Shown piece after piece: positions 1 through 64,000 of a stretch of DNA of 64,000 nt (positions are counted from its first letter, which is position 1; each line of letters begins with the position of its first letter). Source of the stretch: a virus. The stretch lies in the IMG/VR virus record IMGVR_UViG_3300050821_024094, positions 1 through 64,000 of that record. The stretch is one strand, 5' to 3'. The translations under genes were made by a program, and so were the position numbers. The notes beneath the pieces are model-generated. The model did no database searches, was not told the DNA's origin, and was given only the letters and a program-made list of their open reading frames with translations.

Positions 1-1293
1 TCATCGGATCCCCTCCGGCGATCGCTCTGGCTGAATGATCGGACCGTGGTGCGACCAGCGACCCGTCCCAGCATAGAAGCTCTTGTTGAAGTAGCGCAGT
101 AGCCTCGGCGTCATGCCGATGATCGCGCCACTCTCAGGGTGCTGTTCGAGCGTAATGATGCTCCCGCCGACGTGAGCCTCGAGCCGCTTCTTGCGCATGA
201 ACGGCGTCTGGTCTTGCTGGCACGCGGTCTGCACGACCCAGACGTTGCGGATGTTGCCGGCCCAGAGCTTGTGATAGTGGCCGTAGAGACCGACCGCGGG
301 CTTCTCTCCGCCCTCGAGCGACTCGATGATCTTTTGGATCGAGTAGGAGAGCGCATAGGCAGAGCCGCCACCGGGATGCACGACGGCCATGCTGGCAGTC
401 TTTCCGGAGTTTGCGTTGCGCAGAACGATGTGCGCTTCCATGAAGCCGAGATCGGTCCAGTTATGACCGCCCTCGCGCATGGTGTTCTGGCAATAGCGCC
501 CGACGTTCACGCCCTCGCGTTGCGCGATCCATCCCTCGTGGTCGTCGCCGGCAACGGCGTAGATCGGGAGCTTGGTTTGCGGGTGGCGCTGGGCGAGCAG
601 CTCGCATTGCTCCTCAAGGCCGTGAGCTTCGAGGTCGTGCGCGTTGAAGCGCGCGTACCCGTCGATCCAGTTGCCGGTGTCGAAGATGGCCTGAGCGCCG
701 GCGCTCTCGGCACGACGGACGAGGTCTTCGCGTACGTCCCAGCGGGTGTACTTCGAGCCAGCGTGGAGATCGCCGAATGCACCGAAGCAGAAGGTGTTGT
801 CCTTGCGGCTGACCAGTTCGATGACCGGGCCGCCGATATAAGCTTGCTGAGGAGAAGACGGGATCGTGAAGCGGTCCCCGAGCCGCTCGACGTTCACGCC
901 TTTGGTGCGGAGCTCCTCGACGCCAACGAGAATGTCGCCGACCGGGAGCCGGGCCTTGAGCGAGAGCTCGGCGATCGTCTGCGGTCCGGCGCGAAGCACT
1001 GCACGCAGCTTATCCGCCGCGTGCTCACGCTCGGCCTGCTTGGTCTGTGTCGCAGCGCCCTTGGCCTTGCGCGGTGCCTTGTGTTTGAACGCATACAGCC
1101 GCAGCGCGGCCTCGTAGCGAGAGCGGAAGGTTCGTCGATCGAGCTCGGGGTCGAACTCGCGATTGTAGCGGCGAGCACCCTCCTCGACCGCGCTCGGCTT
1201 TCCATCGAGATGGAAGCCCTCCTCGTATGCTTGCTGAACGAAGCGGAACACCGTTCCTGCGTCTACCTTACTGATCGGCGGGAGTGGCATCAT
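1..1293 (-). CDS. calcineurin-like metallophosphoesterase
   Basis: Predicted metal-dependent phosphoesterase of 430 residues. The metal-binding signatures occur in the right order: GDLHAGS (174-180), DTGN (205-208), GDDHEGW (249-255), VHPGG (305-309) and GHYHKLW (338-344). The first 145 residues contain a basic stretch and what looks like a winged-helix segment, so DNA binding is possible. It is the last gene of the leftward late region here, after the lysis cassette. It starts ATG-ATG 14 nt downstream of a TCCCCTACCAC leader motif. Substrate is unknown; a nuclease or a nucleotide phosphodiesterase would both fit. Its stop codon is the first three bases of the window. Confidence 0.85.
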   Translation of the reverse strand: MMPLPPISKVDAGTVFRFVQQAYEEGFHLDGKPSAVEEGARRYNREFDPELDRRTFRSRYEAALRLYAFKHKAPRKAKGAATQTKQAEREHAADKLRAVLRAGPQTIAELSLKARLPVGDILVGVEELRTKGVNVERLGDRFTIPSSPQQAYIGGPVIELVSRKDNTFCFGAFGDLHAGSKYTRWDVREDLVRRAESAGAQAIFDTGNWIDGYARFNAHDLEAHGLEEQCELLAQRHPQTKLPIYAVAGDDHEGWIAQREGVNVGRYCQNTMREGGHNWTDLGFMEAHIVLRNANSGKTASMAVVHPGGGSAYALSYSIQKIIESLEGGEKPAVGLYGHYHKLWAGNIRNVWVVQTACQQDQTPFMRKKRLEAHVGGSIITLEQHPESGAIIGMTPRLLRYFNKSFYAGTGRWSHHGPIIQPERSPEGIR

Positions 1294-1307
1294 TGCTCCT
1301 GGGTGCT

Positions 1308-1318
1308 GTGGTAGGGGA
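1308..1318 (-). promoter_or_regulatory. start-associated motif (TCCCCTACCAC)
   Basis: Copy of the recurrent leader motif, 14 nt before the phosphoesterase start codon, with GGAG between motif and ATG. This copy has one extra C. Confidence 0.6.
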
Positions 1319-1320
1319 AG

Positions 1321-1348
1321 AACGTGAGGCTGCGTTGAGCCTCACGTT
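1321..1348 (-). terminator. intergenic hairpin
   Basis: Perfect 10-bp inverted repeat (AACGTGAGGC / GCCTCACGTT) with an 8-nt loop, 6 nt after the stop codon of the TIGR02594-like gene. It lacks a long T-run on the minus strand, so it may be a processing or stabilising structure rather than a strong terminator. Confidence 0.5.
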
Positions 1349-1354
1349 CGGGTC

Positions 1355-2083
1355 TTAGTTCGCGGGCTTCACGAAGGCGAAGAAGCGACGCCGGGGATAG
1401 ACTGCCTCGGCGACGCGATGGCCGTGATTGCCAGAGATGATGATCGGATCGCCGTTCGAGGTGATGCCGCTCACGATTCCGACGTGATTGCCACCAGGTC
1501 GTGAGGCAACCGCGATTGCGCCGATCTGTGGGCCTTTGAGGCGGATGCCCCAATCGGCGAAGCTGCTCGCGGCGCGCGAGCCAGTGCCCTCTCGTCCTGT
1601 TTTTCCGAGCACGAAGTTCATGAAGTCCGCGCACCACAACGAGCTAGGCAGACCGAGCTGCCCAGCCGTTTCACCCATGTACCGGCGCGCGGTCCGGACG
1701 AGCTCGTTGCTCTCATTCGTGGTTGCCACGGCCGCGTCGCGCGTCGAGCGGGCGACCGCACGACCAGCGCGGACCACCATGTTTCTGGCGCTCCGCTGGA
1801 TGCGAGCGCCGAGAGAGTAGTTTGATTCCGGGATCGGAGCGCTCCAGGTCCCGGTGTCGCGGTCGTACACCCCAGCGGGATTTGCGTTGCCGGAGGAAGC
1901 GAAGAAAGTTGGCAGGAACGACCGTGCCGATTGCTTCGCCGGCAATTCCCGGATGACGCGGTGGTAATACCGATGGTGATGAAGCTGGCCGTGTCGATGT
2001 CGATGAGGCCGGTTCGCAAAGGCTGAGGCGTTCGCCAGCACAAGCAAAGCAAGGCAGACGATCGCGGCTTGAGGCCGGATCAT
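1355..2083 (-). CDS. exported TIGR02594-like cysteine peptidase (lysis)
   Basis: A 242-residue exported protein. An N-terminal signal peptide (residues 1-23) is followed by a histidine/arginine-rich segment. The C-terminal half matches the TIGR02594/CHAP-like family: the WCADF motif carries the likely nucleophilic cysteine, GNHVGIVSG the catalytic histidine, and a GNHG motif follows. Members are small NlpC/P60-type amidases or peptidases frequent in phages. It lies in the lysis cassette downstream of holin-like genes and probably cuts peptide crosslinks. A second wall hydrolase candidate is encoded at 3467-4216, so the division of labour is unknown. Confidence 0.75.
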   Translation of the reverse strand: MIRPQAAIVCLALLVLANASAFANRPHRHRHGQLHHHRYYHRVIRELPAKQSARSFLPTFFASSGNANPAGVYDRDTGTWSAPIPESNYSLGARIQRSARNMVVRAGRAVARSTRDAAVATTNESNELVRTARRYMGETAGQLGLPSSLWCADFMNFVLGKTGREGTGSRAASSFADWGIRLKGPQIGAIAVASRPGGNHVGIVSGITSNGDPIIISGNHGHRVAEAVYPRRRFFAFVKPAN

Positions 2084-2122
2084 TTGGACTCCTGGATTGT
2101 GAAGGGGAGCGGAGGGTAGAAA

Positions 2123-2218
2123 TCAGTTCGCGGCGAGAACGGAGATGGTCCATTGCACGATCACGATCGCGCAAAGGACCAGCACCGCCCGACTGATGCG
2201 GCGTTCGAGCTTGGTCAT
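2123..2218 (-). CDS. 31-residue single-pass membrane protein
   Basis: Very small ORF beginning MTKLERR, with a 20-residue hydrophobic stretch and a short tail ending in LAAN. Its ATG sits just after the stop codon of the upstream gene at 2220, so the two are closely coupled. Position within the lysis cassette suggests a role in lysis, for example an antiholin, but no family is recognised. Confidence 0.5.
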   Translation of the reverse strand: MTKLERRISRAVLVLCAIVIVQWTISVLAAN

Positions 2219-2219
2219 T

Positions 2220-2501
2220 TCAATTCCCGAGTTTTTGCTTCCCCCAGGCATAGATGCCCGTGACAGCAGCGATCGAGGCGCCGACGACGGAGCGCATAAG
2301 CCAAGCTTGCGTGCTTTCCAGCGTTTTGATGCGGTCCTGGAGCGGGCTGATCACCCGCGCCAGGTCGCTTTCAGACACGAAGCTTGCGAGCTGCTCCTTG
2401 ATGGTGAGCTGCTCGCGGGCGAACGTCTCCTGCCGCTCGTCGATCCGACTGAGTAGGACGAGCATTTTGACTTGCGGATCGTCGAGGCCGGCGTCGGACA
2501 T
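2220..2501 (-). CDS. coiled-coil protein with C-terminal membrane anchor
   Basis: A 93-residue protein. Residues 15-60 are charged and helical, suited to a coiled coil; residues 66-86 are hydrophobic and followed by a short basic end. This resembles the xkdA/holin-accessory type of small phage proteins with a C-terminal membrane anchor. It lies between the holin gene and a micro-membrane gene and is probably cotranslated with both. A lysis accessory role is inferred from context only. Confidence 0.6.
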   Translation of the reverse strand: MSDAGLDDPQVKMLVLLSRIDERQETFAREQLTIKEQLASFVSESDLARVISPLQDRIKTLESTQAWLMRSVVGASIAAVTGIYAWGKQKLGN

Positions 2502-2503
2502 TG

Positions 2504-2971
2504 CTACTTCCCTTTAGAGACGTGAGCGGAGGGAGGCGTGATGGTTACGTTGGCTACGCCCTGGACCTTTTCGACCGTGCGCAGCGTGCCGAGGCCGAGG
2601 AGCCCCATCAGCAGGCCGGTCATCTGGGTTGTGTCGAGTGTCGGCGGAGAGACCACGCCGGCCATCGAGGCAACCCAGGTCAGGAACGGATTGAACAGGA
2701 AGGCGTAAGCGACGCCGATCCCGCACACCCAGCCGATGAAGGGCCGCCAGCCCGAGACGAAGATGCTCGGGCTTTCGGCTTCCTTCGCGTTGACCGCCGT
2801 CTGCGCCTGCATGGCGTCGGCGATCGACTTGTTCATGGCGTCCTGGCTGTCGAGCAGCGCCTTCTGCAACTCGAATTGCAGTTGCGCCGCCTGCCCAGCA
2901 TCAGGGACGAGCCTCGTCACGACCGTTGAGATCGTGTTCAGGATCGCCGGGATGAAGGAGAGGAAGTCCAT
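2504..2971 (-). CDS. holin, three-TM gene-transfer-release type
   Basis: A 155-residue membrane protein matching the 3TM holin family first described for gene transfer agents (PF11351). The hallmark GWRPFIGWVCG occurs near residue 73, after a charged amphipathic N-terminal segment, followed by hydrophobic segments at about 78-105 and 118-130. Holins form the inner-membrane lesions that time lysis and release the endolysin. It lies 2-3 nt from its neighbours in the lysis cassette. Confidence in the family is good; which of the nearby enzymes it releases is inferred. Confidence 0.8.
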   Translation of the reverse strand: MDFLSFIPAILNTISTVVTRLVPDAGQAAQLQFELQKALLDSQDAMNKSIADAMQAQTAVNAKEAESPSIFVSGWRPFIGWVCGIGVAYAFLFNPFLTWVASMAGVVSPPTLDTTQMTGLLMGLLGLGTLRTVEKVQGVANVTITPPSAHVSKGK

Positions 2972-2974
2972 GCG

Positions 2975-3244
2975 TCACGCGGTCTTCGCGGCCGGAGCGG
3001 CCGGCTGACTTGGGTCAGCAACCGGAGCGGCCGGAGCAACAGCAGCCGAGGCGGCAGGTGCGGCCGGGGCCTGTGTCGCGGCGTTGGTAAGAGTCGCGAT
3101 CGAGCTGGCAACGGTGCTGTTGATGGCGGCGACCGTCGCTTCGGACGCGGCGAGCTTCGCCTTCACGGTGGCGTGCGCGAAGTGCCAGAACGTGCAGCCG
3201 CCAAAGAACGCGGCGAGGACGATGCCCAGGAGGATGAGTTCCAT
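2975..3244 (-). CDS. small membrane-anchored Ala/Pro-rich protein
   Basis: An 89-residue protein with one N-terminal hydrophobic segment (residues 3-20), a helical middle and an alanine/proline-rich tail made of AAP units. The topology resembles small spanin-like or lysis regulatory proteins, but no lipobox is present and the assignment is not secure. The start is supported by an upstream AAAGGA Shine-Dalgarno sequence and by a leader motif 15 nt away. A similar Ala/Pro tail is seen in the protein at 30574-30963. Confidence 0.55.
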   Translation of the reverse strand: MELILLGIVLAAFFGGCTFWHFAHATVKAKLAASEATVAAINSTVASSIATLTNAATQAPAAPAASAAVAPAAPVADPSQPAAPAAKTA

Positions 3245-3259
3245 GTGAATCCTTTCTCA

Positions 3260-3270
3260 GTGGTAGGGAT
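3260..3270 (-). promoter_or_regulatory. start-associated motif (ATCCCTACCAC)
   Basis: Exact copy of the leader motif, 15 nt before the ATG at 3244, with an AAAGGA ribosome-binding site between. Confidence 0.65.
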
Positions 3271-3287
3271 GACTGCCGGGTGCTCGG

Positions 3288-3464
3288 TTATTTCTTGCCG
3301 AGCTTGGCCTTCACTTTCGCTTCAGCAGCCGCGACCGTTGCTTTGATTCGCGTCTCGAGCGCAGCGATTTCGGCCTTCGCGTCACCGATAATTTTGCCGG
3401 CGAAGAAGTAGGCGACGGCGGCGCCAGTGATGACGCCGGCGGCGAATACGACAACGAGTTCCAT
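3288..3464 (-). CDS. small membrane protein with lysine/alanine helix
   Basis: A 58-residue protein read from the ATG at 3464 rather than from an upstream ATG that would overlap the endolysin gene. It has an N-terminal hydrophobic segment (MELVVVFAAGVITG...) and a charged alanine/lysine helix. Architecture parallels the gene at 2975-3244 immediately downstream, with the same MEL start and size class, so the two may be diverged paralogues. Probably a lysis-cassette membrane protein; function unknown. Confidence 0.55.
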   Translation of the reverse strand: MELVVVFAAGVITGAAVAYFFAGKIIGDAKAEIAALETRIKATVAAAEAKVKAKLGKK

Positions 3465-3466
3465 GG

Positions 3467-4216
3467 TCAGATTTTCTCCAGGTGAGGGGGGATTTCTGTG
3501 AGGTGAGTAAGCGCGCTCCACAGCACACCCCATGAACCGGGATGCGGCGTGAGGTCGGGATGAGGAGCGGGCTGCCTCGACGGGGGAGGACCGGCCGGCA
3601 ATGCGAGCAGCCGGACCGATGGCACGACGACGGGCGCCGAGCCGAACGTCACGGAGCTATCGAGCTCCATGATTCGCTTGAGGATGGGCATGCAGCCGAT
3701 CTGGCGATCGACTTCGGTGGAGCTGAACTTTCCGTCCGCGACGTACTTGCCGACGGAGTATTCGTTCGAGCCCGACCAGAGATAGGGCGAGTGGATGCCG
3801 TGCGCGCGATAGCCGAACCCGTTGTAGAGCTCGATCATGAAAGCCGCGTGCTCGATCGACCAGTCCTTCTGTTCGGTCAGGTGGTCGAGTGCGAGCGCAT
3901 CTGCCGCGCTCTCCATCCACGTGAATGGAGGATTGCCGGCGAGCGGGCGTCCTTTCGGGACATGGACGGTGCGCGCGGAGAGCGGATCGCCGTTGTGCAA
4001 GTGGCAGTGGAAGTTGCCGCTGGCTTCGCGGGTGTGGAGCACGCCGACGACCGGGTAAGGGACGCCGCCAATCGCGGTGACCTGCATGTAGATCGCGCGG
4101 TTGGAGACGATCCGGCGCGCGTCTGCGTCAACCGAGGCCGCAGCGCTCGCGTTGATCTCCATCCGCGACCAGAGCTCATGATACTCCGGTCGCAGTTCGT
4201 CATAGGACTGCGGCAT
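3467..4216 (-). CDS. lysozyme-family endolysin
   Basis: A 249-residue candidate endolysin of the COG5526-like lysozyme family found in phages. The core motif is HTREASGNFHCHLHNGDPL (about 61-79), in which E64 is the probable catalytic acid, followed by a conserved YNGFGYR segment and a VGKYVADGKFS segment near 150-165. The last 50 residues are proline-rich and may be a linker or wall-binding tail. No signal peptide is seen, which agrees with release through the holin encoded nearby. It opens the lysis cassette, directly after the tail gene D. Confidence 0.75.
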   Translation of the reverse strand: MPQSYDELRPEYHELWSRMEINASAAASVDADARRIVSNRAIYMQVTAIGGVPYPVVGVLHTREASGNFHCHLHNGDPLSARTVHVPKGRPLAGNPPFTWMESAADALALDHLTEQKDWSIEHAAFMIELYNGFGYRAHGIHSPYLWSGSNEYSVGKYVADGKFSSTEVDRQIGCMPILKRIMELDSSVTFGSAPVVVPSVRLLALPAGPPPSRQPAPHPDLTPHPGSWGVLWSALTHLTEIPPHLEKI

Positions 4217-4240
4217 GAAACCTCGGATTTTGTGTAGTTG

Positions 4241-5245
4241 CTAGGAGTTCCTGGCGGCGGCGGCGCTGGGCTTGATCTGGCCGGCAATCGTGCAGCGATA
4301 GCCCTCGGGACTGAGGTGGTGGCGCACGGTCTGGATGAGCCAGTTGTCGTCGAGCAGCGAGCGCCCGGTCTGGATCAGCATCGTTCCTTCCGCTTGCGCG
4401 GTGGGATCGCCCTCGATCTCGACCTCACACGTCTTGACCGCGCGATTGAGGTGGCCTGCCTTCGAGTTGGCGGAAGCCTTCGCTTCCTCCTGCGTCGGGC
4501 GCAGGTGGCGCACCATGAACTCGCCTTTGCCGCCTCCCTGGACGTCGCTTCTTTCCTTGACCGACTTGCCCTTCTTGCGATCGTACCAGCCGGCGTTCGC
4601 GCCTTTGTGGTTCGCCCGATCGCCCAAGGCTGCTTGGTAGCGGATGAGGTCGGTGAGCTTGAGCGTGAGCTGCGGCATCGCGGCTCCGCCGGCAGACGTC
4701 GAGTCGCCGCGCTTCACGAAGAAGAGGCGATTGTTCTTGATCGAGAACAGCGCGTCGTGATCGAACGAGAGCCGCGTGCCGAGGTGCCAGTCAGACTCTT
4801 CGAGCTGATGCAAATAGGGATACTGGAACGAGGCAAGCTCACCGCTGACCACGGGAGAAAGACCGTAGCGTTCGGCGATCTCGCCCATAATCGCGCCGAT
4901 CGTCTTCTTTTCGTACTTGCGCGTGCGGTGCTGCTTCTGCGCCGACTTCTGCTTCGCGGCCGTTGCCGAGATGCCCATCTTGTAGGGCGGCCCCGTGACC
5001 GCGACCTCGTCAACCGAGTAGGTGCCCATGAATACCAGTCCGGTCTCGCGATAGCCGAGCATCAGGGAGAGCTCGGAGTCGGTCGGCGGCTGGGCGATGG
5101 CGAAGTCACGGTCATCGAGCGTAAGCGATAGCCGGTCGTTCTGGTGCCCATCGTGCAGCATGAGGTCGAGCGCGAGCAGGCGATCAGTGAAGTGTCCCGT
5201 GATATCAGTCCCGCCGAGCGAGATGCCAAAGGCGGGAGTGCTCAT
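4241..5245 (-). CDS. D: tail protein D (late control D family, baseplate hub)
   Basis: A 334-residue homologue of P2 gpD, the hub protein that links the tail tube to the spike and corresponds to T4 gp27. The family is recognised by gene order (after U and X) and by segments such as YLHQLEESDWHL around 145 and the KKTIGAIMGEIAERYG helix near 113. The C-terminus carries the typical DDNWLIQTVRHHLS element. It ends the tail morphogenesis module. In P2-like phages this protein is required for baseplate assembly. Confidence 0.88.
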   Translation of the reverse strand: MSTPAFGISLGGTDITGHFTDRLLALDLMLHDGHQNDRLSLTLDDRDFAIAQPPTDSELSLMLGYRETGLVFMGTYSVDEVAVTGPPYKMGISATAAKQKSAQKQHRTRKYEKKTIGAIMGEIAERYGLSPVVSGELASFQYPYLHQLEESDWHLGTRLSFDHDALFSIKNNRLFFVKRGDSTSAGGAAMPQLTLKLTDLIRYQAALGDRANHKGANAGWYDRKKGKSVKERSDVQGGGKGEFMVRHLRPTQEEAKASANSKAGHLNRAVKTCEVEIEGDPTAQAEGTMLIQTGRSLLDDNWLIQTVRHHLSPEGYRCTIAGQIKPSAAAARNS

Positions 5246-5248
5246 GGG

Positions 5249-5470
5249 TCACGTCCAGAGGTTGATGGTCTGCTTGATCGGGAGCTGCGGCGTCCCGAGA
5301 TCCGGGAGCGTGATCTTGGTGCCCGCCGGGTAGAGCGGACCGAGTGCGGCGAGGCCGCGGTTGGCGTTAAGGACGGCCTCGACCGTCCCTCCCCGCTCGC
5401 TGCCGTAAGTGGCGCGGCAGATTTTATCGAGCCGGTCGTTCTGGATGGTGACGTAGATCGAAGAAGGCAT
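5249..5470 (-). CDS. X: tail protein X (LysM-like)
   Basis: A 73-residue homologue of P2 gpX. It has the short LysM-like fold pattern: DRLDKICRATYG near the N-terminus, VLNANRGLAALGPLYPAGT in the middle and ITLPDLG near the end. In P2 this protein is needed for tail assembly. Its stop and start overlap its neighbours by a few bases (the stop of U shares base 5470), showing tight coupling with U and D. Confidence 0.88.
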   Translation of the reverse strand: MPSSIYVTIQNDRLDKICRATYGSERGGTVEAVLNANRGLAALGPLYPAGTKITLPDLGTPQLPIKQTINLWT

Positions 5471-5895
5471 CAGAACAGCCCTCCGATGAAGCCGTTATCC
5501 TCGCCATAGGCGAGCAGTGAAAGCTCGAACTCGATCTTGCGTGCGCCGTTCACACCGAAGTAGGTGCGCGTGTTCGCGATATGATGGATTTGCCACATTC
5601 CCATCACGTCGCCGGTGAGGCTTGCATCGGTCATTGCGATGAGCGGGAACACGATGCCGGCGCGAGCGCCCGCATGGATTGCCGAGAGCAGTTCCGCGCC
5701 GCCGAAGGCTTCCGGGTACATGATGCCGTTGAGATTGACCTCGCGCGCACCGGGCCCGAGGAACTGGTGCGCAACATCGCGCGCCAGCCTCGGTTGCTCG
5801 GCCAGGCGAAACGCCGCCTGGAACTTCAGCTTCTCGAAGGATGGAGCCGTGGCGTAGAAGAGATACGGCCCCATAGCGAGCAGGACGTCGCTCAT
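5470..5895 (-). CDS. U: tail protein U
   Basis: A 141-residue homologue of P2 gpU. The start is the ATG at 5893-5895, which forms an ATGA overlap with the tape-measure stop codon. Recognisable features are the MGPYLFY motif near the start, FGGAELLSAI around 63-72 and the conserved WQIHHIANTRTYF segment (101-113) typical of gpU. In P2 gpU is a tail-completion component placed after the tape measure gene, as here. Confidence 0.9.
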   Translation of the reverse strand: MSDVLLAMGPYLFYATAPSFEKLKFQAAFRLAEQPRLARDVAHQFLGPGAREVNLNGIMYPEAFGGAELLSAIHAGARAGIVFPLIAMTDASLTGDVMGMWQIHHIANTRTYFGVNGARKIEFELSLLAYGEDNGFIGGLF

Positions 5896-8141
5896 GTGGC
5901 GTAGGCTCCATCCGAGAGGTGACGATCGACGGCGGCGGTGAATTGCTTGTAGACCGCCTGAGCGGTCGCATGCGGATCGCCGCTGCCATGGACATGGATG
6001 TTGATGTTCCCGATGCTCGCCCGCTGATCCGCAGGCGCAGGCGCCGGCGCCTGGTAGTTCTGCGGGACCGCAGGAGGCGCGATCTGTGGACCAGGGATCG
6101 ACATGGTGCCGAGGCTTTTGATCACCTCCATCACCGCGTCGAGCCAGCTCTGCCCGGCCTTCTCGCCTTCCGGCTTGAGGTCCATGCCGAGCCGCGATCT
6201 GATGTCGTCGACGCTGAAGTTCGGGCTTCCTCCCCACGGCACGGGATCAGATTTGCCGTCATCCTCGGGAATGCCGAGCTGCTTGCGCATCCAGGTGCGC
6301 AGACCGTCCTTGCCGGCGTAGAGTTTTGCGGCATCCCCTTTGAAGTCGCCGGTGAGTTGATTGTCACCGAGGATCGCCTTGTTGAGGTCCTTCGCACCCT
6401 GCGTCCCGTCGATCCATTTCGCGAGCGCAAGACCTGCGAGGACAGCCGAGATCGCCCCGAGTGCCGTGCCGAGCATGGAGATTCCGGCCGCCGCTCCGGC
6501 TGCGGCGGGACCGATCCCGAACAGCCGCTCGGCGAGCATGGTGCCAGCGAGCATTCCGACGGGTCCACCGCCCATGAAGCCCAGCCCGCCTCCGAGCAAC
6601 GCCGTAAGCGCGCCCGACCGCATCATCATGAAGCCGAGACCGCCGAGTGTGGCGAGCGTTCCGAGCTGGCCGACAAACGAGCCGCCAACCGTCCGCATCA
6701 TGGCGGAGAGCTGGTTGAGCAAGCCGATCGCCGGCTTGATGACCGGACCGGTGATGTTCTTCGCGAAGTCGGTGATTGCAGCGCCGAAGTTCGAGAGAGC
6801 TTGTGTCCAATCGTTCGCTTGACCGATCTTGAGAGCTTCCGCAGCCGAAGGAGCCTGGTTGAACAGGCCAATATCCTTGCGGATTTGCGATTGATTGATG
6901 ACCGCCTCGCCGACCATGTCGGCGACCATGCGATTAGAGAACAGGTAGTTGATGCGCTCAGAGATTTTCGCAGCGGTGTCGAGGCCCTCTCGCTTCGCCA
7001 TATCGCCGACGTACTTGACCACCCACTCGAACGGGTTGTTCAGATAGTCCTTTGAACCGTAGAAGGCATTCTCCGTGAGCTTCATCTTCGAAGCGCTGTG
7101 CTTGTCCGGAACGACCTTGCTCGGGTCGATCAGTCCGGCGGCGATGAGGTCCGGGATTTTCTCCTTCGGTAGACGGTTGCCGACGATGTATCCGGTGAGC
7201 GAGGCAATCTCGTTGCCGACCGAGGACGCTCGCGCGCTCTGCATGATGAGCGCTGGCATAACCTTGCCGAGGAAGTCGTCGCCCACAGCGTACTTCGATC
7301 CACGCATATACGTGGTCGACATGTTGATCTGCTCGGGCGTGATCTTCCCACGCGAGCCAACGATCGCTTTCGCCCAATCATCGAGCAACACGTCGGCGCG
7401 CGCGGTGTCTTTCGTGGCCCCAACCTGTTCGAGCGCACGAGCGAGATGGAAGCTCTGACCCTCGACGCGGTGACCCTGCACAGCCGAGATGAGTGCGTCG
7501 ACCCGCGCGAACTTCTCGGCGAACTCCATCGTGTGTTCCAGATTGCCGAAGGCCATCACCATTTCGGACATCTGCTTGATGGATTCCGCCTCGGTGGTCA
7601 TCGGCACGGAGCCGGCAACCTCGCGGGCACGCTTCTTCATCGCGTCGAGCTCGTCGGGCGTGCGGCCCGCCATCATGGCAAGCGCCCCTTCCCGGCTGTA
7701 TTCGATGCCGGCGCCCGCGATCTCCCTGAGGCCGTGCCCGACCGCATGGATCACCGGGTGCTGCAGGAGCATGCCCTGCCCCCCATGGGACATGCTGCCC
7801 TGATTGTTGATGAGCTGGCGTTGCATCGCTGCAACCTGCCGCATGCCGGCGACTTGCGCCCGCCATGGATTTGCGTTGCCCGCCGCCGCCAGGCTGCGGT
7901 TGAGCGAGGCTGCGTTGCTGGTCACGCCGCGCATGGCGACGTCGAGCTGCTTGAGGTTGCCTTGGAGCCGGGCCGTCGCGTTCGCGGACGCATCGAAGAC
8001 CTTCGGCAATTGGTCGAGCTTGAGTCCCCCAAGCTGCTTGGCCGCACTGACCATGTCGCGCAGGCTTTTCGCGGCCTTCTGCGCGGGACCGGAGAGCTGA
8101 TCGACAAGCCGGAGAATGACCGAAACGTCCATCGTCGACAT
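5892..8141 (-). CDS. T: tail tape measure protein
   Basis: A 749-residue tape measure protein. The first 100 residues are helical with an LVDQLSGPAQKAAKSLRDM start typical of gpT-type proteins. Several glycine/alanine-rich hydrophobic segments lie between about 500 and 590. The size suggests a tail of roughly 110 nm by the usual 0.15 nm per residue rule, which is inference. It lies between the E/E' chaperones and U as in P2. Confidence 0.88.
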   Translation of the reverse strand: MSTMDVSVILRLVDQLSGPAQKAAKSLRDMVSAAKQLGGLKLDQLPKVFDASANATARLQGNLKQLDVAMRGVTSNAASLNRSLAAAGNANPWRAQVAGMRQVAAMQRQLINNQGSMSHGGQGMLLQHPVIHAVGHGLREIAGAGIEYSREGALAMMAGRTPDELDAMKKRAREVAGSVPMTTEAESIKQMSEMVMAFGNLEHTMEFAEKFARVDALISAVQGHRVEGQSFHLARALEQVGATKDTARADVLLDDWAKAIVGSRGKITPEQINMSTTYMRGSKYAVGDDFLGKVMPALIMQSARASSVGNEIASLTGYIVGNRLPKEKIPDLIAAGLIDPSKVVPDKHSASKMKLTENAFYGSKDYLNNPFEWVVKYVGDMAKREGLDTAAKISERINYLFSNRMVADMVGEAVINQSQIRKDIGLFNQAPSAAEALKIGQANDWTQALSNFGAAITDFAKNITGPVIKPAIGLLNQLSAMMRTVGGSFVGQLGTLATLGGLGFMMMRSGALTALLGGGLGFMGGGPVGMLAGTMLAERLFGIGPAAAGAAAGISMLGTALGAISAVLAGLALAKWIDGTQGAKDLNKAILGDNQLTGDFKGDAAKLYAGKDGLRTWMRKQLGIPEDDGKSDPVPWGGSPNFSVDDIRSRLGMDLKPEGEKAGQSWLDAVMEVIKSLGTMSIPGPQIAPPAVPQNYQAPAPAPADQRASIGNINIHVHGSGDPHATAQAVYKQFTAAVDRHLSDGAYAT

Positions 8142-8167
8142 GTCGGCCTTCTCCTGTTGTTATTGGG

Positions 8168-8356
8168 TCACCCGCGCGTTGCGCGGGCTTCCGCTTCGTA
8201 GAGCTCAGTCGCCGTCTGGGTGTAGAAGACGAAGTCTTCGACATCGAGCTCCTCAACGACCTCCGGCGTCCAGCGCCAGCGCTCGTAGAGGACGATCGCG
8301 TGGATCTTCCACGCGATTATTTTTTCTCGATGTCCTTCGTAAAAGACTCCACCCAT
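8168..8356 (-). CDS. tail chaperone extension E' (probably made by -1 frameshift)
   Basis: A reading frame of 62 codons overlapping the 3' end of E in the -1 frame. The part downstream of the E stop encodes a coherent segment (IIAWKIHAIVLYERWRW then TPEVVEELDVEDFVFY) that resembles GpE+E' proteins of P2-like phages. The ATG at 8356 has no good ribosome-binding site, so the product is more likely the C-terminal part of an E-E' fusion produced at the slippery sequence at 8320-8326. In P2-like phages the pair acts as a chaperone for the tape measure protein. Confidence 0.75.
   Translation of the reverse strand: MGGVFYEGHREKIIAWKIHAIVLYERWRWTPEVVEELDVEDFVFYTQTATELYEAEARATRG
8297..8326 (-). promoter_or_regulatory. 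-1 ribosomal frameshift signal (slippery G-AAAAAA plus hairpin)
   Basis: On the minus strand the end of E reads GAG AAA AAA TAA. The heptamer GAAAAAA (8320-8326) is followed after 4 nt by a perfect 7-bp hairpin CGCGTGG-AAGAT-CCACGCG (8297-8315). Slipping back one base enters the E' frame. Confidence 0.75.
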
Positions 8357-8604
8357 GCCTGGAGCACTTTGAAGTCGACGGTGTCGAGCTCCTCGATGAC
8401 GGCAGGTGGGACTTCGGCGAGCTGGCCGAAGAACTTGGCTTGCGCACCGACGGGGTCTTTGTCCGCCTCTGTGAGGTGGCGAGAGTCCTTGAGCTTCGGC
8501 CGGCGGAGCGTCAGGCTCGGGTAGGTCGTCCCCTGGTACGTCACCGGGATGCTCAGTTTCACAACGTGCTTCTCGCCAGTCGATGGCGCAGCATTACCGC
8601 TCAT
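8317..8604 (-). CDS. E: tail assembly chaperone E
   Basis: A 95-residue protein of the P2 gpE / Phage_TAC type. It carries the family pattern: a beta-rich N-terminus, then LRRPKLKDSRHL, an acidic helix and LDTVDFKVLQAWVESF near the end. It ends in KK-stop exactly at the slippery run, as expected for a frameshifting tail chaperone gene. It lies between the tube gene and the tape measure gene. Confidence 0.85.
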   Translation of the reverse strand: MSGNAAPSTGEKHVVKLSIPVTYQGTTYPSLTLRRPKLKDSRHLTEADKDPVGAQAKFFGQLAEVPPAVIEELDTVDFKVLQAWVESFTKDIEKK

Positions 8605-8623
8605 GGGGTCTCCAGTTTAGGGG

Positions 8624-9136
8624 TTAGAGGCCGATGCCGAGGAGCTGCCTTTGGTTGGCGGCCTGGTCGACGCCGTTCACGATGAACTTCTTGTTCAGCG
8701 CGTCGATCTCGAGCACGACGACATTGTCGATGGTGTGCTTCAGGTAGTCGCAACAGACCGTGTATTTCTCGGTCGTCTTGCTACCGGGCTGAACGGTCCC
8801 TCGGTCGACTGACCGGATGAAGCCGTGAGTTTCGAGTTGCACGCCCTTCTCATTGCCCTGGTAGTCCACCAGGACGCCGAAGAACTTGAAGATTTTCTGG
8901 TTGCCCTGGCCGAGGCCATAGAAACCAGTCAGGAGCGCCGAGTGCGCGGTCAGATCGAAGTCGAGCTCGATCTTTTCGTGGCCCAGCTTGACCTCGACGG
9001 GAACATCCATTGCCCCGCCGCGATACTCTTCCACCTTCCAGTTCAACTTTGGCAGCGTGACCTGCGAGACGTCGCCGGAAAACAGGTTGCCATCGATGAA
9101 CAGCGTGTAGTCGCGAAAGACGTCCTTAATGGGCAT
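8624..9136 (-). CDS. FII: major tail tube protein (FII)
   Basis: A 170-residue homologue of P2 FII, the inner tube subunit of the contractile tail. The start is the ATG at 9134-9136, because the GGAGGA Shine-Dalgarno sequence lies 5-6 nt before it and inside the alternative longer ORF. Typical features are LFIDGNLFSGDVSQVTLP near the start and FDLTAHSALLTGFYGLGQG in the middle. It follows the sheath gene across a strong hairpin at 9155-9184. Confidence 0.92.
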   Translation of the reverse strand: MPIKDVFRDYTLFIDGNLFSGDVSQVTLPKLNWKVEEYRGGAMDVPVEVKLGHEKIELDFDLTAHSALLTGFYGLGQGNQKIFKFFGVLVDYQGNEKGVQLETHGFIRSVDRGTVQPGSKTTEKYTVCCDYLKHTIDNVVVLEIDALNKKFIVNGVDQAANQRQLLGIGL

Positions 9137-9154
9137 CTTGTCCTCCAAAAGTTA

Positions 9155-9184
9155 GGGGCCGCTCTCCGTGCAGGAGGCGGCCCC
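9155..9184 (-). terminator. hairpin between sheath and tube genes
   Basis: Stem GGGGCCGC / GCGGCCCC with an inner CTCC/GGAG helix lies between the sheath stop and the tube Shine-Dalgarno sequence. The T-tract after it is short (TAACTTTT). It may be a partial terminator or an RNA-processing site that adjusts the sheath to tube ratio. Confidence 0.5.
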
Positions 9185-9225
9185 GATGCGTTTCTTGTCG
9201 GTGACGGTCTCTTGGATAGGACCGG

Positions 9226-11013
9226 TTACTGCGCGTTGAGCAGGAAGGCGTCGAGGACTTCCGTGTAGTAGCCCGCGTTGCGGTGCGCACGGAACGTCAG
9301 ACGCTCCAGCGGAGCCGGCGGCTCGATGTCGAAGTCGATCACGAGCTGACCGTTCTGGAGCTGCGTGACCGGATTGAGCGACTTATCCAGCCAGGCTTTG
9401 CCGTCGATGATGGCGCCCTGCGCTGCGAGCGTGCGCAGCGCAGCATTGACAGAGCCCTCGATCCAGTCGAGCAGGCCGAGATTGATCGGCTTGTCGACAG
9501 CCTCGCGCATCGCGTTCTCGATCGCGTCGTAGACCTGATCCGCGGTGCGGCGAACCGGCAGGAACTTCCAGACCGATTTCGAGGTGGGCGAGCGGGTGCC
9601 GAGCACGCGGAAACCGGCGTCGTGGACAACGACCGCGATCGCCTGCGAGTTGAGGAGCTGGCCTTCGACGGTCGAAGAGGTGAACGACCAGTCGATGATC
9701 CGGTTGACACCGACGACGCCGTTGAGCGGCTGGTTCGAGGCGGAGTACCAGAAGCCGAAGTTCTGGTCCATGTAGGCTTGCATGCCGGCGAGACGCGGAG
9801 CAGCGGGCTCTACGACCGCGACGTTGTTGATGGCGTCCCACACCTGCACGCCGCCTTCGACGATCCAGAGGCGATCGGTGTCGAAGTCGTTGCGCCAGGC
9901 GATCGCGTCGACATAAGAGGTGCCGGGCGAGTCCGCGATGATGATCGCGCGCATGTCTTCGGCAACGCCGATCAGCTCCGCGACCACCGGGTTGGCGACA
10001 TGGCCGAGAACCGCGGTGAGCACCGCGCCGGAACCACCCAGGCCGCCGATGAGCGTCGCACTGCCCCAAGTGGCCACAGCGCTGGACTTGGTCGTGGCAA
10101 TCGCATTCGCCGCAGCGTTAGAAGCCTTCGAGGTGACGACCAGCGCCGTGCCGGTGCCTGCGGATGCAGTCACCAGCGTGTGAGCGGCCGTGCCGGTGCC
10201 GTAAGCGGTGCCGGACCCGGTCCCAGCGTTGATGGCTGCGATCAGGTTGGAGACCGTGGTCGCTGCGTCGACGCCGAGCTTGACCTTGTTCGCCGCGTCG
10301 ATGGTCGCGGTGATCGTGTAGGTGCGAGAGCCGATCGTGACGGTGTCGCCTTCGGCCGCATTGGCGGTGAAGGTGAGCGTTCCGTTAGCGGGCGCGGCCG
10401 ACGAGTCGGTGACGGTGAGCGTCGGAGGAGCGCTAAACGCGAAGCCCTTCTTCTGCGGGACGACAGCAGTGATGCCGCCGTTCTGGACGACCGGGAGGTA
10501 GGTGTCGCCTTGCCCATCACCGGCAGAGGTGATGATCACGTTGGCGGCGGAGAGATAGCCCTGGCCGCCAGTGTTAACGTCAACGCTCGCGACACCATCG
10601 GCAGGACGCTGCGCGGTGTAGCCCGGCACGATGAGGATTTTCGGGATCAGGCTGAGCAGGGCCTTGGCCTTCTTCAGAGCGAAGAGGCCGGTGAGTGCGG
10701 TCTGCTGACCGATCAGGTTCGAGAGCTGGACGTTCGTGGTTTGCGATTCGGTCACGCGCACCAGGACCACATCCGCGCCGAACTGATCGAAGACGCCTTC
10801 GATCGCATCGGGCAACGTGCCCGTGGTTCCGAGCGCAAGCGCATCGCGCGCGTTGCCGGCAATCAGGATAGGTTCGTTGATCGGGAAGAGGTCGGGGTCC
10901 GCGTCCGGCGCGGTGCCGACCAGACCGATGACGTTGGACGGCCCGAGTTGGATCGGACGGATTGCGTCATCCACCTCGATCGTTTCAATGCCATGACGAT
11001 ATTCGGTGACCAT
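9226..11013 (-). CDS. FI: tail sheath protein (FI) with inserted domain
   Basis: A 595-residue contractile sheath protein. The N-terminus (YRHGIETIEVDDAIRPI) and C-terminal half (NRIIDWSFTSSTVEG around residue 430, DIEPPAPLERLTFRAHRN near the end) are typical of P2 FI-type sheaths. Residues about 140-335 form an insertion of alanine/threonine/glycine-rich beta sequence with EGDTVTIGSRTYTI, making the protein longer than the usual 390-500 residues. A related module occurs in the protein at 14342-16951. The insertion probably decorates the tail surface. Confidence 0.9.
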   Translation of the reverse strand: MVTEYRHGIETIEVDDAIRPIQLGPSNVIGLVGTAPDADPDLFPINEPILIAGNARDALALGTTGTLPDAIEGVFDQFGADVVLVRVTESQTTNVQLSNLIGQQTALTGLFALKKAKALLSLIPKILIVPGYTAQRPADGVASVDVNTGGQGYLSAANVIITSAGDGQGDTYLPVVQNGGITAVVPQKKGFAFSAPPTLTVTDSSAAPANGTLTFTANAAEGDTVTIGSRTYTITATIDAANKVKLGVDAATTVSNLIAAINAGTGSGTAYGTGTAAHTLVTASAGTGTALVVTSKASNAAANAIATTKSSAVATWGSATLIGGLGGSGAVLTAVLGHVANPVVAELIGVAEDMRAIIIADSPGTSYVDAIAWRNDFDTDRLWIVEGGVQVWDAINNVAVVEPAAPRLAGMQAYMDQNFGFWYSASNQPLNGVVGVNRIIDWSFTSSTVEGQLLNSQAIAVVVHDAGFRVLGTRSPTSKSVWKFLPVRRTADQVYDAIENAMREAVDKPINLGLLDWIEGSVNAALRTLAAQGAIIDGKAWLDKSLNPVTQLQNGQLVIDFDIEPPAPLERLTFRAHRNAGYYTEVLDAFLLNAQ

Positions 11014-11090
11014 TGAGGGCAGCCTCCATTATCGGGCAGCCCGGTCACCGGGTGCCTCTGAGGGGTTCTTGGTTTTGTGGCGAAGCGGCG

Positions 11091-11729
11091 TTACGTCGTG
11101 ATCGCCGCGAACTGAGCGTCGATCTGCGCAGTCGTCGTGATCGTGGGTGGGGTTGCCTTGATGGCGGTGACCACCGTCATCTCCTTGCTGAAGCAGGCTT
11201 GGACATGCGCGCCGACCGCATCCGCGATCGCCGTGATTTGCGCAGCCGTGAGCGTGACAAAAGCACCGGTCGCGGTCTTCCAGTTGATGGCGGTCGTCGG
11301 GTTCTGCTGGCAGTAATTGAAGGCGCCAGCGAGCATGGCCTGACTTGCGCGGTCGGTCGTGACCGCAGCGCCACTGACCGTGATTCCGGCCGTCTCCTTG
11401 TTGTAGCGCGCCGTGGCCGCGTAGGCGACGAGACCATCCACGGTGAGGGGCGTGGCGTCGATCACCTGCATCACGACGTTGCCGACCTTCGCGAAGTGAT
11501 AACCGGTGACCGTCGAGCCATCGGTCGGGAGGGGCACCGGATCAACGCGATGGATACCGATCGCGTTAAGATCGACGTCGCCCCAGAGCGAGGTGATGTC
11601 GAAGGAGTGCGCAACCGGAGCATCGCTCGTTCCGGTGTTGATGAGGGTCGGAGCCCCAGTGCTGTCAAACGGGAACAACTCGACAAACACCCCGGGCGAG
11701 GTCTCGCGAACGATGAGCTTGTTGGTCAT
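11091..11729 (-). CDS. DUF4376-type tail fibre accessory protein
   Basis: A 212-residue protein. The C-terminal half matches DUF4376: TTDRASQAMLAGAFNYC near 125-141, INWKTATGAFVTLTAAQ near 148-164, and an IADAVGAHVQACFSKE helix. DUF4376 is common at the ends of phage fibre modules. The N-terminal half is beta-rich and could contact the fibre. It follows the fibre and cupin-like genes. Role as fibre assembly or tip protein is inferred from family and position. Confidence 0.7.
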   Translation of the reverse strand: MTNKLIVRETSPGVFVELFPFDSTGAPTLINTGTSDAPVAHSFDITSLWGDVDLNAIGIHRVDPVPLPTDGSTVTGYHFAKVGNVVMQVIDATPLTVDGLVAYAATARYNKETAGITVSGAAVTTDRASQAMLAGAFNYCQQNPTTAINWKTATGAFVTLTAAQITAIADAVGAHVQACFSKEMTVVTAIKATPPTITTTAQIDAQFAAITT

Positions 11730-11736
11730 GCTGTCC

Positions 11737-12102
11737 TCAGAACGGGATGGCGCGCTTGACGACGTTCGCAGTGTTCGGCGTCACCGACTTCACCACGGGC
11801 TCAAAAACCGTCGTGGTCTGCGAGGGCGAGGCGCGCTGCATGTTGAGGAGCACCGCACCGTCATCGAGCGCGCGGATGGCGTGCTTGTGATCGGGCAGAA
11901 ACTCCACCGGCAAGCCGCCAGCCTCGAAGGCGACTTCCCTCCCCTCCCCGTCGTAGCCGAGGAAGCGGCCTTTGATCGGGATCGAGAGGTGAGCGAAGTT
12001 GTGTGCGTGCATGGCGATTTCATCGCCTGCGCTTTCGAAGGTGTAGAGCGTCGAGTTCATGCCTTCGTGATGAAAGTATTGAGTCGCAGGACGTGCCATC
12101 AC
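11737..12102 (-). CDS. cupin-like protein in the fibre module
   Basis: A 121-residue protein with a single-domain cupin pattern: HAHNFAHLSIPIKGRF near 32-47 supplies the histidines of the first cupin motif, and FLPDHKHAIRAL near 68-79 the second. Such small cupins occur beside phage fibre genes and may bind sugars or assist fibre assembly. The start is ATGATG, overlapping the stop of the glycine-rich gene, so translation is coupled. Confidence 0.6.
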   Translation of the reverse strand: MMARPATQYFHHEGMNSTLYTFESAGDEIAMHAHNFAHLSIPIKGRFLGYDGEGREVAFEAGGLPVEFLPDHKHAIRALDDGAVLLNMQRASPSQTTTVFEPVVKSVTPNTANVVKRAIPF

Positions 12103-12837
12103 TCAGCTCCACGAGATCGAGACAGAACCATTGGCTCCGCCAGAACCGGCGGCCGATGGGGCGTTAGTGCAAGGCTCCCCGGCGCCTGCCGCGCCAACGA
12201 CCACGGTGATGATTGCACCTGCGGTAGGCGCCCCGACGTCGCTAGACAAAAACGTCCGTTGCGAGCGACCGCCACTGCCGCCTGTACCACCAGTTGCGTC
12301 ATAGGTGCCGCCTCCCCCCCCTGGCGCACCGCCACCCGTGGTGTTGGCCGTGCCACCTGTGCCGGTTCCTGGAGAACCGGCTCCGCCGCTTTGCGGTGCA
12401 TAGATCGGATTGCCACAGCAATCGGTGCCGGTCTGTACTCTGTAAGCGCCTCCTCCGCCGGTGCCACCGTTCCCGACCAAAGGCGTCGCGCTGCCGAAGG
12501 AGCTCGCGCCGGCGTTGCTCCCGCTGCCGCCGAGGGTGGACAGCCCTTGCCCGCCACCGGCGCCCGCACCCTTCACGTCGACTACGAGAGCGTTGTAGTT
12601 CGGGACGATGAAGCTGTACGTGCCCGGCGTCGCGTAGCTGGTCGAACCGGGGATGACGGCGGGCTTTCCACCGCCCAGCGGCATCATTCCGGGGATGGTG
12701 CCGATCGGCCGCACGACGCGACCACGCACGACTGCGTACCGCCCGATCCGCCGGCGCACGACGCGCCCGCGCTCGAACGCATAGCGTTCGTATCCCCCCG
12801 GCTTCGCCGGTTGGAAGTAGACGACCGCCCTTTGCAT
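12103..12837 (-). CDS. glycine-rich tail fibre / adhesin protein
   Basis: A 244-residue protein. After a basic N-terminal 45 residues comes a beta segment (TPGTYSFIVPNYNALVV, about 69-85) and then a long glycine-rich region with many GGG and GSGG repeats. This is the organisation of phage glycine-rich fibre tips (as in T4 gp38-type adhesins and related Gly-rich domains) that form polyglycine helices and bind the host surface. It sits directly after the fibre gene, overlapping its stop by one base. Confidence 0.7.
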   Translation of the reverse strand: MQRAVVYFQPAKPGGYERYAFERGRVVRRRIGRYAVVRGRVVRPIGTIPGMMPLGGGKPAVIPGSTSYATPGTYSFIVPNYNALVVDVKGAGAGGGQGLSTLGGSGSNAGASSFGSATPLVGNGGTGGGGAYRVQTGTDCCGNPIYAPQSGGAGSPGTGTGGTANTTGGGAPGGGGGTYDATGGTGGSGGRSQRTFLSSDVGAPTAGAIITVVVGAAGAGEPCTNAPSAAGSGGANGSVSISWS

Positions 12838-13685
12838 TAGCGAGCGCCCTTACCGACGAGTGAGAGGAAAATGCGCGTGGTGGAGAGGATCGTGTAGCCG
12901 AACAGGTTGTCCCGCGACGCGGCGCTGTCGATCGAGGCCGTCGCACCACTGTCGAAGATGTATCCAGACGTGCCTGGCACATCGAAGCCGAGCGTGAAGG
13001 CGCCGGTGGCGTTCTCCGAGATTTTGATCGTGCCGGAGCGTCCGACAACCGGGGTCAAGCTGACCGTCGGAAACTTCAGCGTGCTGTTCGCGGTGAGCGT
13101 GTAGGCGATGTGGACAAACTGCGTGAAGTCCGGCGTGAAGTTGCCGGACACGTTGCCACCTGCGACGGGTGCAAGCGCCGAGGAGAGCCCGCCGGTGTCG
13201 ATCGCGACACCTGCGGTCAGTGCTCGGATTTGAGCAACGGTCGCGATGTTCTCAGCCGAGACCGTGCCCAGCCCTGGCAGTCCAAGGTTGCTGACTGCCT
13301 GCGACTGCTGAGCGGGCGTTAGCGCCTGAGCCGCATCGAAGCGCAACCGATTGCCGAGCGCGGCCGTGAGCGTTCCGGCGAAGTTCGTGTCGTCGTTGAT
13401 CGCGTCCGCCAGCTCCTTGAGCGTGCTCAGCCCCGCCGGAGCTCCATTGAGCAGCGCGGTGAGGAGGGATTGCACGAACGCAGTGGTGGCGACCCTGGTC
13501 GAGCTGTCGGTGCTTACTTGCGTGGGCGCAATCGGGCTGGTGAAGTTGTAAAAGGCGACGCTTCCCGACGTCGCGTCCAGCCAAAAGATGATGCCATCAT
13601 GCTCGTTGATGGCAATCTGACCGGACAGCAGCGTGGTCGGAACGGCACCTGGCGTCGTCGAGCGAAGGATTTTGACCGTGCTCAT
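12837..13685 (-). CDS. tail fibre protein
   Basis: A 282-residue probable fibre protein. The N-terminus has the pattern VKILRSTTPGAVPTTLLSGQ, followed by INEHDGIIFW, common in phage fibres, and residues 60-75 carry the TRVATTAFVQ motif. The middle has STLKELADAINDD and the AALxxRLRFDAAQALT element of many fibres, and the C-terminus is beta-rich. It overlaps both neighbouring fibre-module genes by one base. Receptor is unknown. Confidence 0.75.
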   Translation of the reverse strand: MSTVKILRSTTPGAVPTTLLSGQIAINEHDGIIFWLDATSGSVAFYNFTSPIAPTQVSTDSSTRVATTAFVQSLLTALLNGAPAGLSTLKELADAINDDTNFAGTLTAALGNRLRFDAAQALTPAQQSQAVSNLGLPGLGTVSAENIATVAQIRALTAGVAIDTGGLSSALAPVAGGNVSGNFTPDFTQFVHIAYTLTANSTLKFPTVSLTPVVGRSGTIKISENATGAFTLGFDVPGTSGYIFDSGATASIDSAASRDNLFGYTILSTTRIFLSLVGKGAR

Positions 13686-14005
13686 TAGAACGTGCCCCCG
13701 TCGAGCACCACGGTGGTGCTCAAGATGTTTTCAAGAGTGGCCACGTCAGCCTGCGCCTGCGCGACGAGCGCATTGGTCGCGTTGATCTGATTGGTCAACG
13801 ACTGGATCAGCGGCGCGAAGGTGGTGTTGAGGCGGCTGATGCCGAGCGCGGTGACTTCGGCCACGGCCGCGTCGATCTTGGAGAACGTGCCCTCGAGCGC
13901 CGCGAGGCGCAGGTCGATGTCCTGGAACTTCGGATTCCAGCGCGTCGGGTCGCCCAGGTCGTCGCCCTGCTTGATTTTGTAGAGCTGGTCATAACGCTGG
14001 GCCAT
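13685..14005 (-). CDS. coiled-coil fibre-module protein
   Basis: A 106-residue protein with a conserved N-terminal block (GDDLGDPTRWNPKFQDIDL, about 14-32) and a long helical remainder with heptad-like spacing. The block is seen in small phage proteins that precede fibre genes and is probably a connector or trimerisation element. It overlaps the start of the fibre gene by one base. Function inferred from context. Confidence 0.6.
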   Translation of the reverse strand: MAQRYDQLYKIKQGDDLGDPTRWNPKFQDIDLRLAALEGTFSKIDAAVAEVTALGISRLNTTFAPLIQSLTNQINATNALVAQAQADVATLENILSTTVVLDGGTF

Positions 14006-14009
14006 CGGA

Positions 14010-14270
14010 TCACCCCACTACCTTGGCGCCCGAGATCGCGTCGCGGTTGGTTTCCGCGAAGTCACCGCGCGCGACGACGTCCTGGCTCGGTCGCAGCGCG
14101 ATTCCGCTTTCGAGCAGAATGGTTCGCGTGAGCCGCACGCGGTACTGCTTCGCCGGATCGAACGTCGCGGGCGGGGGCGGCAGGCCGTCGCTGAGCGCGA
14201 GCAGCGCAGCCTTGGCTGCCTTATGGTTTGCCCGGCCGGATCGCGGCTGGGCGACGGGCGTCATGGCCAT
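14010..14270 (-). CDS. hypothetical fibre-module protein
   Basis: An 86-residue protein with a basic N-terminus, a proline run (about 31-36), then a beta-rich segment (QYRVRLTRTILLESGIAL). Nothing in it is diagnostic. It is placed 4 nt before the coiled-coil gene and after a strong hairpin, so it begins a sub-operon of the fibre module. Confidence 0.5.
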   Translation of the reverse strand: MAMTPVAQPRSGRANHKAAKAALLALSDGLPPPPATFDPAKQYRVRLTRTILLESGIALRPSQDVVARGDFAETNRDAISGAKVVG

Positions 14271-14302
14271 CTGCCAAACTCCAAAGTCGGGGAAAGGAAA
14301 GA

Positions 14303-14326
14303 GGCGCGGCCATCGAAGGCCGCGCC
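14303..14326 (-). terminator. terminator-like hairpin
   Basis: Perfect 9-bp stem GGCGCGGCC / GGCCGCGCC with a 6-nt loop lies just after the stop of the large baseplate/fibre gene. On the minus strand it is followed by a pyrimidine-rich TCTTTCCTTTCC tract. Confidence 0.6.
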
Positions 14327-14341
14327 TTTGCTGTCGCTAGA

Positions 14342-16951
14342 TCAGAGCGCCCAGAAGACGCGCTCAGCGACGTGGAACGTGTTCGCCACGGCATTCGTCG
14401 TTCCATCGATGACGATGGTGAACGTCGTGATCCCCGGCGCTGGCGTGAACGTGAAGTCGATCTGGTACTGGGCGATGCTCGCGTCCAGCAACGTCGACGC
14501 CGTCGCGATCGGGCTCAGATACCCAACGCCACCACCTGTCAGCGTTGCGCCGGAGAGGGTTGCGCCGGAGACCGTGGTTACGAGCGTGAAGGAGTTGCCG
14601 CCCGCGCCGCCGGTCTTGTCCGTGATGCTGAGGACCGTGGTCGTCACCGAGTAGGTGCACTTCGCGATCTGGGCGTCGGCCGAGGCCGAAAGGAACGTCG
14701 CCAACGCAGTCAGCGTCGCGGCGAGGTTCGCCCCGATGTTGACCTGATTGCCGGTCGCCCCGGACGTGACGAACGTGACCGTCGTCCCGTTGAGAACGAT
14801 CGTGGTCCCGGTGGCCGGGTTCGAGGTGAGGGTGACCGAGCCGGTTGCCAGCGCGAAGTTGCCGTGGAGCTTGGCTGTGCAGGTATGCGCGACCGGGTTG
14901 AAGCCCTCCACCAGCAGGCGGACCGTGATGTTGGTCGAGGAGGACGGCAACACCTCCGAGGAGGAGACGTGGCGGAACGTGTTCGCCGGACACCAGATTT
15001 TACAGATCGAGTCCGTGAGCTTGATGCCAGGGGCAACAGCCGGCGTGCCGACGAAGCGGGCACGGAACCGCGCGAGCACCGGGGCCGTAGCGAACGGCAC
15101 CAGTGGGTTATCGGGCGTGATCGGCAGCCAGGTGCCGGTTCCATCCGGCAACACCTCGAAGATGAGGTCGCAGGAGGCCGGCACGATCATGCGCGCCGTC
15201 AAGTCGATGTCGCGGATACCGCCGCCGAGGTTGAGCGCCCCGAGTTCGATCGTGACCTGCGGCGCGCGGAACTCCGCGGTGTAGACGCGGAGCATCATCT
15301 CCTTGGTCAAGTCGCCCAGGAAGTAGGCGCCGTCCGTGGAGTACATGAACGTGCCGTCGAGGTACGACCCGCCGTCCGCCATGCCGATCTGATGGTTCGC
15401 CGCGCAGGTGACGAGCACGCCCATGCGATCGCCCTTCGACGCGAAGGACGGCGTGATGGCGAGTTCGTTCCAGCCCTGCACGAGTGCCGCGCCGGCGATG
15501 TTCTGGTGCGAGATGACCTTGGTGAGGTCGGGCACGCCGTTCGTGCATTGACAGAGGGTTAGCCACACGTCGGTCGCCGAGGCCACCGACTGAATGTAGA
15601 TGCCGAGCTTGGTCACCCACATGTCGCTGGAGCACAAGAAGGTCTGGGCGAGCTGCGCACCGTTGACCGAGTGGTTGATGGTGTCGAGCTCCCAGTACGG
15701 CTCGGTCCAGGAGTCGTGCCACCAATATTGGTAGTAATGGATGAGATGGTTCGGATCGCCGTTGTCGGTAACCGTCACCGTCTCGTAGGTCGAGAAGTTC
15801 GGGAGCCACCAGGCCGGGGTTCCGGTCGCGGCACTCGTCTGCCAGGTCACTCCATTGGTGCAGACCGCGTAGGAGCCGCCATCGCGCAAGCGCGAGTAGG
15901 CAATGTCCTTCTCGACCAGTGCGTAGGTCTGGTAGCCGTACTGCCCCATCGCAATCGACGTGTTGAAGGCGCCGGTCTCAAGCTTCAGCGTGTTGTCATA
16001 GACCGGCAGAAGCAGGCCGTTCTGGTACGCTGCATTGGAGTCCAGCGGATTGAACAGCGAGAGCGCGAAGATGGCGGCGTTCTGAGCGGGGAACCGCACG
16101 CCCATGTCCACAAGCGCGTTCCAGCCGAGCGACTGCGTGTCGGCGGTGTCGCTCTGCGTGGTGTCTGGCCACAGGAAGTAGTCAGCGCCGTAGTCGGCGA
16201 AGGTGCTTGGGAGGCCGACTTTCGCCTTCACCTCTGCCATGTCCTGGTAGAGCTTGATGACGTCGGTGCGCTGGCCGGATTCGTTGAGCTTGTTCGCGAG
16301 GGCAGCCAAGTCGGCGGCGAGCGCGGACACGCGCGGCGCAATCTGGTTGTCGAAGTTCTCGACGTTCGAGAGGCGGTTATCGAGTGCCTCGGTCGAGGTC
16401 ACCTGTCCTGCCGGGAGCATTGTCACGGAGACGACGCCGCTCGTATCGAGCAACACGTTGGCAATGCCAACCTGGGTGGATGCGATCGCCGGAGCCTGCG
16501 GGTCCGGTCCTTCCGCGCCCTGGAGGACTGCGAGCACCGCGTCACGCGAGGAGGTCATGGCGACCGGCTGAGGTTCGGTCTGACCGGTGGTGACATTGGT
16601 GAGGAAGTCGCGGGTCTGCACGTCAACCTGGTTCTCGACGCCATAGGCGACGATGGTGACGATGCGCTGCGAGGATGCGGCCAGATAGGAGACGAGCGAC
16701 TGCACGGTCTGCGTCGGGAGCGAGAACACGGCGCCGGGCTGGCCGGCGGTGTTCTTGCCGTAGAAGCGACCTGGCGCCACCGTGATTTCGGCTTGGTTCG
16801 ACTTGACGGTGTTGAAGCCGCTATAGCGCAGCGTGCCCGTTACCGCGTCATAGACGAGATCGTCGAGCGAACCCCGGACATAGCCCTGGAGGTTGTTGTG
16901 ATCCGAGGCTTGCTGTTCTTGATAGTCTCGGAAGATGACCTGCTTTTCCAT
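14342..16951 (-). CDS. large baseplate-associated / fibre protein with repeat module
   Basis: An 869-residue virion protein starting at the ATG at 16949-16951 (MEKQVIFRDYQEQQ) with AGAGG upstream. The first 150 residues resemble DUF4815-type baseplate proteins. The middle is a beta-rich adhesin-like region with many aromatic residues (YYQYWWHDSWTEPYWELD), compatible with a carbohydrate-binding or jelly-roll fold. Near 704-807 a module with GTTIVLNGTTVTFV resembles the insertion in the sheath. It follows gene I, where P2 has its fibre gene H, so a host-recognition role is likely. Confidence 0.7.
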   Translation of the reverse strand: MEKQVIFRDYQEQQASDHNNLQGYVRGSLDDLVYDAVTGTLRYSGFNTVKSNQAEITVAPGRFYGKNTAGQPGAVFSLPTQTVQSLVSYLAASSQRIVTIVAYGVENQVDVQTRDFLTNVTTGQTEPQPVAMTSSRDAVLAVLQGAEGPDPQAPAIASTQVGIANVLLDTSGVVSVTMLPAGQVTSTEALDNRLSNVENFDNQIAPRVSALAADLAALANKLNESGQRTDVIKLYQDMAEVKAKVGLPSTFADYGADYFLWPDTTQSDTADTQSLGWNALVDMGVRFPAQNAAIFALSLFNPLDSNAAYQNGLLLPVYDNTLKLETGAFNTSIAMGQYGYQTYALVEKDIAYSRLRDGGSYAVCTNGVTWQTSAATGTPAWWLPNFSTYETVTVTDNGDPNHLIHYYQYWWHDSWTEPYWELDTINHSVNGAQLAQTFLCSSDMWVTKLGIYIQSVASATDVWLTLCQCTNGVPDLTKVISHQNIAGAALVQGWNELAITPSFASKGDRMGVLVTCAANHQIGMADGGSYLDGTFMYSTDGAYFLGDLTKEMMLRVYTAEFRAPQVTIELGALNLGGGIRDIDLTARMIVPASCDLIFEVLPDGTGTWLPITPDNPLVPFATAPVLARFRARFVGTPAVAPGIKLTDSICKIWCPANTFRHVSSSEVLPSSSTNITVRLLVEGFNPVAHTCTAKLHGNFALATGSVTLTSNPATGTTIVLNGTTVTFVTSGATGNQVNIGANLAATLTALATFLSASADAQIAKCTYSVTTTVLSITDKTGGAGGNSFTLVTTVSGATLSGATLTGGGVGYLSPIATASTLLDASIAQYQIDFTFTPAPGITTFTIVIDGTTNAVANTFHVAERVFWAL

Positions 16952-16959
16952 GCCTGCCT

Positions 16960-18237
16960 CTAAGCTCTCGGAGACCCGACCACGTAGGAGTCGACGCCTG
17001 CGATGAATGGACGCCCAGCCACGAACGCGGCGATGGGGCCTGATTGGATGAGGATTTTGTCGGAGAGCCGCTTCGCCGCTTCCGTGGCCCAACGGACGAG
17101 CTTCATGGGCTCGGGATTGTGAGGAACCCAGAAGCGCGTCTTCGGGATGAAGACGCCATCACTGGATGCCGCCCACGGGCTTCGCGTGCTCGGGACCGAG
17201 ACGTGCATGATCGCGGTGTGAGCCGGAAAGCCGTAGCGGCCGGTCCCCATGAACTGTGTGTTCGGGCGCTTGAGGCCGGTCGAGCCGTCGAACACCGCAT
17301 ACCGATCGAACACCCGGTACTTCGAGGTCGACGGGATGAAGTAGTTCCTGTGGCCCATCAACGAGCCGGTACCGTGAACGTAGTTCGATCCGGTGAAGAC
17401 CGAGCGTCCGCGCTGGCCTGGTTCGGTGACGAGCTCGGGTTGCGCGGTGATCGCCTGAAACGTTGGGCCGACCGCAATCCGCCACGGCGTCGTGGTGTTT
17501 GGCATGATGGTCGCCAGCCGCCGCCAGGCGTCCGATGGGATGAAGAACTTCCCCGCGTTCGATGGCGTATGCGTGAAGACCTTCTCACCAGCCGAACCGA
17601 CAAAGTGCAGTTGGTAATAGTTGCCGAAGTCGGTGACCGTGGTGTCGGTGTCGACACCGTTGACGTTCCAGGTCGCCTTCCGCTCGAGATGCTGCAAGGC
17701 GATCGACGGGATCGAGAACATCCCGGCCGAGTAGAAGTTGCGGCTCTTGGTGTTCGCCGAGAATTGCGATCCGATGAACGCCTTGTGCGGGCCGGCCGTG
17801 CCGGTATCGCGGAAGTAGTAGACGCGGACCTGCGGGAGAGTTTCCAGCCAGGATTCGCGCTCTGCCCTCGTGAGCGAAGGACCCGAGAAGATTTTGGCCG
17901 GCGGCTTATCGAACTTGAGCACCGTGCCGCCGACGTAGCGGACGTACTGTTCGATGGCGTAGGCGGTGCCCTTCTTGAAGTGCAGCGGGATCGAAGCGGC
18001 GATGACGTTGCGCTTGATCTGATCCGGCCAGTCCTGGTTCCAGATGTCGACGCTGCGCTCCCACGCGAGGAACGCGAGGAATTGAGCGGGCGTCGCCTGC
18101 GGCTGCTTGACCGTGTCGATCGGGACCGGGATTTGCGTGATCCGCTTGCCGGTCGCGGAGAGCGCCTGCATCAGCTCCGAGGAGCTGGTCGGAAGCAGAT
18201 GGTCCGCATACGGAACCACAGGGCCAACAGCGGTCAT
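16960..18237 (-). CDS. I: tail protein I (extended)
   Basis: A 425-residue protein. Its first 130 residues match P2 gpI: LLPTSSSELMQALSATGKRI at 13-32, FLAFLAWERSVDIWNQDWPD at 53-72 and the LHFKKGTAYAIEQYV segment. P2 gpI is about 176 residues; the extra 250 residues here form a beta-rich extension probably used to attach fibre or baseplate parts. It lies between J and the fibre genes, as expected. Confidence 0.85.
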   Translation of the reverse strand: MTAVGPVVPYADHLLPTSSSELMQALSATGKRITQIPVPIDTVKQPQATPAQFLAFLAWERSVDIWNQDWPDQIKRNVIAASIPLHFKKGTAYAIEQYVRYVGGTVLKFDKPPAKIFSGPSLTRAERESWLETLPQVRVYYFRDTGTAGPHKAFIGSQFSANTKSRNFYSAGMFSIPSIALQHLERKATWNVNGVDTDTTVTDFGNYYQLHFVGSAGEKVFTHTPSNAGKFFIPSDAWRRLATIMPNTTTPWRIAVGPTFQAITAQPELVTEPGQRGRSVFTGSNYVHGTGSLMGHRNYFIPSTSKYRVFDRYAVFDGSTGLKRPNTQFMGTGRYGFPAHTAIMHVSVPSTRSPWAASSDGVFIPKTRFWVPHNPEPMKLVRWATEAAKRLSDKILIQSGPIAAFVAGRPFIAGVDSYVVGSPRA

Positions 18238-18253
18238 GACGTGGCCCTTGTTG

Positions 18254-19246
18254 TCAGAAGATGCCGCCCTCTACGATCGCCGTAGCGGGTGGCGGGGGTA
18301 GGACCGGAGGAGCTTCGTCTTGGGTAGCGAGGACCAGGGTCCGCAGGTGCGGGATCTGCGTCCCGTCGCAGACGATGTCGACGAGCGAGGGCGAGGTCGC
18401 GTTGAGCACGCCGCCGACCTTGGCCGCTGCCAGGAGCGCGTTCGCGTAGACCGTCTGCCCGATCTTGTAGACGCTTGCGGCATAAGCCTGCACGGCCGCA
18501 GCCGACTGGGCCTTGATGAGCACCGGGTCAGGACCACGCGCAACGAGCAATTGGATCGCGGCGTCATACGAGACGACCGTCGCGTCGATGACCGAAGGAA
18601 CATCGGTGAGCGGGACCACGTCCTCTCGCTGGTAGAACGTGAGCAGCTTGACGATGACGTCATTGGCAACCGGCACGCCATTCGCGCCGGCAACGTAGAC
18701 GTTCACCCGACCGTCCGGGGTATCGCCTACACCGGGAGCGATCGCGTTCGCGTCAACGATGGAGATGTCGGTGGTGAGTGCCCAGTAGACGTAAGCGCCC
18801 CACGGACCAACGGTCGAGAAGGCGTCGGGCGCAAGCTGGATGCGCAGGCGAAAGCGATCATCGCTCTCCATCACCGCCGGCGTCGGCGGGGAAGTGGTGT
18901 TGTCTGCCGGCGTGACGACCATGCGCTGGACTTCGTAGTCCGCGCCGATCTGGTCGAGGTCGCGGCCCTCCGCATAGGCGAGCAGGAGCGCCTTGCACTT
19001 GTCGTTGATCTCCCCGCGAAGCAAGAGCTCGCGGTAGGCGTCGGCCTGGAGAACGATGGTGATGGGCTCGGACTGAAGATCGAGCGTGTCGAGGTTGGGC
19101 AGGCTGGGGTTCTGCGCCTGGAAAGCCGTCCACAATTGGGTGACGAGGTCGAGGCGGGCTTGGATGACCGTGTTGTAGTCGAGTGGGTCGATGACCTGCG
19201 GAGGAGGAAGCTGCGTCAGGTCGATGACCGAAAAGCGATTGGTCAT
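18254..19246 (-). CDS. J: baseplate assembly protein J
   Basis: A 330-residue homologue of P2 gpJ (the wedge protein equivalent to T4 gp6). The start at 19244-19246 overlaps the stop of W by four bases (ATGA). The family is recognised by the SESPITIVLQADAYREL-like segment near 57, the AYAEGRDLDQIGADY motif near 86-100, and the ESDDRFRLRIQLAPDAFSTV motif near 125-144. It joins adjacent baseplate wedges. Confidence 0.9.
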   Translation of the reverse strand: MTNRFSVIDLTQLPPPQVIDPLDYNTVIQARLDLVTQLWTAFQAQNPSLPNLDTLDLQSEPITIVLQADAYRELLLRGEINDKCKALLLAYAEGRDLDQIGADYEVQRMVVTPADNTTSPPTPAVMESDDRFRLRIQLAPDAFSTVGPWGAYVYWALTTDISIVDANAIAPGVGDTPDGRVNVYVAGANGVPVANDVIVKLLTFYQREDVVPLTDVPSVIDATVVSYDAAIQLLVARGPDPVLIKAQSAAAVQAYAASVYKIGQTVYANALLAAAKVGGVLNATSPSLVDIVCDGTQIPHLRTLVLATQDEAPPVLPPPPATAIVEGGIF

Positions 19247-19692
19247 GGAGACACTGGCCCCGTGGTGAAGAGAACGCCGTTCTGACCGACGGCCATCAGG
19301 AACCGCGTCGTGGCGTTTTCGGAGACCGAATAGTCGCCGAGGTGCCCGCGCGGGTAAAAGATGCCGATCATCTCGATCGTGAACTGGCCGTCCTGGTTCG
19401 CGTCGACGATGTTGAACTGCGTCACGCGAAACCCGGGTTCCCAGTTCTGCAAGGCGACCGCGATGGCGCTGTAGAATCGCGCGAAGGTCTCGCGGTTGCC
19501 CGGCTTGTCGATCAGGCTCGGAACATCGCTGCCATAGTTGAGCAGCATGACGCGCGTGTTGAAGCGCGTCGTGAGAATGTCCCAGATCGACTGGACGCAA
19601 TGAGCAAAGCCGTAGAGCAGCTTGCCCGTGAGCTTGTTGGTGCCTACCCGCTCACCGGCAACCGCTGAAGCAGTCGGGTTCAGCGCGGGCAT
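19243..19692 (-). CDS. W: baseplate wedge protein W (gp25-like)
   Basis: A 149-residue member of the GPW/gp25 family. It has the conserved arrangement of an N-terminal helix, HCVQSIWDILTTRFNTRVML (32-51) with the RxMLxxYGS motif, and a C-terminal segment following FNIVDANQDGQF. gp25-like proteins initiate sheath polymerisation at the baseplate. It is coupled to J by an ATGA overlap. Confidence 0.9.
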   Translation of the reverse strand: MPALNPTASAVAGERVGTNKLTGKLLYGFAHCVQSIWDILTTRFNTRVMLLNYGSDVPSLIDKPGNRETFARFYSAIAVALQNWEPGFRVTQFNIVDANQDGQFTIEMIGIFYPRGHLGDYSVSENATTRFLMAVGQNGVLFTTGPVSP

Positions 19693-19695
19693 AGG

Positions 19696-19926
19696 TCACC
19701 TCAGCACTTGGCTCTTGGGAAGGAGCGGCTTTGGCGCGGCGGCCTTTGCCACCGGATCGGTGGGCCGCACGATCCATCCGTAGATGGCCGGGTACTTCGC
19801 CTGCTCGTCCGTCATGCGGATCGATTGCCCGCTGACGTACCAGGTCGTGCCGACAAAGCCGTCGCCGACCTTGATGAAGTCTTTCTTCGCAGCGAGGTTG
19901 CCGCGCGGGGTCTTCTTCGGGGCCAT
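19696..19926 (-). CDS. small hypothetical tail-region protein
   Basis: A 76-residue basic protein read from the ATG at 19924-19926, preceded by AGGGTGA. It contains a short beta segment (GDGFVGTTWYVSGQSIRM) and a proline/lysine-rich end. It lies between W and the plus-strand gene at 20034, where P2-like phages usually have nothing conserved. Function unknown. Confidence 0.5.
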   Translation of the reverse strand: MAPKKTPRGNLAAKKDFIKVGDGFVGTTWYVSGQSIRMTDEQAKYPAIYGWIVRPTDPVAKAAAPKPLLPKSQVLR

Positions 19927-20033
19927 CGTTGTCACCCTGGTTGAGAGTCTGTGGGAATCTTCGCAAGCCGTGCTGGTACGCATTCACAGCTTCGTGGCGC
20001 GATTGTAGGTTTCGACCCTGAGAGGTTCGGAAC

Positions 20034-20312
20034 ATGAAAGCAGTTATTTGCGCTTGCCTTGCGGTCGCGGCACTAGCTTCGATCAGCGTCAGCTACGGTC
20101 AAGCACCGCCGGATATAGAGCGCGCCGGCAATCCCGAGACTCGCGACGAGGGCAGCATGGCCCACCATCCCATCGACAGGCCCATGCCCGGCCAGCCAGG
20201 GAAGCCCAAAGGCGAAGTTTCCCGCGATCGCGAACGTAGCCATCAAGAAGCTGAGTCTCCCGCTTCCCGCAGGCCGGACAGAAAGAACATGCCGACCGGA
20301 ACTGGGTTCTAG
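20034..20312 (+). CDS. small exported protein (moron)
   Basis: A 92-residue protein on the strand opposite to the surrounding tail genes. It begins with a clear signal peptide (MKAVICACLAVAALASI...) cleaved near YGQA, followed by a hydrophilic, proline- and charge-rich mature part. A GAGAGG Shine-Dalgarno sequence is present 8 nt upstream. Placement between V and W of a tail operon with opposite orientation marks it as an independently expressed accessory gene, perhaps active in the lysogen. Its 3' end overlaps the end of V by four bases. Confidence 0.55.
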   Translation: MKAVICACLAVAALASISVSYGQAPPDIERAGNPETRDEGSMAHHPIDRPMPGQPGKPKGEVSRDRERSHQEAESPASRRPDRKNMPTGTGF

Positions 20313-20941
20313 CCTGGTTTAGCGAAGGTTTTCTTCGCTGGCCCCGTGAGCGTGACAACCTTTGGCAGGTTGGTATCGCTCTTGTCGTCGAGCCCGAGGT
20401 TGGTCGTGCCGACCGTTGCGATCGCGGTAGAGGTCAGTGTGATCGAGCTCTCGTCCATGACGATCGTCGAGTTGCCGACCTTGAGCGTGATCTTCGCCTC
20501 TTCGAGCAGAACGGAGGCCTTGTCGCCGATCTTGTGCTCGATCGTCTTGCCCTTCATCCGCGAGACAGCGCCGTCGCCGTTCATGCGAACGTAGTCGTCG
20601 TCGTCGCTGTCGGGCTTGGTGTTGTCGTCGGTGAAGTGGCCGGCAACGACGATTGCGCTCTCCGGCGTTCCGGATGGCGAGATGACGGTGACTTGCTGGC
20701 CGACGACGGGGAGTGTCTTGGTCTTCAGGCTGCCGGAGCCGGAGCCCGCGAGCTCAACCCAGTAGAGCCAGTCGGTCTTGTTGGGATCGGCATCGTCGTC
20801 CGCCATGCCGTCATCGACGCGCACCATGCGCTTTGCTTTGTCGACGTCGGTGACGAGACCTTGATAAACGGTGCGGCGGACCCGCCGTTCGAGCTCCTCG
20901 ATGCGCCGCATGAGCTGCGCGATCGGATCGGTTTGGCTCAT
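20309..20941 (-). CDS. V: baseplate assembly protein V (spike)
   Basis: A 210-residue homologue of P2 gpV, the membrane-piercing spike. The N-terminal helix (IAQLMRRIEELERRVRRT) is followed by the OB-fold domain (LVTDVDKAKRMVRV..., VVGQQVTVISPSGTPE) and a C-terminal beta-helix rich in T/V repeats. The length matches the family. It begins the tail gene block in P2-like order. Confidence 0.9.
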   Translation of the reverse strand: MSQTDPIAQLMRRIEELERRVRRTVYQGLVTDVDKAKRMVRVDDGMADDDADPNKTDWLYWVELAGSGSGSLKTKTLPVVGQQVTVISPSGTPESAIVVAGHFTDDNTKPDSDDDDYVRMNGDGAVSRMKGKTIEHKIGDKASVLLEEAKITLKVGNSTIVMDESSITLTSTAIATVGTTNLGLDDKSDTNLPKVVTLTGPAKKTFAKPG

Positions 20942-21498
20942 TGAGTGACCGTGATCGTGTCAGGATCAGGCGACGTGGTGTCGCCATCGATGCTTGCGTG
21001 GGTGGTCACGCTTGGGAACACGAACGTCTGGCCTTGTTGGACCTGCATGAGCTGCGAGGCGTAGTCGGTGCCGATCGCGAGCTGGCAGACCCAGGCGACG
21101 CCCATGATGCAGATTTGATTCTTGTCCTGAGCCGTCGACCACAAGTTCTCGATCTCGATCTTGTCGGCCGGAAAGCCCGAGGCGTTGAAGTAGTTCCACT
21201 GGGCAAGAGCCGCGACCGCTTCCGCGATCGTCCAGCCCTCGACGTCGGCTTGCGCTCCGCGATCACCGCGCGTGGCGATGAAGACGCCGACGTGAACGTC
21301 GAAGAGCACCGTGCCGTCAGGCAGTTTCTCGTGAGCGGGAGCACCGAGCACCGCCACATAGGCGGCCGGCGACTTCATCGAGAGCCGCTCGAAGTCTTCC
21401 AGCGTGAATTTTCCGGGATGGGGCAGGACGTCCTTCAAGTTCGTGAACGAGGTCTTGAGCTTGTCGATGACCTTGCCGCGGTATTCGATGATGCTCAT
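20938..21498 (-). CDS. tail-terminator-like protein (DUF1834/Gp37-like)
   Basis: A 186-residue protein starting at the ATG at 21496-21498, preceded by GAGGT. The DVHVGVFIATRGDRG segment and WTIAEAVAALAQWNYF helix are typical of the phage Gp37/DUF1834 group found next to virion-morphogenesis genes in Mu-like and related phages. It probably completes the head-proximal end of the tail. The family assignment is by pattern, with moderate certainty. Confidence 0.6.
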   Translation of the reverse strand: MSIIEYRGKVIDKLKTSFTNLKDVLPHPGKFTLEDFERLSMKSPAAYVAVLGAPAHEKLPDGTVLFDVHVGVFIATRGDRGAQADVEGWTIAEAVAALAQWNYFNASGFPADKIEIENLWSTAQDKNQICIMGVAWVCQLAIGTDYASQLMQVQQGQTFVFPSVTTHASIDGDTTSPDPDTITVTQ

Positions 21499-21543
21499 GC
21501 GGTTGACCTCATCCAAAGCTCCAGGCGGCACGTAAGAGTCGGC

Positions 21544-21648
21544 ATGTGGCTTTTGTTGCTGCTCCTAATCGTGCTGCTTTACCCACCTCCCCTGTGGGTG
21601 AGCGTGCCGGCTCTTTTCATCGTGTATTGGGCCACCAAGGGCTCGTGA
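21544..21648 (+). CDS. 34-residue hydrophobic membrane peptide
   Basis: Plus-strand ORF starting MWLLLLLLIVLLYPPP, with one continuous hydrophobic segment broken by prolines. It shares an exact 18-bp sequence around its start codon (21534-21551) with the next small ORF at 21677, including an AAGAG ribosome-binding site. Existence as a gene rests on that duplicated start region and on coding-like composition. Confidence 0.4.
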   Translation: MWLLLLLLIVLLYPPPLWVSVPALFIVYWATKGS

Positions 21649-21676
21649 AACCGGGTGATCAAGAGGAAGAGTCGGC

Positions 21677-21787
21677 ATGTGGCTGAAATGGGCCTTCGCG
21701 CTGATGTTCCTTGCCGCGCTGATCCATCCCGGTGTGGGATTGCCGGGGATCGTGTTCGTGATCGCCCTCGCGTTCCTCACGGACTAG
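21677..21787 (+). CDS. 36-residue hydrophobic membrane peptide
   Basis: Plus-strand ORF starting MWLKWAFALMFLAALIHPG and ending in LAFLTD. It looks like a two-segment or re-entrant membrane peptide. GGAAGA lies upstream, and the 18 bases around the ATG repeat those of the ORF at 21544. Both lie in a short gap between minus-strand head-tail genes and may be accessory. Confidence 0.45.
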   Translation: MWLKWAFALMFLAALIHPGVGLPGIVFVIALAFLTD

Positions 21788-21800
21788 CAGCGCGTTACCG

Positions 21801-22271
21801 TCACGCGGCGATCCCAATCAGCCGATGAACCCAGGCGTTGACGACCTGGTGGATTTCGACCTCGTTGCGTGCGGAGAAGCCCATGACGACGCGGGCGACC
21901 ATCTTGGATGTACCGAATTGATGGAACGGCAGGTAGAGCACGCCCTTGCCGCGTGACGACGTTGCGGTGTTTCGCATGCGAACGTTGTCAGCGCCGTAGG
22001 CGAGGCTCCAGGAGCGAGCCATCTTGCCGCTCTCGACCAGGATGTTCGCGTTGCCCTTGCGCTTGACCGTGTCCGGCTTGAGCGGAGCCCAGCGCCCGCC
22101 ATCGGGCGAGGTCTTTTCAGAGAGCACCCGCCTGGTGTGTTGCTTCGCGATCAGCGCGCCGAGCTGGCGAAGTAGGCTCGCCTTGCCCATGCCGGAGGTC
22201 GGCCGCGCGAGCCGGACCACCATCCGTTCAACCGGCGCGAGACCGATGATCTCGGCGGAGAACAGCGACAT
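21801..22271 (-). CDS. phage virion morphogenesis protein (gpS/Mu G-like)
   Basis: A 156-residue member of the virion morphogenesis family that completes tails. Characteristic features are the RRVLSEKTSPDGGRWAPLKP segment (47-66), the NANILVESGKMARSW segment near 74-88 and the QFGTSK motif near 118. It lies between the tail terminator-like gene and the Mu gp36-like gene, which matches Mu-type head-tail connector gene order. Confidence 0.85.
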   Translation of the reverse strand: MSLFSAEIIGLAPVERMVVRLARPTSGMGKASLLRQLGALIAKQHTRRVLSEKTSPDGGRWAPLKPDTVKRKGNANILVESGKMARSWSLAYGADNVRMRNTATSSRGKGVLYLPFHQFGTSKMVARVVMGFSARNEVEIHQVVNAWVHRLIGIAA

Positions 22272-22275
22272 TGGC

Positions 22276-22698
22276 TCACACCCGGATTGACTTGACGATG
22301 TTGCCTGCGCCGACGTTCGTGCCTTCCGCCGGGGACGGGTCGTTCGGGCTCGAGTCCTCGCGGACGCCGAGACCGGCTTGGCCTTTTGCGATCATCGCGA
22401 GGTGCTTGCGCCAGCTATCCGCGCGGCGCTGGAGCTCCTCGAACATCTTGTCCGCCGTGAGTGCAGCGGAGTAGAGCGCGAGGTCGATGTTGATGTTGCG
22501 CAGGATCAGCGGGGTCGGATTGACCGGCACCGGGAAGCGCGTCGAGACGTAGCTGTCGATCTCGGCCGCCGAGTCCTCCAGCGCCCGATCGAGCTTCGTG
22601 TAGTCGGGCGCCGAGGTGTCCTTCTCCCAGCAGACGCGGTCGACGGTCTCGGCCTCATAGCGAGCCAGCACGTCGTCGCGCGTTGCATAGGCGGACAT
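22276..22698 (-). CDS. DUF1320 / Mu gp36-like head-tail connector protein
   Basis: A 140-residue protein with the family start MSAYATRDDVLARY and the LDRALEDSAAEIDSYVSTRF segment (37-56), then LILRNINIDLALYSA. This family (DUF1320, Mu gp36) lies between major capsid and tail genes and is thought to be a connector adaptor. The order here fits. Confidence 0.85.
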   Translation of the reverse strand: MSAYATRDDVLARYEAETVDRVCWEKDTSAPDYTKLDRALEDSAAEIDSYVSTRFPVPVNPTPLILRNINIDLALYSAALTADKMFEELQRRADSWRKHLAMIAKGQAGLGVREDSSPNDPSPAEGTNVGAGNIVKSIRV

Positions 22699-22701
22699 GG
22701 A

Positions 22702-22851
22702 TCAATCTCCGGGGCTGGGAGCCTTTTCGAAATCGCCGCAGAGCGTCTCGACGATGTAGGCGCTCTCGTCATCGATATCGAAGCGCTCTAGCCGACGACG
22801 CACCGGAGGCTTGCGCCAGCGTGTTCGACTTGATCGCACTCGCGCCTTCAT
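22702..22851 (-). CDS. 49-residue basic hypothetical protein
   Basis: Short ORF starting MKARVRSSRTRWRKPP with GGAG 11 nt upstream, followed by RLERFDIDDESAYIVETL and an acidic end. The arginine-rich start and acidic/aromatic remainder make a coherent small protein between two head-completion genes, with 3 nt between it and the next start. Function unknown. Confidence 0.5.
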   Translation of the reverse strand: MKARVRSSRTRWRKPPVRRRLERFDIDDESAYIVETLCGDFEKAPSPGD

Positions 22852-22879
22852 GGTGAAGCTCCGCTACGGCACGGGCAGC

Positions 22880-23281
22880 TTACTTCTTGGACCTGGCAGG
22901 CTTGCCGGGCGCCGGACCTGCGCCGCGTTCATCGCCGTTCGCCAGCGGGTCGCCGTCCGTCTTCATCGCGACAGGTGGCGGAAGCAGAGGCGTCACGCCG
23001 TCGTTGCGGAGCAGCTCGACGTCGCTTGGGTCGGGATCAACGGGAGCCACGACAACGGAGCCAGGCTCCGGCCGCGTCAGCACTTCCTCGATCTCCACCA
23101 TCTGCGCGTCGAAGTCGTCTTGCGTGATCTTGCCGTCTGCGAGGTCGCGCTTGATCTCGGTCTGCCGCTGGTGCGCGTGACGCACCGCATTGTTGTAGTC
23201 GCGGACGGGATTGCCGATCGAGCGAGCCTTCGCTGCCTCGAAGCGCTTCGACCATCCGCGCGGATTACCAATCGTTGCCAT
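22880..23281 (-). CDS. hypothetical head-region protein
   Basis: A 133-residue protein. The N-terminal 60 residues are helical and basic (GWSKRFEAAKARSIGNPVRD...), the middle is acidic, and the end is proline- and lysine-rich (GKPARSKK). No known family. Location between the capsid-proximal gene at 23345 and DUF1320 suggests a minor head protein. Confidence 0.5.
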   Translation of the reverse strand: MATIGNPRGWSKRFEAAKARSIGNPVRDYNNAVRHAHQRQTEIKRDLADGKITQDDFDAQMVEIEEVLTRPEPGSVVVAPVDPDPSDVELLRNDGVTPLLPPPVAMKTDGDPLANGDERGAGPAPGKPARSKK

Positions 23282-23344
23282 GAGTGCTCCTGCATCACGA
23301 GAACGGGGGGGGCGCCATATGAGGGCGGCCCCGGTCTCGGACTA

Positions 23345-23773
23345 TTAAGTGACGACGCCGGTGGACGAGTCGATGATCGTCCAGTGCGCGCCACGATGCT
23401 CGACAAGGAGCCACGCGCCAGCGGTCGTGAGCGCCACCGCGGTGATCGTGCCTCCGTTGTAGAGGTACGTCTTGTCCACGGAGACGGTGTCGGTCGCGTG
23501 CGCGATCGAGGCGCACTTGAGGAGATGACGCTGCCCAATGATGCCGTTGGAGGCCGGGTTCGGGAGCTGCGCCACTTGGGCCGCGATGCCGGCGCCATCC
23601 GTGGTCAGGAGGATTTGGTAGGCGTCGACCGGCAGAGCGGTCGCCGCGAGATGCGACACGGTGACATTCTCGGCGTCCTGGAGGAGTTCGGGCGCCGCGT
23701 CGAGATAGTCGTAGAACGCCTTGAGCGTCGCCGACATGTGCGTTCTGTCGAACGTAGTGCGATATGCGGTCAT
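23345..23773 (-). CDS. putative head decoration or fibre protein
   Basis: A 142-residue protein directly after the major capsid gene. The second half is beta-rich: ASNGIIGQRHLLKCASIAHA, then TDTVSVDKTYLYNGGTI and HWTIIDSSTGVVT at the end, a pattern typical of capsid decoration or head-fibre domains. A strong hairpin separates it from the capsid gene. The assignment is inferred from position and predicted fold type. Confidence 0.5.
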   Translation of the reverse strand: MTAYRTTFDRTHMSATLKAFYDYLDAAPELLQDAENVTVSHLAATALPVDAYQILLTTDGAGIAAQVAQLPNPASNGIIGQRHLLKCASIAHATDTVSVDKTYLYNGGTITAVALTTAGAWLLVEHRGAHWTIIDSSTGVVT

Positions 23774-23796
23774 GGTTCACCTTCAAAGAGTTGGTT

Positions 23797-23818
23797 GGGG
23801 AGGGGCAGGCCCCTCCCC
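23797..23818 (-). terminator. hairpin after major capsid gene
   Basis: Perfect 10-bp inverted repeat GGGGAGGGGC / GCCCCTCCCC with a 2-nt centre. There is no T-tract on the minus strand, so it may protect the abundant capsid mRNA instead of terminating it. Confidence 0.5.
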
Positions 23819-23862
23819 GGCTCTTGAAAGCCGCTGGAAACGGCTCCGCGAGCAGATCGGCG

Positions 23863-24873
23863 TTACGAGCCGAGCTTGTGTTTAAAGATGACGGCGCGGA
23901 TCAGCTTGTGATCGTACACCTTCGTCCAGTTGCCGCTGTCCGCGAGCTCCGTGTTCGCCGGAGTGGGGTTCGGCGCGGTGGCACCGACGGGCGTGGCAGG
24001 AATGCCGTTCTGCGGGGTCCACTTCACACCGCGCGTGTGCATGCAGAGCCAGCGACGATGGACGAGCCACTCGCTACCAGCACCGACGAGCGCGCGACGC
24101 TCGATCTCGACCGGGCGACGCGGCGATGCGGTCGCATAACCGATGGCGCCTGGCCCAAAGATGTAGGTCTGGTAGACGCCGCTCACCTTCGGCATGGTGT
24201 CGTCGACCAGGACGAACTTGCCCTGGTAGACCGGGATGTCTTCGCCGCCATCAGACGGCTTGATGAAGTCGATGAGGTCCTGCTTCTTCATCGTCTTGTA
24301 GGTGTCCGAGTGGACAGCCACACCGGCCAGCGCGTCCTGGTGATCACCAAGCACGCCGCAGGCGTCGATGAAGGAGTGCGGATCGAAGTTCGCCGCCGAG
24401 CCCGTGAGGATGGAGATATCGGAAACGTTCTCGGTCACCTTGCCGATCTGGCCGGCAACGGCGCTGAGCAGGATGTGCTGCTCGGCGCGAACCCAGAAGG
24501 CCGCGAAGCGGTTGGCGATCACCGCCATCGGGTCTGCGCCGGTGAGGTCGGCCGAGAGGTCCGACGCGCCGAACGCCTTGGCGCGGCCGAGCTTCACAGC
24601 GACGTCGAGGCCGGAAGTGACATTGTTCACTGTCAGGTCGAGCGTGTCGTTCATGACGTCATCCGACCCGGGCAGGTCGTTGAAGAACGGCATGTTGACG
24701 GTGACGCCGCCCATCTGAGGCATGAGCTCAGCGGTCAGGTCGATGAGGATGCCGCTCTGACGGAAGCGCGACAGTTCCGTGGTCTTGACGAGCACGTAAC
24801 GATCGAACACCTCCGGGATGATTAGGTCGGAGAGGAGGGTCTCAGCCATGTTCTTGTTCTTCTCTTGAGACAT
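23863..24873 (-). CDS. major capsid protein
   Basis: A 336-residue coat protein of the HK97-fold type seen in DUF4055-portal phages. Typical segments are TLLSDLIIPEVFDRYVLVKT (13-32), GGVTVNMPFFNDLPGSDDV (55-73), SGLDVAVKLGRAKAFGASDL (87-106) and FWVRAEQHILLSAVAGQIG near 126-144. No separate protease gene is evident. The ATG at 24873 lies in a hairpin stem, so the ATG at 24849 (MAETLLSD) with GAGAAG upstream is a good alternative start. It follows the scaffold gene. Confidence 0.85.
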   Translation of the reverse strand: MSQEKNKNMAETLLSDLIIPEVFDRYVLVKTTELSRFRQSGILIDLTAELMPQMGGVTVNMPFFNDLPGSDDVMNDTLDLTVNNVTSGLDVAVKLGRAKAFGASDLSADLTGADPMAVIANRFAAFWVRAEQHILLSAVAGQIGKVTENVSDISILTGSAANFDPHSFIDACGVLGDHQDALAGVAVHSDTYKTMKKQDLIDFIKPSDGGEDIPVYQGKFVLVDDTMPKVSGVYQTYIFGPGAIGYATASPRRPVEIERRALVGAGSEWLVHRRWLCMHTRGVKWTPQNGIPATPVGATAPNPTPANTELADSGNWTKVYDHKLIRAVIFKHKLGS

Positions 24874-24918
24874 GAGAGGCGCCAGCGGCCCCTCTCAGTG
24901 GCGGGATGGGTGGTCCGA

Positions 24919-25749
24919 TTACGCCACGCCGGCCTGCGCTTTGAGCGCGGCAGCAAGTGTCGGATCGGCGCGCGTGATGCGCATTTGCTCAGTGAGGTTC
25001 TCGGTGGGTTTCATCCAGGGGTTGGCTTTGGTGCCACTTCCCAGATTTCCGTTGCCGCTACCGGACGCGCCTGACCCGGAGTTCCCCGATGCTTCGAAGG
25101 CTCGCCCGAACTTCGGGTCCACCTTGAGCTTCTTGACGAGGTCCGTGATCGTCGAGTTGACGGGCTTGCCGTCCTTGATCGTGATGTCCGGGTTCCCGTT
25201 GGAGTCGAGCACTTGGACGCTGAAATGCCCGTCAGTCTCCACGACCTTGAGGCGTGGCTTGATGACGCCGAGCAGAAGCTCGGGGACGCCCTTCTCTTCG
25301 ATGATCGCCGTCGATGCATGGCTTTCGACCAGAAGTCGGGTGATCTCGCCGGAGAGCTGGCCTTCACGCTTGTCGCGCTTGCCAATTTCGTCGGTGTGCG
25401 ACTTGGTCAACTCCGTGACCTGGGCCTCCACTCGCGCTGCCGCGAGACGGTCGGCTTCGGACGCCGGGTCGATCTTCTTCAGACGTTCCAGATCAGCCAG
25501 TTGGGTCCGCAGCGTCTTGGGTGCTGGGAGACCCTTGTAGCCTTCGAGGGCGGCCTTGGCGCTGTCGAGCTCGCCTTTGGTGGATGCGAATGCGGACTTG
25601 AGACCATCGACGTTTTCGAGGGTCAGTCCGTTCACAGGCTCCACGGCGAGAATGAACTTGCCGGCGTTGTCGCCTTCGGTGACCGGGACGTAGAGAAGCT
25701 TGGTCGCGTCGTCGAGATTGTCGAGGGAATCGACAAGAGCTTTCAGCAT
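24919..25749 (-). CDS. scaffold protein (GP20-like)
   Basis: A 276-residue protein with a long charged helical middle (about 45-135) and a low-complexity GSGASGSGNGNLGSG linker near 220-235, followed by a short C-terminal helix likely to bind coat protein. This is the composition of phage scaffolding proteins such as the minor structural GP20 family. It precedes the capsid gene, as expected for a scaffold that directs procapsid assembly and then leaves. Confidence 0.75.
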   Translation of the reverse strand: MLKALVDSLDNLDDATKLLYVPVTEGDNAGKFILAVEPVNGLTLENVDGLKSAFASTKGELDSAKAALEGYKGLPAPKTLRTQLADLERLKKIDPASEADRLAAARVEAQVTELTKSHTDEIGKRDKREGQLSGEITRLLVESHASTAIIEEKGVPELLLGVIKPRLKVVETDGHFSVQVLDSNGNPDITIKDGKPVNSTITDLVKKLKVDPKFGRAFEASGNSGSGASGSGNGNLGSGTKANPWMKPTENLTEQMRITRADPTLAAALKAQAGVA

Positions 25750-26036
25750 TGCTTGATCCTGGGATTGAGGCGTCGCCTCGGTGACCGGATGCAGTCCGGC
25801 GGCAGGGAGCGCTCGGCTCCTGTGACCGGCATGACGGGCCGGCAGAACGCCGCACGCTTGGGGCTCGCCCTACGTGCAGGCCGTCAGAGACGGGGAAGAA
25901 TGGGCCGATCTCGCTAGGGAGACACGGCGCTTGGTTGAAGAAAGAACAGCGAAAATAGCCGCTATAAAAAAATGCGAATATGCAACTACCACAGGAAGGG
26001 TCCATCCTCGCATGGTTGGTCTACTGCGAGGTCGCC
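25750..26036. other. intergenic region flanking the moron block
   Basis: About 290 bases between the scaffold gene and the plus-strand ORF at 26037. The right half is AT-rich with a TATAAA-like hexamer at 25963-25968 that could serve the rightward ORF. No convincing gene is seen. Confidence 0.3.
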
Positions 26037-26213
26037 ATGACTCCCCACGAACTGCCAAAAGATGATCTCATCGAAATTGAGATCGGTAAGAATCAACGAG
26101 TGCGGATTGTCGGAAAGTTCGCGCTCGTGTCGGCCACAATCATCGCGGTCGCCGCACCCCTCAGTGGGATACTGAAGATCGCGTTCGGCCACATACTAAC
26201 GTTGTTTCGGTGA
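26037..26213 (+). CDS. small single-pass membrane protein (moron)
   Basis: A 58-residue protein read from the ATG at 26037 with GAGG 6 nt upstream. An acidic N-terminal segment (MTPHELPKDDLIEIEIGK) is followed by a 25-residue hydrophobic segment ending near the C-terminus. Orientation is opposite to the late genes and composition is AT-richer. It flanks the three-paralogue membrane operon. Confidence 0.5.
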   Translation: MTPHELPKDDLIEIEIGKNQRVRIVGKFALVSATIIAVAAPLSGILKIAFGHILTLFR

Positions 26214-26236
26214 TCAAGGTGCCGCGCTAACGCCAG

Positions 26237-26935
26237 CTACGCAAAATGTCGATACAGGTAGTCGATGCCGAAGAGGGCGGCGATGATGATGGTGACGAGA
26301 CCGCCGTAGACTAATGAATTCTGAATAGCTTTAAAGATCGCGTAGACGCGCAGCGGATGAAAGGGAACACCGATATATCGCAGAAACCACATTGTTCGAT
26401 GGTTCAGGTACATCAGAATAGACGGCGTAGGGACATCTAGCCTGAAGAAAGGAGAATGAGCTTTAAGCTCTCTCCAAGTCGCATCCGCCCACTCTTCCAA
26501 CTGCATTTTTCTACGGTTTCTTTCCTCTTCGCTCAATCCACGTTCTTCCAGCCTGTGGTACATGAGAGCCATCTGATCATTCGCGTCCACGCCCATCAAA
26601 TACCGTTGGTATTCCCGCTTGCTCAACGAGACTCCGCGCCCGCCTGAAAATACAACCACGCCCAGAACGTCATAGATGAGTGGTGGCAGGGGCGGCAGAT
26701 GCAGCTTCTGCACAAGGACGTGGACGAACTCACGATAGCCCGCGATCCAGTCCGATACGCGATGCCCAAATTCAACCAAGATCGGCCTGTGCGACAGTGG
26801 TACCTGTGCAACGCACCAATCCCAGGCGTCGATAACAAACTGCAACTTCGACAGAATGCTCACGAAACCGTGCAGCGCCCATACCGCAGACGCCAAGCCG
26901 AAAATCCACGCGGCGATCGTGCGCACGTTGGTCAC
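26237..26935 (-). CDS. paralogous membrane protein C (third of a tandem triplet)
   Basis: A 232-residue membrane protein. The GTG start at 26933-26935 forms a GTGA overlap with the upstream paralogue and aligns with its ATG. Layout: N-terminal membrane segment (about 5-28), a conserved block around GYREFVHVLVQKLHLPPLPP (near 65-84), a second hydrophobic segment, a charged variable middle with EEERNRRKMQLEEW, and a C-terminal membrane segment ending AALFGIDYLYRHFA. No known family is recognised. It is the last of three tandem copies. A superinfection-exclusion or membrane-defence role is possible but is inference. Confidence 0.7.
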   Translation of the reverse strand: MTNVRTIAAWIFGLASAVWALHGFVSILSKLQFVIDAWDWCVAQVPLSHRPILVEFGHRVSDWIAGYREFVHVLVQKLHLPPLPPLIYDVLGVVVFSGGRGVSLSKREYQRYLMGVDANDQMALMYHRLEERGLSEEERNRRKMQLEEWADATWRELKAHSPFFRLDVPTPSILMYLNHRTMWFLRYIGVPFHPLRVYAIFKAIQNSLVYGGLVTIIIAALFGIDYLYRHFA

Positions 26936-27621
26936 GCGAAATGTCGGTACAGGTAGTCGATCCCGAAAAGGGCGGCGATCACGAGCGCGACGAGGCCGCT
27001 GTAGAACGACGCCGTGATGGCCTGCGCAACGACCCTTGTTAGAGGTCCTAACAAGCTGATCAGTAGGGACGAGCCTGCAATTTTTTGTAAGACCCCAAGC
27101 TGCCATCGTAAAGCGATGCCGCTTGCCCGGCGATACAAGGAATATTTCATCACCGACGAAAACGGAAAGTCCAGCTCACGCATCTTCCTCATTCTATCGG
27201 CCTTAGAATCGGCCTCAGACATTGAGTTTATTATCTCTTCAGCCCTACGTCTGTCAGCAGCGCGAGTTTCGTCGTATGCCTTCATGTACCGCTTTTCGGC
27301 GAGGTTTGTAATCCACCGGCCTCTGGCCATCGAAAAGGCGGCAATGCCAGCCCAGTCATAGATCAACTGTGGCAGCTTCGGCAGATGCAGCATCTGGACC
27401 AGCCCATGCACCAGAGCACGATAGCCAGTCACCAATTGCGATATCAGCTTGCCGATTGTCAGCGCGACCGTCTTCACCGTCAGTGGTGCATGATTCGCGG
27501 ACCAGTCGAGGCTGTCGACAACGAATCCAAGTCGAGAAAGCGTGCTGAAGGTGCCGAAGATTGCCCAGACAAACAGCGCAATGCCGATCACCCAACTGGC
27601 GTACTTGCGGATGCTCGTCAT
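26932..27621 (-). CDS. paralogous membrane protein B
   Basis: A 229-residue paralogue of the two flanking genes. It begins MTSIRKYASWVIGIALF and shares GYRALVHGLVQMLHLPKLPQ, a hydrophobic IYDWAGIAAFSMARG segment and the identical end AALFGIDYLYRHFA. The middle, with ADRRRAEEIINSMSEADSKA, is a charged helix that differs from the other copies. ATGA overlap with the upstream gene and GTGA overlap with the downstream one show a translationally coupled operon. Function unknown. Confidence 0.7.
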   Translation of the reverse strand: MTSIRKYASWVIGIALFVWAIFGTFSTLSRLGFVVDSLDWSANHAPLTVKTVALTIGKLISQLVTGYRALVHGLVQMLHLPKLPQLIYDWAGIAAFSMARGRWITNLAEKRYMKAYDETRAADRRRAEEIINSMSEADSKADRMRKMRELDFPFSSVMKYSLYRRASGIALRWQLGVLQKIAGSSLLISLLGPLTRVVAQAITASFYSGLVALVIAALFGIDYLYRHFA

Positions 27622-28271
27622 GCGAAGTGCCGATAGAGGAAGTCGATGCCGAAAAGGGCGGCGAGGATGATGGCGACGGTGCCACAGTAAACGAACGAGA
27701 CGATCAATCTTGCGCGATATCGATCTAAATTGGTGTCAAGATGCGAGGTTTTGGAATATAGCCAACGTGATAACTGAAGAAGTAACAATGGAGAAGGGTC
27801 GTCGCGCATTTGCCCACGAGCACTGTACATTTCGGCCTCTTCCTTTGTTATCTCCGAATAGTCGTTCTTAGAAATTGCGGTTTCAATCTTTTGACGCCGT
27901 AATGCCAGCCTCTCGTGTTCTTTCAAAGCATCTCGGCGCTGAAGCCACTCTCCGCGCTTAATCGAAAACACTTCGAGCACGAGCACGTCATAAGCTTCCT
28001 GCGGCAAGCGCGGCAGCCGCAACATCTCGACTAAGCCGTGGACGAACTCGCGGTAGCCTCCGACGATCCCGGACACGTTTTTGCCAACCGCAAGCGCGAC
28101 AGCTCTGATGGAGATCGGAACTTGATCGACTGACCACGTCCAGCCGTCGACGAGGAACTTCAGCTCAGAGAAGATGCTGAAGGCCGACACCGTCGCCCAG
28201 CAGAACAGCACAATGCCGATCACCCAGCCAATAAACTTGAGCATGCGCTTCCCCCACGATACGGTCACCAT
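27618..28271 (-). CDS. paralogous membrane protein A (first of a tandem triplet)
   Basis: A 217-residue protein, or 208 if started at the internal ATG at 28244 (MLKFIGWVIG), which aligns better with the paralogues. The shared features are the N-terminal membrane segment, GYREFVHGLVEMLRLPRLPQ, and the C-terminal AALFGIDFLYRHFA. The middle is the most diverged, with KNDYSEITKEEAEMYSARG. It starts the triplet and its stop overlaps the next start by four bases. Confidence 0.7.
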   Translation of the reverse strand: MVTVSWGKRMLKFIGWVIGIVLFCWATVSAFSIFSELKFLVDGWTWSVDQVPISIRAVALAVGKNVSGIVGGYREFVHGLVEMLRLPRLPQEAYDVLVLEVFSIKRGEWLQRRDALKEHERLALRRQKIETAISKNDYSEITKEEAEMYSARGQMRDDPSPLLLLQLSRWLYSKTSHLDTNLDRYRARLIVSFVYCGTVAIILAALFGIDFLYRHFA

Positions 28272-28280
28272 ACCAGGGGC

Positions 28281-28658
28281 ATGAGAAACGCCACAATGAT
28301 CCGGTACAATATTTCGCTACCAGTGGTGTCGGCAGTTCTATTGCTCATAGCGTGCACGACGGCGGCACCAGCATACGAATGCTCGCAGGCCACTTTTCAA
28401 AGGGCTCGGCCAAAAGTGCAGCTATTATTCGGGGCAGGCATCCTACAAAACATGCCGAATCCCGAAGCTAGTCTTAGTGTTCTTGTAGCCGAGAACTATT
28501 GGGCGCGAATGACGTATCCGGAAAAGCAGAGGTTTGCCGACGAATTTGTGTGTGCCATTGCTGGGGCGGGCAAGGGACTCTTAAGTCTGAGTTTCAAATC
28601 CTTGATGAGCGGGAAGACGATCGGGGAATGGTCGGCTGGAACGCTTACCATCCCATAA
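28281..28658 (+). CDS. exported hypothetical protein (moron)
   Basis: A 125-residue protein with a signal peptide (IRYNISLPVVSAVLLLIACT...) cleaved near APA-YECSQ. The mature part has two cysteines that could form a disulfide and a helical segment with NYWARMTYPEKQRFADEF. It is divergently oriented from the membrane triplet and only 10 bp from it. The ATG at 28296 is an equally likely start. No known family. Confidence 0.55.
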   Translation: MRNATMIRYNISLPVVSAVLLLIACTTAAPAYECSQATFQRARPKVQLLFGAGILQNMPNPEASLSVLVAENYWARMTYPEKQRFADEFVCAIAGAGKGLLSLSFKSLMSGKTIGEWSAGTLTIP

Positions 28659-28679
28659 GACCGTGCACGGGGAAATACA

Positions 28680-29000
28680 TCAGGTCAGCACCCAGGCAGT
28701 GATGTCTGCGCCGGTTCCAGTCGCGCGCACGGCGCGGATGATCAGCCAATCGATGACGGTGAGGCCGACCGGAACCTTGAGGTCCACATGCACGCTGTCG
28801 TCCTGGCACTCGACGGTGACCGCGCGGATCACCTCGGCTGCCGTGCCAGCGTTGAACACCGCAAGCTTGCCGTAAACCGGCAAGTCGTTGGTGTCGTTCG
28901 GCGTGACCGGCAGAGCATCCCTCGCCGGCGCGATCGCACGATGCGAGGCGCAGGAGAATTTGAGCACGTCGCTGGAAGAGACATACGAGTTCGTGGTCAT
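28680..29000 (-). CDS. small structural-type protein (head region)
   Basis: A 106-residue beta-rich protein with NDTNDLPVYGKLAVFNAGTA (36-55) and VGLTVIDWLIIRAVRATGTG near the end. The spacing and the terminal RAVRATGTGA motif are common to small phage head proteins encoded near portal and capsid genes. It is the first late gene after the moron block when read leftward. Function is inferred to be structural. Confidence 0.5.
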   Translation of the reverse strand: MTTNSYVSSSDVLKFSCASHRAIAPARDALPVTPNDTNDLPVYGKLAVFNAGTAAEVIRAVTVECQDDSVHVDLKVPVGLTVIDWLIIRAVRATGTGADITAWVLT

Positions 29001-29199
29001 GGACGTGTCCCGATGTTGGACGAAAGGAGTGCGACGGGGGTCAGGTGCGCGGGCGGTCGTTGCCTGCTACGGCCGTCTGCCTGACTCGGTGCGCGCCGCG
29101 TGTGAAAGGAGAACCACGCGCCCCGTCGCAAGCGATCCGGTGACGGAGGGCACCAGGTTCGCTCATGCATGGCCTAAGGGCAGGCCACGCGAAGGAAGT

Positions 29200-29451
29200 T
29201 CAGTGAATGGTCTTCTGCTCTCCACCGCTCGTCGCGAAGATGACGGCAGAGGGATCGAGATACAGGGTCAGCGAGAGCTGATTGGGTGAGGTGACGTAAG
29301 AGAGCCCGACGACGCCTTCGAGGACGATGCCCTCGACCATGGCGACGAGCACACCATGCTCGTTGCGCTCGAGCGTGATCTTGCCAGTGAATGGCGGAGT
29401 GTCGATCTCGCGCTTGGCGTCTTCCCGCTTGTCGTCTTTCTTGCTCGCCAT
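29200..29451 (-). CDS. hypothetical protein, head region
   Basis: An 83-residue protein with a charged N-terminus (MASKKDDKREDAKREID) and a beta-rich remainder (GKITLERNEHGVLVAMVEGI...). It is separated by one base from the basic protein gene upstream. No family recognised; the 200 bases to its left contain no evident gene. Confidence 0.5.
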   Translation of the reverse strand: MASKKDDKREDAKREIDTPPFTGKITLERNEHGVLVAMVEGIVLEGVVGLSYVTSPNQLSLTLYLDPSAVIFATSGGEQKTIH

Positions 29452-29452
29452 G

Positions 29453-29659
29453 TCAGCCCTTCCGTTTGCCCTTGCGCATACCCATCAGCGTGATCGCCTC
29501 GCGGGCCTCCGCGCCGAGCTTACCGGGTGCGCCCTTTTCCTTCTCCGCGTAGGCGCGCGTCGTCATGTGAGCGCGCTGCGCCTTCGCCTTGAAGACGCCG
29601 CGGTGTGATTTCGGGATCGACTTGGCGATCCAATTCGATTGATGACCGACCTTGGCCAT
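29453..29659 (-). CDS. small basic phage protein
   Basis: A 68-residue, strongly basic protein: NWIAKSIPKSHRGVFKAKAQ near 9-28 and an MGMRKGKRKG end. Similar small basic proteins beginning with an NWIA-type motif are encoded near head genes of many phages and may accompany DNA. Function not established. Confidence 0.55.
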   Translation of the reverse strand: MAKVGHQSNWIAKSIPKSHRGVFKAKAQRAHMTTRAYAEKEKGAPGKLGAEAREAITLMGMRKGKRKG

Positions 29660-29669
29660 GGCGGCTCCC

Positions 29670-29852
29670 TTAGTGCTTCACGTCCACCTTGCAGCCAGCC
29701 GCAACGGACATGGTGTTCTTCGGCCAGGTGCCGGGGCTCACGAGAAACGTGTGAGCTGCAACCTCGCAGTCATTGAGCTTGTCGAACGGCTTGGCGCTCA
29801 CCTGCGGACTAGAACTGCCGGCGAGGTAAATCAGCGTGACGAAAAGATACAT
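29670..29852 (-). CDS. small exported protein with two cysteines
   Basis: A 60-residue protein with a short signal-like hydrophobic start (MYLFVTLIYLAGSSS) and two cysteines, at NDCEVA and AGCKVD, that could pair in the periplasm. It resembles many small secreted phage accessory proteins. Function unknown. Confidence 0.45.
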   Translation of the reverse strand: MYLFVTLIYLAGSSSPQVSAKPFDKLNDCEVAAHTFLVSPGTWPKNTMSVAAGCKVDVKH

Positions 29853-29909
29853 GCGCCATCTCCAGGGCCATGAGCACCATCCGGTGGCGCCGCGTTAGAC
29901 ACGAATCGA

Positions 29910-29938
29910 AACCCCGCCGCTGTTTCCAGCGACGGGGT
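29910..29938. terminator. bidirectional terminator hairpin
   Basis: A 12-bp stem (ACCCCGTCGCTG / CAGCGGCGGGGT) closed on the minus strand by a GAAA tetraloop, followed by TTTCG on the minus strand and by GTTTTG on the plus strand. It lies after the gene ending at 29970. Confidence 0.65.
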
Positions 29939-29969
29939 CGTTTTGTCCGCCAGGTTTTTTATCGAGCGA

Positions 29970-30179
29970 TTACTGGCCTTCGGGGTTTCGCACCTGCGAG
30001 TACTCGCGACCAGTGATGGCCGTCGCAAGCGGGTCAGGCTTCGGAGGATTCGCTCGCAGTTGCGCCACGTAAGCCTCGTGCGCCTTGCAGGCCGCTTGGT
30101 CTGCCGTGCTCGGGCAAGGCAGGGCGTTAGCGGAGGTGGCGAACAGCGCAGCCGCAACAACGAGAACAACGTGTTTCAT
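29970..30179 (-). CDS. small exported protein
   Basis: A 69-residue protein starting MKHVVLVVAAALFATSANA, a typical signal peptide, with GGAG 6 nt upstream. The mature part has two cysteines (PCPSTADQAACKAHEAY) that may form a disulfide, and a KPDPLATAITGREYSQ end. It lies between two terminators and so may be separately expressed. Function unknown. Confidence 0.55.
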   Translation of the reverse strand: MKHVVLVVAAALFATSANALPCPSTADQAACKAHEAYVAQLRANPPKPDPLATAITGREYSQVRNPEGQ

Positions 30180-30410
30180 GTTTGCTCCTTCTGTTGACGG
30201 CCGAGTTCTTTCACACCTCGATTTGCGAGTCGGCAAAGCCTCTTTGCGACTTGCGCAAAACGCGGACGGTGATGGCGGCGCTGGGCTCGGGCGCCTCCTC
30301 AATCTTCCGATCGTCTTCAACGGTGCTCGTGGCCGTTCACGTTGGGCTCGGCCGGAAGCATCTGCCCGGAGGAAAGTGCGGGCGCCCTGCTGAGGATTCA
30401 AAATGCCTAA

Positions 30411-30483
30411 AAGAAAACCCCGCGGCGGCCGACGATGCCAGGATTTCAAGTCCTGCCATCGCCGGCCTTGGCGCGGCGGGGGG
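30411..30483 (-). terminator. long terminator hairpin downstream of the tRNA
   Basis: On the minus strand an inner 17-bp stem with one mismatch (GGCCGGCGATGGCAGGA / TCCTGGCATCGTCGGCC), inside an outer CCCCGC/GCGGGG stem, is followed by GTTTTCTTTT. It is a strong intrinsic terminator just after the tRNA 3' end. Confidence 0.75.
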
Positions 30484-30490
30484 TTATGGG

Positions 30491-30564
30491 TGGAGCGGGG
30501 AGCTGGAATTGAACCAGCACGTTCCGGCTGGAGACCAGGTGCTCTACCGTTGAGCTATCCCCGC
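30491..30564 (-). tRNA. tRNA, probably Gly(UCC), with atypical anticodon loop
   Basis: A 74-nt cloverleaf with encoded CCA. Acceptor GCGGGGA pairs with TCCCCGC, followed by discriminator T and CCA; D-arm GCTC/GAGC with loop AACGGTA; T-arm GCTGG/CCAGC with TTCAATT loop. The acceptor, D-loop and T73 are tRNA-Gly-like. The anticodon stem (CCTGG/CCGGA) has one mismatch and a wobble, and the loop TCTCCAG gives UCC at 34-36 but C rather than U at position 33. A Trp (CCA) reading is possible only if the stem is shifted, which breaks pairing. The gene lies in the late transcript between portal and head genes. Confidence 0.75.
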
Positions 30565-30573
30565 TTGAGCAGG

Positions 30574-30963
30574 TTACTGCGCGGGGGCTGCAGGAGCCGC
30601 CGGAGCATCTGCGACCGGCGCGGCCGGAGCGTCGGCGACAGGAGCAGCCGGAGCCGCCGGAGCGTCGGCCGCAGGAACCGCAGGCGCGGCCGGAGCAGCG
30701 TCTTGCGCGGGAGCCGCAGGCACCGGAGCAGCCGGAGCTGCCGGGGCCGGAGCCGGGGTCACGGCGGCGGTGATCGCGTCGTTGGTGGCCTGCATCTTCG
30801 CGACGATCGCGGAGATCGCTGCGCTGTCATCCGCCGGGACGGTCGCGAGTTGCGCGACGAGCGTGTTGTGATCCGCAACGAGCGCGGAAACTTTGTCCAT
30901 CAGCGCCTTCACGGCGACTTCGTTGGCTGCCTCGACGGCAGCGAGAGTGTCGAGGGCGGTCAT
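30574..30963 (-). CDS. Ala/Pro-rich head-region protein
   Basis: A 129-residue protein with a helical first half (about 1-68) and a low-complexity APAAP/VADAPAAP repeat tail. The start at 30961-30963 is chosen because GGGAG is 8 nt upstream and because a terminator at 31136-31168 separates longer alternatives from the portal. Pro/Ala tails of this kind occur on head fibres and decoration proteins; its neighbour is the tRNA. Function unknown. Confidence 0.55.
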   Translation of the reverse strand: MTALDTLAAVEAANEVAVKALMDKVSALVADHNTLVAQLATVPADDSAAISAIVAKMQATNDAITAAVTPAPAPAAPAAPVPAAPAQDAAPAAPAVPAADAPAAPAAPVADAPAAPVADAPAAPAAPAQ

Positions 30964-31135
30964 GATGTTGATGTCTCCCTTGGTGAGTTGTTCGAGATAG
31001 ATCAAGCAGACGCTCACCTTGCGGGCGAGCTCAGCGAGGGACTCCTGGATGGAGGTCTGCTCCGGACTCATGCGTTGGCTGCGAAACATATCGAGCGCTC
31101 CCCAGAACATGAGTGGATGGTCGAATGCCGAAACG

Positions 31136-31168
31136 AAAAACCCCGCCAGCGCGGGTGCGCGGGCGGGG
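31136..31168 (-). terminator. intrinsic terminator after portal
   Basis: Stem CCCCGCC / GGCGGGG (minus-strand reading, with a GC-rich loop) followed by TTTTTCG, about 70 bp after the portal stop codon. Confidence 0.75.
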
Positions 31169-31236
31169 TTGAACAGATTCGTTCGATGTTGATCCGAAAG
31201 TTGCACGGTCAGCGAGGCTAGTCAAGGCACTTCGTT

Positions 31237-32895
31237 TTACGCCGCACCGATCTGGTCTTGCAGACCTTGATTGTCGTCTTTCGCGAGCAGAATTTTCTTG
31301 CCGGTGTTGCCGGTGTCGCCGACTTTCGGATCTTTTGGAGCACCGGGACCACCACCGGCCGCCGCAGTCGCAGCCGCGAGCGCCGCTGCTTGCTTGTTGT
31401 CCTCCTCCAATTGCTTGGCGAGGCGTTGCTCTTCGACCTCGGGATCGAACTGCGGTCCGAGGAAACCACGACGCGCCCACTCATCCCACAGCGTCTCGCG
31501 CGAGATGACACGGCTGTCGTGGGCTTCCATGAGCTCGGTGTTCTCGTTGGTCTCGCGCAGCTCCACACCGAAGTCGGTGTGGATGTAGACCTCGGGCTCG
31601 GCCTGAATGTTGAGCCACATGGCGGTGAAGACGAACAATTCCTCGAGCACGTCCTTTTCGTCGGACGCCCAGGCTTCGGCTGCGGCGTGAGCCTTGGCGG
31701 CATTGACGGCCTCTGCCGTTGCGGTGATGTGCCCGCCACCGCGCACGATCGGCGCCATGCCGAGCTTTGCCATTTGCTCCTCGATCTTGTCGACCTGGGC
31801 TTGCAGCTTCTCGATGGATTGACCGGCAGGCTCGATGAAGGTCCAGCTCGGGATCGACGACGTGAGGCCCGGTTGAGGAGGTGCAAAGCACACGAGGCCC
31901 GGTCCGATTCGAAGCTGCATCGGTTGTCCGGTGGCCGGGTCGATCGGCGGCGAGATGCCGTTGCCCGATAGCATTGGGAAGGCCGCCTGCAGGAGGATGT
32001 GCTTGAGGTTCGAGCTCTGCTGATAGTGCTCGATTTGCAAGTAGGCCAAGTCGGTCATCGGAGAGACGCAGGCGTTCGTCCACCACTCGCGCTCGCCCGG
32101 CTTGAACAAGCGGAACGGGAGTTCTGGCAGCGTGATGAAGCCCCCACCGACGAGCGCCCAGCCGGTGCCACCGACCTCCCAGAGCTGCCAGGTGCGATTG
32201 ACACCATCGTCATCGAGCACGCGCACGCGGCGCACCGGGATCTCTGAAAAGCCAACGCGCTTGACGATGTCCTCGCGCAGACGGACGTGCTTGACGTACT
32301 TCCGCCCTGCCCGCATCTCCGTGTAGAGCGCGATGATGTCCTCTGCCCGATACATGGACCAGTAGGGGCGAGCGCCCAGGCGCCGCTCATCAGCGAGCGT
32401 CGAACCGGGATTGACGTTTGGGTAATCGACGAGCAGCCCGACGACGCCGAAGGCGACGCCCTCCTTGAAGATGTCACGGGCGAACTTGTGCAGCGAGACG
32501 CCATGGCCGTCCACATCCTCCGCGATCTCGCGGATTTGCGGCGAGATGTCGTCACCCTGGAGCGCGACCTCTTTCGAGAACGGCTTCGAGGTGATGCTGT
32601 TGACGGAGTCCTTGAAGTGATTGACGAAGGGCGCGTACTTGTTGCGAGCCGTGTATTCGGTGTCGCTCTCCTCCGTGAACCGCGGAAGATAGAGCTCGCC
32701 GGCCGCACGAATACGACGCGCTCCGCCGAGGATGTCGCGGATCAGACTCCATTCGGGGAGAGCCGCCACATAGGCGAGCGACGGGACCGAGGGATCGCCG
32801 CCCTGTTCGATGAGCGATTGCGCGGGGAGCGGCGTGTCGCTCGTGAGCGGAGACCGGAAAGGGTCCGCCTTCTTCTTGCTGGTTGGTCGTTTCAT
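31237..32895 (-). CDS. portal protein (DUF4055)
   Basis: A 552-residue portal protein of the DUF4055 family. Typical features are FVNHFKDSVNSITSKPF (89-105), a VGLLVDYPN motif near 152, the MYRAEDIIALY segment near 181 and the TDLAYLQIEHYQQSSNLKHI helix around 285. The C-terminal 60 residues are acidic and alanine/glycine-rich. Twelve portal subunits form the ring through which DNA is packaged. It lies downstream of the terminase in the same direction, with an unusual 5 kb of small and accessory genes between. Confidence 0.88.
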   Translation of the reverse strand: MKRPTSKKKADPFRSPLTSDTPLPAQSLIEQGGDPSVPSLAYVAALPEWSLIRDILGGARRIRAAGELYLPRFTEESDTEYTARNKYAPFVNHFKDSVNSITSKPFSKEVALQGDDISPQIREIAEDVDGHGVSLHKFARDIFKEGVAFGVVGLLVDYPNVNPGSTLADERRLGARPYWSMYRAEDIIALYTEMRAGRKYVKHVRLREDIVKRVGFSEIPVRRVRVLDDDGVNRTWQLWEVGGTGWALVGGGFITLPELPFRLFKPGEREWWTNACVSPMTDLAYLQIEHYQQSSNLKHILLQAAFPMLSGNGISPPIDPATGQPMQLRIGPGLVCFAPPQPGLTSSIPSWTFIEPAGQSIEKLQAQVDKIEEQMAKLGMAPIVRGGGHITATAEAVNAAKAHAAAEAWASDEKDVLEELFVFTAMWLNIQAEPEVYIHTDFGVELRETNENTELMEAHDSRVISRETLWDEWARRGFLGPQFDPEVEEQRLAKQLEEDNKQAAALAAATAAAGGGPGAPKDPKVGDTGNTGKKILLAKDDNQGLQDQIGAA

Positions 32896-32940
32896 TGGGT
32901 GCCTATCTTGGAGCGGGATGGTTGTTCTTGTTTGTTCGGT

Positions 32941-33003
32941 TGCGAGGTACGGGAGTGAGTTATGCGAGGTAGGCGGGTGAGTTATTGGTCACGTTATTGG
33001 TCA
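32941..33003. repeat. iteron-like direct repeats
   Basis: Two tandem 22-bp copies of TGCGAGGTA-N6-GTGAGTTA (32941-32962 and 32963-32984; three mismatches) run into two copies of GTTATTGGTCA (32981-32991 and 32993-33003) with 12-bp period. The spacing is that of iterons or of an array of protein-binding sites. Confidence 0.7.
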
Positions 33004-33088
33004 TTCGCTGTTGACTCACTTGCGGTATCGCCAAAAACCGCGCACGAGAACGGCAATGCTCTCAATGGGTTGTCTGGTAGAAATCCTC

Positions 33089-33110
33089 TCATGGCAGAAG
33101 TCTGCCATGA
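33089..33110. promoter_or_regulatory. 22-bp perfect palindrome
   Basis: TCATGGCAGA-AG-TCTGCCATGA. It could be an operator or a short hairpin. It has no T-tract on either side. Confidence 0.5.
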
Positions 33111-33287
33111 CAAAGTTTGCGAAATTCAGAGGTAGAATCACAATTTTCGAGGCTTGTTAGTCTGCAAGTGCAGGCGCTTGGCCAAATTGTGGCGAAAGTT
33201 CTCCCCGCGCGTGTCTTGCATTCTTGGTTATGCTGACCCCCCATACCCCCTGCCCTTGGGTTCCTGATTCTTAAAGGAAGGAAACCC

Positions 33288-33434
33288 ATGGGCGCCCCAC
33301 CGGAAAAATTAGAGATCAACATCTGCGTTCGCGCAGAAGGACGGACCGCGAGTAGAGCCGCGGCCGTCATCGCCGCGTCGATCGCAATACTTGCCGCCGG
33401 CCTGATCCTTTGGTCAGTCGTGAAGCATCTTTAG
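33288..33434 (+). CDS. 48-residue membrane protein (moron)
   Basis: ORF starting MGAPPEKLEINICVRAEGR with a very strong AAGGAAGG Shine-Dalgarno sequence. Residues 24-44 form a hydrophobic segment (AAAVIAASIAILAAGLILW). An N-out or N-in single-pass topology cannot be decided. It starts a rightward accessory group inside the late region. Confidence 0.6.
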   Translation: MGAPPEKLEINICVRAEGRTASRAAAVIAASIAILAAGLILWSVVKHL

Positions 33435-33487
33435 ACTGCGGCGACGTGTCCCCCGTAAAAATCCCAATAGCGAGAAAAGCGCGACCA

Positions 33488-33529
33488 TATCTTGGGCGTT
33501 GCGCCGCGAGGCGATAACAACCCAAGATA
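33488..33529 (+). promoter_or_regulatory. structured leader (inverted repeat TATCTTGGG / CCCAAGATA)
   Basis: A 9-bp inverted repeat encloses a GC-rich inner stem (GCG..CGC) and ends 3 nt before the AAGGAG ribosome-binding site of the ORF at 33548. Confidence 0.45.
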
Positions 33530-33547
33530 ACAAGGAGTTTAATCGCC

Positions 33548-33763
33548 ATGATCGACTGGCGCATTACGGTTCGCAGATGTCTCAATCGCATGAACGCATG
33601 GTGCGTTTACAAGGAGCGAGGAACCAACGGCACAGCAATGGCCACACGCAAAGAGCTCTCGCACCACAGGTCATTCGAGATCGCGCAAAGGCGCGCGACA
33701 TATCTGAGGGCCTTACCGCACTGGGTGTGGGAACAACTGCACTCGGTTGGGAGCCGGGACTAA
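33548..33763 (+). CDS. hypothetical small protein
   Basis: A 71-residue basic ORF starting MIDWRITVRRCLNRM, with AAGGAG 10 nt upstream and a structured leader before it. The composition is arginine/tryptophan-rich and no family is recognised. It is included because of the good ribosome-binding site and the absence of a competing gene. Confidence 0.4.
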   Translation: MIDWRITVRRCLNRMNAWCVYKERGTNGTAMATRKELSHHRSFEIAQRRATYLRALPHWVWEQLHSVGSRD

Positions 33764-33852
33764 CCGGGGATAGACTTAGAGAACGTGAACCTGAGCTAAC
33801 CGCAGGTGGCCGGCGTGCTAGACTTCCCGCGTTAGAGCACGGGGTGATTTCG

Positions 33853-34251
33853 ATGAGGACAAAGTATCTGCTTGGCGCCGCCGGGCTACTCGGCGTAGCC
33901 AGCATGCCGATTCCCGTCAGTGCGCAGGGCGCCGAGCCGAAGTTCGAAACCGTCCAGGACCTTTATCGGATGTGCACGGGCGGTGGTTTTGAGCGCTTTG
34001 GTTGCCTCGGCTTTATTAGCGGAGCGAATGGCGAGATGTCCTTATTCGGCGCGCTCGCCGATTCCCTTCGCGACCCGAGGGACCGTGTGCTGGTGAAGGA
34101 GCAGTCAGTGTGCGGCAATGGCACCAACGGAGCGGCGGTTCAGGCTTTCAAAAAACTGGGCAGAAAAACACCCGGAGATGTGGAGCAAGCGACCTCTGAC
34201 GGGCATCATCCTTGCCTTGCGCGAAACGTGGCCGTGCAAGTGACCGTTTAG
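33853..34251 (+). CDS. Rap1a/Tai-like exported immunity-type protein
   Basis: A 132-residue exported protein read from the ATG at 33853. A signal peptide ends near PVSAQG. The mature part has LYRMCTGGGF, CLGFISGANGEM, a later QSVCGNGTNGAAVQAFKK and a final HHPCLAR; this order of cysteines with a CxGFISG-type segment resembles Rap1a/Tai immunity proteins that neutralise T6SS amidase effectors in the periplasm. The match is partial, so the function is uncertain. It faces the ClpP-like gene, and the two ends overlap by four bases. Confidence 0.5.
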   Translation: MRTKYLLGAAGLLGVASMPIPVSAQGAEPKFETVQDLYRMCTGGGFERFGCLGFISGANGEMSLFGALADSLRDPRDRVLVKEQSVCGNGTNGAAVQAFKKLGRKTPGDVEQATSDGHHPCLARNVAVQVTV

Positions 34252-35309
34252 TGGGCGTTGGGCTTCACACATACTGACAAAAGCCCAGGCAACTTTGCCG
34301 CGCCCTCGCTCATTGGCAAGTCTTCAAATCCCGCGAATACCGGGGCGCTCCGCGTCCCCTGAAGAGCCAGACCAACGTTCTTGGCAGTCGCAATGCGAGT
34401 CATAAGATTTCCATCGACGCCATACATCGCATTAACCCACCCGTTGATTATCTTCCTCTCGATCCTGTAGTTTTCAATCGGAATGTACTGCCCGTCGACG
34501 ACCAAAGAGTCTGCGCTCATCCTCATAATCACATCTCCTTGTACTCCCGCATCAAAAATAAAATGCAGAAATGGCTTTCCATCAGATGGGCAAACAATAA
34601 GAAGCTTATTGATTCCGTTGACAGTCTCTCGTTGGCCTTTGAGATAAATTCCGCCCTCAAAGCTCTCAATCGTCCAAGCAACCGACCCGCGTCCGTTGTT
34701 GATCACTCCTAATCGAAGAAGCTCCGGTTCAGCCAAGGTGACAGCCCGATCTCTGCCAGCGCGAGTAGCAATGGAGAACAACTCGGTCGAAACGCCCATC
34801 TCCTTGATGTAAGCCACGACGGCGGCAGACAAGACCTGTGTGAGGTCGCTTTCATTCGGCATCGGCTTGTCGAAGAAAAACCTATGCACGCCGTATACAG
34901 AACCGTTTCCGAGGTATCGATATCTGCCTCCGAGAAAAGCGAGCGCACAGGCGCTAACACAAAATCCCGGCTGCACCTTCTCGCGTTTTTGGCCAACTTG
35001 TATGGTTAGATTGTGCTTCCGGATTGTCCGGCCCAACTCGATACCTCCCAATAAATTGCCCCCCGGTGAATCGATAACCATTAAGCTTCCGTCTATGATC
35101 TTTCGCGCCTGAATTAGGGCGTCGAGCCGCTTGCCCGCGTCGGCATCAATTTCACCGGATGCGTAAATTTGCCATCTGAAATCACCCATGAGCGCCGAAA
35201 CGGCTTCATTAGGGGGCTCGACGGCGAATTGCATCGTCTCTGCGTTCGCAGAGTTACAAAGCAATACCGTAACTACTATTGCCGCGAGTGGTCCCCATTG
35301 CCTTGTCAT
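34248..35309 (-). CDS. periplasmic ClpP/crotonase-like protein (COG3904 type)
   Basis: A 353-residue exported protein; the start at 35307-35309 is chosen for the GGGGG upstream. After a signal peptide (MTRQWGPLAAIVVTVLLC...) the IDSPGGN oxyanion-type loop (80-86), the CVSAC motif with probable nucleophile S119, and the YGVHRF histidine (H142) form a ClpP-like arrangement. The family occurs in rhizobial genomes and phage accessory regions without known substrate. The last 130 residues form an additional beta-rich domain. The AT-richer composition and gene order mark it as cargo. Confidence 0.65.
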   Translation of the reverse strand: MTRQWGPLAAIVVTVLLCNSANAETMQFAVEPPNEAVSALMGDFRWQIYASGEIDADAGKRLDALIQARKIIDGSLMVIDSPGGNLLGGIELGRTIRKHNLTIQVGQKREKVQPGFCVSACALAFLGGRYRYLGNGSVYGVHRFFFDKPMPNESDLTQVLSAAVVAYIKEMGVSTELFSIATRAGRDRAVTLAEPELLRLGVINNGRGSVAWTIESFEGGIYLKGQRETVNGINKLLIVCPSDGKPFLHFIFDAGVQGDVIMRMSADSLVVDGQYIPIENYRIERKIINGWVNAMYGVDGNLMTRIATAKNVGLALQGTRSAPVFAGFEDLPMSEGAAKLPGLLSVCVKPNAH

Positions 35310-35404
35310 TGGCGCGCCCCCGATCAATGCATCCCGCCACCATGACTCCAGGTCGGCTCAACTGCAACGACGCATCCGGCCGGTCCACACTTCGAGATGT
35401 TTCC

Positions 35405-35647
35405 TCAAATCTCGCCCGGCTCCTCGGGTCGCACGAGACGCGCGAGTATGAAGGCAACAAAGGATACGGCGCCGAAAAAGAGAGCCCCGGTCAAGGCGAG
35501 CATGATGACAATCATCAACCCCTCGCCCACATAATCGCGTGAGATAACTCTGTAGACCAAACTGGCAGCGAACACCGCCGTGCACACAGTGGCGATGCTC
35601 CGCATACCTCTCATCAAGCGCGTTAAGATCAGGCGGATAAAGCGCAC
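35405..35647 (-). CDS. two-pass membrane protein
   Basis: An 80-residue protein with a basic N-terminus (MRFIRLILTRLMRGMR) and two hydrophobic segments, about 17-32 and 44-70, ending with acidic residues. No family is recognised. It lies upstream of the ClpP-like gene in the same direction and might work with it. Confidence 0.5.
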   Translation of the reverse strand: MRFIRLILTRLMRGMRSIATVCTAVFAASLVYRVISRDYVGEGLMIVIMLALTGALFFGAVSFVAFILARLVRPEEPGEI

Positions 35648-35722
35648 CCCGTCACCTCCAAATACGGCTCAGACGAGCCTATCGTGACCGCCAGAGACGT
35701 CACTGATGGGAGATACGAGCCC

Positions 35723-36007
35723 ATGACCTTGTTGGATGACACCAAAGTCGTAGCCGAGGAGATCCTCGCGCCTGTCCCAGAGATAGCGAAGGACGCTTTC
35801 CAGGCCGAACTCGATTTCCTCGAGTGGAGGGCCGACAACGAGCCCGCACACTGCGAGGAGTTCATGGCGATGTTGGCGGATTACGTGCGGCGCGCGAAGC
35901 CTCTCGTTGATACTTACGCTCGGATCGCTCGCCAGCATCCGCCACTTATGGGGCGGTTCGTGGCAATCGTTGAGCCGATCCGACGAGAGACGTTCGGCAC
36001 CGAGTAG
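35723..36007 (+). CDS. hypothetical helical protein
   Basis: A 94-residue acidic, all-helical protein read from the ATG at 35723 with GGGAG 10 nt upstream. It has an EILAPVPEIAKDAFQAELDF segment followed by two predicted helices. The rightward orientation opposes the adjacent late genes, so it is another accessory gene. Function unknown. Confidence 0.5.
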   Translation: MTLLDDTKVVAEEILAPVPEIAKDAFQAELDFLEWRADNEPAHCEEFMAMLADYVRRAKPLVDTYARIARQHPPLMGRFVAIVEPIRRETFGTE

Positions 36008-36018
36008 CTAGTCGCGCA

Positions 36019-36231
36019 TCAGCCGTTACTTTCTGGTGCCTCCGCGTGCAGGAGCGGATCAGTCGCCCAGAGCATCGAGTTGCCCTTGGCAGTGCCGTCC
36101 AGCTCGCGCGGAAGGATGAGGATTTGGGTTGTGTCGATGTCGGCGTGCTCTGGATCGAGGGCGCCGAGTAGCTGTGCCGTCTTGCGAGAGCAGATGATGA
36201 AGACCGGCGTGTAACCGTCACGGTCCGTCAT
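36019..36231 (-). CDS. hypothetical protein
   Basis: A 70-residue protein with a compact alpha/beta pattern (TPVFIICSRKTAQLLGALD, then DTTQILILPRELDG). It overlaps the next gene upstream by 14 bp. No family recognised. It belongs to a run of four overlapping small genes between terminase and accessory genes. Confidence 0.5.
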   Translation of the reverse strand: MTDRDGYTPVFIICSRKTAQLLGALDPEHADIDTTQILILPRELDGTAKGNSMLWATDPLLHAEAPESNG

Positions 36232-36418
36232 CGAGCGCCCTCACCGCTGCCCGGCCTGCGACTTCAGCGATGAGGATGGTGCGTGCGCGTTCGCGATAGT
36301 CGCGCCACCTTGCGCCGAAGCTGTCGCCCATGGTGAGAACGCGCTGATCCGGGTCGACGCCCTCCGCATCGCACATCGCACGCGCGACGATCTGGACTTG
36401 CCGGTCGGTGACCATCAT
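36218..36418 (-). CDS. hypothetical helical protein
   Basis: A 66-residue helical protein (MMVTDRQVQIVARAMCDAEG, later WRDYRERARTILIAEVAG) of the kind often encoded in phage genomes near DNA metabolism genes. The ATG overlaps the stop of the upstream gene by four bases. Function unknown. Confidence 0.55.
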   Translation of the reverse strand: MMVTDRQVQIVARAMCDAEGVDPDQRVLTMGDSFGARWRDYRERARTILIAEVAGRAAVRALDDGP

Positions 36419-36798
36419 GACGCCCTCCGCCGAGATCTGGCGACTGCAGGCGCCTTCGCACCTGCTTCGAGCTCTGCGATCCGCTTGAGCGCGTCAGCGA
36501 GGTTGAGCGCGAGCGTGTCGCGGTCGTTCTCGACCTCGGTGAGCACGGCATCGAACGCCCGAAACATGGCGAAGACCTCCGAACGGGAGGGGTATTGCAC
36601 CATGTCAAACGAGAGGCGCCGCGCGAGGTACAAGGCTTCGCGCGCGTTGTAGCTCGCCATCCGCGCGATGTGACGGCGTTGGATGGAGCCAAGGATGAAG
36701 CGGAGGATGAGGATCGCCACGCCGGTGGCGATGAGCACGATGACGATGGCCCTAAGCGCATCCATCGCGAAGCCGATCCAGGCCAGACGCACCATCAT
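36415..36798 (-). CDS. membrane-anchored coiled-coil protein
   Basis: A 127-residue protein with a hydrophobic segment at about 12-36 (DALRAIVIVLIATGVAILIL) followed by a basic linker and a long helix with heptad spacing (residues 70-112) and a basic tail. It could be a membrane-tethered structural or lysis-inhibition protein. It overlaps both neighbours by four bases (ATGA). Confidence 0.55.
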   Translation of the reverse strand: MMVRLAWIGFAMDALRAIVIVLIATGVAILILRFILGSIQRRHIARMASYNAREALYLARRLSFDMVQYPSRSEVFAMFRAFDAVLTEVENDRDTLALNLADALKRIAELEAGAKAPAVARSRRRAS

Positions 36799-37079
36799 GT
36801 CCGCGCCTTCTTCTGCTGGAGATTGAGGTAGACGCCCATGGCTTCGACGTCGCCCTCCTTCAAGACCTTCTGAAGCAGGCAGCCCAGCACGAAGTCGTTG
36901 ACCTCAGCTCGAATGATCTGCGCCTCCTTGCGGAGCGGCCCGTCGATGAGCGAGCGGAAGTCCTGGTAGGGCACGCCGAGCGTGCGGCAGGCCGTTGCGG
37001 CGATGCCCCAGGACTCGCGATAGACGTTGAGGATGCGGTCCTGGTCGATGAAGGTGTTGTTGGCGGGCGCGTCGGTCAT
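36795..37079 (-). CDS. helix-turn-helix-like phage protein
   Basis: A 94-residue helical protein. Residues 14-40 (RILNVYRESWGIAATACRTL and following) look like an HTH, and the end EGDVEAMGVYLNLQQKKART resembles the C-terminus of small terminase-associated proteins. It starts one base from the stop of the next upstream gene. Alternative roles as a second terminase-associated subunit or a transcription factor remain open. Confidence 0.5.
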   Translation of the reverse strand: MTDAPANNTFIDQDRILNVYRESWGIAATACRTLGVPYQDFRSLIDGPLRKEAQIIRAEVNDFVLGCLLQKVLKEGDVEAMGVYLNLQQKKART

Positions 37080-37351
37080 CAGAAGCCATCCCGGAAGGGA
37101 GCACCGTGGAGCTCCATGCAGTGGACGCCGAGAGCAGTGACCTTGCGGATTTCGTGGAGAGACGGTTCGACGCCGCCCGCCTTACACCACGCTGCCCGCG
37201 CCTTGGCGAGATACTCCTCCATGCAGACGATGAACTCGCCGGGCGACATGGCCTTTTCGTCGTGGCGTGCGGCGTTGCCCTTCCCCGCGTCCTGATACAG
37301 ACGCTCACTGTCGACGGCAGAGTAGACGCGAGTGCGTGAGGCTTGCGGCAT
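37079..37351 (-). CDS. conserved phage helical protein
   Basis: A 90-residue protein with the pattern MSPGEFIVCMEEYLAKARAA, then EIRKVTALGVHCMELHGAP, which is common in phage genomes near terminase or nucleotide-metabolism genes. Function is not established. It is preceded by a leader motif 14 nt from the start, so it probably begins a small operon. Confidence 0.6.
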   Translation of the reverse strand: MPQASRTRVYSAVDSERLYQDAGKGNAARHDEKAMSPGEFIVCMEEYLAKARAAWCKAGGVEPSLHEIRKVTALGVHCMELHGAPFRDGF

Positions 37352-37365
37352 TGAGAGGTCTCCGT

Positions 37366-37376
37366 GTGGTAGGGAA
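37366..37376 (-). promoter_or_regulatory. start-associated motif (TTCCCTACCAC)
   Basis: Exact copy of the leader motif, 14 nt before the ATG at 37351, with CACGGAGAC between. Confidence 0.65.
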
Positions 37377-37481
37377 GTGATTTGTTATGAGGGCACGCTT
37401 GCCACATGCGCGGGCGCACGCAAGATTAAATCGACGCGCGCGTCACGCTTTTCGAGTACTGTGACCGTTACAGGCAGAAAT

Positions 37482-37682
37482 TCACACCCCACGAAGCGCC
37501 GCGACGATCGCGTGCAGCGCATCAGGACTAATCAGGACGCGGCAGTAGGTCTTGTCGGAGTCCATCGACTGGAGCGACGACGCCTTGTCGAGCGCCGCCG
37601 CGAGCTTCAGGCGGTAGGCGGGAGTGTCATAGGCCGGGTCAATGGCCGCCGGTTCCTCGGTGAGGATGCTCGTCACGCTCAT
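37482..37682 (-). CDS. small hypothetical protein
   Basis: A 66-residue protein (MSVTSILTEEPAAIDPAYDT..., LISPDALHAIVAALRGV) with two predicted helices. It is encoded directly after the large terminase in the same direction. No family recognised. Confidence 0.5.
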   Translation of the reverse strand: MSVTSILTEEPAAIDPAYDTPAYRLKLAAALDKASSLQSMDSDKTYCRVLISPDALHAIVAALRGV

Positions 37683-37694
37683 GCTTGATCCTGT

Positions 37695-39257
37695 TCAATG
37701 TGAGAAGGCGTATCGGCCCTGGAGCGGGCCACTGGCTGTGACGGTGAGCGCACGGAAAGCGCCGGACGCTGCGTCTACCTGGTCATCGTGAGCACCGTTC
37801 GGGAACGACGCGAGCTCGTCGAGGAAAGCCTCATTCCAGGGACCGCGCAGGAGCTTGACGTTGCCGGCCTCGGCTTGGGCGGCGAATGGATCGGCGCGGG
37901 TTCCCTTGTCGCCCGTCTCTGCCTCCGAGGTGACGACGTATCCCGCGAGATTGGAGGCGAGCTGGCGCACCTGGAACTTGCCGGCCTGGCCGGGGTCTTG
38001 CGGGATGCGGATTTTGGTGCCGTAGCCGTCCGAGGTCGCGATGTTCTTCATCGTCGATTCGATAACGCCCGGCGACCAGCGATCGCGTGCGACGTCACAG
38101 ATGTAGAAGATGCCCGTCACGGGATCGCGCCCCATGAGCAGTCCGACGGTGTAGTCCGGGTCCGACTTCACGTCGGTCGAGGACGCCAAGTCCCACGAGC
38201 GCACGCGATGGAACGCGACGGAGGCGGGAGCTGCCCCGACGATCTCGAACCAGGTCCGCTTGAAGGTGCCGCCCTCGCGAGCGGTCGGGCGTTGCTGGAG
38301 CTGACCGGCCGCAGCGTGCGAGCCGAGGCGGGTTGACCACTCCGCCAGAATGTCAGCGGTGAAGCGCTCCTTCCACAGCGGTTCGCCTGGGATGGTGCGA
38401 AGGTCGCACCAAACCTCCTTGATCGGCGACTTCTTCCGCACGACCTTGGTCTGGAACCCGATGGGATGGTCCCGCTCATAGCTCGCCGGCAGGCAAACAA
38501 TGTCCCAGCCCATCTCCTTCGCGAGAATGTGGCCCGTGAGATCGCGCTCGTGCGAGCGCTGCATGATGACGATGAAGACGCCGGTCTTCGGATTGTTGAG
38601 GCGGGTCGGAAGGACCTCGTCCCACACCCGCAGCGTCTCTTCGCGGATGACCTCGCTCTCGATCTCTTTGATGTTGTGGGCGTCGTCGATGACGATGATG
38701 TCAGCGCCGAAGCCGGTGACGCCACCGGAGAACGACAGCGCCATGCGCGAGCCGCCCTGCACCGTGTCGAAGTCGGTGATGCGGTTCGAGTTGGGGTCAA
38801 GCTGGACGCGCTCGCCCCACAGCTTCGCGTACCACTGGCTCTCGATGAGCTGGCGGCACTTCTGCGAGTGCGCGTTCGACAAGCGGCCCGAATAGGAGAT
38901 GTAGGCGAACTTCACCCCGGCGCCGTAATGGCGGAACACCTGCTTGCGATACGAAGGATCGCCCGATCGCCGCTTGAGGTCTTGCAGCCACGTCCAGGCC
39001 GGATAGAACACGTTGGCGCCGATCGACTTCATGTGCCGAGGCGGCAGATTGAGGATCAGTCGTTTGATCTGACCGTCCGCAACCGCTTCGAGGTGATCGC
39101 AGACGGCATCGATGTGCCAGTTGGATTGGAAGTCCGCAGGTTCGACGAACGGCCAGCCGAACTTGACGAAGGTGCCCAAGTCTTGTTCGCAAACCTCCCG
39201 CAGTGATGCCGCGATGTTATCGGGCAGGTTCGCGATGTCTTCGGGACGCATAGGCAT
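37695..39257 (-). CDS. terL: terminase large subunit
   Basis: A 520-residue packaging ATPase/nuclease. The ATPase domain has Walker A PPRHMKS (73-78 region) and Walker B DIIVIDDAHN (186-195), with a C-motif-like FIVIMQRSHERD near 228-239. The C-terminal RNase H-like nuclease starts at RVRSWDLASSTD (351-362), with D356 as a probable metal ligand. It powers DNA translocation through the portal and cuts the concatemer. Length is typical. It follows the small subunit, after a gap of 59 bp. Confidence 0.93.
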   Translation of the reverse strand: MPMRPEDIANLPDNIAASLREVCEQDLGTFVKFGWPFVEPADFQSNWHIDAVCDHLEAVADGQIKRLILNLPPRHMKSIGANVFYPAWTWLQDLKRRSGDPSYRKQVFRHYGAGVKFAYISYSGRLSNAHSQKCRQLIESQWYAKLWGERVQLDPNSNRITDFDTVQGGSRMALSFSGGVTGFGADIIVIDDAHNIKEIESEVIREETLRVWDEVLPTRLNNPKTGVFIVIMQRSHERDLTGHILAKEMGWDIVCLPASYERDHPIGFQTKVVRKKSPIKEVWCDLRTIPGEPLWKERFTADILAEWSTRLGSHAAAGQLQQRPTAREGGTFKRTWFEIVGAAPASVAFHRVRSWDLASSTDVKSDPDYTVGLLMGRDPVTGIFYICDVARDRWSPGVIESTMKNIATSDGYGTKIRIPQDPGQAGKFQVRQLASNLAGYVVTSEAETGDKGTRADPFAAQAEAGNVKLLRGPWNEAFLDELASFPNGAHDDQVDAASGAFRALTVTASGPLQGRYAFSH

Positions 39258-39316
39258 GTACGCGCGCCGTCGCCGGCACGCGCCCTTTTGTTCTTGTTCT
39301 TGGGAGTAGCGGTCGC

Positions 39317-39862
39317 TTACTCGGTCTTCGCGTCGATCACCGGACCGAGCGAGCCGAGCAGTTCCGTCGTCTTCTCCATGCCGAGCCTCACCACGGTGTC
39401 GAGAAACTCGACCTGCTTGTCCAAAGGCATGGCGGCGAGGTTCAAGGTCGCGAGCGGATGCGGCACCGCCTGCACCTTGACCGGACCGTCATTGGGCCCG
39501 GTGATCTGGTGCGACTCGATGTAGCCGCGATCGCGCGCCTGGCAGCGCAGGAAGAAGCGGATGGACTCCCGATCCCCCTTCTTGACCGCCTCGAGCAGCT
39601 TGCCCTCGCCGAGGTCGATCAGCTCCTCCTTGATGTCGAGCATCGCCTCCTTCAGCTTTGGGGATTCCTCGATCCATCGATACAGACTCGAGCGCGCGCA
39701 ACGCAGGCGTTTGGCGGCGACGGTCTTAAGACCTGCCGACGCGCGCAGCGCTTCGAGGATCAGTTGGTCGGAGGGACGGTCATACAGGGACGGACCTGGC
39801 GCGATCACGTCATAGGCAGGTTGAGCCTTCTTGGTGCGAGGCTTCTTGGTCTTACTGGTCAT
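39317..39862 (-). CDS. terS: terminase small subunit-like HTH protein
   Basis: A 181-residue protein read from the ATG at 39860-39862. A lysine-rich start is followed by an HTH (SAGLKTVAAKRLRCARSSLY, then RWIEESPKLKEAML) that recalls DNA-binding domains of small terminase subunits. A helical region (about 95-115) could mediate ring formation. Its position just upstream of terL supports the assignment, which otherwise rests on the HTH. Confidence 0.7.
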   Translation of the reverse strand: MTSKTKKPRTKKAQPAYDVIAPGPSLYDRPSDQLILEALRASAGLKTVAAKRLRCARSSLYRWIEESPKLKEAMLDIKEELIDLGEGKLLEAVKKGDRESIRFFLRCQARDRGYIESHQITGPNDGPVKVQAVPHPLATLNLAAMPLDKQVEFLDTVVRLGMEKTTELLGSLGPVIDAKTE

Positions 39863-39877
39863 TGCGTATCTCAAACG

Positions 39878-39906
39878 AAAAAGGCGCGGCCCGCGAGGAC
39901 CACGCC
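39878..39906 (-). terminator. intrinsic terminator after the ParB/methyltransferase operon
   Basis: A 10-bp stem with two G-T wobbles (GGCGTGGTCC / GGGCCGCGCC) and TCGC loop, followed on the minus strand by TTTTTCG. It separates the modification-like operon from terS. Confidence 0.75.
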
Positions 39907-39933
39907 CTTTCGTGCTTTCGATCGTTGGTTGGA

Positions 39934-40380
39934 TTAGGCGGCTTCGCAGAACATCTGCGCGCCGAACTGGAAGTTCCGGCAGGTGAGGTAGTTGCGCGAT
40001 CGGTCGCCGAACTTGGCATCCGACACGCTCTTGTCGATCGGGATCGCTTCGAGCCCTCGGATCACGAGCATGTCCTTCGTCCACAGATCGAGCGACGCCA
40101 TCGCTCCGCGCTTCACCCGCCCCGCCAGATGGGCATTGTTCGCCCAGTTATAGGGTTGGGCGACGCCACAGAAGTAGAGGATGTTCCCCTCGGGATAGGC
40201 GAGTTCGACATCGCGATTGATCGGTGACTTGAGGCCGAAGTTCTTGTCGAACTTTCCGACCAGGCAGCGAGCGCAGTGTACGTTTTCGTTGAACCCCTCG
40301 ACCGTCTTGAGCCAGAGATAGCGCCAGCCCCGCAAATGAAGGGCGTGCGAGCGAATGTGGTAGGAAACCCCGTCAGCCAT
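39934..40380 (-). CDS. unknown protein coupled to ParB-methyltransferase
   Basis: A 148-residue protein with no family that I recognise. It contains CARCLVGKFDKNFG (36-49), a NILYFCGVAQPYNWANNAHL segment (about 66-85) and a cysteine in a YLTCRNFQFG segment, an alpha/beta pattern with several cysteines and aromatic residues that could be an enzyme core. Its start overlaps the stop of the ParB-methyltransferase gene by 8 nt, so the two are translationally coupled, and a terminator follows. A joint role in DNA or nucleotide modification is inferred from the operon. Confidence 0.6.
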   Translation of the reverse strand: MADGVSYHIRSHALHLRGWRYLWLKTVEGFNENVHCARCLVGKFDKNFGLKSPINRDVELAYPEGNILYFCGVAQPYNWANNAHLAGRVKRGAMASLDLWTKDMLVIRGLEAIPIDKSVSDAKFGDRSRNYLTCRNFQFGAQMFCEAA

Positions 40381-41755
40381 AGATTGCCCTTACTGCCGCC
40401 TTGACGTCTTCCCCCCGGCCTAGTCGGCGGTCGTCACTGACCGGAAGATCGAACTCGTAGTCGCAGGCGGCGAGCATGTCATCGAGCGGAAGGTCTCGCT
40501 CCTTGACCGCTTCAATCTGCCATGACGTGCCCGTGTGCGAATGCACCAGCGCGCGAAACCCGAAGCGCGGAGCAATCGCCGCCGCCTCGGGCTTGGTGTG
40601 GAACTTCTGATAGAACCAGCGCCCGTCACGGTAGAGCGCGGTGAAGCCGTCCTTGTCCGGGAACTCGACGTAGCGCCGGCTGTTCTGAATTTTCGTGGTG
40701 TTGTTCATGTGCTCGATCGCTTCGACCGGGCGACCTGAAAAGAACACGCGACCACCCTTGGCAGCGAGCATGTTCAACACAGTCATCACGGCGGTTTCAG
40801 CTTGTCGGCAATCGACCGAGTTCAGGACGCTGTCGCAGACAACATGATCGTATGGACCGTTATCGTATAGCGAGCGCGTCATCGCAGTGACCATAGTATT
40901 GACTTCCCGCATGTCAATACTTTGAGACGCGCCGACCCTACGAAAAAGCTCGATGTCGAAAAAATCAAGTCCTCGTTTGCGCATCGCATTCGCGTAGTCT
41001 CCCTGGCCGGAGCCGAAGTCGATAAAGCGAGCGGTCTTATTCTTCATCGCGAACGGGATGACATGCTGCTCGTAGAGGGTCGACTTGCCGCCTCGCGTTT
41101 GCCCGCGCAGCCGCTTCATCTGCGCGAGCGTCTGAATGAAGGTGTCCTTCTTCAAGTGCGTGTAGGAGAAGACGCCATACTGGCGATCGAGGAAGGCGCG
41201 GTACTTGCCCTCGTCCGCGTCCGCGATGACGAAGGTCGTGAGCTTCGTGCGCGTGAGACCGGCCGCGAGCGCGTACTGAGCGGCGTGAATGACCCGACCT
41301 GACTTCGTCGCAACGACACCGCCCCAAGGTCCATACTTCACGATCAGATCGGCGATCGCGGTGCGCACGTTCGCGAGTTTGGAGCGGTAGTTCCCCGTGA
41401 TCCGCGAAGGCTCGACGATTGTGAAGCCGAGTGCGTCGAATCCGCCTGTGATCCTCACCATCTCATCGCCACCGTCCATGTCGGTGCCGTTGTGGAGTTG
41501 GTTGAAGCGGACCTCGTCGTAGGTGGTGGTGTCGCGCGGGAGCACGTAGACCGGTGCGGTCGTGTAGCCGAGGCTGCGCAGCGCCTTCGTGCGTTGATGG
41601 CCCGCGACCAGGAGTGTGCCGCGCACGATCAGCGGTTTGACAAGGCCGAGGTCGCGGATGCTCTCCGCGAGCTTGGTCAGATCATCCTCGTTGATGTGGC
41701 GCGGATTGTACTCGGCACCCCGGAGGCGGGTGATGTCGTAATTCAGGTCAAGCAT
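40373..41755 (-). CDS. ParB-like domain fused to SAM methyltransferase
   Basis: A 460-residue two-domain protein. Residues 1-75 are a ParB/Srx-like domain (YNPRHINEDDLTKLAESIRD, LLVAGHQRTKAL at 48-59). From about 225 a class I methyltransferase fold begins, with the SAM motif DFGSGQGDY (246-254) and VVCDSVLNSVD (305-315). The region between (100-220) is a separate helical domain. The ParB part may confer nucleotide hydrolysis or CTP/DNA binding; the target of methylation is unknown, with DNA, RNA and nucleotide all possible. It overlaps both neighbours by 8 nt. Confidence 0.75.
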   Translation of the reverse strand: MLDLNYDITRLRGAEYNPRHINEDDLTKLAESIRDLGLVKPLIVRGTLLVAGHQRTKALRSLGYTTAPVYVLPRDTTTYDEVRFNQLHNGTDMDGGDEMVRITGGFDALGFTIVEPSRITGNYRSKLANVRTAIADLIVKYGPWGGVVATKSGRVIHAAQYALAAGLTRTKLTTFVIADADEGKYRAFLDRQYGVFSYTHLKKDTFIQTLAQMKRLRGQTRGGKSTLYEQHVIPFAMKNKTARFIDFGSGQGDYANAMRKRGLDFFDIELFRRVGASQSIDMREVNTMVTAMTRSLYDNGPYDHVVCDSVLNSVDCRQAETAVMTVLNMLAAKGGRVFFSGRPVEAIEHMNNTTKIQNSRRYVEFPDKDGFTALYRDGRWFYQKFHTKPEAAAIAPRFGFRALVHSHTGTSWQIEAVKERDLPLDDMLAACDYEFDLPVSDDRRLGRGEDVKAAVRAIYG

Positions 41756-42392
41756 TCTTGCGCCCTTCGATCAGATACGAAGCAAAGCCGTAGTCCGCGC
41801 CCATCTCCTCGACGTACTTGTCTTTGAGCGCGGTCAGCGCCACGACCTCCTCGTCCGTCATCGAGACCTTGACGTCGCCGAAGCGAAGGAAGTTGCGCGA
41901 GGAACCGCGGGACTCATCGCCATCGACGCCGAAGTTCACGAGGTCGTCGGGGTCCAGAAGCTTCGAGAGCTCGGAGCTTGAGAAGCCGAGAAGGCTGGTG
42001 TCGAAGTTGAGCTCGGCGAGGCCAGCGACCTCGACCTTGAGCATGTCCATGTCCCAGCCCGCGTTCTCCGGGAGCTTGTTGTCCGCGATGACGTAGGCGC
42101 GGCGCTGCGCCTCGCTCCAGCCATGCGCGACGATGCACGGGACCTTGTCGATGCCGAGCTGTTGGGCCGCCATGATCCGACCGTGACCGGCGATGATGCC
42201 GTTGTCGGGATCAATGAGCACCGGAATGGTCCAGCCGAACTCCCGGATCGAAGCCGCGATCTGCCCGACCTGCGCCGGCGAATGCGTGCGCGAGTTGCGC
42301 GCATAGGGGATCAAATCCGCCGTCGCGCGGGTGACGATCTCGGATGCCGGCCACCTCTTGGTGTCATCCGCCTTGCGTGCCTGTTTGGTCAT
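41748..42392 (-). CDS. ParB/Srx-like domain protein (orphan methylase-type N-domain)
   Basis: A 214-residue protein. Residues 25-110 match the ParB-like domain usually fused to phage adenine methylases: IPYARNSRTHSPAQVGQIAA, then IIAGHGRIMAAQQLG and AYVIADNKLPENAGW. Here the methylase part is absent; the C-terminal 75 residues are a different acidic/helical segment. It is the first gene of the leftward operon and overlaps the ParB-methyltransferase by 8 nt, so the missing catalytic part may be supplied in trans. Confidence 0.75.
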   Translation of the reverse strand: MTKQARKADDTKRWPASEIVTRATADLIPYARNSRTHSPAQVGQIAASIREFGWTIPVLIDPDNGIIAGHGRIMAAQQLGIDKVPCIVAHGWSEAQRRAYVIADNKLPENAGWDMDMLKVEVAGLAELNFDTSLLGFSSSELSKLLDPDDLVNFGVDGDESRGSSRNFLRFGDVKVSMTDEEVVALTALKDKYVEEMGADYGFASYLIEGRKNA

Positions 42393-42439
42393 CTGCCAAA
42401 GTTATCCTCGGTTGTCGCTTAAAAAATCTCACTCGATTG

Positions 42440-42476
42440 TTGCATCCGGTCGGGACCGTGGTACTTATATGGACCA
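42440..42476 (+). promoter_or_regulatory. promoter with 18-bp palindromic operator (copy 1)
   Basis: A -35-like TTGCAT (42440-42445) precedes the palindrome TGGTAC-TTATAT-GGACCA (42459-42476), which covers the expected -10 position. The ParB/KorB-like gene starts 33 bp downstream. Confidence 0.6.
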
Positions 42477-42484
42477 ACGAAAAC

Positions 42485-42493
42485 ACCTACCAC
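42485..42493 (+). promoter_or_regulatory. start-associated motif (ACCTACCAC)
   Basis: Variant copy of the leader motif, 15 nt before the ATG at 42509, with CACGGAGAC between. Confidence 0.55.
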
Positions 42494-42508
42494 ACGGAGA
42501 CGACGACG

Positions 42509-43450
42509 ATGACCACGGCCACCGAAACCAAGACGACTGTTGCCCGCAAGACGAAGTTCATTGCCCTCGCGAACGTCATCGCGAACCCGAACCAGCCGCG
42601 CAAAGATTTCGACGACGCGCATATCCGGGAGCTGGCGAGCTCCATCGCCAAGCACGGACTGATCCAGCCAATATCGGTGCGCCCGATCGAGAAGGCCGTC
42701 GGCAAGACGACGACCTACATGATCATCGCCGGCGAATGCCGCTACCGCGCCCACAAGCTGCTGGCCGAGGAAGGCAAGCTCGATGCTCCGGTCGTCGAGG
42801 CCATCGTTTCAACCGACGTTGACGACACTCAGATGCAGGTGCTCGCCATCATCGAGAACGCCAAGCGCAAGGACGTCAATCCGATGGAGGAGGCCGACGC
42901 CTTCCAATTCCTCCTCGACACCGGCATGACGATCGCCCAGGTCCAGCGCGAGCTGGGCTTCGGCTCCCGAGGCCGGGTGACCGATCGCCTCAACCTGCTC
43001 AAGCTGGAGGACAACGCCAAGACACTGGTGCGCTCCGGTCAGCTCTCCGCCTGCTTCGCCGCAGAGATCGCCACCCTCCCCGCTCACATGCACACGCGGA
43101 TGATCCGCAAGGTGTCGACGGGCGAGTTCAAGAGCATCGATCAGATACGCGCCGCCTGCTCGGCCATCCGCGAGGCGAACGAGCAAGGCAGCATGCTCGG
43201 TGGAGCGCCGGCAGCGACCGACGGCGAGATGCGCACGCTCCGCAGCATGGAAGCGCGGATCGACGATGTGCTCAAAATGGTCAACGCAGGTTTCAAGGAC
43301 GGCGAATGCCAGATCGCCAAGAAGGCTGATCCAAACCGCACGACTGCAATGGCCGACAAGCTGGCTGCCGTGCGATCCGCCATCACGGTGATGGAGTTCC
43401 AGCTCCGCAAGGCATCGGCAGTCGCCGACCTGCTCGAAACCGCCGCCTGA
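42509..43450 (+). CDS. ParB/KorB-like partition or regulatory protein
   Basis: A 313-residue ParB/RepB/Spo0J-family protein. The N-terminal ParB domain has NPNQPRKDFDDAHIRELASS (27-46), the GECRYRA-type CTP-binding motif at about 75-81 and the ENAKRKDVNPMEEADAF segment. An HTH (MTIAQVQRELGFGSRGRVTD) follows near 143-162. The C-terminal helices probably dimerise. Family members bind palindromic parS or operator sites. No ParA gene is near, so a KorB-like regulator is as likely as a partition protein. The palindromes at 42459, 47952 and 50312 are natural candidate targets. Confidence 0.85.
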   Translation: MTTATETKTTVARKTKFIALANVIANPNQPRKDFDDAHIRELASSIAKHGLIQPISVRPIEKAVGKTTTYMIIAGECRYRAHKLLAEEGKLDAPVVEAIVSTDVDDTQMQVLAIIENAKRKDVNPMEEADAFQFLLDTGMTIAQVQRELGFGSRGRVTDRLNLLKLEDNAKTLVRSGQLSACFAAEIATLPAHMHTRMIRKVSTGEFKSIDQIRAACSAIREANEQGSMLGGAPAATDGEMRTLRSMEARIDDVLKMVNAGFKDGECQIAKKADPNRTTAMADKLAAVRSAITVMEFQLRKASAVADLLETAA

Positions 43451-43477
43451 GCGACGGCGAACATATCCTGCAAGTTG

Positions 43478-43503
43478 AGGGCACCTTCCGCGGTGCCCTT
43501 TTT
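43478..43503 (+). terminator. intrinsic terminator after ParB-like gene
   Basis: An 8-bp stem AGGGCACC / GGTGCCCT with loop TTCCGC, followed by TTTTT. The rest of the gap to 43746 shows no gene. Confidence 0.85.
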
Positions 43504-43746
43504 GCCGGGGTTTTCACCCACTCCGGGTTGAAACCGGCCACTTCGGACCCGACGATCCGACCGAAGCCTCGCGTGCGCGTGCGCGTGAGTGTCCGAAATG
43601 CACGACGCCAAACCGCTTCATGCCAATCCCTCCCGATCCCTCAGTGCATGATCGATCGAACGTTTCCGTTCTGTCGCACGGATGACCGCGCGATGCTACC
43701 ACCGCTCACCACCGCGCTCGCGATAGCGTGCTCGGTGGAGGATATA

Positions 43747-43953
43747 ATGACGAATCACGATCTCTTCCTGATCTGCGATTGTGTTGCCGAAGCGCAGGCT
43801 ATCCTGCACGATCATTTGGAATGCGGAAACCATTCGGCCGCTGAAGTGTTGGCAAGATTGCAGCGCGTGTTGTCCGAGGAAGCGCTACTCCGATCACTGT
43901 ACGACGTTGGATATTTTCCGGCGACTACGCCGCCTGTGTCGCGATCACATTGA
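43747..43953 (+). CDS. small hypothetical protein (cargo)
   Basis: A 68-residue protein starting MTNHDLFLICDCVAEAQAIL with GGAGG 5 nt upstream. It is helical and cysteine-containing with a LARLQRVLSEEALLRSLYDV segment typical of small Bradyrhizobium chromosomal proteins. It opens the host-like island and converges with the gene at 43945, overlapping by a few bases. Confidence 0.6.
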   Translation: MTNHDLFLICDCVAEAQAILHDHLECGNHSAAEVLARLQRVLSEEALLRSLYDVGYFPATTPPVSRSH

Positions 43954-44148
43954 TCTGGACTCGTGTGGTGAACCCGTATCGTCGTCGCGTTCGCTGGTCG
44001 GTGCATCAGCGCCAGCCGCCCGTTGTGCGAGATGTTCGTAGCATACTGAGATTTCCAGCAATTGTCGGCGGCACCAGTCGTCGCGCGTCTCAGCGGCCTG
44101 CCTTAGCGCCTCGATGGCACGGTCTCGCCAGTATTGCGCATTCCGCAT
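43945..44148 (-). CDS. small hypothetical protein (cargo)
   Basis: A 67-residue helical protein starting MRNAQYWRDRAIEALRQAAE and continuing CRRQLLEISVCYEHLAQRAA, the pattern of a family of small rhizobial proteins with a W/Y-x-x-RA-E-E and LEIAxxYxxLA motif. The start at 44146-44148 is chosen over longer alternatives by family resemblance. Function unknown. Confidence 0.55.
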   Translation of the reverse strand: MRNAQYWRDRAIEALRQAAETRDDWCRRQLLEISVCYEHLAQRAAGADAPTSERDDDTGSPHESRSM

Positions 44149-44271
44149 CGGGTGCCCCCAAATCAGCGCAACGCCGTCAGCCCCGCCCGGTTCCTTACTC
44201 GTTAAAATTAACAATAAAGTGTGTTGCTGACATGCCACGCCACGTTTCCAATTTCCGATATCGTCATTTCG

Positions 44272-44886
44272 ATGATCAAGTCGCGCCTCGTACGCCCTGC
44301 GGGCTTCATCGAACCTTGCATTCCGGTCCTTGCTGACAAGCCGCCGACCGGTGAGCAATGGGTGCATGAAATCAAATACGACGGCTACCGCCTACAGGTG
44401 CATCGCAACGGCGAGCGCGTGCGCATCTTCACACGGCGCGGATTTGACTGGACGGATCGTTTTCCCGTCATCGCGTCGACGGCGCTGACGCTCAAGGCGA
44501 AAGCCTTCATCCTGGACGGTGAGGGTGTGGTCACAGACGCTGCAGGTGTGACGCAATTCGATCAGCTTCACGGCCATCGGCGCTACACGAGCGCGTTTTT
44601 GCAGGCGTTCGATCTTCTGTCGATCGAGGGCGATGATTTGCGCCGTCTTCCGCTGTTCGATCGCAAGGTGCTGCTGGACGGGCTGCTTATGGGTTCATAT
44701 TCGGGCATCGTCAACGATGGGCACGTGAAGGCACTCGGCGCGGTCGTGCTGGCCAAAGCGTGCCAACTCGGTCTGGAAGGCATCGTGTCGAAAAAGATCG
44801 ACGCGCCGTATCGCAGCGGCAAAAGCGGCGATTGGATCAAGGTTCGCAATCCCGAGGGACATGCAGCGAAACGGTTTGAGCGGTGA
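44272..44886 (+). CDS. ATP-dependent DNA ligase, adenylation domain only
   Basis: A 204-residue LigD-type nucleotidyltransferase domain. It holds the motif I active lysine in EIKYDGYR, the RRGFDWTDRFP motif, DGEGVV with FDQLHG, FDLLSIEGDDLRRLPL, the GLEGIVSKK motif IV and WIKVRN motif V. No OB-fold domain follows, so it is much shorter than a full ligase. Stand-alone domains of this kind are frequent in Bradyrhizobium and relatives. In the phage it may help nick sealing or be passive cargo. A C-terminal remnant of a second copy follows at 45069. Confidence 0.8.
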   Translation: MIKSRLVRPAGFIEPCIPVLADKPPTGEQWVHEIKYDGYRLQVHRNGERVRIFTRRGFDWTDRFPVIASTALTLKAKAFILDGEGVVTDAAGVTQFDQLHGHRRYTSAFLQAFDLLSIEGDDLRRLPLFDRKVLLDGLLMGSYSGIVNDGHVKALGAVVLAKACQLGLEGIVSKKIDAPYRSGKSGDWIKVRNPEGHAAKRFER

Positions 44887-45068
44887 AATAACAGGCCGCG
44901 CGTGTCCGGCTGTCCAGGCGGTCACGCACGGCCTGCTTATTTCTGCGATCAAAACGCGGTACATAGCCCCGATCGCAAAGCTGTAACCGCGCCGATACAA
45001 TCCGGTTCCGGTGATATCAGATATTGTCCACAAGCTTGTGTCGGCCATCGGAGACGGTGCGGGACGCG

Positions 45069-45140
45069 CTCGGGCGATTGGATCAAGGTTCGAACTCCGG
45101 ACAGCCCAGCGGCCAAACGCTTCCAGCGCGGCAATGAGGG
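45069..45140 (+). pseudogene. remnant of a second DNA ligase 3' end
   Basis: About 70 bp encode GDWIKVRTPDSPAAKRFQR, a second version of the C-terminal end of the ligase at 44886 (SGDWIKVRNPEG...). No start or upstream ligase motifs accompany it, so it is a decayed duplicate or recombination scar. Confidence 0.65.
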
Positions 45141-45147
45141 CATCCAC

Positions 45148-45513
45148 CTAGACGTTGATGGAAATCTGGCCACCGGGCGGACTATTCGCCGGTTCGACGA
45201 CGCGATCAGCGCGGGCAAGTCGGCGTAGCATGATGCGCTCGCCTCCGAACCCGGCCGCGAACGTGTTCGCATGCGCCGGCTCCGCGAAACAGAACAGTGT
45301 AAAGTCACCGATGTCACGATGGTCGCTTTTGGTGTGATAGGGCATCGCCTGCTTCCCGCAGAAAGCGTGCATGCTCATCAGGCGCTGGCCGAGGCCGCCG
45401 AGCGGAATCGCTATGGCGACTTGGAAAGGATAGTCGCGGTCGATCCGATGTTTTGTGGTCCTGCGTCGGGACGTGCCGTGAAGGCTCTCTAATCTCGGTC
45501 GCAATCCGGGCAT
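45148..45513 (-). CDS. hypothetical protein (cargo)
   Basis: A 121-residue protein read from the ATG at 45511-45513 with GAGGA upstream. The C-terminal half, including MHAFCGKQAMPYHTKSD and then FTLFCFAEPAHANTFAAGFG, resembles small proteins widespread in Bradyrhizobium with a YCF-x-P-x-A-x-x-F-x-x-x-F-G-G ending. The N-terminal 45 residues are basic. Function unknown. It opposes the ligase. Confidence 0.6.
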   Translation of the reverse strand: MPGLRPRLESLHGTSRRRTTKHRIDRDYPFQVAIAIPLGGLGQRLMSMHAFCGKQAMPYHTKSDHRDIGDFTLFCFAEPAHANTFAAGFGGERIMLRRLARADRVVEPANSPPGGQISINV

Positions 45514-45707
45514 TGAAATGTCCTCATCTTCGGCCCTTGGAAGCAACGGTACGCGCCTCCGGCAATAAAAACTGGTCACAATCGCTCACTCTGGCCGCCA
45601 ACGCCGCCGCCTGCAGACACGGATTGAAGCCATCATCAGAAAGTTCTTGGAGGGACCGCGATAGCAATGCGCTTGACCGCTCGATGGTCGCGCGCTGACA
45701 TCTATCG

Positions 45708-45917
45708 ATGAGCCAAACCCTGACGCTGCGCGATTGGCCGGACGAATGGGTCACGCTCGCCTGCCACGATTGCGACCGCAAAGGCCGGTACCGCAAGGAG
45801 ACGTTGATCGAACAATTCGGCGCGGATGCCGAGTTGCCGGAATTGCGGCACCAAATCGCGCAGTGCCCGCTCGGCATGCGCAGCCAAGCCCGTGTGGTGT
45901 CTATTACCCGGATTTGA
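45708..45917 (+). CDS. small zinc-ribbon-like protein with altered C-terminus
   Basis: A 69-residue protein starting MSQTLTLRDWPDEWVTLACH, with CHDCDRKGRYRK (CxxC) and AELPELRHQIAQC. This is a common Bradyrhizobium small protein in which an ACGVYYPDL-type end with another cysteine normally follows. Here that end (PCGVYYPDL) lies in another frame at about 45885-45916, so an indel near 45870-45885 seems to have changed the C-terminus. Confidence 0.55.
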   Translation: MSQTLTLRDWPDEWVTLACHDCDRKGRYRKETLIEQFGADAELPELRHQIAQCPLGMRSQARVVSITRI

Positions 45918-46080
45918 TGGGTCGTGGCGGATAACAATCATCAGCGAGGTGCGCCAAGCTTCTCGCTAGACGCAGCCACGCGACGGCGTCAACCAGATAC
46001 TCAGATTTGTGCTCCGGCTCGGCTTCAGCGAGCGCGGTGAGTTCGCGTGCCCGAATTTGGCAATGCGCTATCGTCGGCAT
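45904..46080 (-). CDS. small hypothetical protein (cargo)
   Basis: A 58-residue helical protein starting MPTIAHCQIRARELTALAEA with GGAGG 5 nt upstream, followed by EYLVDAVAWLRLARSLAHLA. This is a recognisable family of small rhizobial proteins of unknown role. Its 3' end overlaps that of the convergent gene at 45708. Confidence 0.65.
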   Translation of the reverse strand: MPTIAHCQIRARELTALAEAEPEHKSEYLVDAVAWLRLARSLAHLADDCYPPRPIKSG

Positions 46081-46149
46081 ATGCGCCTCCTGTGGAGGCA
46101 AAATCGTGCCAGACTACGAGTGCCGGTGTCTGTTCAAACTTGATCACCG

Positions 46150-46364
46150 TGGCAGGTAGCCGCGCTAGGCGGTGGCGGAACGAGCGCGTATCTTACGCCC
46201 ATGAGCGAGAACGCTGGCAAGTCTTCGTTCTGGGCCACGAGGCAGAGCGTCTTGGCGTGGTGATAACTCCGGATCGCGAATCTGCAATCAAGGCCGCGAT
46301 GAAGGAGTTTGAGATCACTGACAGGCACGGGCAGAGACTCTTTGTTCGACAAATGGATGACTAG
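46150..46364 (+). CDS. small hypothetical protein (cargo)
   Basis: A roughly 70-residue ORF with the coherent segment WQVFVLGHEAERLGVVITP followed by RESAIKAAMKEFEITDRHGQ, a pattern seen in small Bradyrhizobium proteins. A GTG at 46150 is a possible start but no good ribosome-binding site is seen, so the 5' end is uncertain. Confidence 0.45.
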
Positions 46365-46370
46365 CCGCCC

Positions 46371-46631
46371 TTACCGCTTGGCCTTCGCCGCTGGCCTGCC
46401 GGCAAGCCAGTCTTCGTTGTCAGCCATGTCATTCAGAGCCTTGCCGCGCTTGCGATGTCGGCGGCTTTCCTTGAGGGATTTGGACTCGCCGGCTGCTTGT
46501 TTTGCGGCGTTGGCTTGCGCGCGGAAATCATCCGCGCTGGTTGGTAATTTGTTTTCCGGGGATTGCCTCGTTAACGAGCCGCGATCAGGCACTCGGCCGC
46601 GCAACGGCGATAGCGTTTCTGACTCCGACAT
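46371..46631 (-). CDS. small hypothetical protein (cargo)
   Basis: An 86-residue hydrophilic protein. The C-terminal 50 residues (DDFRAQANAAKQAAGESKSL, GKALNDMADNEDWLAG) are helical and resemble small rhizobial proteins ending in MAxNEDWLxG. The start is uncertain and the first 25 residues may not be translated. Confidence 0.5.
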   Translation of the reverse strand: MSESETLSPLRGRVPDRGSLTRQSPENKLPTSADDFRAQANAAKQAAGESKSLKESRRHRKRGKALNDMADNEDWLAGRPAAKAKR

Positions 46632-46809
46632 GACACTAGACGCCTTCCCAAGCCCGACTTGTTTCGGGCACTAGCCAGTTTTGTATGGAATGATTGGGCG
46701 GAGGCTGCGCTCGTTATCCATTCGAGTCTGGTCGAAAGAGCACACTTCCGCTGAAGCGACCGCACGTCGCTAATACGTCGGCATGGCCGCAAGACGTGGA
46801 TCGTGATCG

Positions 46810-47028
46810 CTAGCGTGTGGGCGCCGCGACACATTTCGCGAGTTCCATCAAGTCTTCCGGTTCGGCTTGCGCCTCGGTCAGCAGATCGAGGCTGATGCCT
46901 TCGCCGATCATGACGGCCTCGACCAATTCCGGTTGACGGTGCCATCGGTGGAACGCAGCGAGCGCTGCCGCGTAGCCATTGAGGTATTCAGCAGTTTCAA
47001 TGTGACGCATGAAGCCGATCCGCGCCAT
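46810..47028 (-). CDS. small hypothetical protein (cargo)
   Basis: A 72-residue helical protein starting MARIGFMRHIETAEYLNGYA, possibly started at the internal ATG of MRHIETAEY, with AALAAFHRWHRQPELVEAVM and an acidic end. It appears to belong to the same set of small host-like genes. Function unknown. Confidence 0.5.
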   Translation of the reverse strand: MARIGFMRHIETAEYLNGYAAALAAFHRWHRQPELVEAVMIGEGISLDLLTEAQAEPEDLMELAKCVAAPTR

Positions 47029-47064
47029 GCGATTTTCCCCCGTTCCAATCCCTAAATACCGGGA

Positions 47065-47775
47065 TCAATCCGCCTCTAAAATATCCCCCAGGGCAATCTT
47101 ATCGATCAAAGTCGCGTCGTCATCGCTCGTGCGTGAACTATTCACACGTTTTGACACCGGCCACTTCTGCAACACGTCTTCGCCGGCCGGCTTCATCAGC
47201 GCGACGGCGTCGTTCGCGTCACCGTGTTCCCATTGCTCAAAGTCTTTGGCTTCGAGGATCACGGGCATGCGATCGTGGACTTCCGCAACGAACTTGTTCG
47301 GCACGGTGATGACCATCGTCGTCGACAACAGGTCGCTGCCGGCGTCCTTGTCTTTCCACTTCGACCACAAACCCGCGAACGTGATCGGATGCCCATCGCG
47401 CCGGGTGAAGTACCAAGGCTGCGGCTGCTTTACTCCGGTGGTGTGTTGCCATTCGTAATAGCCACTTGCCAGCATCAGGCAGCGACGATGCTTGAAGGAG
47501 TCTTTGAACATCGGCTTCGTCGCAACCGTTTCTGCGCGCGCGTTGAACGTCGCCATCTTCATTTCTTTGAGCGTCTTGTCCCACCAATACGGGATCAGCC
47601 CCCAGCGCATTGGGACAAGAGAGCGCTTGCCGTCAGTTGAGATCACGACGTCAACGGGCGTCGTCGGACAAATGTTGTAACGGGGCTGCGTATTGCGCGC
47701 CGGTGCGTCGAGGGTCAGCCGATACAGCCGGACAATCTCTTCCCAGGTCAGCTTGTAGGTGTACCGCCCACACAT
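47065..47775 (-). CDS. SRAP (HMCES/YedK-like) abasic-site peptidase
   Basis: A 236-residue SOS-response-associated peptidase. Cys2 after the initiator methionine (MCGRYT), NARAET near 77-82, GYYEW near 104-108 and HDRMPVIL near 166-173 are the conserved active-site motifs. HMCES proteins crosslink to abasic sites in single-stranded DNA and protect replication forks. In this phage it may shield replicating DNA, or be host cargo. It diverges from the early operon at 48038. Confidence 0.9.
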   Translation of the reverse strand: MCGRYTYKLTWEEIVRLYRLTLDAPARNTQPRYNICPTTPVDVVISTDGKRSLVPMRWGLIPYWWDKTLKEMKMATFNARAETVATKPMFKDSFKHRRCLMLASGYYEWQHTTGVKQPQPWYFTRRDGHPITFAGLWSKWKDKDAGSDLLSTTMVITVPNKFVAEVHDRMPVILEAKDFEQWEHGDANDAVALMKPAGEDVLQKWPVSKRVNSSRTSDDDATLIDKIALGDILEAD

Positions 47776-47933
47776 GGCCCCTCCGCAACTCGGGTCAGTT
47801 GAAGCGGAAGGCTAGACGAGAAGAGACCGCGCAACAACGCGCGCAACAACGATTGTGAAGCCCCTTTTTGCTCTCGGGACCGAGCGAAGCAGTCGAACCA
47901 TCTGAAATATCGAGACTATTTCGCACGGACCTG

Positions 47934-47969
47934 TTGACGCCAACACCGGCATGGTACATATACGTACCA
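47934..47969 (+). promoter_or_regulatory. promoter with 18-bp palindromic operator (copy 2)
   Basis: -35 TTGACG (47934-47939), then the perfect-arm palindrome TGGTAC-ATATAC-GTACCA (47952-47969) over the -10 position (CATATA at 17-bp spacing). It drives the rightward early operon. Confidence 0.65.
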
Positions 47970-48006
47970 CGCAGCGACAATGACTCTGACGACCAAAAAA
48001 AACGAC

Positions 48007-48017
48007 TTCCCTACCAC
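48007..48017 (+). promoter_or_regulatory. start-associated motif (TTCCCTACCAC)
   Basis: Exact copy, 20 nt before the ATG at 48038, with CAACGGAGAC between. Confidence 0.65.
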
Positions 48018-48037
48018 CCACCGCAACGGAGACGACA

Positions 48038-48220
48038 ATGAAGCCCATCACGGTGCGCCTCGCGCACAACCTTCTCCATGGCTGCCTGATACTCGACGGC
48101 ATCCGAATCCGCCGGCTGGCGGAGTTGCTCACGCTCAGCTTGACCGAGCGCAAAGCACTTATCGCCTACCTCGGTCTCGATGGGATCGAGCGCATCGCTG
48201 ACACCTTCGAGCTGGCTTGA
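48038..48220 (+). CDS. small hypothetical early protein
   Basis: A 60-residue helical protein (MKPITVRLAHNLLHGCLILD, later LSLTERKALIAYLGLDGIE) with GGAG upstream. It is the first gene of the rightward early operon, behind a palindromic operator. No known family. Confidence 0.6.
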   Translation: MKPITVRLAHNLLHGCLILDGIRIRRLAELLTLSLTERKALIAYLGLDGIERIADTFELA

Positions 48221-48231
48221 GGGAGGCGACG

Positions 48232-48570
48232 ATGAGCGAGCAACAAGAGCCCACGTCATTCACCGTCGCGGTCTATCTGGTCGACCAAGTCTACGGCGGC
48301 CCAGAAGAAGGCGGCTGGTGGTTCCAAGCTGGAACGATCGTCGATCCGGCGTCACTCGACATCCCCTTCGAGATGGCAGCGCCGCGCGTGTTCAAGGACG
48401 AGGACGCGGCGACCGAACACGCCGACGCGGTCAACCTCGCACTCAAGAAGATAAACGCGGGGCGCCCGTCGCTGACCTCGGTTCTGTCCGAGGGGAGATA
48501 TTGGGCGCAAGTCCATCCCGGCTTCGTGCCGCCCGACCACTTCCCCGCAGTCACCCCGCACTACGAATAG
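48232..48570 (+). CDS. hypothetical early protein
   Basis: A 112-residue protein read from the ATG at 48232 with GGGAGG 8 nt upstream. It has a beta start (TSFTVAVYLVDQVYGG), EEGGWWFQAGTIVDP, and a helix with ATEHADAVNLALKKIN, giving an alpha/beta fold. Similar small proteins occur in early regions of rhizobial phages. Function unknown. Confidence 0.6.
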   Translation: MSEQQEPTSFTVAVYLVDQVYGGPEEGGWWFQAGTIVDPASLDIPFEMAAPRVFKDEDAATEHADAVNLALKKINAGRPSLTSVLSEGRYWAQVHPGFVPPDHFPAVTPHYE

Positions 48571-48575
48571 CAGCC

Positions 48576-48586
48576 TTCCCTACCAC
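48576..48586 (+). promoter_or_regulatory. start-associated motif (TTCCCTACCAC)
   Basis: Exact copy, 21 nt before the ATG at 48608. Confidence 0.65.
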
Positions 48587-48607
48587 CCGAGCAACGAGAG
48601 AAAAATC

Positions 48608-48985
48608 ATGAACATCAACATTGAAGTCCCGTCACAGCGCATCGCCGACATGATCATCGGTGCGGTCGAAGGCGGCTCCACCTATTGGGCCAGAAGCCTC
48701 GTACTCAAGTCGACGAAGATCGCCGACCGCGAGAGCCCCTGGTACGCCGACCCGCGCCTCTACGAAGACGAGACGCTGGAGCTCGAACTGATCGAGGACG
48801 AGCCGTCCGCGCCGAACCACGACGGCAAGTACACCATCAAATTCGCCGACTTCGCCAAGGGCCTCACCATCATGGCGCAGAAGCACGCCTGGCACTTCGG
48901 CAACATGATCAGCGAGAACGACGACGCGACGACCGCCGACGTGCTCCTGCAATGCATCGCGCTCGGCGAGCTGGTCTACGGCTGA
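48608..48985 (+). CDS. conserved hypothetical early phage protein
   Basis: A 125-residue protein with a ADMIIGAVEGGSTYWARSL segment (14-32) found in early proteins of various phages, then a beta-rich acidic middle and a C-terminal helix (TTADVLLQCIALGELVYG). Function is unknown. It carries its own leader motif although it is in the middle of the operon. Confidence 0.6.
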   Translation: MNINIEVPSQRIADMIIGAVEGGSTYWARSLVLKSTKIADRESPWYADPRLYEDETLELELIEDEPSAPNHDGKYTIKFADFAKGLTIMAQKHAWHFGNMISENDDATTADVLLQCIALGELVYG

Positions 48986-48992
48986 GGGCGCC

Positions 48993-49109
48993 ATGAAAGA
49001 GATCATCATTGGCATCCTGCTCACGTGGGGCGTCGTCTCTGCTCTGGCCTGTTGGGCAATGTGCCGCGTCGCCGCGATCGCAGACCGACAAATCGAAGAA
49101 GGGAATTGA
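48993..49109 (+). CDS. 38-residue membrane peptide
   Basis: ORF beginning MKEIIIGILLTWGVVSALAC with GAGGGCG upstream, a single hydrophobic segment and a charged tail (ADRQIEEGN). It lies in the tight spacing of the early operon (7 and 2 nt to its neighbours). Function unknown. Confidence 0.55.
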   Translation: MKEIIIGILLTWGVVSALACWAMCRVAAIADRQIEEGN

Positions 49110-49111
49110 CC

Positions 49112-49774
49112 ATGGCAGCCGAGAAACGACGCGCCTGCGGCTATCGAAAGGTCGGTGGCCTCTACCTCGTGAGCGATGGGCTTGGAGCGTCGTGCTGCAA
49201 GCTACCGATCATCCTTAAGACGTGTCCATGCTGCGGCAATGGCGTGAAGCAAGCGCGCGGCTGGACGTGGATTGATCCGAGTCCGTGGATCAAAGGCGAG
49301 TGCAAGTCGTGGAATGGCAAAAAATCGATGGCAGGCGGGTTTTGCCCGCTCGCTGATCCGCGCGTGCTGGGTCAGCGCGTCGGCCTCCTCTGGATCGGCG
49401 AGCAGTTCTACCCGACACCCGAGGCATTCGCCGAGGAAGCGAATGAGATGGGCATCTCGCGCCGCATCACGGCGGTCCCGCGCGGGTTCAAGGTCGGAGA
49501 GCATTGGGTGTTCCTCGCGCATCCGAAGCTGGAGCGCTCGATCAATCCGGACACGAAAGAGGCCGAGTGGGCGGGTGGCGTGTTCCGCGTCTTCAAGCCC
49601 ACGCGCATCGAGAAGATCATCACGGAGAGCCAGTCGAAGGACGAGATCGCGATGAAGCGGCTCGAGCTCCAGAAGATCACATCCGTCATCGTGCCCGACG
49701 ACGACAAGGACCACCAAGGGACCGTCTACGACAAAGACGAAGCGGACGGCGACCTATTCGCAGAGGAGAATTGA
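49112..49774 (+). CDS. zinc-ribbon early phage protein
   Basis: A 220-residue protein with four cysteines in CCKLPIILKTCPCCG (29-43), a probable zinc ribbon, followed by GKKSMAGGFCPLADP. The middle (WIGEQFYPTPEAFAEEANEM, 95-114, then SRRITAVPRGFKVG) is conserved in many phages, which encode this protein near DNA metabolism genes. The C-terminus is acidic. Exact role not known; a nucleic-acid-binding function is likely. Confidence 0.7.
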   Translation: MAAEKRRACGYRKVGGLYLVSDGLGASCCKLPIILKTCPCCGNGVKQARGWTWIDPSPWIKGECKSWNGKKSMAGGFCPLADPRVLGQRVGLLWIGEQFYPTPEAFAEEANEMGISRRITAVPRGFKVGEHWVFLAHPKLERSINPDTKEAEWAGGVFRVFKPTRIEKIITESQSKDEIAMKRLELQKITSVIVPDDDKDHQGTVYDKDEADGDLFAEEN

Positions 49775-49775
49775 C

Positions 49776-49988
49776 GTGACACCAGAACAAGTAAAGGGCC
49801 TGCGGATGATCTGCGATGGCATCATCGAAGCAATCAAAGCAGGTGGCCCGCTCGGAGCACCAGCAGGTGTGCTCTATGCGGCGTTGATGGGCGCGGGCTG
49901 CTCACTCGACCAATTCAACCAGATCATGTCTGGCCTGGTGCGAGCGGGCAAAGTGCGCAAGCGCGGCGACTGCTACCATGCAGTCTGA
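49776..49988 (+). CDS. small winged-helix-like protein
   Basis: A 70-residue protein with a GTG start. MTPEQVKGLRMICDGIIEAI and GAPAGVLYAALMGAGCSLDQ, then LVRAGKVRKRGDCYHA resemble a winged helix used by small phage regulators. It follows the zinc-ribbon gene by one base. Confidence 0.6.
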   Translation: MTPEQVKGLRMICDGIIEAIKAGGPLGAPAGVLYAALMGAGCSLDQFNQIMSGLVRAGKVRKRGDCYHAV

Positions 49989-49997
49989 CCCGCGTGC

Positions 49998-50024
49998 TAT
50001 GACTGCCCCTTTCGAGGGGCAGTC
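49998..50024 (+). promoter_or_regulatory. hairpin covering the ribosome-binding site of the HTH gene
   Basis: An 11-bp stem ATGACTGCCCC / GGGGCAGTCAT with loop TTTCGA ends 4 nt before the ATG at 50029. The only purine-rich Shine-Dalgarno candidate (GGGGCAG) is inside the stem. Confidence 0.6.
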
Positions 50025-50028
50025 ATTC

Positions 50029-50256
50029 ATGAGCCAGAACAAGCCGATGACCGGCGCGACGCTTCAGCGTTGGCGCAAGAAACGCAAACTGTCGGAACGC
50101 GGGGCCTGCCTGGTGCTCGGCCTTTCACGCGGCGCGCTTCGCAACTTCGAGGCAGCCGGCGCTCCGCTCTATATTGCGTTGGCATGTGCCGCACTCGACG
50201 CGAACCTCAGCCCTGTCGGCGTTCGCGGCAAACCGAAGTCTCGTACCCTTCGATAA
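50029..50256 (+). CDS. HTH (Cro/C1-type) regulator
   Basis: A 75-residue protein read from the ATG at 50029 with a helix-turn-helix (GATLQRWRKKRKLSERGACL, then VLGLSRGALRNFEAAG). It is a likely Cro-like regulator of the early region. Its ribosome-binding site lies in a hairpin. It is followed by the third palindromic promoter, a natural candidate target. Confidence 0.65.
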   Translation: MSQNKPMTGATLQRWRKKRKLSERGACLVLGLSRGALRNFEAAGAPLYIALACAALDANLSPVGVRGKPKSRTLR

Positions 50257-50291
50257 CCCACTGGAGTAACCGACGAAAACACAGAACGAGA

Positions 50292-50329
50292 TTGACTGTC
50301 TACGCCCGGTGTGGTCCATATATGTACCA
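50292..50329 (+). promoter_or_regulatory. promoter with 18-bp palindromic operator (copy 3)
   Basis: -35 TTGACT (50292-50297) and palindrome TGGTCC-ATATAT-GTACCA (50312-50329) over the -10 region. The gene at 50380 starts about 50 bp downstream. Confidence 0.65.
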
Positions 50330-50357
50330 AGCCAAGCCGACGCGGAAAACTGCGCGG

Positions 50358-50368
50358 CTCCCTACCAC
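50358..50368 (+). promoter_or_regulatory. start-associated motif (CTCCCTACCAC)
   Basis: Copy of the leader motif, 11 nt before the ATG at 50380, followed directly by GGAGAAG. Confidence 0.65.
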
Positions 50369-50379
50369 GGAGAAGACCA

Positions 50380-50769
50380 ATGAACATCCTCACAGGCGAG
50401 CGCCTTGCGCGTACCGCCCCGGTGCGCAAGCGCCGACCAGCCATCACCACCACCACTCCCGACGTCACCGAGTACGTCGTCCATTGGCGAACCTACACCG
50501 CGCGACAAGTCTGGCTCGCCGGCGCCGAGGTCTACGCTTGCAAGGACAAGATGCTTCGCGAGATTTACGCCGGCGCGGTGAACACCGTGCAGCGCGTCAT
50601 ATCCTACAACGCGGCCGAAGGATGGGCGCATGACGTGAGCGCAGACGTCGCCCAGGAGATCGCCGACCGCTTCAACTCGACGGGCGACTCCATCGAACGG
50701 TCGCTCATCAATTTCCTCCACGACCACCTCGGCGTCGAGTCGACGCTTGAGCTCAACACGGAGGAGTGA
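50380..50769 (+). CDS. hypothetical early protein
   Basis: A 129-residue protein with a basic start (MNILTGERLARTAPVRKRRP) and an alpha/beta body containing YTARQVWLAGAEVYACKDKM and NTVQRVISYNAAEGWAHDVS. No known family. It is the first gene behind the third palindromic promoter. Confidence 0.55.
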   Translation: MNILTGERLARTAPVRKRRPAITTTTPDVTEYVVHWRTYTARQVWLAGAEVYACKDKMLREIYAGAVNTVQRVISYNAAEGWAHDVSADVAQEIADRFNSTGDSIERSLINFLHDHLGVESTLELNTEE

Positions 50770-50772
50770 GCG

Positions 50773-51012
50773 ATGGCCAAGAAGCTTTTCATCGCAGCCT
50801 TCTTCGTGGACGCAGAGCGGTTCGACGAGATGACCGGCGCCGGCTCGCCCCACAAGGACGACGTCATGGCCCTGCTTGAGAACCAGCTCGGCATGGACGG
50901 AGACGTCACAGACTTCGCCGTTTGGGATGGCACCGACAACACGGTCGTCCTGCTCAAAGAGATTGCCGACGCGATCAATGACTCGCGCCGTCACCGTTTC
51001 GAGGAGCACTGA
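50773..51012 (+). CDS. hypothetical early protein
   Basis: A 79-residue protein (MAKKLFIAAFFVDAERFDEM, GDVTDFAVWDGTDNTVVLL, then an acidic helix) with alternating beta and alpha pattern. It lies 3 nt after the previous gene. Function unknown. Confidence 0.6.
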   Translation: MAKKLFIAAFFVDAERFDEMTGAGSPHKDDVMALLENQLGMDGDVTDFAVWDGTDNTVVLLKEIADAINDSRRHRFEEH

Positions 51013-51014
51013 CC

Positions 51015-51068
51015 ATGCCTTGGGTCGCGCTCTTCCTCGGTTTCTGGGCCGGCGACACGGTTGCATAA
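51015..51068 (+). CDS. 17-residue hydrophobic micro-ORF
   Basis: MPWVALFLGFWAGDTVA, with GAGGAG 8 nt before the ATG and an immediate downstream leader motif. It could be a leader peptide or a micro-membrane protein. Expression is uncertain. Confidence 0.35.
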   Translation: MPWVALFLGFWAGDTVA

Positions 51069-51076
51069 ATAAGAAC

Positions 51077-51087
51077 TTCCCTACCAC
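51077..51087 (+). promoter_or_regulatory. start-associated motif (TTCCCTACCAC)
   Basis: Exact copy, 23 nt before the ATG at 51111, with ACGAGG between. Confidence 0.65.
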
Positions 51088-51110
51088 CGATAAGCAACGA
51101 GGAATTGAGA

Positions 51111-51284
51111 ATGAGTATCGGCGAAGAACAGCGACTCCGATCGGAGATCGCATTCATCGAACAGCGTTACGACGGCCACTACCCGAAGTCGATCTGGGCA
51201 GTCCTCGAAATCTACCAGCGCGAGCTGGCCGAATGCCTCGCCAAGAAGGACGCCGCTCCGAGCACTGGAGCTGCACAACAATAA
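51111..51284 (+). CDS. 57-residue hypothetical early protein
   Basis: ORF starting MSIGEEQRLRSEIAFIEQRY and ending with ELAECLAKKDAAPSTGAA. Mostly helical, with leader motif and GAGG upstream. No known family. Confidence 0.55.
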   Translation: MSIGEEQRLRSEIAFIEQRYDGHYPKSIWAVLEIYQRELAECLAKKDAAPSTGAAQQ

Positions 51285-51324
51285 GCCACTGAGAACCGAG
51301 GAGCCGGATCAACCGGCCCTCTCC

Positions 51325-51335
51325 ATCCCTACCAC
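51325..51335 (+). promoter_or_regulatory. start-associated motif (ATCCCTACCAC)
   Basis: Exact copy, 14 nt before the ATG at 51350, followed by CAGGA. Confidence 0.65.
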
Positions 51336-51349
51336 CAGGATCAATCCCC

Positions 51350-52894
51350 ATGCTCGATGTCACCACCGGCGCGCTCGCGCGCTGCAGCGAAGACGTCACT
51401 CAAGACCGGCCGACCGACACCGGTATTGTCCCGCGCGACACGGTCGAGACCATCGTGCGCAACCGCGACCGCGCATTGGAGCTCTACTGCCTCGCCCACC
51501 AGGCCCTGAACACCGCGAACGAAGCTGTCGCCGGAGCGGCAGGAGCAACACGTGACCTCTGCCCAGGAGAGAACCGTTACAACCACCATCTCAGCAGCGA
51601 GAAGGCCCATTGGCTCAAGCCAGGCCGAGTGCCGTCGCGCGAAGACTACATGGCGACCGCGCGCAAGATCACGGACACAGATGTCTGGTCGCACCTGATC
51701 GCGATCACCGACCTTGAGAAGCTCATGGATCGCAAGGCGAAGGACGAGTTCTCGCGGCAGCTTCAAGACGATCCGCCTGAGGTGACGGTCGACAACGTGT
51801 TCGCGACACTTGAGCACTTCATGGCGGACGCCGGCACCATCTTCCGGCGCGGCATCGCCAATTGCTTCTCCAGCCTCGATCGCCGGTTCAAGTCACACGA
51901 CGGTTTCAAGATCGGGAGCCGCGTGATCCTCACCCACATGTTCGATGGGTTTGGCCACATGAACTATCACCGCAACACCGAGGCGACGCTCATCGACATC
52001 GACCGCACGTTCCGCCTGCTCGACGGAAAGAAGGACTGCGACGTCTACACCGGCATCGTCGGCGCGCTGCGCAACGACCGCACGGGTTGGGGCGCTCGGC
52101 AGACCGAGACGCACTCTGACTACTTCAAGGTCGTCGGCTACATGAACGGCAACGCGCACATTTGGTTCAAGCGCGACGACCTGCTCGAGAAGGTCAACAA
52201 GATGCTCGCCGAATACTACGGCGAAACAATCGGCGACGGAAACGACCGCGACGATGGCGGACTGTTCACACCCAAGACGACGCTAGCGAAGCACTACGGC
52301 TTCTACCCGACGCCGGATGAAGCATCGAAGACGATCATCGACATGGCCGGGCTCTATCGAGAGAAGGGCATGCCTGCGCTCCGCATCCTCGAACCGTCCG
52401 CCGGCACCGGCAACCTCGCGCGGCGTTGCGTGCGAGGATACGGCGAAGGGCACGAGAGCGTGTCGTATCACGCTCGCGAGCGCATCGCATCCGAGCCCAA
52501 CCTGGTCGACTGTGTCGAGGTGCAGGCCAATCTCGCCAGCGACCTCAAGGCCGAGGGCATTTATCGGAAGGTCTACGCCCAGGACTTCCTCACGCTGCAA
52601 CCCGTCGGCCTCTACGACCGCGTGGTGATGAACCCGCCGTTCGATCGGGAGCGCGACATTGATCACGTCATGCACGCGCTCAACTTCCTCGCCGACGACG
52701 GCGTGTTGATCGCGATTATGTCGGCAGGCACCGAGTTCCGCGAGACGCGCAAGGCAACCGCCTTCCGCGCGTTGATGAAAAAAATGAACGCCCACTGGCG
52801 CGATCTGCCGGCCGGATCGTTCTCCTCCGTCGGCACGAACTGCAACACGATCGTGCTGAAGGTCAGCAAGAACGGCCGGCACTTCTATCACTGA
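51350..52894 (+). CDS. DUF4942-type adenine methyltransferase
   Basis: A 514-residue two-part protein. The N-terminal 280 residues, including VDNVFATLEHFMADAGTIF (147-165) and KIGSRVILTHMFDGFG, match the DUF4942-type domain. The C-terminal part is a class I methyltransferase with LEPSAGTGNL (348-357) and catalytic NPPF (428-431). Such proteins are phage N6-adenine methyltransferases thought to protect DNA from host restriction. No partner endonuclease is visible. Confidence 0.85.
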   Translation: MLDVTTGALARCSEDVTQDRPTDTGIVPRDTVETIVRNRDRALELYCLAHQALNTANEAVAGAAGATRDLCPGENRYNHHLSSEKAHWLKPGRVPSREDYMATARKITDTDVWSHLIAITDLEKLMDRKAKDEFSRQLQDDPPEVTVDNVFATLEHFMADAGTIFRRGIANCFSSLDRRFKSHDGFKIGSRVILTHMFDGFGHMNYHRNTEATLIDIDRTFRLLDGKKDCDVYTGIVGALRNDRTGWGARQTETHSDYFKVVGYMNGNAHIWFKRDDLLEKVNKMLAEYYGETIGDGNDRDDGGLFTPKTTLAKHYGFYPTPDEASKTIIDMAGLYREKGMPALRILEPSAGTGNLARRCVRGYGEGHESVSYHARERIASEPNLVDCVEVQANLASDLKAEGIYRKVYAQDFLTLQPVGLYDRVVMNPPFDRERDIDHVMHALNFLADDGVLIAIMSAGTEFRETRKATAFRALMKKMNAHWRDLPAGSFSSVGTNCNTIVLKVSKNGRHFYH

Positions 52895-52908
52895 CTCAAG
52901 ATCTAACC

Positions 52909-52919
52909 ATCCCTACCAC
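52909..52919 (+). promoter_or_regulatory. start-associated motif (ATCCCTACCAC)
   Basis: Exact copy, 15 nt before the ATG at 52935, followed by CAGGAGCAGAC. Confidence 0.65.
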
Positions 52920-52934
52920 CAGGAGCAGACAACG

Positions 52935-53279
52935 ATGGCACTCCCAGCGACATACCGACCACGCGAAGGCGACATCCTGATCCTGCACGCGAGGGTCAAG
53001 CACAGCTTCACAGGCAGCGACGACGGGCTGTACGTCGAGATCGAAGGTCACTACAGCACGCCGTGCCTTCCACCGGAGAGTTTCGCAGGTGTCCATCGCC
53101 TCGGCTTCGAGGTTGGTGACTACGTTTGGCACGTCGACCAGCAAGCACACGCCACCGTGCTCGCGATCAACGGCAACCAAGCTTGGATCAAGTGGCAGAT
53201 CGGCGGGTCCACCATGGTCATTGCCATGACTGACCTAGAGCGCAGCGCGCGCCCGGAGCAAGCGGAGGCCGCGGAATGA
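52935..53279 (+). CDS. hypothetical early protein
   Basis: A 114-residue beta-rich protein (REGDILILHARVKHSFTGSD, GLYVEIEGHYST, then VGDYVWHVDQQAHATVLAIN) that resembles small barrel domains. Its stop overlaps the start of the HtpX-like gene by four bases, which suggests coupling. Confidence 0.55.
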   Translation: MALPATYRPREGDILILHARVKHSFTGSDDGLYVEIEGHYSTPCLPPESFAGVHRLGFEVGDYVWHVDQQAHATVLAINGNQAWIKWQIGGSTMVIAMTDLERSARPEQAEAAE

Positions 53280-54124
53280 ACACGCTCAAGACGACGCTGC
53301 TCCTGACCGCAATGATGGCAGCGTTCCTCGCCATCGGTAATTTGTTTGCCGACACCGCCGGCGCGGTGGTCGGCTTCATCGCCGCCATCCTGTTCGGTGC
53401 GCACACCTACTGGTACGGGCTTCAGAACGCCGTGCGCACGCATCAAGCCAAGCCCGCCGACTTCGCCCGCAAGCGAGAGCGACAGTTGATCGAGCTGGTC
53501 AACGAGCTCGCGAGAAACGCAGGCATCCCGACGCCTCGCGTCTTCGTGTTCGACAGCGCCCAGCCGAATGCGTTTGCCGCCGGGCGCGGACCGAGTCATT
53601 CCGCGATCATCGTCTCGACCGGGCTACTGGCCTGCCTCGATTGGAACGAAATCGCCGGCGTGATCGCGCACGAGCAGGCGCATATCAAGAACCGCGACGC
53701 GCTCACGATGACGGTTGCCTCTGGCCTGGCCGGCGTGATCGCCTTCCTTGCGGGGACCATCGCCATGCTCGGGCTGGCCAACCGCCGGGGCGGCGGGATC
53801 GGTGCGATCGTGTTCGGCGCCATCATGGCGCTTGGGGCGCTTGTGCTCCAAGCCATGCTCGGCCGGTCACGAGAGTATGTCGCCGACCGTGATGGCGCAG
53901 CGATCTGCGGTCACCCACTTTGGATCGCCAGGGCATTGCGCCGCATGAGCGGAGGAACGAAGCAGGTCAATCATGCTGCGGAGAGCAACCCGGCTCTATC
54001 GGCCCTCTACTTCGTGAACCCTCTGTCCGGGGGTTGGGTGGCGAGGATGTTCTCGACTCACCCGCCCGTTGAGAAGAGAATCAGACGACTGGAGCGAATG
54101 ACCGAACACGGAGGGACTAAGTGA
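53276..54124 (+). CDS. htpX: HtpX-like membrane metalloprotease (M48)
   Basis: A 282-residue M48 protease. Two N-terminal membrane segments (about 7-24 and 28-46) are followed by the zinc site HEQAH (132-136), two more membrane segments (145-165 and 176-195) and the third ligand region REYVADRDGA (E200). Length and order agree with bacterial HtpX, which degrades damaged inner-membrane proteins. An HtpX gene inside a phage early operon is unusual; it could remodel host membrane proteins. It overlaps both neighbouring genes. Confidence 0.88.
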   Translation: MNTLKTTLLLTAMMAAFLAIGNLFADTAGAVVGFIAAILFGAHTYWYGLQNAVRTHQAKPADFARKRERQLIELVNELARNAGIPTPRVFVFDSAQPNAFAAGRGPSHSAIIVSTGLLACLDWNEIAGVIAHEQAHIKNRDALTMTVASGLAGVIAFLAGTIAMLGLANRRGGGIGAIVFGAIMALGALVLQAMLGRSREYVADRDGAAICGHPLWIARALRRMSGGTKQVNHAAESNPALSALYFVNPLSGGWVARMFSTHPPVEKRIRRLERMTEHGGTK

Positions 54125-54330
54125 AGCTCGCAGACGTTGACGTCCAAGACCTCATCACAGCGCTCCGCGATGAACGCAGTGTCGGTATCAGCGCAGCGCG
54201 GGAAGAACATCGGAAGCCGACGGACGCAGAAGAGATCACTTTCTGCGTCTTAAGGGCCCTAGAGTGCGCACTAGCAGCGGCGATTTCGCGGCGAGAGACA
54301 GAAGTTTACGACCCTACGTTGGGGGCTTGA
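54121..54330 (+). CDS. small hypothetical early protein
   Basis: A 69-residue helical protein with a GTG start overlapping the HtpX stop (GTGA). Contains VQDLITALRDERSVGISAAR and FCVLRALECALAAAISRRET. Last gene of the tightly packed rightward operon, followed by a terminator hairpin. Confidence 0.55.
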   Translation: MKLADVDVQDLITALRDERSVGISAAREEHRKPTDAEEITFCVLRALECALAAAISRRETEVYDPTLGA

Positions 54331-54336
54331 AAAAGA

Positions 54337-54366
54337 ACCGGCCAGAACCCGAGGGCTCTGGCCGGT
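54337..54366 (-). terminator. terminator hairpin between convergent early operons
   Basis: A 10-bp outer stem ACCGGCCAGA / TCTGGCCGGT with an inner CCC/GGG stem. On the minus strand it is followed by TTCTTTTTC, a good terminator for leftward transcripts; the plus-strand side lacks a T-tract. Confidence 0.7.
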
Positions 54367-54381
54367 CTAGTTGGCAAATGC

Positions 54382-54392
54382 TTCCCTACCAC
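54382..54392 (+). promoter_or_regulatory. start-associated motif (TTCCCTACCAC)
   Basis: Exact copy, 15 nt before a GTG at 54408, with AGGAGCAACG between. The gene behind it is uncertain. Confidence 0.6.
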
Positions 54393-54407
54393 AGGAGCAA
54401 CGAAGAC

Positions 54408-54563
54408 GTGTCACAGGGACACGCGCCCTTCGTAGCCCCGAACATGGATCAGGAAGCGGTGAATCGCAAGATGGCGCCTGCCCTAAATGTTAACGCCAGT
54501 GCCGCGACCAGGTCCGAGTGCAGAGCTTGCATTCGACCCGTTCAATCAGAACCTCCCGGCTAG
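54408..54563 (+). CDS. possible 51-residue protein behind a leader motif
   Basis: GTG-started ORF (VSQGHAPFVAPNMDQEAVNR... ending VQSEPPG) with two cysteines (SECRACIRP). It is supported by the leader motif and AGGAG but conflicts at its 3' end with the minus-strand ORF at 54490. It could be a truncated gene. Confidence 0.35.
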   Translation: MSQGHAPFVAPNMDQEAVNRKMAPALNVNASAATRSECRACIRPVQSEPPG

Positions 54564-54690
54564 TGCTTAGGCCGATGACGTCCGTCTCCGCCCCAAGCGG
54601 GCAGATGCAAGGGACGGCGCGGGCCTCGGAGACTTTGGCGGCCTTATCAACCGGCCGCTCGGCGGTGAGAACATCACATTCGGAGATCAT
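54490..54690 (-). CDS. small CxC/CxxC protein
   Basis: A 66-residue protein (MISECDVLTAERPVDKAAKV, VPCICPLGAETDVIGLS, then VECKLCTRTWSR) with paired cysteines suited to a zinc ribbon. The ribosome-binding site is weak. It is oriented with the leftward early operon and ends before the terminator at 54337. It overlaps the plus-strand candidate ORF by 74 bp; the zinc-ribbon pattern makes this reading the more convincing one. Confidence 0.5.
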   Translation of the reverse strand: MISECDVLTAERPVDKAAKVSEARAVPCICPLGAETDVIGLSTSREVLIERVECKLCTRTWSRHWR

Positions 54691-54789
54691 GGTTTGGCCT
54701 GGAGGTTGCCCAGGCACAGATGCGCGTCCTCGCGCGCGCACGCGCGAGAGATGACCGATCGGAATGTGTCTGGAAATGCGAAACGCAAA

Positions 54790-54810
54790 CGGGCCCCACC
54801 TGGGGGCCCG
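54790..54810 (-). terminator. terminator-like hairpin
   Basis: Stem CGGGCCCC / GGGGCCCG, 47 bp after the stop of the HTH gene, followed on the minus strand by GTTTGCGTTTC. Confidence 0.55.
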
Positions 54811-54857
54811 CGCAAGTTCCGCCGAATCTATTTATTTGTTAGCACGGTTGAGCAAGG

Positions 54858-55469
54858 CTAGCCAAGTGACATGAGACGCGCTTCGAGCGCCGCCGCCTCC
54901 AGGCCGTGACTTGCGAGAGCCGCATCGATCTGATCGTCAGCAGGCATCACCGCTTTGAGCTTGTGCGCGATCGCCACCATCTGGAGATCGCGCCGCTCAT
55001 AGACCGAGTTCCGGTGAAGGCCGAGTGAGCGAGCAATTTGCTGCCCCTCCTTCCCGGCCGCCATGCCGCAAATGATCTGATAGTCGCGGCGTCGGTTTTT
55101 CCCGACCAGGAGCTTGGGGAAGACGTCGAAGATGACGTGCATGCGCTGCACGTCCCTCGGCGTCGGCTGAGCGGTCCGGAGCAGAGAATCATTGCTCTGG
55201 TGCCCTGCCTCGATCGCGGCGAGCTCGGTGCGATAGGCTTCCATTCGCTCCTCTTGCGTGCGCGTAAATTCCGGCCAGAGAGACCGCATGGAGTAGAGCA
55301 ATGCGGCCTCCGGATCGGGGAGCTTCTTCATCGTCGTCATCGCCCGCTGGAGGACGTAGAAGACCAGATCGGTGGGTCTCACCCTTTCCTTGCCCTCGGC
55401 GACGAGAGCTTGGAGAGCATCCCTGAAAGCCAGGTGCAGGATCTCGGGGTAGTCCTTCTCCCCTGCCAT
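54858..55469 (-). CDS. HTH early protein (DUF6362-like)
   Basis: A 203-residue protein read from the ATG at 55467-55469, which overlaps the previous stop (TGATG). The C-terminal half has TPRDVQRMHVIFDVFPKLLV and an HTH, GQQIARSLGLHRNSVYERRD. The central WPEFTRTQEERMEAY and the HTH recall DUF6362 phage proteins that may act as late-gene regulators or sigma-like factors. It is the last substantial gene of the leftward early operon, which is where an activator of late genes would fit. Confidence 0.6.
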   Translation of the reverse strand: MAGEKDYPEILHLAFRDALQALVAEGKERVRPTDLVFYVLQRAMTTMKKLPDPEAALLYSMRSLWPEFTRTQEERMEAYRTELAAIEAGHQSNDSLLRTAQPTPRDVQRMHVIFDVFPKLLVGKNRRRDYQIICGMAAGKEGQQIARSLGLHRNSVYERRDLQMVAIAHKLKAVMPADDQIDAALASHGLEAAALEARLMSLG

Positions 55470-55792
55470 CACACCACCAGATCGTCTTCGGCCGGCAACG
55501 ATAGCTCGAGCCGCGCACTGGAGCGCTGCACAAGGTAGATCGCCTCCATCAGGTCGGGAGAGCGATCCTGGATCATGAAAACCTCGCCGCGTTCGTGCGC
55601 CAGACACACTTCGACCGCGAGAGCCTGGAGCACGATGCGCTGGTCGCCGGGCAGGTTGGAGAACTCGAGACTCTTGTCGCCGGCGAGGTTGCCTTGGTGG
55701 TAGATCGCGTAATCGCCGGCCTTCGCCATACGCAAGAAGACCTTGAACTCGTCCGCAGTGGTGACCGTGGTGGGTTTTTTCTTGGTGCTCAT
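55469..55792 (-). CDS. hypothetical early protein
   Basis: A 107-residue protein (MSTKKKPTTVTTADEFKVFL, GDYAIYHQGNLAGDKS, VLQALAVEVCLAHERGEVFM) with an alpha/beta pattern typical of small phage proteins near SSB. It has its own leader motif and is coupled to the HTH gene by a TGATG overlap. Confidence 0.6.
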   Translation of the reverse strand: MSTKKKPTTVTTADEFKVFLRMAKAGDYAIYHQGNLAGDKSLEFSNLPGDQRIVLQALAVEVCLAHERGEVFMIQDRSPDLMEAIYLVQRSSARLELSLPAEDDLVV

Positions 55793-55809
55793 TGGTCGAT
55801 GTCTCCGTG

Positions 55810-55820
55810 GTGGTAGGGAT
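55810..55820 (-). promoter_or_regulatory. start-associated motif (ATCCCTACCAC)
   Basis: Exact copy, 17 nt before the ATG at 55792, followed by CACGGAGAC. Confidence 0.65.
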
Positions 55821-55845
55821 TGTGTTGTGTGTTTTTTGTGAGAGC

Positions 55846-56295
55846 TCAGAAGGGGATTTCGTCGTCGAGCTCGTCGCGACGAGACGTCTGCGGACCATCT
55901 GCCGGCGGAGGAGTGCCGGCGTCCGCCGGGCGATTGCCCTTGTTTTGGTCCCAGGCTTTGCAGCGGATGATTTGCAGCTCGGATTTGAACGGCCGCAGCA
56001 CGACCTCGGTCGCGTAGCGTTTGCCACCACCCTGGTCTTCCCAAGAGCGGGTCTCGAGCTGGCCCACGATCATGATCTGATCGCCCTTGGCGAGGTACTG
56101 TTCGATGACCTTCACCAGGCCATCGGCCCAGACGACGACGCGGTGCCACTGCGTCTTCTCCTTGCGCTCGCCCGTGCTCTTGTCCTTCCAGCTTTCCGAG
56201 GTGGCGATCGAGAGCGTCGCGAGCTTCGCACCGTCGGCGAGAGCTTTGACTTCGGGGTCCTGGCCGAGATTGCCGAGCAGGATGACTTTGTTCAT
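55846..56295 (-). CDS. ssb: single-stranded DNA-binding protein
   Basis: A 149-residue SSB. The start at 56293-56295 gives MNKVILLGNLGQDPEVK, the canonical OB-fold start; ESWKDKSTGERKEKTQWHRV and VIEQYLAKGDQIMIVGQLET are typical. The acidic C-terminal tip DDEIPF is the protein-interaction tail. It binds single-stranded DNA during phage replication, next to the helicase gene. A leader motif lies 9 nt before the start. Confidence 0.95.
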   Translation of the reverse strand: MNKVILLGNLGQDPEVKALADGAKLATLSIATSESWKDKSTGERKEKTQWHRVVVWADGLVKVIEQYLAKGDQIMIVGQLETRSWEDQGGGKRYATEVVLRPFKSELQIIRCKAWDQNKGNRPADAGTPPPADGPQTSRRDELDDEIPF

Positions 56296-56304
56296 TGCAG
56301 CCAT

Positions 56305-56313
56305 GTGGTAGGT
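56305..56313 (-). promoter_or_regulatory. start-associated motif (ACCTACCAC)
   Basis: Variant copy 9 nt before the ssb start codon; GGAGACCTACCAC reverses the usual motif and purine-run order. Confidence 0.5.
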
Positions 56314-56319
56314 CTCCGT

Positions 56320-57861
56320 TTATTGACTGAAGGTTTCAGTGTGAGGGTCGAACTTGAACGACGTTGATCCTCGATTGCCGAGGGCCTTGAAGCGGAACTT
56401 TTTCCCGTGGATGAAGGTCTCCCCGAGGGTCTCGTTTCGGTCCACGACGATTCCAATGTCGGGCTTATTGACCCAGGCGGCGGAACCGTCTGCGTCATAG
56501 AGGGACATGTCGCCGCTCTCCTTCATGCCGCCCGACTTGGTTGGGTGGACGACGACGATCACGAGCACGTCGTATGAATGGGCGAAGCGCTTGAGCGCGC
56601 GGATGGCGCGGTTTGCGTACTGCGTTTCGTTCTCGTCCTTTCGGCGACAGTGTTCGAGTTCGTTCCAGGGATCGATGAGCAGCACCTTGATGCCGTCCCG
56701 AATGACGGCATCGGCCGCGCGATCAATCAGCCATTCCAGTGTTGGGTCTTCGTCCTCGGTTCGAGGATCGATGTGGAAGAACGCGAAGTGCCGATTGATC
56801 CATTCGTCCGCCAGCTCGCGATCATCCGATGACCAATCCGGCCGAGCCTTGCCGGCGTGGTGCGTGCGCAGGATGTCGCGAACGTAGGGGACAGTCGGCA
56901 TCTCGAAGCTCGCAATGCCGGCGTTCCAGTGATGGAGCTTCACGGTCTGGCAGAGGGTTTGCAGCGTCCAGGTCGACTTGCCAGAGCCGGGCGCACCGAG
57001 CACGACCATGAACATCCCGGTCGCCAGCATGATCGAGCACAGGCCGGGCGCATGAGCGGGCGTGTCGAGGCGGCCAAAGCCAGTCGAGTAGACGGTCGGC
57101 GGTGGCGCGTCCGGGAAGTCGCGCAGGTGATAGATGCCGCGCACCGGGAACGGCGCTGCGTCATGGATCAACCGGCAGACGGCGCTGGCGCCTTGCTGCT
57201 TGAGCACCTCGTTGGCGTCCGGCTTCTCGCCCTTGAGGTCGGGGAAGCGAACGAACGAGCAGCGCACGCGACCGAGGCGGCGGGCGATTTCGTCTCGGAG
57301 CCGCTCTCCCTGCTCGTCACCATCGGTGAACAGGATGTGGCGCTTGATCTCCTTGAGCCGGTCCCAATTGTTGAAGATGTAGCTGTACTTGTCGTCGTGC
57401 TCGGGGTCGATGTCGTCGGCAGTCTGCGGCACAGGAGGGAATGGCTTGCCGTTCTTGTCACGCGCAGCCGGCGCACCATCCGGCACGGAGACGACGAAGG
57501 GATAACCCGCCTGGATCACTGCGAGGCAATCGGGCTCGCCCTCCACCCAGACCAGCGCAGCCTCGCCCGTTTTGAGCGCGGGATCATCGAGGACGTCGGA
57601 GTTGTAGAGCGTCTTCTTGCCGCCCACCTTCTGCCACAGCCGCTTGCCGGCGGCGCGATACTTGGCGTTTACCTCCTGGCCGGCTTCGAGATACGGAAAG
57701 ACGAGGATATCGCCGTTCGCGTCAGCGACGACCACGTTCTCGGGGTTTGCTTCATCGCCACGACGCTCGAGCCGACCGCTGAAGACTCCCATACGTAGGA
57801 CGGTCTCGACGTCGATCGCTCGGCCTTCGAACCACGCCAAAGCTCTTGGATTGACCGTCAT
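56320..57861 (-). CDS. Toprim primase-helicase
   Basis: A 513-residue replicative protein read from the ATG at 57859-57861 with GGAGG 8 nt upstream. The Toprim part has EGEPD (107-111) and DGDEQGE (180-186); the RecA-like helicase part has Walker A GAPGSGKST (289-297), LLIDPWNELEH (Walker B) and VIVVVHPTK. This is the layout of T7 gp4/Twinkle proteins, but the N-terminal zinc finger is encoded in the overlapping upstream ORF in another frame. It unwinds DNA and may prime lagging-strand synthesis. Confidence 0.88.
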   Translation of the reverse strand: MTVNPRALAWFEGRAIDVETVLRMGVFSGRLERRGDEANPENVVVADANGDILVFPYLEAGQEVNAKYRAAGKRLWQKVGGKKTLYNSDVLDDPALKTGEAALVWVEGEPDCLAVIQAGYPFVVSVPDGAPAARDKNGKPFPPVPQTADDIDPEHDDKYSYIFNNWDRLKEIKRHILFTDGDEQGERLRDEIARRLGRVRCSFVRFPDLKGEKPDANEVLKQQGASAVCRLIHDAAPFPVRGIYHLRDFPDAPPPTVYSTGFGRLDTPAHAPGLCSIMLATGMFMVVLGAPGSGKSTWTLQTLCQTVKLHHWNAGIASFEMPTVPYVRDILRTHHAGKARPDWSSDDRELADEWINRHFAFFHIDPRTEDEDPTLEWLIDRAADAVIRDGIKVLLIDPWNELEHCRRKDENETQYANRAIRALKRFAHSYDVLVIVVVHPTKSGGMKESGDMSLYDADGSAAWVNKPDIGIVVDRNETLGETFIHGKKFRFKALGNRGSTSFKFDPHTETFSQ

Positions 57862-58066
57862 ACCGCCGCCCTCCAGTCCAGCCGCAGTTGAAGCAATTCC
57901 AGACCACGCCCTCGCCATCGATCCGCACGGACAGGCAAGGTTCTCGCTTGCGCTTTCGTTTGTGTGAGCATTCGGGGCATAGGGCTTTCTGGTTTCCGTT
58001 TCGGTGTGGTCGGGCGTTGATGTGGAACTCGTTGAGGATGTCACTCGCACTCAGGGTGTCAGACAT
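57752..58066 (-). CDS. primase zinc-binding domain protein
   Basis: A 104-residue protein. Residues 1-65 form the CHC2-like zinc domain of phage primases: ILNEFHINARPHRNGNQKAL, CPECSH and CFNCGWTGG. In most phages this is followed in frame by the Toprim-helicase. Here the frame continues for about 42 further residues of arginine-rich sequence overlapping the helicase start by 110 bp. It may function as a separate zinc subunit, or be joined by frameshifting. Confidence 0.75.
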   Translation of the reverse strand: MSDTLSASDILNEFHINARPHRNGNQKALCPECSHKRKRKREPCLSVRIDGEGVVWNCFNCGWTGGRRYDGQSKSFGVVRRPSDRRRDRPTYGSLQRSARASWR

Positions 58067-58074
58067 GCGGCGCC

Positions 58075-58920
58075 TCAGATGTGAAAGGAGCGCTTCGGCG
58101 CCGAGCCTGGAGGTGGTCGCCTCGACCGGAACTCGACCTCGTTGCCAACCCAGGTGCGGAACGCCGCTCGCCAGTCCACGAACCTATTGCCCTTCGCCGT
58201 GTGGTGATCTCGAAAGCGTAGGAACATCCGATCGAGTTCGGGATCGGCGAAGCCGCGCTCTTGCCCGAAGGCGCGCAGGGCGTCGTCAAGAGCGAAGCCT
58301 TCCGGCCAAGCGGTCGCCACGCTGCGCGGCTTGCGTTCCGCCCTCGCCTTGGATGGGATGTTGATCGGGTTCGCCGCCCCCAACAAATCCGTGGCGGGCG
58401 TCCCCTCCCGCGAGGGAGGGGATAAGGCGAGGGTTTCTTTCTGTTCTTGTTCTTGTTTATGTAAGTGTAAGTGTGCATCGGAAGCCATTGGGGGAGCATT
58501 GGCTACCTGATCGGTAGGCGATAACTTGGCTATAGGTTGCCTATCGGTGTTTTGTTGATTTGACTTAGCTTTTCCCCACCGACGAGAAGCGCCCTCCACG
58601 CCACCATCGGATTGAGATTTCGTGCGCGTTTTTTGAGTGGCAATTTCCTCCGCAGCGACCGGGTTAAAAAGGCGACCGTTTTCCGTAGTGGCGAGCTTGC
58701 CGGCCGTGATCAGACTGGCGACCGCAGCCGCCACTTTCCTTTCCGAAAGGTGGGCGCGCAGAGCCAGTGAACGGGCCGTCTCCGCGATCGGGCCGCCCAC
58801 CTCGTACATGCGCAAGATGGCGATGACGTAGGTGTAGCCTTCCTCTGCGGTCATCGCGGAGAGCGCCCCGAGCAGCTTGGTCGGATAGCATGGGAACCAC
58901 GGAAGGCGCTCCTCGCTCAT
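58075..58920 (-). CDS. DUF1376 replication initiator-type protein
   Basis: A 281-residue protein. The N-terminal DUF1376 domain has LPWFPCYPTKLLGALSAMTA (5-24) and the EEGYTYVIAILRMYEVGGPI segment. The middle is a disordered linker rich in Q/S/P, and the C-terminal part (ELDRMFLRFRDHHTAKGNRF, then VDWRAAFRTWVGNEV) is the DnaT-like region that recruits helicase in phage replisomes. Its place before the primase and helicase genes supports a replication-initiation or helicase-loading role. Confidence 0.85.
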   Translation of the reverse strand: MSEERLPWFPCYPTKLLGALSAMTAEEGYTYVIAILRMYEVGGPIAETARSLALRAHLSERKVAAAVASLITAGKLATTENGRLFNPVAAEEIATQKTRTKSQSDGGVEGASRRWGKAKSNQQNTDRQPIAKLSPTDQVANAPPMASDAHLHLHKQEQEQKETLALSPPSREGTPATDLLGAANPINIPSKARAERKPRSVATAWPEGFALDDALRAFGQERGFADPELDRMFLRFRDHHTAKGNRFVDWRAAFRTWVGNEVEFRSRRPPPGSAPKRSFHI

Positions 58921-59213
58921 GCCGCCCTCCGTTCACGCATTGGGAAGAAGCCGCGCATGCGCAGGTGGCTGGCGACGAACCAACGGGCGAGCGGAGCCGT
59001 CCAATGGTCGTTGCACTTGAACTCGCGATCACCCCTCTCGACCCGACGGTGCCATCGGATGCGATGAAGAATGGCGTCGGACGAGTAGTGCTTGAAACCC
59101 GATGAGCGGACCTCGAAGGCGAAACGCTCGAACAGACTGCACACGTCTTCGGGGATGCCCTCCGGCATCTGGACCGGCTCCAAGCTGGCGCAGAGATCCA
59201 CGAGGTCCATCAT
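58917..59213 (-). CDS. conserved hypothetical phage protein
   Basis: A 98-residue protein starting MMDLVDLCASLEPVQM at the ATG at 59211-59213, with ATGA overlaps on both sides. The C-terminal 60 residues (KHYSSDAILHRIRWHRRVER, CNDHWTAPLARWFVASHLRM, RGFFPMRER) are a conserved phage block whose function is not known; the basic aromatic composition suggests nucleic-acid binding. Confidence 0.65.
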   Translation of the reverse strand: MMDLVDLCASLEPVQMPEGIPEDVCSLFERFAFEVRSSGFKHYSSDAILHRIRWHRRVERGDREFKCNDHWTAPLARWFVASHLRMRGFFPMRERRAA

Positions 59214-59836
59214 GCTGCCTCCGCTGGCGTGTGGTCCTCCCAGGAGACGCGGCGGACCTCGTAGTGGTCGCAGCGGTGCTCGCGGTCCCAGACGAACCAG
59301 GCGAACGCCATACCGCTGTTTGCCTTCCGCCCTTCCCAGCCGGCGCGGTGCATCATCGGGAGCCGCTTGCGGAACACCCAAACGCGGGCGAGGTGACCGC
59401 CATCGAGTGCGAAGCGGCGAGCTTGGCCTGCCTCTGAGCGGCTGTTGCCACCCTCCAGGAACGCGAGGCGCAAGAGGAAGTAGACCCGCGGCACCATCCC
59501 GATCGCCTTCTCAGCAAAGCGCGCTGCGAGCTTGAACGGCGGATTGGTGATGATCGCCTCGGCGCCCATCCACGCCCTTCGCTCCAACAGGAAATCACAG
59601 CCGGCTTCCGATTCCGGGCAGCCGTAGTCGCGGAGATCGCTGGCATAGACGGTGTGTCCAGCGTCGCGTAGCACGCGCACGATGGCGCCAGGCCCACAGG
59701 CGGGCTCCCAGATTTTCCGTGGCAGGCGCTCGACACCCATGAGCGCGTGGACGGCGACGGCCGGCGTCTCATAGAGATCGTCGCCGCGAGCGGCGAGCTT
59801 GTCTCGTTTATTGCCGAGTGAGGAATCCAATGGCAC
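59210..59836 (-). CDS. phage N6-adenine methyltransferase-like protein
   Basis: A 208-residue class I methyltransferase with the SAM motif WEPACGPGAI (43-52), YASDLRDYG (acidic loop) and the catalytic NPPF (98-101). It resembles phage Dam-like or SAM-dependent DNA adenine methylases. It sits next to the GcrA homologue, whose host counterpart works with adenine methylation at GANTC sites. Target sequence is unknown. Confidence 0.8.
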   Translation of the reverse strand: MPLDSSLGNKRDKLAARGDDLYETPAVAVHALMGVERLPRKIWEPACGPGAIVRVLRDAGHTVYASDLRDYGCPESEAGCDFLLERRAWMGAEAIITNPPFKLAARFAEKAIGMVPRVYFLLRLAFLEGGNSRSEAGQARRFALDGGHLARVWVFRKRLPMMHRAGWEGRKANSGMAFAWFVWDREHRCDHYEVRRVSWEDHTPAEAA

Positions 59837-59842
59837 GAGCGC

Positions 59843-60346
59843 TCACCTCGCCTTCGGATGGCGATACGCGATGCGGGCATGGAACGTGCAGTAGGGCTTG
59901 CACTCGCCCTCACCCGCCGCATTGCCGCAGAAAGCGAAGCCGTCCTCGAGCGGATCTCCGAGCGGGAAATGACATTTGATCGAGGAGAGCTCGATGATGG
60001 AGCAGTTAAGCTCGGGCATCGGCGATGCGACATCGACTGCATCGTAGAAAGCCGGCCGCACACGCCGCTCATAGGCACGCGCAGTGGAGCGACGCACACG
60101 TGCCTCTCTCGGTTTGCGCGAGACAACGAGCAGGAGACGGTGCGCCTTGCCGATGCAGGCGTTCCGCGTCAGTACGCCACCGTGCTCCTCGTTGATCCGC
60201 TCGGCGATCAGCGAGAAAGAGATGCCCTCGGAAATGAGCGCCTTAAGCATTTCGGTCCGCTCGGCGGTCCAGGTCGTATTGTTGCGACCGGCGGGCTTGT
60301 GGACCGGGGTGGCGTACTGCGGCGCGACCATGACGTGCATGTTCAT
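59843..60346 (-). CDS. gcrA: GcrA cell-cycle regulator homologue
   Basis: A 167-residue GcrA-like protein. It starts at the ATG at 60344-60346, overlapping the resolvase stop (ATGA). The N-terminal HTH (TTWTAERTEMLKALISEGIS, LTRNACIGKAHRLLL) and the C-terminal SIKCHFPLGDPLEDGFAFCG and PYCTFHARIAYR segments match GcrA, which associates with sigma70 at methylated GANTC promoters in alphaproteobacteria. A phage copy could redirect host transcription or promote phage promoters. Confidence 0.88.
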   Translation of the reverse strand: MNMHVMVAPQYATPVHKPAGRNNTTWTAERTEMLKALISEGISFSLIAERINEEHGGVLTRNACIGKAHRLLLVVSRKPREARVRRSTARAYERRVRPAFYDAVDVASPMPELNCSIIELSSIKCHFPLGDPLEDGFAFCGNAAGEGECKPYCTFHARIAYRHPKAR

Positions 60347-60825
60347 ACGAACGCTCTCCTGGCTTGACGGGCGCGGTACCACGCGAGAAGCGCGGCCTCG
60401 GCGAGGTTGTGGTCTTTCTTGAAAGCAAACAGCGAAGCGCGCTGCGGAAACATCTCGATCGCGCGCTGACGGCTGAGCTCGCCGTCCTTGGTCAGGCCGA
60501 GTGCCTTCTTCCAAACGCGGGGCTCAGCCTTGAAGAGTGGGATGCCGAACAGCATGACGGTCGCGCGCAGTGATCCGTTGGCGTCGCCGAAGCGAAACGT
60601 CGAGGAGAGGCCCTGCCCCGGCATTGCGCCGACGCGCTCCAGGATGGCCTCGGTCGGTCGCTGCATCTGAAGCCACGCCCACATCGCGTTGACGTCGACG
60701 TAGCGCTTGGAGCCCTCCCCGATCACCGGGACGCGGATTGCGCTGACGTCGTTGGTGTCAGGCGCGTACACCGCGAGCCCTCCTTCAAGTCCGGGGTCGA
60801 TGCCGAGGATGCGAGGATCGCTCAT
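60343..60825 (-). CDS. RuvC-like Holliday junction resolvase
   Basis: A 160-residue RuvC-family nuclease. The first catalytic aspartate lies in ILGIDPGLEGGLAVY, the second acidic residue in AILERVGAMPGQG, and the C-terminal acidic pair in FKKDHNLAEAALLAWY. Such resolvases debranch phage DNA before packaging. It overlaps both neighbours by four bases. Confidence 0.85.
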   Translation of the reverse strand: MSDPRILGIDPGLEGGLAVYAPDTNDVSAIRVPVIGEGSKRYVDVNAMWAWLQMQRPTEAILERVGAMPGQGLSSTFRFGDANGSLRATVMLFGIPLFKAEPRVWKKALGLTKDGELSRQRAIEMFPQRASLFAFKKDHNLAEAALLAWYRARQARRAFV

Positions 60826-61052
60826 TGACTGCCTTTGGTGATCTGATCGTTGAGCCTGCCGAGGATCGCGAGTGCTTCTCGCGGTCCGTGCCTGTCAGCA
60901 ATGAAGAGGACGATCGCCTCGACCGCGGAGGTCGCCGTCCGGAGACAGCGGTCTTCACCTTGCTTTTCAGTGAGCTTGCGGATCGCCTCGACGAACTTGG
61001 CCACCTCCTTGCCTTCCGGCTCGAAGGTGGGTTCGCCCCAGAAGCGGCTCAC
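60822..61052 (-). CDS. hypothetical early protein
   Basis: A 76-residue helical protein (FEPEGKEVAKFVEAIRKLTE, CLRTATSAVEAIVLFIADRH, LGRLNDQITKG). No known family. It sits between the dNMP kinase and the resolvase with 4-nt overlap. Confidence 0.55.
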   Translation of the reverse strand: MSRFWGEPTFEPEGKEVAKFVEAIRKLTEKQGEDRCLRTATSAVEAIVLFIADRHGPREALAILGRLNDQITKGSQ

Positions 61053-61055
61053 GAC

Positions 61056-61640
61056 TTAGAGCCTCCGGTGCGCGTGCTCCCCCATCGGGGGCGGCGGCTT
61101 GAAGGGCATGTCGATGTCGTGAAGGATCAGATCGACGCTGGCGTAGAGATCCTTGAGCGAGCCATCGTTGTGAATGACGTAGTCGCCCTGGATGTCGTGC
61201 CGCTCGCTTTCGTGATTGGCGTGAGCCGTGGTGGTACCGTCCCTCACGATCTGGATGATCTTGCCGGCGCGCTGGCGGACCGCCTCTGCTTCGTTGGGGA
61301 AGCGGACGTCGTCGGCAACGATCCAGTACCGAAAGAACGAGTCGACGCGGGCATTCCAGATGTTGGTCCAGATGTCCCCGCCGATTTGATCACGGCCCCA
61401 CTCGGTCCCGATCGTGATCATCGCGAAGCGCGGGCTCTTGCCGCAAAGCAGCTTGCACGACTGATCCTTGAGCGAGCCTTCGATCTGGTCCTCCGTGAGC
61501 CCGATGGCGCGCAGCATGTCCTTGAGCGGGTCAGCGAACTTCACGACCTTGAAGCCGTGCATGCGCGTGAGATAGCGGGCGACCTCTGACTTTCCGCAGC
61601 CGGCGCGACCGTGCAGGCCGATGATGGCGGGATCACGCAT
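61056..61640 (-). CDS. deoxynucleoside monophosphate kinase
   Basis: A 194-residue P-loop kinase read from the ATG at 61638-61640 with GGAG upstream. The P-loop is GLHGRAGCGKSEVARYL near the start, followed by KFADPLKDMLRAIGL and IVADDVRFPNEAEAV, a set typical of phage dNMP kinases (T4 gp1 type). It raises dNTP supply for phage replication. An upstream ATG at 61658 is less likely because it overlaps the DnaA-like gene by more. Confidence 0.85.
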   Translation of the reverse strand: MRDPAIIGLHGRAGCGKSEVARYLTRMHGFKVVKFADPLKDMLRAIGLTEDQIEGSLKDQSCKLLCGKSPRFAMITIGTEWGRDQIGGDIWTNIWNARVDSFFRYWIVADDVRFPNEAEAVRQRAGKIIQIVRDGTTTAHANHESERHDIQGDYVIHNDGSLKDLYASVDLILHDIDMPFKPPPPMGEHAHRRL

Positions 61641-62121
61641 AGCGCTGCGCTCCAGCACACAGCGGCTTCGGTTGAGGCGAGCCAGTGCGGTTGACGTGGG
61701 ACTGGATGCCGCGATGAACGCCGGAATGATCGAGGAGATTGAGGAAGCCCGCGATGTGAGCCAGGCTCCAGCCGGTGTCGCGACGGATCAGGTACATAAG
61801 CTCCTGACGCGCGGTCGTGACCGGGAGACGCTTGCTATAGCCCTTGATGACGTGTTCCGGGATGGCGTGGCGCGTGCAGACGTCCTCCGTATGGTGGCGA
61901 GCGATCGCCGGCCAATGATGCCGGATACTCGGGGAGAGCGTCGCGGGAAGCGGAGTGATGGCGCCTTTGACTGGCGCTGTCGCCAGTTCCCGGCTCGCCG
62001 GCGGGGCCTGAGTGTCTTTCTTCGCAGTGAAGGCGGAACCAGCCGCCGCCATACGGGCTTTGACATCTCGGTAGCCGCGCACGAGATCGCGGCCCGAGCT
62101 GGGCTCGGTGTTCAAGTTCAT
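61633..62121 (-). CDS. DnaA domain IV-like DNA-binding protein
   Basis: A 162-residue protein. The C-terminal 85 residues follow the DnaA DNA-binding domain: VIKGYSKRLPVTTARQELMY and DTGWSLAHIAGFLNLLDHSG, with DHSGVH in place of the DnaA signature DHSTVH. There is no AAA+ domain; the first 60 residues are basic and disordered. It may bind DnaA boxes of phage or host. The ATG touches a leader motif, so an internal start at 62052 (MAAAGSAF) is possible. Confidence 0.75.
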   Translation of the reverse strand: MNLNTEPSSGRDLVRGYRDVKARMAAAGSAFTAKKDTQAPPASRELATAPVKGAITPLPATLSPSIRHHWPAIARHHTEDVCTRHAIPEHVIKGYSKRLPVTTARQELMYLIRRDTGWSLAHIAGFLNLLDHSGVHRGIQSHVNRTGSPQPKPLCAGAQRYA

Positions 62122-62132
62122 GTGGTAGGGTC
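62122..62132 (-). promoter_or_regulatory. start-associated motif (GACCCTACCAC)
   Basis: Copy of the leader motif directly adjoining the ATG at 62119-62121. Zero spacing differs from other copies. Confidence 0.5.
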
Positions 62133-62204
62133 TCTGTTAGATTTTATTTGGAGGGCGGCGTGGCCGGTTTATCCGACCACGCCGTAGTTCGAAGGGCTCG
62201 TCGT

Positions 62205-62612
62205 TTAGGCGGTCGAGACTTTTTCATCGAGCGCCCGCGCATGACGGGAGCACTCGGAACGATACGCGGCGCGCAGATTCTCGTAGACGTCCCAGTAGAT
62301 TCCTTTGGGACGGCGATACTCAAGATTCCACAGCAACGTCGGTGGCAATCGGTGCCGCACGGACAACCGGCGCATGGCGGTCTCCTTGTCGCCAGGGAAA
62401 CGGGTTTCCATCTTCACCATCTCCTGGGACATGCGGACCGCCTCGTCCATGTAGCCGGAGGGGTTGCTGATCCCACCTTGCTTCAACAGCAAAGACTCTT
62501 TGCTGCATTGCAAAAACTCTTGGGGGATACTCTTCATCGTTGAGGTTGGGATTTGAAGGAGGCGCCACGATGAGGGAACGATGGGCGCGGCCAGTAGATC
62601 GGTGCCGCTCAT
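62205..62612 (-). CDS. hypothetical early protein
   Basis: A 135-residue helical protein; a start at the internal ATG of MKSIPQEFLQ is possible. The conserved-looking part is VKMETRFPGDKETAMRRLSV with RHRLPPTLLWNLEYRRPKGI, followed by a YRSECSRHARALDEK helix. It resembles small alphaproteobacterial phage proteins of unknown role. It follows gapR with a 4-nt overlap. Confidence 0.6.
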   Translation of the reverse strand: MSGTDLLAAPIVPSSWRLLQIPTSTMKSIPQEFLQCSKESLLLKQGGISNPSGYMDEAVRMSQEMVKMETRFPGDKETAMRRLSVRHRLPPTLLWNLEYRRPKGIYWDVYENLRAAYRSECSRHARALDEKVSTA

Positions 62613-62941
62613 GCTGCAACTCCCGCGCCGGCATCACGTGCGGACGCGCGCGTAGCACGGTCCGTGCCAACGCCAGCACGACGAATTTCCGCCTGCTGGA
62701 TGGCAGTCATGTAGGTTTCGAGGATCGCGTCTTGTTCGGCCCGCTCGGAAGCATCCTTACGGCGAAACGCGATGACAGACTTGAGCGCTTTGACGTCGTA
62801 TCCGGCGCCCTTGGCTTCCTGATAGATGTCGCGCTTGTCGTCGTTGAGGTCTTTGATTTCCGCTTCGAGGTGCTCGACCCGCTCTACGAGGGAAAGCAAT
62901 TGTTCTCCCGCGGCTGAACTGGAACCATTTCCGTTTGACAT
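62609..62941 (-). CDS. gapR: GapR-like (DUF2312) chromatin protein
   Basis: A 110-residue member of the GapR/DUF2312 family, read from the ATG at 62939-62941 with GAGAGG upstream. The coiled-coil LLSLVERVEHLEAEIKDLND, the DIYQEAKGAGYDVKALKSVI block and the FRRKDASERAEQDAILETYM end are diagnostic. In Caulobacter GapR clamps overtwisted DNA and supports replication. As the first gene of the early operon it may take over or compete with host GapR. Last 25 residues are an extension absent from host proteins. Confidence 0.9.
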   Translation of the reverse strand: MSNGNGSSSAAGEQLLSLVERVEHLEAEIKDLNDDKRDIYQEAKGAGYDVKALKSVIAFRRKDASERAEQDAILETYMTAIQQAEIRRAGVGTDRATRASARDAGAGVAA

Positions 62942-62969
62942 GGTTGCCTCTCCGAACTCAGGGACGCGG

Positions 62970-63019
62970 TGTATGCGGTTATTTTTCCGCTTTGTCAACC
63001 GGAAAGGTCTTTTAACCGC
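62970..63019 (-). promoter_or_regulatory. early leftward promoter with CGGTTA operators
   Basis: On the minus strand TTGACA (62993-62998) and CATACA (62970-62975) are separated by 17 bp. Inverted GCGGTTA arms at 62975-62981 and 63013-63019 flank the -35, and another CCGGTT overlaps it. The S24 repressor diverges from it, so this is a plausible primary lysogenic operator. Confidence 0.65.
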
Positions 63020-63107
63020 ACCAATGGGGTTTTTTCCATGGGTGACAAGTGTTAGACATGCGCCGGAAGGGGTCCCGGTCTGAAATTTTGGGGGCGCGGA
63101 TTTAGTC

Positions 63108-63875
63108 ATGACCAGCGACAAGAACACGCCATATGCGATGCAACTGGCGGATATCCTTGCGAGAATCGAATCGCGACAGAAGGTGGTCGGACTTAGTGAC
63201 CACGCCGCCAGTCTCGAGGCAGGGCTGTCTCGTGACGCAATCCGAAGCATGCGCCGCGGCTTGAAGGACGGCAAACAAGAGGGGGTGCAGTCCAGAACTA
63301 TCCGCGCGCTCGCGGCACCCCTGCACACGACACCTGAATGGTTGATGACTGGCGAAGGGCCGGAGTCTCTCGACGCCGACGAGATTGCACCGCGTGCGCC
63401 CTTCCTCGAGGTGGTGGGAGAGATAGCCGCTGGCGTGTGGATTGCGGCAGACAAGCACTTGGTCGACCCGCCGCGCCTGCCTTATTTGGTCCCTCCAGAC
63501 CCCATGTATTCGCAGTCAGCGCAATTTGCGCTGATCATGCGCGGCTCATCGTTCAACCGATACGCCGCAGATGGCGACGCCGTCATTTGCATCGACGTGC
63601 GGCGGGCGAACCTGCGACTTCAGAACAACGATTTGGTTTTGGCCTGGAGCGTTCAAGTCGGCGGCTCCCTGAGAGAAATCACGGCGCGTCGACTGCATCT
63701 GCAGCGAAACGGTACTGGCGAGCTCACCTATGAATCGACGGATGATCGCTTCGCGTCGACGACCGAGCGCGTCTCACTGCGAGACGAAGGCCGTGTGACT
63801 AAAGTCGGAGCAGCGGAGATTTCAGTCACTGCCGTCGTGTGTGGCATCTATCGCTCCGTGCCACGCGGAAATTAG
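63108..63875 (+). CDS. S24 (LexA/CI-like) phage repressor
   Basis: A 255-residue repressor. The N-terminal HTH (about 24-55: GLSDHAASLEAGLSRDAIRS) precedes an S24 C-terminal domain with cleavage-type VVGEIAAGVW (A108-G109), probable nucleophile S148 in MRGSSFNRYAADGD and the strand with ITARRLHL. At the place where the catalytic lysine of the Ser-Lys dyad is usual (TxKRL) there is arginine (R194). Ribosome-binding site is weak. It likely maintains lysogeny from the operator at 62970-63019. Confidence 0.88.
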   Translation: MTSDKNTPYAMQLADILARIESRQKVVGLSDHAASLEAGLSRDAIRSMRRGLKDGKQEGVQSRTIRALAAPLHTTPEWLMTGEGPESLDADEIAPRAPFLEVVGEIAAGVWIAADKHLVDPPRLPYLVPPDPMYSQSAQFALIMRGSSFNRYAADGDAVICIDVRRANLRLQNNDLVLAWSVQVGGSLREITARRLHLQRNGTGELTYESTDDRFASTTERVSLRDEGRVTKVGAAEISVTAVVCGIYRSVPRGN

Positions 63876-64000
63876 GCGAGAATTAGTTCGTATACGTACA
63901 AATTTTAGTTGCGGACCACGAGGGCAACCGGATAAGTCTCCGCTGTTTACGCGAATATAATACCGCCTGAAAGCTGGGGGGCGTCGATGTGGTCTCGTGT
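63876..64000 (+). promoter_or_regulatory. downstream region with TATAAT promoter candidate
   Basis: A GTATAC-centred sequence (63888-63900) partly matches the 18-bp palindromes. A perfect TATAAT (63956-63961) lacks a clear -35. A possible ORF starts with ATG at 63986-63988 after GGGGGG and runs off the window. Confidence 0.35.

Follow-up and report, generated by a model that had tools for sequence, protein, structure and literature searches.

Three overlapping genes for predicted membrane proteins in a cargo island between the scaffold and portal genes of a probably temperate phage

Background

The described systems closest to the locus reported here are superinfection-exclusion proteins such as SieA of phage P22, an inner-membrane protein of 162-164 aa that is predicted to have three TM segments and prevents the injection of DNA, and whose types are less than 30% identical to each other (PMC10883804), and moron or accessory cargo genes lying between late genes, of which HK97 gp15 is an example (cited in PMC11436027). 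The locus considered below consists of three consecutive genes, here termed A, B and C, which lie in the head region of a phage genome and encode predicted membrane proteins.

Phage context

The window, that is the whole stretch of 64,000 bases that was analysed (bases 1-64000 of the 74777-base IMG/VR virus record IMGVR_UViG_3300050821_024094), comes from a bacterial virus akin to phages of soil bradyrhizobia. Its head region is confirmed by matches for the portal, scaffold and capsid genes, the last identified via homologues annotated as capsid, and the presence of a repressor indicates that the phage is probably temperate. Near its right end the record was suspected to encode an integrase, but no family matched the candidate. 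The features on which the argument draws are the following:

1355-1870: CHAP protein, a lysis candidate, with a tail lysozyme as best PHROG
2504-2971: holin (GTA_holin_3TM; PF11351, E 8e-21)
24919-25749, minus strand: head scaffolding protein, left neighbour of the island (phrog_206, E 2.7e-32)
25931-28679, no strand assigned: AT-rich island, taken as inserted cargo, GC 0.535; left edge approximate, right edge at the stop of the 28680 gene
26037-26213, plus strand: orphan ORF of 58 aa, hydrophobic near the C-terminus, read from the sequence
26237-26935, minus strand: gene C, 232 aa, whose GTG start overlaps the gene B stop (GTGA)
26932-27621, minus strand: gene B, 229 aa, whose start overlaps the gene A stop (ATGA)
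27618-28271, minus strand: gene A, first of the trio, 217 aa, with hydrophobic segments at the N- and C-terminus
28281-28658, plus strand: orphan exported protein of 125 aa, or 120 aa if translation starts at the ATG at 28296, with a signal peptide and a possible lipobox LIAC
28680-29000, minus strand: right neighbour of the island, homologue of 7964-8278 in the relative L005 (53%)
31237-32895, minus strand: portal protein (phrog_145, E 1e-99)
63108-63875: repressor (phrog_4, E 1.2e-9)

Elsewhere the window encodes an HtpX-like membrane zinc metalloprotease at 53276-54124 (PF01435, E 1.3e-34; NCBIfam HtpX model, E 1.2e-81, under the model cut-off), three adjacent genes with ParB N-terminal domains at 40373-43450, one of which additionally has a weak methyltransferase-like domain, a protein with a SRAP peptidase domain at 47065-47775 and one with an ATP-dependent DNA ligase domain at 44272-44886.

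The trio lies in an inserted cargo island

A preliminary description of this DNA had placed the three genes between scaffold and portal, in a stretch richer in AT than its neighbours and flanked by small membrane or exported genes on the opposite strand, and all of this is borne out. The trio has a GC content of 0.539 against 0.624-0.633 in the neighbouring head genes, and the island as a whole stands out in the same way against the 0.62-0.63 of the surrounding phage genes, with GC dropping near 25930 (0.69 to 0.52) and recovering to 0.63 at 28680. Both flanking plus-strand products, the hydrophobic one on the left and the one with a signal peptide on the right, had no relatives in family and database searches.

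The same description had also regarded the site as one where head genes are expected, and in this respect it has to be revised. In the close relative L005 (IMGVR_UViG_3300015203_000030), the capsid of which is 73% identical, the homologue of the 28680-29000 gene ends at 8278 and the scaffold gene starts at 8472 with nothing between them, and the scaffold leader can be made out both there and in the window. The trio is likewise absent from two further close relatives, L132 and L134, with portals 62 and 57% identical, respectively, the sequence of L134 stopping not far past the site, and none of the more distant loci fetched via the capsid gene carries it. Taken together, the GC steps, the empty site in L005 and the absence of the trio from L132 and L134 identify the island as inserted cargo, or a "moron". 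The empty site leads us to reject the trio as a set of head genes and, as the relatives keep their head genes without the island, it is dispensable for the virion. Both the insertion and the orphan status of the triplet are well supported.

The wider interval between portal and scaffold is variable, and relatives hold other accessory genes in it: exported Trypsin_2 (trypsin-like) proteins in L005 (6940-7740) and L134 (7422-8222), a collagen-like gene in L134 as well, and in a further relative, L047, an opposite-strand ORF with a signal-like start that points to export. A tRNA-Gly (TCC) is found among the late genes of the window at 30491-30564, and the corresponding interval of Bradyrhizobium phage BDU-MI-1 contains a tRNA-Asn. 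Past the portal gene there is a second AT-rich stretch (32960-35720), probably another cargo island, comprising a plus-strand ORF for an exported product (about 33850-34251) and, on the minus strand, a gene for an exported ClpP-like protease (34248-35327; phrog_26024, E 2.7e-5).

Three old paralogues kept by protein-level selection

The three consecutive minus-strand genes had been described as paralogues, and identical residues at 87/202, 80/210 and 78/207 aligned positions for the three pairs (43, 38 and 38%) confirm this. Local alignment scores between them range from 313 to 344, whereas 500 shuffles give means of about 32 and maxima of 49-68; the best shuffled score is thus exceeded about five- to sevenfold, and the paralogy is not due to chance. 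The architecture previously outlined, with a membrane segment and a conserved block at the N-terminus, charged variable middles and a near-identical end, is also recovered. A, B and C align without gaps over an N-terminal block of 98 residues, their charged middles differ in length and sequence, and their final 14 residues are nearly invariant; the invariant columns include GYR..VH.LV..L.LP.LP...YD and AALFGID.LYRHFA.

At residues shared between the copies in the N-terminal block, synonymous codon differences number 24/40 for A and C (26.3 expected if saturated), 20/43 for A and B (27.8 expected) and 17/41 for B and C (26.8 expected). Such values, near those of independent codon choice, indicate that the three genes are old copies whose conserved blocks are kept by selection at the protein level, and that all three have long been retained. 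The many synonymous differences at conserved residues rule out recent duplicates, and degenerate or frameshifted copies are equally ruled out as all three reading frames are intact. The similarity of the gene ends at the DNA level, noted earlier, is real, with the last 72 nt being 79-85% identical. Counted over those of the last 14 residues that are identical within a pair, synonymous differences amount to 6/13 for A-B, 6/13 for A-C and 4/14 for B-C. The A-B rate equals that of the N-terminal block, whereas the A-C and B-C rates fall somewhat below theirs, and recent gene conversion is rejected on these grounds. Protein constraint is the better explanation, the DNA similarity being mostly due to conserved residues, but a small old conversion tract may be present at the gene ends, where B and C are closer to each other.

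The two stop/start overlaps that had been taken as a sign of translational coupling are present, and reading of the sequence found no Shine-Dalgarno-like sequence upstream of the starts of B and C. In combination these features make termination-reinitiation the likely mode of translation of B and C, and the genes are thus apparently coupled. The real start of gene A may be the ATG at 28244, which yields a protein of 208 aa, is preceded by a better ribosome-binding site, GGGGGAAG, and agrees better with the alignment of the paralogues. No convincing promoter of its own was found for the trio (3 promoter-like sites versus 1.5 +/- 1.5 in shuffles), and terminator-like sites number 5 versus 3.0 +/- 1.5 in shuffles.

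Hydrophobic peaks are observed at both ends of each protein (A, 13-31 and 189-207; B, 11-29 and 201-219; C, 7-25 and 206-224), and a weaker peak lies between residues 47 and 96. The positive N-terminus and the slightly acidic loop that follows suggest an N-in topology; the middle would be periplasmic if there are two membrane passes and cytoplasmic if there are three. AlphaFold models of gene A with its paralogues (pLDDT 46) and of the N-terminal block (pLDDT 50) contain only helices at low confidence and are too poor for fold comparison.

Searches for homologues

The trio had been assigned to no known family, and none of the searches matched it to a holin or transporter that has been characterised. 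Searches of Pfam, PHROGs, NCBIfam, PADLOC and PDB gave nothing significant, the best PDB match (E 0.58) being chance-like, and neither the 50,697 phage records nor the 72,556 plasmid records searched by tblastn contained a match. Four pattern scans of IMG/VR and one of GTDB contigs yielded no confirmed relative; such scans detect only fairly close relatives, and absence from these collections does not amount to absence in nature. Profile searches of genome samples drawn around Bradyrhizobium hipponense (266 from the genus, 397 from the order, 385 from the class and 398 from the phylum, the samples overlapping) also recovered no relative; this species was chosen only via a capsid relative, so the host group may fall outside. 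Two weak matches read in detail proved unrelated, one lying in an ORF that looks like PlsY and the other in a probable metallopeptidase, both named from reading. The remaining weak matches are no more than expected by chance, and many have in-frame stop codons. At present the trio is thus a real orphan family of predicted membrane proteins.

Possible functions

The trio is probably cargo that changes the infected cell and not a part of the virus shell. As the best explanation, which we put forward tentatively, the three proteins would be translated together and form a complex in the inner membrane by which the host cell is altered, most likely through superinfection exclusion at DNA entry. The trio forms the core of the cargo island, the insertion of which separates two late genes of the probably temperate phage. 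On this proposal, ribosomes would pass from A to B to C on a single message by termination-reinitiation and so supply three related inner-membrane proteins in linked amounts. Their common N- and C-terminal membrane parts would allow them to pack together or act side by side, the divergent charged middles might provide each with a separate partner, and the host inner membrane could be changed so as to stop other phages at the step of DNA entry, as P22 SieA does. Several points weaken exclusion as the function. No island protein has a homologue, and guilt by association is accordingly of no help; to our knowledge, exclusion proteins are usually encoded by single genes and not by triplets; and the trio shares the direction of the late genes and has no clear promoter, which counts against expression in the lysogen and makes production only late in the lytic cycle possible. 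A bolder form of the proposal, speculative and rather unlikely, is that of a new phage-borne membrane family working only as three co-translated paralogues, a hetero-oligomer assembled through the shared ends, with the middles recognising different targets such as entry proteins of competing phages.

Other explanations have to be weighed against superinfection exclusion. The occurrence of membrane proteins together with an exported protein in one island, and of other exported genes in the second AT-rich block of the window and in relatives, would also be expected if the trio and the 28281-28658 product acted as partners in a lysogenic conversion of the host envelope serving some other purpose, such as stress, transport or surface change; neither family nor neighbour indicates a specific trait, however, and we consider this possible but not likely. 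An abortive-infection or other anti-phage defence module, in which the trio senses infection, disrupts the membrane and kills the infected lysogen, would suit a cargo island in a probably temperate phage and proteins with helical membrane ends and charged variable middles, and paralogues with diverged middles could sense different triggers. Yet the trio lacks a match in PADLOC, Pfam or NCBIfam, and no nuclease, nucleotide-binding or enzyme domain is recognised in it, leaving such a module unlikely.

The orientation shared with late genes, the helical membrane character of the proteins and the lack of a clear promoter could equally fit late accessory lysis proteins, that is auxiliary holin-, antiholin- or spanin-like products co-transcribed with the head genes. 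This is quite unlikely in view of the length of the proteins, which are long for holins, and the absence of a match to any lysis family, and a holin or lysis gene was dropped as the main idea because the holin and CHAP candidates are encoded elsewhere, making a holin role for the trio unlikely. Virion or head-assembly proteins peculiar to this phage would account for the position between scaffold and portal and for the head-gene orientation, but relatives have the same head genes without the trio, the insert is AT-rich with opposite-strand neighbours, and each protein has two hydrophobic membrane segments; we regard this as very improbable.

Phages often acquire genes that modify the envelope, but it is unusual for one cargo island to contain three sister genes that overlap, are old and encode membrane proteins. 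If the trio does exclude phages, it would represent an exclusion device with several parts and a new family of proteins, and, the middles being divergent, deleting the genes singly would be a direct test of target specificity.

Comparison with known systems

As small helical membrane proteins A, B and C resemble GTA_holin_3TM and other phage holins, but they match no holin model and the phage has its own holin candidate at 2504-2971. Among known anti-phage defence systems, no PADLOC model matches the trio. With SieA of P22 the trio shares several hydrophobic segments and a place outside the core virion functions, and SieA too comes from a temperate phage and has strongly diverged variants. In contrast to the trio, SieA is encoded by a single gene (162-164 aa); none of A, B and C shows the SieA motif FxRYPxEAxxFNK, and searches of Pfam, PHROGs and, by tblastn, phage records gave no significant match that would link the trio to SieA. 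Unlike moron genes of the HK97 gp15 type, the island has three overlapping paralogues and not one gene, and it is without a detectable homologue. Like them, it is an insert of deviant GC, differing in base composition from its surroundings, between late genes that lie next to each other in the relative L005, and its product is probably one that acts on the envelope.

Follow-up and report, generated by a model that had tools for sequence, protein, structure and literature searches.

Phages are reported to keep their DNA-modification genes at ParB-Tls loci, and the ParB protein of such loci is proposed to direct the modifying enzyme during packaging; both statements come from PMC6536676, which cites Iyer et al. 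2013. Fusions of ParB with a Methyltransf_23 domain are over-represented in phages, and ATP binding was observed for a related fusion of ParB with a SAM methyltransferase (PMC12704722). The carboxymethylcytosine (CmoX/CmoA) loci also hold ParB-domain proteins (PMC12783734).

Here we describe a cassette of three genes found in a window of 64 kb (64,000 nucleotides) from an IMG/VR virus record of 74,777 bases. It encodes a free-standing ParB-like protein (B), a ParB-methyltransferase fusion (M) and a small protein of an undescribed kind (C). There is about an even chance, in our judgment, that B-M-C serves phage DNA modification as a cassette of ParB-Tls type, located beside the DNA-packaging genes and acting together with packaging. 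DNA as the substrate of M, the chemistry performed and the role of C are what we infer.

Organization of the operon and its genomic setting

The original prediction drew a leftward operon, and all three open reading frames lie on the minus strand where it placed them. The first gene, B (41748-42392), encodes a 214-residue protein of the ParB/Srx fold with a GHGR P-motif and a conserved C-terminal tail. It is followed by M (40373-41755; 460 residues) and C (39934-40380; 148 residues). The 8-nt overlaps predicted at both joints are exact, spanning 41748-41755 between B and M and 40373-40380 between M and C. An intrinsic terminator-like hairpin (39878-39906, minus strand) lies between C and the small terminase gene. 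Although a simple terminator scan missed this hairpin, the minus-strand RNA from 39925 to 39865 pairs into a stem of 15 bp ahead of a U-run (-31.2 kcal/mol, z = -4.9), and none of 200 shuffled sequences folds equally well. These fold statistics argue that the terminator is real and that the operon does end in a terminator of its own, as had been proposed.

Beyond the cassette lie, on the same strand, a gene resembling small terminase subunits (39317-39862; phrog_4044, E 4e-4) and the large terminase subunit gene (37695-39257; phrog_38, E 2e-85). The large terminase is thus downstream of B-M-C in the window, the arrangement that defines a ParB-Tls locus, and the location of the cassette fits the DNA modification that the original prediction had raised as a possibility. 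Of 58 related loci, at least 45 likewise have a large terminase gene no more than 5 kb downstream, these terminase counts being lower bounds.

The proximity of terminase genes permits a second explanation, in which B and M sit on or mark the pac/cos region and regulate cutting by terminase, the modification being local and not spread over the genome, and C serving as a specificity or loading factor. At most loci the cassette is directly upstream of terminase, ParB folds are described as DNA-bound switches in PMC12704722, and ParB-directed packaging is an idea reported for ParB-Tls loci in PMC6536676. However, the cassette studied here has its own terminator ahead of the small terminase gene, the cassette of a Brochothrix phage is far from terminase, and such a position is common to many unrelated gene pairs. 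Control of packaging as the primary function is considered unlikely, and packaging-linked modification of DNA is the reading pursued below.

The ParB-like protein and the ParB-methyltransferase fusion

B matches the N-terminal part of phage ParB-DNA-methyltransferases (phrog_498, E 1e-49) and the PADLOC model MTase_II (E 2e-39); a domain search also returns ParB-like families. The two former matches bear out the proposal that B is a ParB domain of the type usually fused to DNA methylases, here encoded separately.

M comprises a ParB NTP-binding domain (residues 1-93), a middle region (about 100-200) and a class I SAM methyltransferase with a C-terminal extension (about 200-460). In Pfam, its ParB_N match is above cut-off (PF02195, 35.2 bits), and its Methyltransf_23 match (PF13489, E 8e-6) scores 26.1 bits, 0.9 bit under the cut-off of 27. 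Over its full length M belongs to phrog_5475 (E 1e-150), a family whose function is unannotated. A profile built from 65 relatives matches, among solved structures, ParB (E 1e-13) and UbiG-type methyltransferases (E 2e-8). In the AlphaFold model (pLDDT 94.8), residues 1-93 superpose on the CTP-bound ParB structure 7bnr (Z 13.7, rmsd 1.4 over 90 residues) and residues ~200-421 superpose on class I methyltransferases including METTL6, Trm9 and CmoM (Z 12-14). As modelled, M holds a ParB NTP-binding fold and a class I SAM-transferase fold, in agreement with the domain matches and with its earlier description as ParB fused to a SAM methyltransferase. A ParB-like secondary structure at residues 128-190 was considered as a second ParB domain and rejected, the profile comparison being insignificant (prob 4%).

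Three features that characterize a fusion of the ParB-CTPase fold with Methyltransf_23 are present in M: an N-terminal ParB fold, a methyltransferase of the Methyltransf_23 type and the arginine of the P-motif (Box II). This residue, Arg55, is found in 151 of 151 sequences and in 56 of 56 M proteins that were not fetched by the P-motif. The YNPR and GHQR motifs and residues N85/H88/N89 are likewise invariant, also among the 56 M proteins fetched through C. GHQR corresponds to GERR with the P-motif arginine kept and the neighbouring glutamate replaced by histidine. As stated in PMC12704722, the P-motif arginine is required for NTP binding in the ParB-fold proteins tested. The invariant GHQR in place of GERR leads us to expect that M binds NTP with altered or lost hydrolysis.

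The transferase half resembles UbiG, CmoM and METTL6 and is not a DNA methylase of the DPPY or PC type. The amino-methylase motif [DNS]PP[YFW] is absent from M, where beta-4 ends in D308-S-V-L-N312 instead, and the M sequence also lacks the SPPC motif of CmoX. Kinship with the Dnd-associated methyltransferase TIGR04096 was examined (E 1e-10), but UbiG is a better match (E 4e-15) and CmoM an equal one, which reduces the TIGR04096 match to a shared class I fold.

This resemblance counts against DNA modification, since the nearest relatives of the transferase are small-molecule and tRNA enzymes. M could instead act on tRNA, a nucleotide or other metabolite, or a protein, with its ParB domain serving only as an NTP sensor, for example in countering a nucleotide- or tRNA-based host defence. 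The closeness of the domain to UbiG, METTL6, CmoM and Trm9 and its lack of a DPPY or PC motif favour such a substrate; the constancy of B as a partner and the terminase location, both typical of DNA-modification loci, speak against it, as does the fact that ParB folds mostly serve on DNA. A substrate other than DNA is rated improbable, and we retain DNA as the favoured target of M.

The third protein, C

Searches of Pfam, NCBIfam and PHROGs yield no family for C, even when 70 members are scanned, and four C queries find no relative in 50,697 isolated phage genomes. Its structural model, predicted with confidence (pLDDT 96.3, pTM 0.90), consists mainly of beta strands with helices at the C-terminus. 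No relative stands out among solved structures, the best Foldseek match in the PDB reaching E 3e-3 at a TM of 0.34. Known folds were also tried with VIA and rejected, as Z stayed below 5, with YEATS and C2 sandwiches among the candidates. In BFVD, the structure matches are two uncharacterised phage proteins.

Ten residues (W23, H35, C36, Y69, C71, N82, H84, C134, R135 and N136) are identical in 127 of 127 C sequences. The same ten are identical in all 62 C sequences fetched through M and not through C motifs, showing that the conservation is not an artefact of retrieval. In a cytosolic protein, the conserved pattern of H35, C36, C71, H84 and C134 suggests a metal or cysteine site, and it is plausible that C, whose invariant residues are enzyme-like, is "the novel enzyme" of the system, as the original prediction surmised. 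More speculatively, C may found a new family of metal- or cysteine-dependent, mainly beta-strand enzymes and, together with a ParB-gated UbiG-like transferase, may make an undescribed DNA base modification; this possibility is a tentative one, and we consider it rather doubtful. The lack of a recognisable catalytic fold in C is a further point against DNA modification.

The folds of the three proteins also bear on whether they form a compact superinfection-exclusion or restriction-like system, in which DNA lacking the mark would be nicked by ParB domains and the phage's own protected by M, alone or together with C. A precedent is the nicking reported for a ParB-adenine methylase, as cited in PMC5512222. 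However, no nuclease fold is found in B, M or C, and PADLOC matches nothing beyond the N-terminal domain of a ParB-methyltransferase, which makes such a system very improbable.

Recurrence and linkage of the three genes

A single-sequence C query found nothing in viral contigs, and a two-sequence alignment was needed: against 2.9 million viral contigs, this alignment retrieved 86 relatives, of which 80 were kept. Searches for M returned 109 sequences from viral contigs (80 kept) and 63 from bacterial genomes. The M and C searches both relied on short motifs, so that relatives without these motifs escape, and absences carry little weight because viral contigs are fragments.

The B-M-C cassette recurs in dozens of unrelated phages. 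Its phage and prophage carriers span five or more bacterial phyla, the prophages being those of Streptomyces, Bacteroidales, Alphaproteobacteria, Bacillota and Acidobacteriota. One locus fetched with M (L002) holds all three genes with a C of 33% identity. Among 64 distinct C proteins, picked without reference to M, 56 adjoin M and three more lie within 3.2 kb of it; two belong to a phage that encodes M at another place, two are truncated by contig ends and the single true exception (L068) is on a 10-kb fragment. The linkage of C to M is thus near-obligatory. In the other direction, C adjoins 44 of 66 distinct viral M genes and 51 of 59 distinct genomic ones. B accompanies 122 of 125 distinct M genes, the other three being within 1.6 kb of a contig end. 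Gene order is also preserved: of 111 neighbouring M-C pairs on the same strand, 110 have M upstream, and nine more loci carry C in inverted orientation yet still touching M. Stop-start overlaps of 1-20 nt are typical of the cassette. Distances among M sequences correlate with those among C sequences (r 0.55; partial r 0.45 once B is accounted for), and none of 2000 permutations reaches the raw value. The grouping into an operon is beyond chance. The original prediction had regarded B, M and C as a multi-component system and had counted a lack of co-occurrence elsewhere among the observations that would speak against it; this check has now been run, and the three genes do co-occur in other phages as a recurrent, linked cassette.

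On a Synechococcus plasmid, C is convergent with a remnant of an M-like methyltransferase, and this case may itself be a remnant.

About a quarter of M clusters (18 of 67) are without C, as exemplified by the B-M pairs of E. coli phage-plasmids such as the 47.5-kb p142_C type. In some lineages, therefore, M manages without C, which is another point against DNA modification. A search of 21 whole M-only records, run with no positive control, found no C. No common family replaces C at M-only loci, where a terminase or structural gene is usually next.

No gene of a modification pathway generally co-occurs with the cassette, and this too counts against DNA modification. A dNMP kinase is present in only one of 24 cassette phages; a DUF4942 methyltransferase occurs in six of the 24, in one part of the set; Dam gives no match above cut-off. 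A CmoA-like gene (TIGR00740) is absent from this phage record and found in one of 36 records overall. Hypermodification through the nucleotide pool, which the original prediction also entertained, is disfavoured because neither the nucleotide kinase nor CmoA generally co-occurs. At the M locus L124, a CmoA-like carboxy-SAM synthase and a DNA methyltransferase with an SPPY motif are encoded beside B and M. This locus, together with the role of ParB-Tls loci, the phage-enriched fusions, the ATP binding of a related fusion and the carboxymethylcytosine loci, is the basis on which packaging-linked DNA modification is favoured.

The divergent ParB

A third ParB gene (42509-43450, plus strand) diverges from the operon. 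As predicted, its product is a ParB/KorB-like protein, with matches to PF02195 (73.5 bits) and to the HTH_ParB domain PF17762 (42.3 bits). Its proposed membership in the system did not hold up: it is of the ordinary ParB/KorB/Noc type, and only two other loci have a close homologue in the vicinity of the cassette. Many Streptomyces loci have weaker ParB-HTH homologues 4-5 kb upstream. A ParA partner (PF13614) was not detected in the 74.8-kb record, which may be incomplete, in a search that recovered 14 of 14 controls. This phage probably uses the protein as a regulator or in a partition-type role, outside the cassette.

A proposed model for packaging-linked modification

In the favoured model, B and the ParB domain of M would bind an NTP, probably ATP or CTP. 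As a dimer or clamp, they would keep M attached to double-stranded DNA close to where packaging takes place. M would attach a methyl or a SAM-derived group to a base, or to a decoration that the base carries. C, acting in dependence on M, would perform or enable a second step, whether by producing the acceptor group, by extending it or by guiding M. The resulting mark may protect the DNA against restriction or single it out for packaging.

Much new base chemistry and many new anti-restriction mechanisms can be found in the DNA-modification loci of phages. The present cassette is widespread and unnamed. Its transferase is of a type not usually encountered on DNA, and its partner C was found neither in the family libraries nor in the isolated-phage collection that were searched. 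The almost obligatory association of C with M defines a clear, testable pair, and the related B-M pairs on E. coli phage-plasmids make the substrate question approachable in a laboratory host.

Comparison with known systems

Several described systems share parts of this design. The N-terminal ParB domain of ParB-N6/N4 DNA methyltransferase fusions (phrog_498) resembles B, whereas B stands alone and M lacks the [DNS]PP[YFW] motif. Class I methyltransferases of the UbiG/CmoM/METTL6 kind have the fold and SAM-binding motifs of M residues ~200-421, but their substrate context is different and the M transferase is fused to ParB. The CmoX/CmoA loci (PMC12783734) similarly place a phage ParB-domain gene beside a SAM-type base-modifying enzyme, and L124 has a CmoA-like gene; M is nevertheless no CmoX, and CmoA is missing here and in 34 of 35 other records. 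The ParB-CTPase-fold fusions with Methyltransf_23 show exactly the pairing found in M, including phage enrichment and the conserved P-motif arginine, while a neighbouring B or C is not mentioned in the excerpts of PMC12704722. As outlined in PMC6536676, ParB-Tls loci have one or more modification genes between ParB-like and large terminase genes, with a ParB that may be fused to a methyltransferase; here, by contrast, the methyltransferase falls with Methyltransf_23/UbiG enzymes and the locus gains a third, dedicated protein. B and M thus conform to an established type of phage locus, ParB-Tls with a fusion of ParB and Methyltransf_23, to which C is a previously undescribed addition.

Accompanying genes and possible host

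Besides M, the cassette's fusion of a ParB domain to a class I SAM methyltransferase, the window encodes two NPPF-type phage DNA methyltransferases, a DUF4942 fusion (51350-52894) and phrog_799 (59210-59836), which brings the methyltransferase-type genes of this phage to at least three. The N-terminal segment of the protein at 59843-60346 was judged by eye to resemble GcrA, an alphaproteobacterial regulator that reads DNA methylation, and this visual likeness suggests an alphaproteobacterial host.

A deoxynucleotide monophosphate kinase (61056-61640; PF21448, 50 bits) has no counterpart in the other cassette phages. The phage genome also encodes a member of the SRAP/HMCES family (47065-47775; 223 bits), which shields abasic sites. 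At 44272-45228, a 204-aa ATP-dependent DNA ligase fragment is followed by a second occurrence of the fragment's own C-terminal motif SGDWIKVR, and the gene is apparently broken or partly duplicated.

Variants of the cassette

Residues 128-190 of M (40373-41755) have a ParB-like secondary structure, with an invariant Y161 and a YGVF motif. This middle region is possibly a degenerate second ParB domain, for which profile comparison was not significant. C, a protein of 148 aa in the window, occurs as two tandem copies within one phage at related locus L018 (7974-9549), and likewise at L064 (6939-8441).

Immediately ahead of the terminase genes, locus L124 (7317-8812) encodes, in addition to M and the small ParB/Srx-fold protein B, another small ParB as well as a CmoA-like carboxy-SAM synthase, whose TIGR00740 match (E 7e-45) falls below the cut-off.

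Among complete E. coli genomes, 71 of 5426 carry the B-M pair without C, nearly throughout on plasmid records, which measure about 47-48 kb among the matches listed. One such pair (NZ_CP048340.1, 9001-10997) lies alongside phage genes. The MT-A70 methylase gene upstream is frameshifted, and the terminase there is preceded by a second ParB.
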